Shown here: positions 1 to 15,900 of the stretch, one piece after another
Position numbering within the stretch: the first letter of the stretch is position 1
Layout of the letters: each line of letters begins with the position of its first letter
Made by a program: the position numbers and the translations under genes
Assembly: GCA_001871075.1 (NCBI GenBank)
Contig: MNUP01000069.1
Coordinates: forward strand, 1 to 15,900
Length of the DNA stretch: 15,900 nt
Direction of reading: 5' to 3'
DNA from: Candidatus Desantisbacteria bacterium CG1_02_49_89
GTDB lineage: Bacteria > Desantisbacteria > UBA1551
Notes under the pieces: model-generated
The model's database searches: none
What the model saw: only the letters and a program-made list of their open reading frames with translations
Told to the model about the DNA's origin: nothing

Positions 1-228
1 CACCTGCATTTCACGCCCACATCCAGTTCGTGGGTAAACCTGGTGGAACGGTGGTTCTCCGAGATCACAACAAAAAGAATCCGCCGCGGGTCGTTCAAGA
101 ATGTTAAAGAGCTGATTATGGTTATTAAGAAATATATTGAATCGCATAATCAAAACCCGAAAGTATTCGTTTGGACTGCCTCTGTTGAAAGCATTATGAA
201 AAAGATTTCAAATGTAAAGATCTGTTAG
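1..228 (+). CDS. IS630-family transposase, C-terminal fragment (5' end outside window)
   Basis: The frame is open from base 1 and gives 75 residues. It contains HFTPTSSSWVNLVERWF, then RIRRGSF and FVWTAS. This is the hallmark C-terminus of IS630/Tc1-mariner-like DDE transposases; the Glu in NLVERW is expected to be the third catalytic acidic residue. It would cut and join the ends of its own insertion sequence. A GTG at 43 is an internal Val codon and not a start, because the homology runs through it to the edge. The frame is convergent with ileS and its stop lies only ten bases from the ileS stop. The first two catalytic Asp residues and the left terminal repeat are outside the window, so completeness cannot be judged. 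Confidence 0.9.
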   Translation, partial: HLHFTPTSSSWVNLVERWFSEITTKRIRRGSFKNVKELIMVIKKYIESHNQNPKVFVWTASVESIMKKISNVKIC

Positions 229-238
229 AGACACCACA

Positions 239-3061
239 CTAGAGTTGAGCGACGCATCTTTCACACAGCTGCGTATGGCTGCTGTTCTTCCCCACGCTTT
301 CGCTATAATTCCAGCACCTTGAACACTTTGCGCCTTCGGCGCGGCCGGCACCTATCTTGTAAGCACCTAACCCTTCTATCGCCGCTTCGGGAATACTCAT
401 GCCTCCGTATTCCTTTTTTTCAAGTTTTGCTACATCGGCCTGGGAGACTATTAATATCGCTTTCCAGTCTTCGCATGAATTCAAAAATCCGTATGCGGAA
501 TCGTCGAAGACGAACAGTTCAATTTTAGCTTCCAGGGAATTACCTATCTCGCCTTTGTTCCTCAGATTTTCAAGGCATTTATAAACCTCTTTCCTTATAA
601 GGGCTATTTTACCCCATTTTGATTCCAGCCCGCTGTCCGTGAGCCCGGCATCCGCTTCAAGCCAGTCCGCAAGCAAAGGGCTTTCCGGATCGTCGTGTTT
701 CATGTACCCCCATATTTCCTGCGCGGTAAATGAAAGCATGGGCGTGATCATCCTTACCAGGATCGATAGCACCCTTTCAAGCACGGTCTGGGCAGAACGT
801 CTTTCTTTTGAATCAGCCCTGAACGTATAAAGCCTGTCCTTGAGGATATCAAGATAAAAAGAACTAAGGTCCACAACGCAGTAATCATAAATTGTCCTGA
901 ATACTCTGTGGAATTCGAAATTCTCGTATGACGAAGTGACCTCTTTCTCCACGCTGTTCAGAAGGCTGAGCATATACCTATCGATCTCGGTAAGCCCGGA
1001 TAACGGGACCCTGTCTTTCTCCGTGAAATCATAAAGGTTGCCGAGCAGGAACCTTGCGGTGTTCCTGATCTTCCGGTACGCGTCACTGAGATGCTCAAGT
1101 ATGTCCGGGGATATCCTGACGTCAACAGTATAGTCCTGCGACATGACCCAAAGCCTGAGGATATCGGCGCCGTATTTCTGTATTATCTCTTCCGGGCTTA
1201 TGACGTTGCCAAGTGATTTTGACATTTTCCTGCCGTCCCCGTCCACCACGAAACCGTGCGTCAGGACCGATTTAAAAGGGCTGGTTCCAAGGAGAGCCGC
1301 TGAGGGGATCATACTGTGCTGGAACCACCCCCTGTGCTGGTCGCTGCCTTCCAGATAAAGGTCCGCGGGAAACGACAGGCTGGGATCGCTCCTCACAACC
1401 GCTTCATAACTCACGCCTGAATCGAACCACACATCAAGTATGTCTGTTTCTTTGCGGAATTTGCCGCTGCCGCATCCCGCGCATTTTACGTCTTTGGGCA
1501 GTATGCTGCCCGCATCGTACCTGAACCAGGCATCCGAACCTTCTTTTTCAAACAGGTCCTGCACAACCCCTATGCTCTCTTTCGTCATAAGGGGCTTGCG
1601 GCAGCTTTCACAGTAGAAAATTGGGAGGGGCACGCCCCAGTACCTCTGCCTGGACATGCACCAGTCAGGCCTTGTTTCCATCATTGAAGAGATCCTGTTC
1701 TCGCCGGCCGGAGGTACCCATTTCACTTTCTTGATTTCATCGAGGATCCTTTTACGCAGGCCGTTCCTGTCAATATCAAGGAACCACTGCTCGGTTGCGC
1801 GGAACACAATGGGGTTTGAACACCTCCAGCAGTGCGGGTAAGAATGGGTTATGAAATCAATATAATCATCGGCGTTTGACATTATTCTATGAAGTAGTTT
1901 TTTTTCTTTCAAATACTCGACAACAATACCATTGGCTTCCTTGAGCACGGATCTGCCGACCATAAAATCAGGTGCTTCGTCCGTATATCTGCCGCTGTTA
2001 TCAACCGGGGAAAAAATCGGCAGGCCGTTTTTCTTCCCCGATTTATAATCCTCCTCTCCGTGCCCGGGCGCCGTATGCACGCAGCCTGTTCCGTCTTCAA
2101 GCGTAACGTAATTCTCAAGGATTATTCTCGATACTTTTCCCGGGAAGAAAGGATGTCTGCAGGCTATTCCCGCAAGCTCTTTGCCGGCTTTTGAATCTTT
2201 GATTTCAAATTTAATATCGCCGCCCAGCTTAGAATGAAGCTCATTATTCCATCTTTCCCTGGCAACGATCAAAACCTCGCCGTTCATCCCGATAAGATCA
2301 TAAATGTAATCCGGATGCAGGGTGACAGCTTCATTCGCCACAAGGGTCCAGGGCGTTGTTGTCCAGATCAAAAACGAGACGGGTTCATTTAGGCCGAATA
2401 TTTTTTTCGGATCGATAACAGGGAATCGGACAAATATCGAAGGCGACTGTTTCTCTTTATATTCAACCTCGGCTTCCGCGAGAGCCGTCTCGCACGTGGC
2501 GCACCAGTATACGGGCTTTAAACCCTTGTAGATATACCCCTTGTCCACAAGATCCTTGAAAACTCCTATTATCCTGGCTTCATACGCCGGGTCCAAAGTC
2601 AGGTAAGGTTTCCCCCACTCGCCTACCAAGCCCAGCCTTTTAAATTCATCCCTCTGGATATTCATGAACCGCAGCGCGTAATCCTTTGCCTTCTTCCTGA
2701 ATTCCAGCTGGTTGATCTCCGCCTTGGAAATGCCAAGTTCTTTTAAAAGCTGCAGCTCCACCGGCAGGCCGTGGCAGTCCCACCCGGGCACATACGGGGC
2801 ATCAAAGCCCTTCATGGACTTATACTTCACAACGACGTCCTTAAGGATCTTGTTGAGCGCCGTCCCGATGTGCACGTGGCCGTTTGCGTAAGGCGGGCCG
2901 TCATGCAGCACATATTTAGGCTTCCCTTTGTTTTTCTGCCTCATTTTCTCATACAGGTTGATTTTTTCCCAGAACTCAAGTATCCCCGGCTCTTTTTTTG
3001 CCAGGTCAGCCTTCATGGGAAAATCAGTTTTCGGCAGGTTTAAGGTGTCCCTGTATTCCAT
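239..3061 (-). CDS. ileS: Isoleucyl-tRNA synthetase
   Basis: Charges tRNA-Ile with isoleucine and edits misactivated valine; a cytoplasmic class Ia synthetase. Visible signatures are HVHIG (HIGH motif, about residue 64), [29 protein letters not shown] and KMSKS (about residue 613). A C-terminal zinc finger is formed by [12 protein letters not shown] and CERC, typical of bacterial IleRS. Length (about 940 residues) is normal. A GTG at 3067 is in frame, but GGAG lies five bases before the ATG at 3061, which I prefer. The protein ends soon after the last Cys pair (CERCVAQL), close to an IS630 remnant, so a few terminal residues could have been replaced. The 153-bp gap to pnp holds stuttering repeats; I see no clear promoter or T-box leader there. 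Confidence 0.97.
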
Positions 3062-3080
3062 TTCCACTCCAAATAACCTT

Positions 3081-3155
3081 TAACCACGAATTAACACGAA
3101 TTTCCACGAATTCTTACTTTGTAAACTCTGTAAACTATATAAACTTTGTAAACCA
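3081..3155. repeat. Stuttering short repeats upstream of ileS
   Basis: Two words repeat in tandem with small changes. CACGAATT variants occur three times (3084-3112). TGTAAACT and TATAAACT variants follow (3119-3153). The same TAAACTTTG word reappears at 4450-4490. Just beyond, CGCATACATCCG (about 3172) and CGTATGCATCCG (about 3197) form another near-repeat. The stretch is non-coding. Function unknown. Confidence 0.75.
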
Positions 3156-3214
3156 GCATGGATTGTATTTATCCGCATACATCCGGTCTTTTCATACGTA
3201 TGCATCCGCCATAT

Positions 3215-4039
3215 TTATATTTTCTCGATGGTGCGGGCGACCAGTTGCGTCAGGATAGGCTCAGCCTTTGCCGCAGTTTTTAGTATCTCCTCGATATTCG
3301 CGGGCGCAAGAGCGTCGGGAAGGCACCTGTCAGTAACGCATGTTATGCCCAGCACCTTCAGGCCGCAATGCTTTGCGACTATGACCTCCGGGACAGTGGA
3401 CATCCCTACCGCGTCCGCTCCGATCATCCTGAAAAACCTGTATTCAGCAGCAGTCTCAAGGTTCGGGCCGGTAACCCCGACATATACCCCCTTGCATACC
3501 TTGATCTTCTCATCCCTTGCCACTTCCTCGGTCAGCCTGATAAGTTCCGTATTGTAGGTATTATACATGTCGGGGAATCGCGGTCCCAGTGAATCGTCGT
3601 TAGGCCCAACGAGCGGGTTCATGCCCATAAGATTTATGTGGTCGGTTATTATCATCAGGTCCCCGAGGCTGAACTGCGGGTTCAGGCCTCCTGCAGCGTT
3701 GGATTCCACCAGGATCTTTATGCCCAGCGCCTTCATTACCCTTATGGGAAAAGTGATCTGCTCAACGGAAAAACCCTCGTAATAGTGGAACCTGCCTTCC
3801 ATTGCAACCACTTTTTTACCGCCCAAATTTCCCAGCACAAGCTGTCCCTTGTGCCATTCGATCGTAGTGGACGGAAAATGCGGTATTTCATCGTATGGTA
3901 TTTTTACGGGTTTTTCGATCCTGCCCGCAAGAGACCCGAGCCCTGTTCCCAGTATTATTCCTATCTGAGGGCCGAAGGTGCCGGACTTTGAAATAATGTG
4001 TTTTGCCGCTTCCTCGACTTTGTCTTTTAACTGCGACAT
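3215..4039 (-). CDS. punA: Purine nucleoside phosphorylase (trimeric, PNP/MTAP superfamily)
   Basis: Phosphorolysis of purine (deoxy)nucleosides to base plus (deoxy)ribose-1-phosphate in purine salvage. The 274-residue protein shows the phosphate loop GTGLGSLA (31-38), EGRFHYYEG with the conserved His85, ESNAAGG (112-117), [10 protein letters not shown] with Glu195, and VGMSTVPE (211-218). Length is normal for the low-molecular-mass trimeric class. The base-recognition Asn of oxopurine-specific enzymes (human Asn243) aligns with Asp237 in GITCVTD, as in MTA phosphorylases, so adenosine- or MTA-type substrates should be considered. The start is set by AGGAGG five bases before ATG at 4039. A consensus promoter stands at 4068-4096. 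The next gene is ileS, 153 bp downstream. Confidence 0.93.
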
Positions 4040-4067
4040 TGATGCCTCCTGTAATAGAAATTAATAT

Positions 4068-4096
4068 ATTATAACATATTTAATACTTAAAGTCAA
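4068..4096 (-). promoter_or_regulatory. Sigma-70-type promoter of pnp
   Basis: On the minus strand, TTGACT (4096-4091) and TATAAT (4073-4068) are separated by exactly 17 bp. The -10 box is about 28 bases upstream of the pnp ATG. Just upstream of the -35 box is an A6-TGACG-T6 inverted repeat (about 4100-4116), an arrangement also found at other promoters in this window. Confidence 0.85.
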
Positions 4097-4125
4097 GCAA
4101 AAAACGTCATTTTTTGTCGTAAAAC

Positions 4126-4260
4126 AACCAAAGATTTCCACGAAAGCACGAAAGTATAACGAAATAAACCACAGAGGCACGGAGGCACAGTCCGCCCGTC
4201 TTTCAGCGGGCGAGACCTCGCCCCGATGTTAATCGGGGCGGGAGACTACCTTGTAAATTT
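4126..4260. repeat. Stuttering repeats plus GC-rich alternating hairpins
   Basis: This is the first part of the 497-bp spacer between hinT and pnp. At 4133-4190 the words CACGAAAG and GGCACGGAGGCACAG stutter. At 4193-4240, CGCCCG pairs with CGGGCG (4193-4198/4207-4212) and CGCCCCGAT pairs with ATCGGGGCG (4219-4227/4232-4240), joined by AGACCT. The middle arms can also pair with each other (GGGCGAG with CTCGCCC). CTAC follows at 4245-4248. The joining block recurs at 11138-11154. No coding potential is seen. Confidence 0.75.
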
Positions 4261-4295
4261 TCTGGCTTTTGCTGATAACTGACCGTATAAAACGA

Positions 4296-4331
4296 GTTCC
4301 CCTTTCTGCTTTCTTGAGAAAGCAGGGGAAC
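4296..4331. repeat. Long bulged hairpin
   Basis: The left arm, GTTCCCCT plus GCTTTCT, pairs with AGAAAGC plus AGGGGAAC. This makes 15 base pairs around a 2-nt loop, with a single 4-nt bulge (TTCT) on the left side. The flanks carry ATAACTGAC words on both sides (about 4274 and 4336). No T-run follows on the minus strand, so it is not a typical terminator. The bases to 4380 hold more short repeated words and no gene. Confidence 0.6.
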
Positions 4332-4385
4332 AACTCATAACTGACAACTGCTTTTGCAACACCGAATTAACACGAATAATGCTTT

Positions 4386-4437
4386 GGGCGGGCAAGCCCG
4401 CCCCTACGCGCACGCAAGCCTAAAGGCTTGCCCTACG
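4386..4437 (-). repeat. Two REP-like GTAG hairpins
   Basis: Unit 1: GGGCGGGC-AA-GCCCGCCC (4386-4403) followed by CTAC. Unit 2: GCAAGCC-TAAA-GGCTTGC (4414-4431) followed by CCTAC. Read on the minus strand, each is 5'-GTAG next to a perfect stem, the layout of bacterial REP elements recognised by RAYT transposases. The two stems are unrelated in sequence. No RAYT gene is in the window. Confidence 0.75.
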
Positions 4438-4440
4438 AAA

Positions 4441-4535
4441 CCCAACCTGTATAAACTTTGTAGCCTGTGTAAACTTTATAAACTCTGTAAACTATTTTAT
4501 GCTGACTGCTGGCCACTGGACACTGGACACTGTTT
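4441..4535. repeat. Stuttering repeats downstream of hinT
   Basis: TGTATAAACTTTG-like words repeat at about 4449-4495, matching those upstream of ileS. CCACTGGACACTGGACACTG follows at 4512-4531, immediately after the hinT stop in transcription order. No terminator is apparent. Confidence 0.7.
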
Positions 4536-4536
4536 A

Positions 4537-4878
4537 TCAGCCCGGAGGCCACTCCAGCTTCCTGCCTCCGAGCATGTGGTAATGGATATGGTAAACCGCC
4601 TGCCCTGCGTTGGGCCCGCAGTTCACAACCACCCTGAACCCGTCAACAAGGTTTTTCTGCTGCGCTATGGTGATCGCGGCTTTGTGCACGCTGTAAACCA
4701 GGTCTTTATCCTCATCTTTAAGCCCCAGCAAAGTCGGTATGTGTTTCTTAGGCACGATCAATATGTGGACAGGCGCCTTCGGGTCAACGTCATTAATGGC
4801 AAGCACATTGTCGTCCTCATACTCAATTTTGCTCTGGACCTCCTTCTTTGCTATCTTGCAGAATATGCACTCCGCCAT
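4537..4878 (-). CDS. hinT: HIT-family (HinT-like) nucleotide hydrolase
   Basis: A 113-residue protein spanning the whole histidine-triad fold. It begins with CIFCKI (4-9), typical of HinT, and contains VHILIVPKKHIPTL (37-50). The catalytic triad HIHYHML has His97, His99 and His101. It ends in WPPG, as do canonical HinT proteins. Family members hydrolyse AMP-lysine, AMP-phosphoramidates or aminoacyl-adenylates in the cytoplasm. The start is supported by AAGGAGG eight bases ahead of ATG at 4878 (minus strand). It sits 74 bp after the pfkB-like gene on the same strand and is probably cotranscribed with it. A 497-bp spacer then separates it from pnp. Confidence 0.93.
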   Translation of the reverse strand: MAECIFCKIAKKEVQSKIEYEDDNVLAINDVDPKAPVHILIVPKKHIPTLLGLKDEDKDLVYSVHKAAITIAQQKNLVDGFRVVVNCGPNAGQAVYHIHYHMLGGRKLEWPPG

Positions 4879-4888
4879 GCTTTCCTCC

Positions 4889-4950
4889 TTGATTACACAG
4901 ATTTTTAAATATGATTACACTGATTTTAAATTTTGAATCTGTGTAATCAA
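4889..4950. repeat. 15-bp inverted repeat between pfkB-like gene and hinT
   Basis: The arm TTGATTACACAGATT (4889-4903) is exactly complementary to AATCTGTGTAATCAA (4936-4950). A third, degenerate half (TGATTACACTGATTTT, 4912-4927) lies in between. The outer arm begins right behind the pfkB stop codon, and the hinT ribosome-binding site abuts the other arm. It could modulate readthrough into hinT or be a repeat remnant. Confidence 0.7.
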
Positions 4951-4952
4951 TT

Positions 4953-5858
4953 TCAAAACTCACGGATGGACTTGAACTCGTTAAACCTTCTTTCCACGTC
5001 AACGATGGAAATTTTCTTAAGAACTTCCAGGCCGAACCCCTCCGCGTTGTGGGACGCGATCGCGCTTCCGTATATCATCGCTTTCCTGACGTTCCACTCG
5101 CTCACATCATCCGTCTTGGCAAGAAAACCTGTCAATCCCCCTCCGAAACAGTCCCCGCAGCCTGTTGGGTCAACTACGTTCTCCAGCGGGTAGCTTGGAG
5201 CGCTGAAATGCGCTGCCCTTGTGAAAAGCAGGGCGCCGTGCTCACCTTTTTTGATGATCACCGCCCTGGGCCCCATGCCCAGCGCCGATTTACCTGCCCT
5301 GGAAAGATTGGGCATTTCGAAAAGCTCCCTTGCCTCTCCGTCGTTAAGGAGCAGCACGTCTATCTTCTTTATGACTTCCTTCACTTTTTCCCTTTTGTGC
5401 TCTATCCAGAAATTCATCGTATCCGCGATAACAAGATTAGGACTCCTTATCTGGGAAAGGACATCCAGCTGAAGCTGCGGGTCTATGTTCCCCAGAAAAA
5501 TAAATCTTGCGTCCCTGTATTCCGCGGGCAGGTCCGGTTTGAATGACGCGAGCACGTTCAGTTCGGTTTTGAGGGTCTTTGCCTCGTTCATGTCGTATTC
5601 GTAAGATCCCTGCCACCTGAAAGTCTTCGCGTTCTTCTCTTTCTTCAGGCCGTCAAGTGAGATGTTCCTTTTTCCCAGTATCTGGAGCGCGTCCTGCGGG
5701 AAATCCTCGCCCACCACCGCGACTATGCCCGGCCTGCAGAAAAAACTCGCGGCGTATGAAGCGTATGTCGCGCTCCCGCCCAGCACACCTTCGGCCTTGC
5801 CGAAAGGCGTCTCTATCGAATCGAGTGCCATTGTCCCGACTATAACTGCGTCAACCAT
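4953..5858 (-). CDS. PfkB-family (ribokinase-like) sugar or nucleoside kinase
   Basis: Transfers phosphate from ATP to a sugar or nucleoside hydroxyl; the substrate cannot be read from the sequence. The N-terminus MVDAVIVGTMALDSIETPFG is followed by LGGSATYAS and VAVVGEDFP, the substrate-side PfkB signature. Near the C-terminus is VDPTGCGDCFGGG, the second PfkB signature with its catalytic Asp. GCGD replaces the usual GAGD. An in-frame start at 5888 would add ten residues, but GGGAGG lies just upstream of ATG 5858, giving 301 residues, normal for the family. It follows rsmE at 166 bp and precedes hinT at 74 bp. The neighbouring pnp and hinT make a nucleoside kinase conceivable, but that is inference. 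Confidence 0.85.
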   Translation of the reverse strand: MVDAVIVGTMALDSIETPFGKAEGVLGGSATYASYAASFFCRPGIVAVVGEDFPQDALQILGKRNISLDGLKKEKNAKTFRWQGSYEYDMNEAKTLKTELNVLASFKPDLPAEYRDARFIFLGNIDPQLQLDVLSQIRSPNLVIADTMNFWIEHKREKVKEVIKKIDVLLLNDGEARELFEMPNLSRAGKSALGMGPRAVIIKKGEHGALLFTRAAHFSAPSYPLENVVDPTGCGDCFGGGLTGFLAKTDDVSEWNVRKAMIYGSAIASHNAEGFGLEVLKKISIVDVERRFNEFKSIREF

Positions 5859-5885
5859 TTTCGTCCTCCCGCTCAAATACAGTAT

Positions 5886-6021
5886 CAAAGTGTCAACGTG
5901 TCAGAGTATCAGAATTAATTCTAAATCAACTCAAAGGTCAAAGGTTAAAAGTCAAAGGTCAAAACTAATAATGTATTATACTTTTGACTTTTGCGATTTG
6001 ACATTTGCGATTTGCGATTCG
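5886..6021. repeat. Stuttering repeats between rsmE and the pfkB-like gene
   Basis: Three word families follow one another: GTGTCAACGTGTCAGAGTATC (5890-5910), then AAAGGTCAAAGGTTAAAAG repeats (5931-5963), then TTTTGACTTTTGCGATTTG variants (5981-6020). All are non-coding and AT-rich compared with the genes. Function unknown. Confidence 0.75.
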
Positions 6022-6024
6022 AAT

Positions 6025-6792
6025 TTAATTATCGGACGTGATGGTATTCTTGACCCTGGGCTCGAACTCATAAAGGACTATCGCAGCGGTTACAAGGCCG
6101 GCTGTTTCCGTCCTCAGAACATTGGGGCCAAGGCTTACCGGGATCGCGTCATTATAGCGCGCGTGGCCTATTTCATCCCTGGTAAACCCTCCTTCAGGCC
6201 CTATGAATATGCCGATGCGGTAGGGGTAGGCTTCGATCCTGCATTTTTTCAGGACATCTTTCAATCCTGTTCCCCTTTCGTCTTCCCAGGGCACTATCTT
6301 CAGGTCAAGCTCTGCTTTGAACGCCTCTTTGAACGGTATGATCTTACCTATCTCGGTAACCCTGGTCCTGCCTGATTGCTTGGACGCTTCTTTCGCTATC
6401 CTTTCCCACCTGGACCTGCGCTCTTCCATCTTGCCCGTTTCAATATCCGGAACTACGCGCGAAGTAACAATGGGCACTATCCTGTGAATGCCTATCTCGG
6501 TGCATTTCTCTACGATCAGGTCCATTTTGGTCGATTTCGGCAGGCCCTGAAAAAGCGTTACCTCAACGTAAGATTCCCTTTCCCTGAATTTTTCGTGTAT
6601 GACCCTCACGTCCACGCCGGAATCACCCGCGTTTTCAATGATAGCGAAATATTCTTTGCCTGTGCCGTCGAAAATGCTTATGGTATCCCCGCGCTCAAGC
6701 CTCAGCACCGTTGAGATATGCCTTGCTTCCCTGCCGCGAATGCTGAATTTATCCCCTTTTATTGTTTTCGGTTCAACGAAAAACCTCGGCAT
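6025..6792 (-). CDS. rsmE: 16S rRNA (uracil1498-N3)-methyltransferase
   Basis: Methylates N3 of U1498 in 16S rRNA of the 30S subunit, using S-adenosylmethionine; a SPOUT-fold enzyme. The 255-residue protein starts MPRFFVEP and has the N-terminal PUA-like segment with ARHISTVLRL. Next come LPKSTKMDLIVEKCTEIG and RWERIAKEASKQSGR. The SAM-binding knot is seen as IGPEGGFTRDEI (197-208) and LGPNVLRTETAG (221-232). All diagnostic blocks are intact. GGAG precedes ATG 6792 at a suitable distance. A consensus promoter lies about 120 bp upstream, directly behind a terminator hairpin, so this gene probably opens the transcription unit rsmE-pfkB-hinT. Confidence 0.96.
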   Translation of the reverse strand: MPRFFVEPKTIKGDKFSIRGREARHISTVLRLERGDTISIFDGTGKEYFAIIENAGDSGVDVRVIHEKFRERESYVEVTLFQGLPKSTKMDLIVEKCTEIGIHRIVPIVTSRVVPDIETGKMEERRSRWERIAKEASKQSGRTRVTEIGKIIPFKEAFKAELDLKIVPWEDERGTGLKDVLKKCRIEAYPYRIGIFIGPEGGFTRDEIGHARYNDAIPVSLGPNVLRTETAGLVTAAIVLYEFEPRVKNTITSDN

Positions 6793-6807
6793 TGCTTTTC
6801 TCCGTAA

Positions 6808-6845
6808 AATCGGTCATTGGTCATTAGTCATTTGTCATTAGTTAG
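6808..6845. repeat. Stuttering TCATT repeats in the rsmE leader
   Basis: GGTCATT, AGTCATT and TGTCATT variants repeat four times with a 7-8 nt period (6812-6841). They lie in the transcribed leader between the rsmE promoter and its ribosome-binding site. Confidence 0.7.
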
Positions 6846-6909
6846 AAATATTTATTTATTAAACTATCTTATATATGATTTTTAACTGGCTAAACTGACA
6901 TAACTTATT

Positions 6910-6938
6910 ATTATATATCATTTTAAGCGAAAAGTCAA
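6910..6938 (-). promoter_or_regulatory. Sigma-70-type promoter of rsmE
   Basis: Minus strand: TTGACT (6938-6933) and TATAAT (6915-6910) with a 17-bp spacer. The -35 box is only a few bases past the T-run of the terminator at 6945-6964, so the unit is insulated from upstream transcription. Confidence 0.85.
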
Positions 6939-6939
6939 C

Positions 6940-6970
6940 AAAAAAGCGGGGTTTTAACCCCGCTCTTTTT
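6940..6970 (-). terminator. Intrinsic terminator (works on paper in both directions)
   Basis: Stem AGCGGGG (6945-6951) pairs with CCCCGCT (6958-6964) around TTTTAA. On the minus strand it is followed by six T; on the plus strand it is followed by CTTTTT. It ends the transcript of the short gene at 7020-7226. Confidence 0.88.
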
Positions 6971-6980
6971 ATTTATGTAA

Positions 6981-7000
6981 CTCAAACCTTCAGGTTTGAG
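6981..7000. repeat. Perfect 9-bp hairpin behind the UPF0175-like fragment
   Basis: CTCAAACCT-TC-AGGTTTGAG is a perfect palindrome with a two-base loop. Its stem resembles the REP-like stem at 13416-13433 (CAAACC/GGTTTG) but it lacks a clear CTAC tag. It lies 20 bp beyond the stop of the 7020-7226 frame, ahead of the true terminator. Confidence 0.65.
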
Positions 7001-7019
7001 CCTGATTGTCTCTGTCCGT

Positions 7020-7226
7020 TTAACGTTTCAGCATCCCCTCAGGTTCCTTCAGGTTCTGGAATCCCTGGAGATAATCGTCATACCGGAGCGGAGACTCTAT
7101 GCCGAAACCTGCAAGCATATCTATCGCTTCGCTCATGGAATAACCGAGTTCCTCAGCCATCTTCCCGATGGATGCCTTCCCCGAACGGTACATCTTGAAC
7201 CAGTAGAAAGTCCAGCCTCCATTCAA
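7020..7226 (-). pseudogene. UPF0175-like antitoxin, C-terminal half of a split gene
   Basis: The 68-codon frame contains FKMYRSGKASIGKMAEELGY and IDMLAGFGIESPLRYDDYL. This resembles the winged-HTH half of UPF0175-type antitoxins (lykeGKiSLGkaAel... then a Gly-Ile and a DY/ED end). The family normally carries an N-terminal ribbon-helix-helix part of about 30 residues, absent here. The only nearby start is a TTG at 7226 with no convincing ribosome-binding site. A plausible missing part is encoded at 7996-8085 on the same strand. Directly upstream is a 28-bp repeat shared with 8148-8175. The 3' end looks intact and is followed by a terminator. Family assignment is from pattern memory. Confidence 0.6.
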
Positions 7227-7227
7227 C

Positions 7228-7255
7228 GTAATTAAGTATTGTGTCCCCGGAATTA
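7228..7255. repeat. 28-bp dispersed repeat, copy 1
   Basis: Contains AAGTATTGTGTCCCCGGAAT and matches 8148-8175 at 27 of 28 positions in the same orientation. It abuts the truncated end of the UPF0175-like fragment. Stuttering GGAATTACGAATTACGG words follow to 7280. Short GTGTCCCC-type words like this look like remnants of small mobile repeats; this is inference. Confidence 0.8.
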
Positions 7256-7280
7256 CGAATTACGGAATTATGCGGAATTA

Positions 7281-7303
7281 AAGTCAAGTACTAGACTTGA
7301 CTT
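7281..7303. repeat. Hairpin over the brnA-like stop codon
   Basis: AAGTCAAGT-ACTAG-ACTTGACTT, a perfect 9-bp stem. It includes the stop codon of the antitoxin gene ending at 7284. Only a short, interrupted T-run follows on the minus strand, so it is at best a weak terminator. Confidence 0.6.
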
Positions 7304-7583
7304 CTTGTCTTATTCCCCGGTCTATCCATTCGCGCATAAGTTTTTGGTAAGGGGCCTTTTTAATTTTAGCGATTTCTTTTGTTTTTTCTATTTCCCAATT
7401 TGCCAGGCGAATAGAGACTAATTTTTTAGTTGCTCTTTCTTTGATTTTATGAATTAAGGCAGGCGACAAAAGAAACAAGTCGTTTACTTCCTTAAGTTCC
7501 TCTAAATAGTCAGTTATACTATGTGTATCCCAAAACCTTAATTCATCTTCCAAATTTTTGAAATGCGGGATTTTTCTTTTCAT
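7284..7583 (-). CDS. BrnA-like / CopG-family antitoxin
   Basis: A 99-residue protein with PHFKNLEDELRFWDTHSITD (6-25), the FWdtHdstDY block typical of CopG-type antitoxins paired with BrnT toxins. A C-terminal ribbon-helix-helix region follows (VSIRLANWEIEKTKEIAKIK). It should bind and neutralise the toxin encoded just upstream and repress the shared promoter. Its ATG overlaps the toxin stop by 4 nt (ATGA), with an AGGAGG ribosome-binding site inside the toxin gene. Base composition is more AT-rich than the housekeeping genes. The gene pair sits between the two halves of a UPF0175-like gene. Confidence 0.82.
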   Translation of the reverse strand: MKRKIPHFKNLEDELRFWDTHSITDYLEELKEVNDLFLLSPALIHKIKERATKKLVSIRLANWEIEKTKEIAKIKKAPYQKLMREWIDRGIRQEVKSST

Positions 7584-7855
7584 AATTTTAATTTCCTCCT
7601 GTATAATCTTTTTTCTTCCTCATTCATATCCCTCGCAGTTATTACTTGAACATCCTTAACACCTTCTAAAAATTCAAAAACAACGATTAAATATCGGCCC
7701 GAAAATGTTCTGCCAAAAACCAAATATCTGCCTTGCCTTGTTTTTAAAAGAAAATATTTTGATACAAAAACTTCCTCTGTTTCATCTGGTCTGACATCGT
7801 GATTCCCGATATGTTCTATATTATTATCATTCCAAACAAACGATTTCATTTTCAA
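7580..7855 (-). CDS. BrnT-family toxin
   Basis: A 91-residue protein with FVWNDNNIEHIGNHDVRPDE (6-25) and YLVFGRTFSGRYLIVVF. It ends VITARDMNEEEKRLYRRK, the diagnostic BrnT layout (RelE-like fold, ribosome-dependent or free RNA cleavage in known members). The reading start is a TTG at 7855 with AGGAG six bases ahead; an ATG at 7849 is the alternative, with a longer 12-base spacing. It is first in the operon and followed by its antitoxin with a 4-nt overlap, the usual brnT-brnA order. A promoter is visible at 7886-7913. Confidence 0.85.
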   Translation of the reverse strand: MKMKSFVWNDNNIEHIGNHDVRPDETEEVFVSKYFLLKTRQGRYLVFGRTFSGRYLIVVFEFLEGVKDVQVITARDMNEEEKRLYRRKLKL

Positions 7856-7885
7856 GGGATACTCCTACTACTGTATTTACATTAT

Positions 7886-7931
7886 AGTATATACAAAAAA
7901 GAAATTTTGTCAAGAAAAAAATGATTTTTTT
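7886..7931 (-). promoter_or_regulatory. Promoter of the brnT/brnA-like operon with A7/T7 palindrome
   Basis: Minus strand: TTGACA (7913-7908), a 16-bp spacer, then TATACT (7891-7886). Upstream of the -35 box is a perfect palindrome (7915-7931) of seven A, TGA, then seven T on the plus strand. The whole 7908-7931 block (24 bp) is identical to 10839-10862 in front of the other toxin-antitoxin operon. Confidence 0.8.
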
Positions 7932-7995
7932 ATGGAATTAACTGTTGAGGTTGTTGCATTTGGGTTTCCAGTGATTTATTTCCTCGAGTTCAATT

Positions 7996-8085
7996 TTATC
8001 TTGATCGGTGCTCTTTATGTAACTTTGACAGCTTCTCTATCTTGTCAAGTTCTCCCCTATTTAAACGCAGGCTCATTACGCTCAT
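7996..8085 (-). pseudogene. UPF0175-like antitoxin, N-terminal half of a split gene
   Basis: A 29-codon frame beginning MSVMSLRLNRGELDKIEKL and running to KLHKEHRSR before a stop. This looks like the N-terminal ribbon-helix-helix segment (MSxxSLRL...) that precedes the HTH half in the UPF0175-type family, and the missing half is found at 7020-7226. Only about seven residues of the expected linker are lacking between the two parts. GGGAG lies nine bases before ATG 8085. The downstream bases to 7932 show no further homology and are taken to be inserted sequence. It is too short to function as a complete antitoxin. Confidence 0.5.
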
Positions 8086-8147
8086 TTTATTTTTCTCCCT
8101 TTATCTTCTCTTCCGCGTCACCTACGGTAATCCGCTGGGAAATCCGA

Positions 8148-8175
8148 GTAATCAAGTATTGTGTCCCCGGAATTA
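8148..8175. repeat. 28-bp dispersed repeat, copy 2
   Basis: Same orientation as copy 1 at 7228-7255, with one mismatch. It is flanked by ATCAAGTA on the left and TACTTGAT on the right (8152-8159/8177-8184), which could close a hairpin around the GTGTCCCC core. The remaining bases from 8086 to 8235 show only short AATCCG words and no gene. Confidence 0.78.
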
Positions 8176-8235
8176 TTACTTGATCGCCTCAAAATAATTG
8201 ATTGTGGGGCGTCTGAACGATCAAATTACACAAAA

Positions 8236-8835
8236 TTATAGTTTTTCTTTATCTTTTTGAGTGCCTTCTTGAATTGTTCGTTGCGAATAAATAATGTCAA
8301 TTGCAGCTACATTTGAATTAAACCAAGTCTTTGTCATTGTAATTTGGGTCGAACGGAGTAACCAGGTAATATCTAAAGAATTTTTTACTTCCGTGAGCTT
8401 ACCATATTTGTCTTCTAAAATTTTTACCAAAGAATTCCACACCTCATTCAATTCAATGCTGTTAAAATAGCCTCCGTCCTTTGGTTTTACTGCAAGTGTA
8501 ACTTCTTTTAATTTTTCATTACTATCAAAGTCAAATAGAACTATAGTAGGGTGATCAAACATTTTGTCTTCATATCTAATAGAATCAACTTTGTTAAAAA
8601 ACTTTGCCCACTTCTTATTTGTTTCCAATTTTAATGTTAATTCTTCCCACTTAACATCATTTATCGCAAGTTTTACTGCTTCTTTTGTCATTCCCCATTT
8701 TGCGTTTCTGTATCCGCCCGGGTCTAAAATGGTTTGAGTATTTAGGTCACCAATTTTTTCGACTATAGTATCAGCAAAACAATTAAGAGTGCAAAACATA
8801 ATAATTGAGGCAGATAAAAAAATGAGTCTTTTCAT
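8236..8835 (-). CDS. Small exported protein of unknown function
   Basis: About 199 residues. The N-terminus MKRLIFLSASIIMFCTLNCFA has a positive start and hydrophobic core, with likely signal peptidase I cleavage after CFA. LNC is a poor lipobox. The mature part has GYRNAKWGMTKEAVKLAI, a WGM-type motif seen near the N-terminus of many small exported proteins, then mixed alpha/beta sequence with EVWNSLVKILEDKYG. The ORF can be opened at a TTG at 8841, but AGGAG is six bases before ATG 8835. The gene is AT-rich like its toxin-antitoxin neighbours and stands alone. A 48-bp repeat begins 19 bases upstream. I do not recognise a named family. Confidence 0.72.
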   Translation of the reverse strand: MKRLIFLSASIIMFCTLNCFADTIVEKIGDLNTQTILDPGGYRNAKWGMTKEAVKLAINDVKWEELTLKLETNKKWAKFFNKVDSIRYEDKMFDHPTIVLFDFDSNEKLKEVTLAVKPKDGGYFNSIELNEVWNSLVKILEDKYGKLTEVKNSLDITWLLRSTQITMTKTWFNSNVAAIDIIYSQRTIQEGTQKDKEKL

Positions 8836-8853
8836 GATCAACTCCTGATATAA

Positions 8854-8901
8854 AAAAAGGGGGTCAGACCTTGAATATTGAATTATTTGTTACGCAGACC
8901 T
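8854..8901. repeat. 48-bp direct repeat, copy 1
   Basis: Identical over 48 bp to 10151-10198: A5G5, then TCAGACCTTGAATATTG, then AATTATTTGTTACGCAGACC. It ends inside the left arm of a REP-like hairpin. Here that hairpin is interrupted by a 31-nt insert; in copy 2 it is not. Confidence 0.88.
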
Positions 8902-9196
8902 CCCTCCTAACATAACTGGCGGGTCTTCGAAAAGGTCTGCCCTACGAAAGACGTCCCGATAAATCGGGACCGCTACAAAAATACGCAAACCTCCCTCCTA
9001 AATAATTGGCAGCTTGCCCGCCAGTTAGTTTGGCGGGGGTCTTCGAAAAGCCTTGCCCTACGAAATTATTCGGGCTCAATCCTCCTTAAAAATTGGCGGA
9101 CAGGTAAATTGGGCCCCTACGCGCAGGCTGAAGCCTGCGGCTACCAATGTGCGATGAATCGTCCACCAAACTGACTGGCGGACAGGCACCGCTATC
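8894..9196 (-). repeat. Array of REP-like GTAG hairpins, several with inserts in loop or arm
   Basis: This is the main part of the 619-bp gene-free stretch between the exported protein and the PIN module. Units on the plus strand are: GCAGACCT/AGGTCTGC (8894-8901/8933-8940) with a 31-nt insert, then CCTAC; GTCCCGAT-AA-ATCGGGAC (8953-8970), then CGCTAC; GCAAACCT/AGCCTTGC (8985-8992/9049-9056) with a 56-nt insert, then CCTAC; GGGCTCAAT/ATTGGGCCC (9072-9080/9108-9116) with a 27-nt insert, then CTAC; CGCAGGCT-GA-AGCCTGCG (9122-9139), then GCTAC; and GTGCGAT-GA-ATCG, a 25-nt insert (9162-9186), then CAC and CGCTAT. All carry the tag on the same side. Confidence 0.75.
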
Positions 9197-9300
9197 CGCC
9201 CCGACGAAAAGTCGGAGCGGGCAAAATCCCCTCCGAAGAGTCCGCATACTCCGTCCTTTCGGAGTCATCGGACCTGTGTCCCCCTTTAAAAAGGGGGAAA
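9197..9300. repeat. Further palindromes, no GTAG tag
   Basis: Palindromes CGAC-GAAAA-GTCG within a CCGCCC/GCGGG frame (about 9197-9221), ACTCCG/CGGAGT (9248-9265), and CCCCCTTT-AA-AAAGGGGG (9280-9297). From 9300 to 9454 no repeat or gene could be supported. A short open frame there (minus strand, about 9345-9450) has no recognisable features. Confidence 0.6.
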
Positions 9301-9454
9301 TAGATCGGGCGTCATAAATACCGCCCCTACAGGTCACCTGATAATGATGCTTTTGCACAAAATAAAAGGTGCTTTACCCGCAAACCGGCGGTTCAGCGCC
9401 CTGTAATACATAAAATCAGTAAAGCCATATAAGGAATTTATCGGCGACAAAATA

Positions 9455-9631
9455 TCACACGCGGATAGGTTTTTTTTCCACCCGTTTTAATTTTAAGTTT
9501 GCTTCTTTGAGAAACTTCTCTGATTCTTCGTGAATCCTTTTGATCCTCTGCTCAGGAGTTAGGTGTTTTTCTTCTTCATAAACCTTTTCCATTATCTCGT
9601 GGATTTCTCTCATTACTTTTGATTCTTTCAT
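9455..9631 (-). CDS. Small charged partner (putative antitoxin) of the PIN protein
   Basis: A 58-residue protein, MKESKVMREIHEIMEKVYEE and onward, with LTPEQRIKRIHEESEKFLKE in the middle. It is highly charged and predicted all-helical, the kind of short protein encoded beside PIN-domain genes as an antitoxin. Its ATG at 9631 overlaps the PIN stop by 4 nt (ATGA), strong evidence for translational coupling. It lacks an obvious DNA-binding domain. The toxin-first order is the reverse of classical vapBC. A role as neutralising partner is inferred from position and size; I know no named family for it. Confidence 0.7.
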   Translation of the reverse strand: MKESKVMREIHEIMEKVYEEEKHLTPEQRIKRIHEESEKFLKEANLKLKRVEKKPIRV

Positions 9632-10098
9632 GGTTCAACCACCTCCAACGGTGAACAGATTTCTATTTCAGAATAGTCCAGTAATTTATTCACTCCGTTT
9701 ACTTCTGTCCTTGTTTTTAGTTTGACGATATGCTGAAAATTCCAGCTCACTATGACATCCATTTCATTTATTACCGCCACGGCAATATGGATAGCGTCCG
9801 CACGGTACTTTTCAGGAATTATACCTTCCCTTATATACCTATCAGCCAATGCTTCTGCTTCAGAATCAATTTCCAGCATCTGAGGAGCAACCCTGCGCAC
9901 TAAATCCTCCACCTGGGTCTTTCTTGGCTCAGACGCCCTGCCTATTTCTCTGGCGACTTCTTCAGAAATAAAGATTCCTTCAGCTTGCTTGGAAAGAATC
10001 TTAAAAAGCTTTTCTGTAACCTCCCTTTTTTCCGGAGCATCATCGGCAAACATAAAGTTAAATATACTGGTATCAAAGTAGTAGTTTTTCTTCTTCAA
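9628..10098 (-). CDS. PIN-domain protein (VapC-like putative ribonuclease toxin)
   Basis: A 156-residue PIN fold. YFDTSIFN (7-14) carries the first acidic residue, EEVAREI the second and YRADAIHIAVA the third. VSWNFQHIVKLKT has Asn where many VapC proteins have a fourth Asp. The ending (VNKLLDYSEIEICSPLEVVE) is characteristic of a widespread solo-looking PIN family. Expected activity is metal-dependent RNA cleavage. The start is TTG at 10098, with GGGAG five bases before it and no better ATG nearby. A TATAAT-like -10 is at 10137-10132, but no good -35 is seen. The 58-residue gene at 9455-9631 overlaps its stop. Confidence 0.85.
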   Translation of the reverse strand: MKKKNYYFDTSIFNFMFADDAPEKREVTEKLFKILSKQAEGIFISEEVAREIGRASEPRKTQVEDLVRRVAPQMLEIDSEAEALADRYIREGIIPEKYRADAIHIAVAVINEMDVIVSWNFQHIVKLKTRTEVNGVNKLLDYSEIEICSPLEVVEP

Positions 10099-10150
10099 TT
10101 ATACTCCCGGACATTCCCCCGTTTCCCTTTTATTATAAGGGTAAAACGCG

Positions 10151-10214
10151 AAAAAGGGGGTCAGACCTTGAATATTGAATTATTTGTTACGCAGACCTAA
10201 AGGTTTGCCACTAC
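10151..10214. repeat. 48-bp direct repeat, copy 2, running into an uninterrupted REP-like hairpin
   Basis: Bases 10151-10198 equal 8854-8901. The hairpin GCAGACC-TAAA-GGTTTGC (10191-10208, one G-T wobble) is followed by CACTAC at 10209-10214. This is the empty-loop counterpart of the hairpin at 8894-8940. The remaining spacer to 10301 holds a CAA-rich run (minus strand, about 10264-10300) and nothing else recognised. Confidence 0.85.
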
Positions 10215-10301
10215 ATTCCGATCTAAGGGTAATGATACTCAAATATTTGTGTTACAGAGCACTAGTTGTTTTTCTTGGTTGTTGTTGTTTGTTATTGTTT
10301 T

Positions 10302-10565
10302 TTAAGAAGAGTAGGTTCTTTCATTCCTTCGCCTTATATAGATGATTTCAATGAGTTTATTTATTAAATCAAACCTGTATCCAATCCTAAAATTACCTTG
10401 TCTTATTCTATAATAAAATTCTTTACCTTTTTTAATTTTCTTTACTCCTATTGGTAATGGATTAAATTTAAGAGCCTTAATATTATCAGCAATCCGTTGA
10501 AGGTCATCCCTGCTGATATTTTCAATATCTTTTTTAACGCTTTTCTTTACAATAAGATTAAACAT
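10302..10565 (-). CDS. RelE/ParE-family toxin
   Basis: An 87-residue protein starting MFNLIVKKSVKKDIENI. It has the family's C-terminal beta sheet: FYYRIRQGNFRIGYRFD, then IEIIYIRRRNERTY. This matches the RelE/ParE consensus yRlRvGdyRiiY...HR..vY, here with RRRNERTY in the last segment. Likely a ribosome-dependent mRNA interferase or gyrase poison; the sequence alone does not separate the two. Its ATG lies inside the end of the antitoxin gene (8-nt overlap), so translation is coupled and follows the antitoxin. A CAA-rich stretch follows the stop with no terminator. AT-rich. Confidence 0.85.
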   Translation of the reverse strand: MFNLIVKKSVKKDIENISRDDLQRIADNIKALKFNPLPIGVKKIKKGKEFYYRIRQGNFRIGYRFDLINKLIEIIYIRRRNERTYSS

Positions 10566-10794
10566 TTAGACCTTTATGTTTTAAATGTTTATTCCATTCC
10601 GCTTCACTCATTGAGGGTTCATTCTTTCGGGACTCTATAATAACCAAATCTTCTTCATCTTCTTTCATTTCCTCGATCTTCTCGGCAACCGCCTCAGTAA
10701 CAAAATGAGATATTACGACCCCGTTTTGTTTGCGGATGTTTTGTAATTCTTTAATAAGAGCTTCAGGCATTCTGACAGCCATCAATTTTATCAT
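10558..10794 (-). CDS. Ribbon-helix-helix (CopG-like) antitoxin
   Basis: About 78 residues: MIKLMAVRMPEALIKELQNI forms the N-terminal RHH strand and first helix. VISHFVTEAVAEKIEEMKE is the second helix, and the acidic C-terminal tail (EDEEDLVIIESR) is the probable toxin-binding part. An upstream TTG at 10809 is in frame but overlaps the ribosome-binding site. GGAGG stands eight bases before ATG 10794, so I use that start. It is the first gene of the operon, directly behind a near-perfect promoter (10816-10844), and probably represses it. Confidence 0.85.
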   Translation of the reverse strand: MIKLMAVRMPEALIKELQNIRKQNGVVISHFVTEAVAEKIEEMKEDEEDLVIIESRKNEPSMSEAEWNKHLKHKGLNV

Positions 10795-10815
10795 TTTTAT
10801 CACCTCCAATATCTA

Positions 10816-10862
10816 ATTATAGCATATTATAACAATTATGTCAAGAAAAAAATGATTTTTTT
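10816..10862 (-). promoter_or_regulatory. Consensus promoter of the RHH/RelE operon with A7/T7 palindrome
   Basis: Minus strand: TTGACA (10844-10839), 17 bp, TATAAT (10821-10816), a full match to the sigma-70 consensus. A second TATAAT-like word lies within the spacer. The block 10839-10862 is identical over 24 bp to 7908-7931. Confidence 0.9.
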
Positions 10863-10944
10863 GTGTAAATTAGAAAATTTTTAAGAGCGTGGAAATTTGT
10901 TTATCGTCGGAAAAAACTGAAAATGGTAGGAATGGCATAACTAT

Positions 10945-11030
10945 GTCGGATGAATCCGACCGCTCCAAATATGCGATAAATCGCAGCGGACAAAATCCCC
11001 CTATGTCCCCCTTTATTAAAGGAGGAAACG
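10945..11030 (-). repeat. REP-like hairpins and a C5T3/A3G-type palindrome
   Basis: This is part of the 579-bp gene-free stretch 10795-11373. GTCGGAT-GA-ATCCGAC (10945-10960) is followed by CGCTCC, a degenerate CTAC tag. TGCGAT-AA-ATCGCA (10972-10985) is followed by GCGG. An imperfect CCCCCTTT...AAAGGAGG palindrome (about 11007-11025) resembles 9280-9297. Confidence 0.65.
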
Positions 11031-11041
11031 GGAATTATTAC

Positions 11042-11290
11042 GCAAGGCTCCCTCCTAATAAAATTGGCAGCTTGCCCGCCAGTTAGTTTGGCGGGGGTCT
11101 TCGAAAAGCCTTGCCCTATCCGCCCCGATGGACATCGGGGCGAGACCTCGCCCCAAAGGGGCGGGCGAAATATTCGGGTTCAATCCTCCTTAAAAATTGG
11201 CGGACAGGTAAATTGAGCCCCTACGCGCAGGCTGAAGCCTGCGGCTACCCACAAGGTTACCTTTGGGCGACCAAGGTCGCCCCTACGCGC
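11042..11290 (-). repeat. Second array of REP-like GTAG hairpins with inserts
   Basis: Units: GCAAGGCT/AGCCTTGC (11042-11049/11107-11114) enclosing a 57-nt insert almost identical to that at 8993-9048; CGCCCCGATG-GA-CATCGGGGCG (11121-11142); CGCCCC-AAA-GGGGCG (11149-11163), whose arms can also pair with the preceding hairpin; GGGTTCAAT/ATTGAGCCC (11176-11184/11212-11220) with a 27-nt insert identical to 9081-9107, then CTAC; CGCAGGCT-GA-AGCCTGCG (11226-11243), then GCTAC; and GGGCGACC-AA-GGTCGCCC (11265-11282), then CTAC. The order parallels the array at 8985-9139. Confidence 0.78.
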
Positions 11291-11317
11291 ATCTTCACCC
11301 ACATCCCGCAAACAACA

Positions 11318-11362
11318 CCCTCACCTCAATCCTCCCCCGTGTAAGGGGGAGGAAGAATTAGG
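11318..11362. repeat. CCTCCCCC hairpin downstream of the DUF6785 gene
   Basis: CCTCCCCC-GTGTAA-GGGGGAGG (11331-11352), preceded by TCACCTCAAT. On the minus strand it lies 22 bp beyond the stop of the membrane-protein gene. No T-run follows, so it is a repeat that might stall transcription and not a standard terminator. Confidence 0.6.
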
Positions 11363-11373
11363 AGTAGTGAATT

Positions 11374-13335
11374 TTATAGAAAGGGCGCGACAGTATGGCC
11401 GCGTATGCCGGTGAACATATCTATCACGACCCAGAGACCCTTGACAAAGAATTCACCCAGGATCAGCCCCAGGAATCCGGGCATAAGCCTGCGGTAAACC
11501 TTTATCCCGCCGAACCTCATAACCAGGGACTTGATCGCCCATCCAAGCATTATCGGGAACCATATCTGGACAGTGGGCCATGAATCCCCCATTATGTAAC
11601 CCAGGGGGTGGAACGGCCACCAGAGAAACATGCGCCGCATCCACAGCAGGAATATCATCGAGCCAACGCCTATGAACATTGACAGGATGTATTTCGGGTT
11701 CGCCTTTACGGGATTGTTCAGAAGATTTGCAGAATGCATGCTCCCCCATTCAGGGCCATAAGCCCAGGTGTATCCCGTGCAGTTCACTCCCCCGATCTTA
11801 TACATCAGCGCGATGTAGGTAGGGTATGAAATAAGGATCGTGACCAGGATGCCCAGTGCTATTACGATCGTGGTATGCCTGGGTTTTAATTTTGCCGCGT
11901 CGGTGATCTTCATGCTGTCAAAAAGCGAAGGCATCAGCACGCTTCGCTGGTCCCTCATGAACACGTGCTCCACAGGGCCTATAAGCGTGGCTATGTTGTT
12001 CGTGCCCAGCATCGTGCTTCCGGTAAAAGCCATTATCAGGTCAGACGGCCTGAAGGATGCCTGGAAGAAATAAATGCCGCCTTCCGCCGCAAGCCTGGAC
12101 GCTGAAATGACTATGAGGAAAAAGATGATGAAAATAATGAGGATCAGCCAGAAGGACGCGCCAGCTGCCATGCCCCAGAAACCGATGAAGAGCAGGCCGG
12201 CAATAAGGCCGAGCAGCGCGGTCCTGTATGAAACCGGCTCGTTCGCCTCTTCGGGATCCTTCTCCCTGCTGAAAGCCCTTGTGAAGATCCTCTTTATCTC
12301 CGCCCTCGCAGCCCAGAAAAGGAACCCTGCGAAAACCATCATACCGCCCGCGATCTGGTACCCGATAAACGCCCTTGTGGGATACGTGAACATCATCGGC
12401 ATCGGGAAACCCATCGCCGAACCGGCAATAGCCTGGAGCCTGAAGAAAAAGTAGAAAAACCACAGGCTGAATGAAAGCTGGGTGGGTAAAAGGTATGTAA
12501 GGCCCAGCGCGCTGAATATCATCGCCAGGTTTATCGGGTTCAAACCGTCCCACGGTTTGGTCTTGATGAACGACGAAAGCCACAGGTTCAGCTGTATCTG
12601 CGGCACGAACGGAAAATAATGGTGCAGGCCGTTCAGTGTAAGGATAACAGCCGGTATAGCGAACCCTATCCACATCACTTTGTCCCTAAAGAACGGCGAA
12701 AGGGCGTGCCCTTCTTCCTCTTTTGCCATCTCTAACGGAAGCGAAACCAGCGGGAACATAAGTTTCTCGTTCTGGACCCACTGCTTGCGCATGAGCACCA
12801 CGACGCAGAACATTACAAGGTACATTGAAAGTGCGAGTATGATCCAGGACACAAAAGGCCTTACCCAGTCTCCCCAGGGTATTTTCATCCCCAGGGGCAG
12901 CCCTTCCCAGAGGTAAGTTATGGAACTCGGGTTGGCAGGGACCAGCCATTTCACAAGGTACGGATGCAGTATCTGCGCCCACCTGTTAGTCGGGTTGGCA
13001 GCGTAAAACTCCTTTGTGGTTATCGGTATGAGTGAATGCACCAGGCCAAGGGACGCGATGCATCCGCTTACGAGCATCATGCTGTATATGAACATGAGCT
13101 CGCTCTGGTTAAGCCCTACCTTCATTTTTTTCAGCAGGAAATTCACCACAAGGACAAGCACCGTGAACGTGAATACCACGTTAACGGGCAAAAATTCCGC
13201 GCCGCTCCAGACCGTGCCGACAACCAGGTCGCTGAAAGGGCTGAAAATGCTTATGAAAGCAACGCATATCAGGCCCACGATCACGCCTTTCCAGGTCAGG
13301 CCGTTCAGCTGACCCCCTCCCTTCTGCTCTTCCAT
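11374..13335 (-). CDS. Polytopic membrane protein, DUF6785/OPT-like
   Basis: 653 residues with about 14 hydrophobic segments: for example WKGVIVGLICVAFISIF near the N-terminus, SWIILALSMYLVMFCVVVL, LIIFIIFFLIVI and FPIMLGWAIKSLVM. The cytoplasmic-looking block MRKQWVQNEKLMFPLVSLPL and the SRLAAEGGIYFFQ stretch are typical of large uncharacterised membrane proteins (DUF6784/DUF6785) with an oligopeptide-transporter-like layout. A transport role is inferred; substrate unknown. AGGAGGGG lies a few bases ahead of ATG 13335. The LamG/Ig-like gene ends 164 bp upstream on the same strand. The spacer carries repeats and no obvious promoter, so cotranscription is possible but not shown. Confidence 0.75.
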   Translation of the reverse strand: MEEQKGGGQLNGLTWKGVIVGLICVAFISIFSPFSDLVVGTVWSGAEFLPVNVVFTFTVLVLVVNFLLKKMKVGLNQSELMFIYSMMLVSGCIASLGLVHSLIPITTKEFYAANPTNRWAQILHPYLVKWLVPANPSSITYLWEGLPLGMKIPWGDWVRPFVSWIILALSMYLVMFCVVVLMRKQWVQNEKLMFPLVSLPLEMAKEEEGHALSPFFRDKVMWIGFAIPAVILTLNGLHHYFPFVPQIQLNLWLSSFIKTKPWDGLNPINLAMIFSALGLTYLLPTQLSFSLWFFYFFFRLQAIAGSAMGFPMPMMFTYPTRAFIGYQIAGGMMVFAGFLFWAARAEIKRIFTRAFSREKDPEEANEPVSYRTALLGLIAGLLFIGFWGMAAGASFWLILIIFIIFFLIVISASRLAAEGGIYFFQASFRPSDLIMAFTGSTMLGTNNIATLIGPVEHVFMRDQRSVLMPSLFDSMKITDAAKLKPRHTTIVIALGILVTILISYPTYIALMYKIGGVNCTGYTWAYGPEWGSMHSANLLNNPVKANPKYILSMFIGVGSMIFLLWMRRMFLWWPFHPLGYIMGDSWPTVQIWFPIMLGWAIKSLVMRFGGIKVYRRLMPGFLGLILGEFFVKGLWVVIDMFTGIRGHTVAPFL

Positions 13336-13357
13336 GGTCCCCTCCTTTTTTAAACTG

Positions 13358-13498
13358 ACGATTACGGTGATTTAAAAATAACGATTACGGAATTGAGCAC
13401 CCACTCCCAAAACACGCAAACCTAAAGGTTTGCCCTACAATAAAATTCCTTGTTGTTGCGCTGACACGTTGATACGTTGACACGCTGACACGCTTTTT
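13358..13498. repeat. Spacer repeats: stuttering words flanking one REP-like hairpin
   Basis: ACGATTACGG occurs twice (13359-13368, 13380-13389). GCAAACC-TAAA-GGTTTGC (13416-13433) is followed by CCTAC, another 5'-GTAG hairpin on the minus strand. GCTGACACG and GTTGATACG words then repeat four times (about 13459-13494) up to the stop of the upstream gene. Confidence 0.75.
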
Positions 13499-13499
13499 A

Positions 13500-15900
13500 T
13501 TATTTAATGCGTACTTTGAAGCGGACGCTGCGCGTCTCGCCTGGAACAAGCGTGTTGATGAACCACCGCAGGCCTTTGACATCCGCGCCAACCGGGCCAG
13601 GAACACTTCCCCATGCTTCCCAAACCGCAAGCGCCGGGTCCGTGGAATAAGCCCACGAATCAACGGGATTGCCTGTCAGGACATGGGTGTTCAGGGAAAC
13701 AAAAGCAACCGCGGAAAAAACAGACGTATCAAAAACATCCTTGTCGGTTACGATAACATTTATCGCTGTTTCTGTCCCGGCATTCCTTATCAATAGCTTC
13801 CATTCAACCGTGTCTTCCTGCCCCACGGAGATCGGAGATGTTGTCGCGTAATCCGCGGGATCAACCCCGTCCTTTCTCTGGAATTTCTGAACAATGATGA
13901 CCGGCATAGTGATATATTCCAGCTGGTAACCGGTCAGGTCAGAGGACGCAACGTAGATTGCGGATGTTCCTCCTTTTGCATCCTTATAAAAGAACGTGAC
14001 CAGCCCGTCTGAAGCGTAGACGACCGTAGTATCGGACCACGGGGTCCTGCTTACGGAGAACCTGGCTTTGACCGAGTTTGAAACAAGTCCTATCGTATCG
14101 CTCCACCCCGCATCCGTGTTCCCGAGCTCGTCCTGCATCACAACCGTCACCGTATCGGAAACCTGCGTCGAAGGCATCCTGAACGAAGAAGAAGCGAATA
14201 CAGCGCGCGACGCTGAAACGATCTCAGCCTGGGTATCCGCTGACAAACCCGCCCGTGAAACCGTTATCACCGGCCTGCCTGAAGCGTAATCCAGGTAATA
14301 GAAAGATGCCTGCCCCTTGCTGAAATAAACGGAAGAATCGGACCCGGGCGCCGACCAGTCAATGCCGTTAGAAGAGAACGAGCCGCTCTCAGAACTGGTT
14401 GAAAGCAGGGCTGCTTCCCCGAACAGGTCATCCGTATTGCCTGCCGCGTCCGAAGCATTTATGGAAACAGCGGCAGAAACCCCTCCAGATCTTACCCTGA
14501 ACGGAGCAGAGGCGAATTTTAATTTTCCGGCGCTGAACCTCATCTGCCCGGCCCTGTTCTCATAATCCGCCTTTACCTCGTCACCCGTAAGGCTCTTGTT
14601 GTATATTTTCACTTCGTCTATAATTCCCTTGAAACACGCGTTGTGCCCGGTGCCGCTCACGTAGAACGTGGCTGAGTTGCCGAAGCTCTTCATATACGCG
14701 GTAGAACCTATAAGGCTGCCGTTCACGTAAAGCCTTATATTGCTGCCGTCGAATGTCCCTGCAAGGTGGTGCCACTGGTTGTTGGTTATGGCACCGCCGG
14801 AAATTCCCCTCTGCACCCCGTCCAGGTCCAGGCCGAAATAAGCGGTGCTGTTCATTACCATCAGTATGTACGAACCTTCCGCGTCCCACCCTTTCTCAAT
14901 TACCCTGTTGAACTGCTTGGCTGAATCAGTCGGGTAGATCCACACCTCGACCGTTATCGCGTCCGTCAGATACATGCCGGGTGAATGGGGAACTGTCATG
15001 AACGCGTTCTCCCCGTCCATGTCAAGCCCGTACCCGAACCTGCCTGTTGTCCACCCCGCTCCTGAAAGGGTCCCGATATTATTGTTCCCGGAAAGGTCGG
15101 AAGAAGAAGCCCCGGTGCCTTCCTCAAAATTCCAGAACCCGGCAAGCGCGTCCTGATAATAAACCTGCGTTATTGTATCCGGATACCCGGTTACCGTGAA
15201 CGCGGGGGTCACGCTGCCCAGCACCGACGAAACAACAACAGCAGTGCATTTCCCGCTGGCGTCAGTTGTCTGGCCGAACGGGTAGGCAATGGTATCAAAA
15301 CCCCGCCCCGTATGCAGGACCGCTTCCATTCCCTGCATGGGGTTGCGCGCCGAATCAGTTACCGAAACGATCATTGTGCAGGGAGTTACGCCGTTGGCCG
15401 GAACCGTTGAACTGCTTACCGTAATATACGAAGCTGTGCCTGAGAATGAGCCCTGCGCCACTGAAGCCGTCTGGGTCGCCCCCTGCAGGCCGGCGGATGA
15501 AACCGTCAGTGTCGGCGAACCGGGCCTTGAATCCCTGTAGAACACATATGTCTCTCCGTTTTCCATTTTAACGGTGAGCGCCGAGGCCCAGGTATCCCCT
15601 GCCTGCGAAGCGCAAAACTTTCCAAGGCCCGAGGAGGTGGAGAACTGGCAGTAGCCGTTGTAACCCGAAGCTTTTGACCCGTCGCCCCACTGCGCCTGCA
15701 CCGCGATCGAATCCGAAACAAAACCCGGCTGCACGCTCCTCTCCGGGGTGATGAACGCGAGCTTGGAGGCGCCGATGAACCTAACGCTGGATGCCCCGGA
15801 AGCGTAGCGCATCGCGACCTCGTCAGCCGAAAGAGCCCGGTTGTAAATGCGCACGTCATCGATCATGCCGTTGAAGTAGTCGGTCCCGTATTCGTATCCT
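13500..15900 (-). CDS. LamG / Ig-like repeat surface protein, C-terminal part (5' end outside window)
   Basis: About 800 residues are visible and the frame is open through the right edge; an internal ATG at 15866 is not the start. In order: the end of a LamG (concanavalin-like) domain, DYFNGMIDDVRIYNRALSAD; an Ig-like domain (about 15800-15460); a Big_1/invasin-like domain (VPANGVTPCTMIVSVTD, about 15450-15170); a complete LamG domain from FWNFEEGTGASSSDLSGNN to IIDEVKIYNKSLTGDEV (about 15150-14575); two further Ig-like repeats (to about 13905); and a DUF11-like tail (VEWKLLIRNAGTETAINVIV). It is probably secreted or cell-surface and binds sugars or adheres. No membrane anchor or sorting signal is visible at the C-terminus. 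Confidence 0.88.
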   Translation of the reverse strand, partial: GYEYGTDYFNGMIDDVRIYNRALSADEVAMRYASGASSVRFIGASKLAFITPERSVQPGFVSDSIAVQAQWGDGSKASGYNGYCQFSTSSGLGKFCASQAGDTWASALTVKMENGETYVFYRDSRPGSPTLTVSSAGLQGATQTASVAQGSFSGTASYITVSSSTVPANGVTPCTMIVSVTDSARNPMQGMEAVLHTGRGFDTIAYPFGQTTDASGKCTAVVVSSVLGSVTPAFTVTGYPDTITQVYYQDALAGFWNFEEGTGASSSDLSGNNNIGTLSGAGWTTGRFGYGLDMDGENAFMTVPHSPGMYLTDAITVEVWIYPTDSAKQFNRVIEKGWDAEGSYILMVMNSTAYFGLDLDGVQRGISGGAITNNQWHHLAGTFDGSNIRLYVNGSLIGSTAYMKSFGNSATFYVSGTGHNACFKGIIDEVKIYNKSLTGDEVKADYENRAGQMRFSAGKLKFASAPFRVRSGGVSAAVSINASDAAGNTDDLFGEAALLSTSSESGSFSSNGIDWSAPGSDSSVYFSKGQASFYYLDYASGRPVITVSRAGLSADTQAEIVSASRAVFASSSFRMPSTQVSDTVTVVMQDELGNTDAGWSDTIGLVSNSVKARFSVSRTPWSDTTVVYASDGLVTFFYKDAKGGTSAIYVASSDLTGYQLEYITMPVIIVQKFQRKDGVDPADYATTSPISVGQEDTVEWKLLIRNAGTETAINVIVTDKDVFDTSVFSAVAFVSLNTHVLTGNPVDSWAYSTDPALAVWEAWGSVPGPVGADVKGLRWFINTLVPGETRSVRFKVRIK

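Follow-up and report, generated by a model that had tools for sequence, protein, structure and literature searches.

How does one and the same hairpin come to carry a short loop at one place and a much longer loop at another? The question is raised by a stretch of 15,900 nt, hereafter the window, from Candidatus Desantisbacteria bacterium CG1_02_49_89 (GTDB lineage Bacteria; Desantisbacteria; UBA1551; assembly GCA_001871075.1, contig MNUP01000069.1, positions 1-15,900 of the forward strand). Sequence comparison confirmed a 48-bp identity between positions 8854-8901 and 10151-10198 and, as the preliminary description had stated, the same hairpin follows both copies, each with arms that can pair. 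At 10191 it reads GCAGACC-TAAA-GGTTTGC, with one G.T pair; at 8894 it reads GCAGACC-T[29 nt]AAA-GGTCTGC, followed by CCTACG. The insert had been given as 31 nt (8902-8932). However, judged against the short-form loop TRAA, bases 8931-8933 (AAA) are the old loop, so that this figure overcounts by two loop bases and the insert is one of 29 nt (8902-8930, CCCTCCTAACATAACTGGCGGGTCTTCGA). On folding with DNA energies it forms an inner stem of its own (-8.6 kcal/mol, z -2.3). The two hairpins had also been read as a filled and an empty REP hairpin. Their left flank is indeed common, but their right flanks are unlike (GGTCTGCCCTACGAAAG vs GGTTTGCCACTACATTC); they are therefore two dispersed REP copies rather than an allelic filled/empty pair, and do not on their own prove insertion.

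Counts given below come from genome-wide searches and from sampled stretches picked around matches. The inserts in long loops form a common family at a fixed position. Its unit, which we term type A, has the form YCCNCC - N9 to N11 - GGCGGR - TCTTCGA (28-30 nt), i.e., an imperfect hairpin whose 3' tail is conserved; dozens of copies are spread over at least ten arm types. Its place in the tetraloop of GTAG-type REPs is after T and before RAA (CT^RAAG), a position that is constant across all intact REP copies; the near-universal layout is arm-C-T-[type A unit]-RAA-G-arm' plus a foot CCTAC, GTTAC or GGCTAC. The host repeats have the GTAG tag beside a short palindrome, and the many dispersed copies, of GTAG-type REPs. 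For the GCA, CGCA and related arm types the feet CTACG and CTACA on the arm strand correspond to the GTAG tag, while the TCA arm types have the foot GTTAC, i.e., a GTAA variant of the tag.

In the 2.48-Mb genome a covariance model of type A gave at least 68 matches at E<1e-4 among the 150 candidates scored. Two of the 68 (L126:2821 and L127:587) lie outside REPs, with the type A tail inside CCTCCCCC...GGGGGAGG palindromes. The genome contains 35 copies of the motif GGGTCTTCGAAAAG but 0 of its backward control, and the motif is hardly found elsewhere; this control and the model matches rule out a chance origin of the long-loop family. It had been laid down beforehand that loop sequences unrelated elsewhere would speak against insertion, and what we found was one family at one position. 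Among the 386 genomes of the comparison set, the sole relative from the same order (G001) contained 10-11 matches to the model; some of its copies have kept YCC...GGRTCTTCGARAAG with the hairpin body replaced. Beyond these two genomes the model gave a single weak match in the set (G088:C45:76754-76809, L145). This lone filled-like REP, T[TCCGCC-N-GCGGATCATGGA]AAAG with arms GCAGGGC/GCCCTGC, looks like a distant relative. A scan of a contig collection yielded one pattern match each in Aquabacterium and an Acidobacteria bin, both without REP arms and judged to be due to chance, and a scan of viral contigs yielded no match to the pattern. An orphan scan for larger elements with type A ends yielded just diverged or hybrid copies.

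In an alignment of 24 un-nested type A copies, the insert was near-constant (most of the 21 invariant columns lie within it) and the arms were variable. Of the arm cells, 95.8% were paired, six of the seven arm pairs had changed on both sides, and covariation over the whole structure was 0.441, compared with 0.158 for shuffled alignments. The outer pair of the insert also shifts from C-G to T-A, a T.C mismatch in the stem is retained in most copies, and conservation extends to the stem and tail but not to the 9-nt loop, which drifts. At least five perfect arm pairs were present in 45 of about 56 copies, against 8.5 when the right arms were shuffled. The sampled loci also contained 98 empty hairpins whose arms were 6 bp or longer (loop TGAA in 53, TAAA in 45), and about ten arm types were found both empty and filled, with matching feet. 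The right ends of filled copies read CGA-GAA-G or CGA-AAA-G, so that removal of the insert restores exactly the two empty loops.

In a search with flanking sequences the best pair, aligned with gap 0, was filled C119 (L067) and empty C100 (L061:19484-19559), with a left flank of 40 nt at 92% and a right flank of 36 nt (...CGTAAAACAACGGGGCT^AAAGCCCCTACTCC). The filled copy thus differs by an exact insertion of 28 bp, with no duplication of the target. A second pair (L116 vs L069:11048-11121) differs in the loop at one base (A/G), and in a tandem pair on C109 about 77 nt are common on the left, one copy being empty and the other filled. Because the flanks are themselves repeats, these pairs are paralogous, not orthologous. 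The exact pairs, and the covariation of the arms around a constant insert, support the original proposal of a precise loop insertion that leaves the arms able to pair.

A second unit, type B (TCCTCC-N9-GGCGGACAGG), occupies the site GA^TAAATC of a different REP type, the exact empty form of which is present at 8953-8976 (Table 1). Since it once lies inside an arm (9162-9186), loops are preferred but not exclusive sites. TCCNCC...GGCGGACAAG units sit before GGCGGG within type A inserts and within free CCCGCC hairpins, and further related units occur in CCTCCCC palindromes or GTGTC arrays. A second level within type A is frequent (AGCTTGCCCGCC-N9-GGCGG) and a third was found at L052 and L117, inserts thus being two or three deep; nested units occur in both orientations. 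About six copies have mixed arms from two REP types and, at L132:716 (minus), the left half of type A is fused to the right half of type B. It follows from the fusion and the mixed-arm copies that exchange inside the insert does happen. The 28-30 nt unit, the T^RAA site, the nesting and the related mini-hairpins in other palindromes all go beyond the preliminary description.

Table 1. REP hairpins and their inserts in the window, filled and empty
Feature	Position	Strand	Remark
48-bp repeat leading into filled hairpin, including left arm and loop T	8854-8901	+	Identical to 10151-10198
Left arm GCAGACC of filled REP	8894-8900	+	Pairs with 8934-8940
Loop insert, 29 nt, type A, CCCTCC-N10-GGCGGG-TCTTCGA	8902-8930	+	Family of 68 matches; boundary from empty loops T^RAA
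AAA, rest of original TAAA loop	8931-8933	+	From short-form comparison
Right arm GGTCTGC and foot CCTACG (GTAG tag, minus strand)	8934-8946	+	
Empty copy: 48 bp, loop TAAA, right arm GGTTTGC, foot ACTACA	10151-10215	+	
Second filled REP, left arm GCAAACC, right arm GCCTTGC (different REP types)	8985-9062	+	
Insert with nested hairpin in second filled REP	8993-9046	+	
Third filled REP, arms GCAAGGC/GCCTTGC	11042-11114	+	
Insert with nested hairpin in third filled REP	11050-11104	+	
Type B insert TCCTCC-N9-GGCGGACAGG in loop of another REP, GGGCTCAA^TAAATTGGGCCCCTACG	9080-9104	+	
Type B insert in second copy of the 9080 REP	11184-11208	+	
Type B insert in REP right arm, not loop, GTGCGATGAATCG^CACCGCTA	9162-9186	+	
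Empty type B target GTCCCGATAAATCGGGACCGCTAC	8953-8976	+	Filled counterparts C109 (L056:10188, minus), C27 (L109:6702, minus)
Empty REP GCAAGCC-TAAA-GGCTTGC	4414-4431	+	
Empty REP GCAAACC-TAAA-GGTTTGC	13416-13433	+	

An 82-bp repeat in the window (9064-9145 vs 11168-11249, 96% identical) comprises a type B filled REP and then an empty REP. A PIN-domain protein (PF01850; 9628-10098, minus), possibly a toxin or nuclease, is encoded next to the empty REP at 10191. Adjacent genes at 7284-7855 (minus) encode CopG-antitoxin-like (PF12441) and BrnT-like (PF04365) proteins, likely a BrnT/BrnA toxin-antitoxin pair, and a 28-bp repeat, GTAATYAAGTATTGTGTCCCCGGAATTA (7228-7255 and 8148-8175, 96% identical), lies on both sides of this region. 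Arrays of 9-bp tandem units, AACTTTGTA-like, are present at 3116-3156 and 4455-4495. A search of positions 8500-11500 against Rfam gave no family above the gathering cut-off; the lone match (27 bits vs a gathering score of 140) was judged to be due to chance.

By what route did the inserts reach their loops? Their edit distance is 3.56 within arm types and 4.92 between them (permutation p 0.0015), so that much of the spread represents inheritance together with the arms. However, one identical version of the insert (TTAAAGATT) is found in the arm types TCAGGGC, CGCAACC and TCAAACC, and another (ATAATGACT) in TCAGGGC and GCAAGCC. Inheritance and transfer between types are therefore both needed. 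The explanation that we favour, while giving it about an even chance of being correct, is that the element entered REP loops once the REP types had already diverged, and then spread by two routes. The first would be passive, the element being carried inside REPs and REP pairs (REPINs) by REP-associated tyrosine transposases. The second, between arm types, would be loop transfer from hairpin to hairpin when both are exposed in single-stranded form, via template switching or by recombination through short homology at the common apex CT...RAAG; when repeated, this would generate nested inserts and hybrids with mismatched arms. It is from sequence patterns that we infer the direction of insertion, the mobility and the single-strand intermediates. 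Evidence for this explanation comes from the constant position, the restoration of both empty loops, the flanked pairs, the covarying arms, the identical inserts across arm types, the mixed-arm and fused copies, and the REP-associated tyrosine transposase genes with filled REPs around one of them (see below). The closer similarity of inserts within arm types counts against it. In addition, loop-to-loop copying alone fails to explain a conserved stem and tail with a drifting loop, whereas a recognized element would.

The genome contains ten Y1 genes. Two proteins encoded on C23 are REP-associated tyrosine transposases (NF047646, 99.7 and 94.7 bits, above cut-off); their genes (L055, 1740-2222 and 3766-4248, minus) are alike, each is beside REP arrays, and filled REPs at C23 3638, 3717 and 4462 surround the gene at 3766-4248. 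A further Y1 transposase gene, at L009 (C111:6097-9426), has arrays of another kind of hairpin on both sides (CCTCAACTTGTTGAGG and CCCCAACAAGTTGGGG). TnpA-REP proteins bind folded hairpins and cleave at CT (PMC8266576). In the group 3 REP loop of Marinomonas, whose wild-type form TTTA is the complement of TAAA, the essential residues are T12, T13 and A15, whereas position 14 can vary (PMC8266576). The host loop described here, TTYA when read on the GTAG strand, is compatible with that of Marinomonas. With the insert placed between positions 14 and 15, a filled REP could keep T12-A15 beside the stem. Filled REPs may therefore still serve as substrates, and might also have kept their mobility.

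An enzyme of this kind might also act on the insert itself. On this rival view, type A would be a miniature transposable element in its own right: a Y1/HUH transposase (REP-associated or IS200/IS605-like) would recognize the hairpin and tail, move the unit in the form of single-stranded DNA and join it 3' of CT in the single-stranded loop. We regard this as somewhat unlikely. The imperfect stem with its conserved mismatch, the conserved tail, the drifting loop, the absence of target duplication and the ten Y1 genes are all consistent with it, and the site CT^RAA fits the published cleavage by TnpA-REP at CT (PMC8266576). However, the type A unit terminates in CGA rather than CT, and it is the strand complementary to the GTAG strand that carries the CT. 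In addition, other target bases (GA^TAAA, ATT^GGCGG, CG^CAC) are used by type B and the related units, and no Y1 gene with the type A unit as its flanking ends was found. Nor do we know of any IS200/IS605 unit as small as 28-30 nt with one hairpin. The idea that hairpins of 25-30 nt are the smallest transposable units known, inserted by an enzyme as single-stranded DNA into the tips of extruded hairpins, and recursively so, seems to us unlikely; if true, recursive insertion at hairpin tips would mean that the genome builds palindromes within palindromes.

The association between arms and inserts (p 0.0015) would also be expected if the insert had a single origin in one REP, and filled REPs had then spread whole, their arms diversifying by paired changes with no later transfer; sub-families with complementary stems are a usual feature of REP families (PMC3733652). 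Nevertheless, empty and filled lineages would each have had to evolve the ten arm types in parallel, matching feet included, and identical inserts occur across arm types with different feet. We consider this history unlikely.

As to direction, short GCARRCC-type REPs without the long form occur in two other lineages, with four copies in G087 (two of the four read, REPIN-like, GTAGGGCAAGGC-TTCA-GCCTTGC...GCARGCC-TAAA-GGCTTGCCCTAC) and one in G116, whereas in G001 empty and filled REPs occur together in the genome. The long form is therefore most simply regarded as derived, and the short form is, on this distribution, probably ancestral. Thus, the other outcome named beforehand as adverse, i.e., that the short form is a deletion in all relatives, was not what these genomes showed. 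The reverse, an ancestral long form from which short forms arose by precise loop deletion, is highly improbable: both forms do coexist in both genomes of the order, but the short TRAA REPs in two lineages without long forms and the wild-type loop TTTA of Marinomonas (PMC8266576) argue against it, and loops would have had to be cut back to exactly TRAA many times independently. Scarcely credible is a selected structured RNA or DNA signal (a processing site, terminator or protein site) with a functional extra stem and bulge, which would account for the invariant tail and stem, the C-G to T-A shift of the outer insert pair and the YCC...GGRTCTTCGARAAG kept in G001 copies with a replaced hairpin body, but not for mismatched-arm hybrids, nested inserts, units nested in both orientations, identical arms with and without the insert, or the lack of an Rfam family at cut-off in 8500-11500.

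These results bear on how non-coding repeats of 20-30 bp spread. Because the target is defined to the base, arm types are matched between empty and filled states and hybrids exist, the rival mechanisms give different, checkable predictions, and single-strand transposition, loop-to-loop template switching and passive spread with REPs can be separated. The two subterminal hairpins, guide and cleavage tetranucleotides and autonomous relative of IS200/IS605-type elements are not seen in type A, which has one hairpin in 28-30 nt and for which the orphan scan shows no larger element with the same ends. Nor does it have the terminal inverted repeats and target-site duplication of MITEs, there being no duplication in the exact pairs. 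In cyanobacteria, small dispersed repeats (SDRs), reportedly described by Elhai and colleagues in 2008, are said to be dispersed units of 21-30 nt that insert precisely into other repeats, with no target duplication and without a known transposase. The exact type A pairs match this account, a likeness by description rather than membership, although the lineage is different and the site used by type A is the REP hairpin apex. Tiny mobile repeats are, on this account, already known from cyanobacteria.

Mitochondrial GC clusters and (double) hairpin elements are likewise tiny, presumed mobile, non-coding hairpins, but these are organellar and unlike type A in sequence (PMC2800124). REPINs and RAYTs (PMC3116915, PMC8266576) include host repeats of the same kind, and RAYT genes are present in the genome, but the insert, unlike a REP, has no GTAG tag of its own. 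REP hairpins are also the specific target of IS1397, IS621, ISKpn1, ISPpu9 and similar insertion sequences (PMC1525189); each of these is a complete element that encodes its transposase, whereas the type A unit is non-coding and of 28-30 nt. In GTAG REP families such as GTAG-3 and GTAG-14, short and long self-complementary loop forms exist in one genome, and REPs inside other palindromes have been noted (PMC3733652). The likeness is that of GTAG-tagged REPs with short and long loops; the difference is that here one constant unit, bounded by T^RAA, is present or absent in at least ten stem types whose feet are not all of one type, and also occurs nested. Short and long GTAG REP loops (PMC3733652) and insertion sequences in REPs (PMC1525189) were therefore already known, whereas the base-exact target common to many stem types, the coexisting empty and filled states and the recursion are new.
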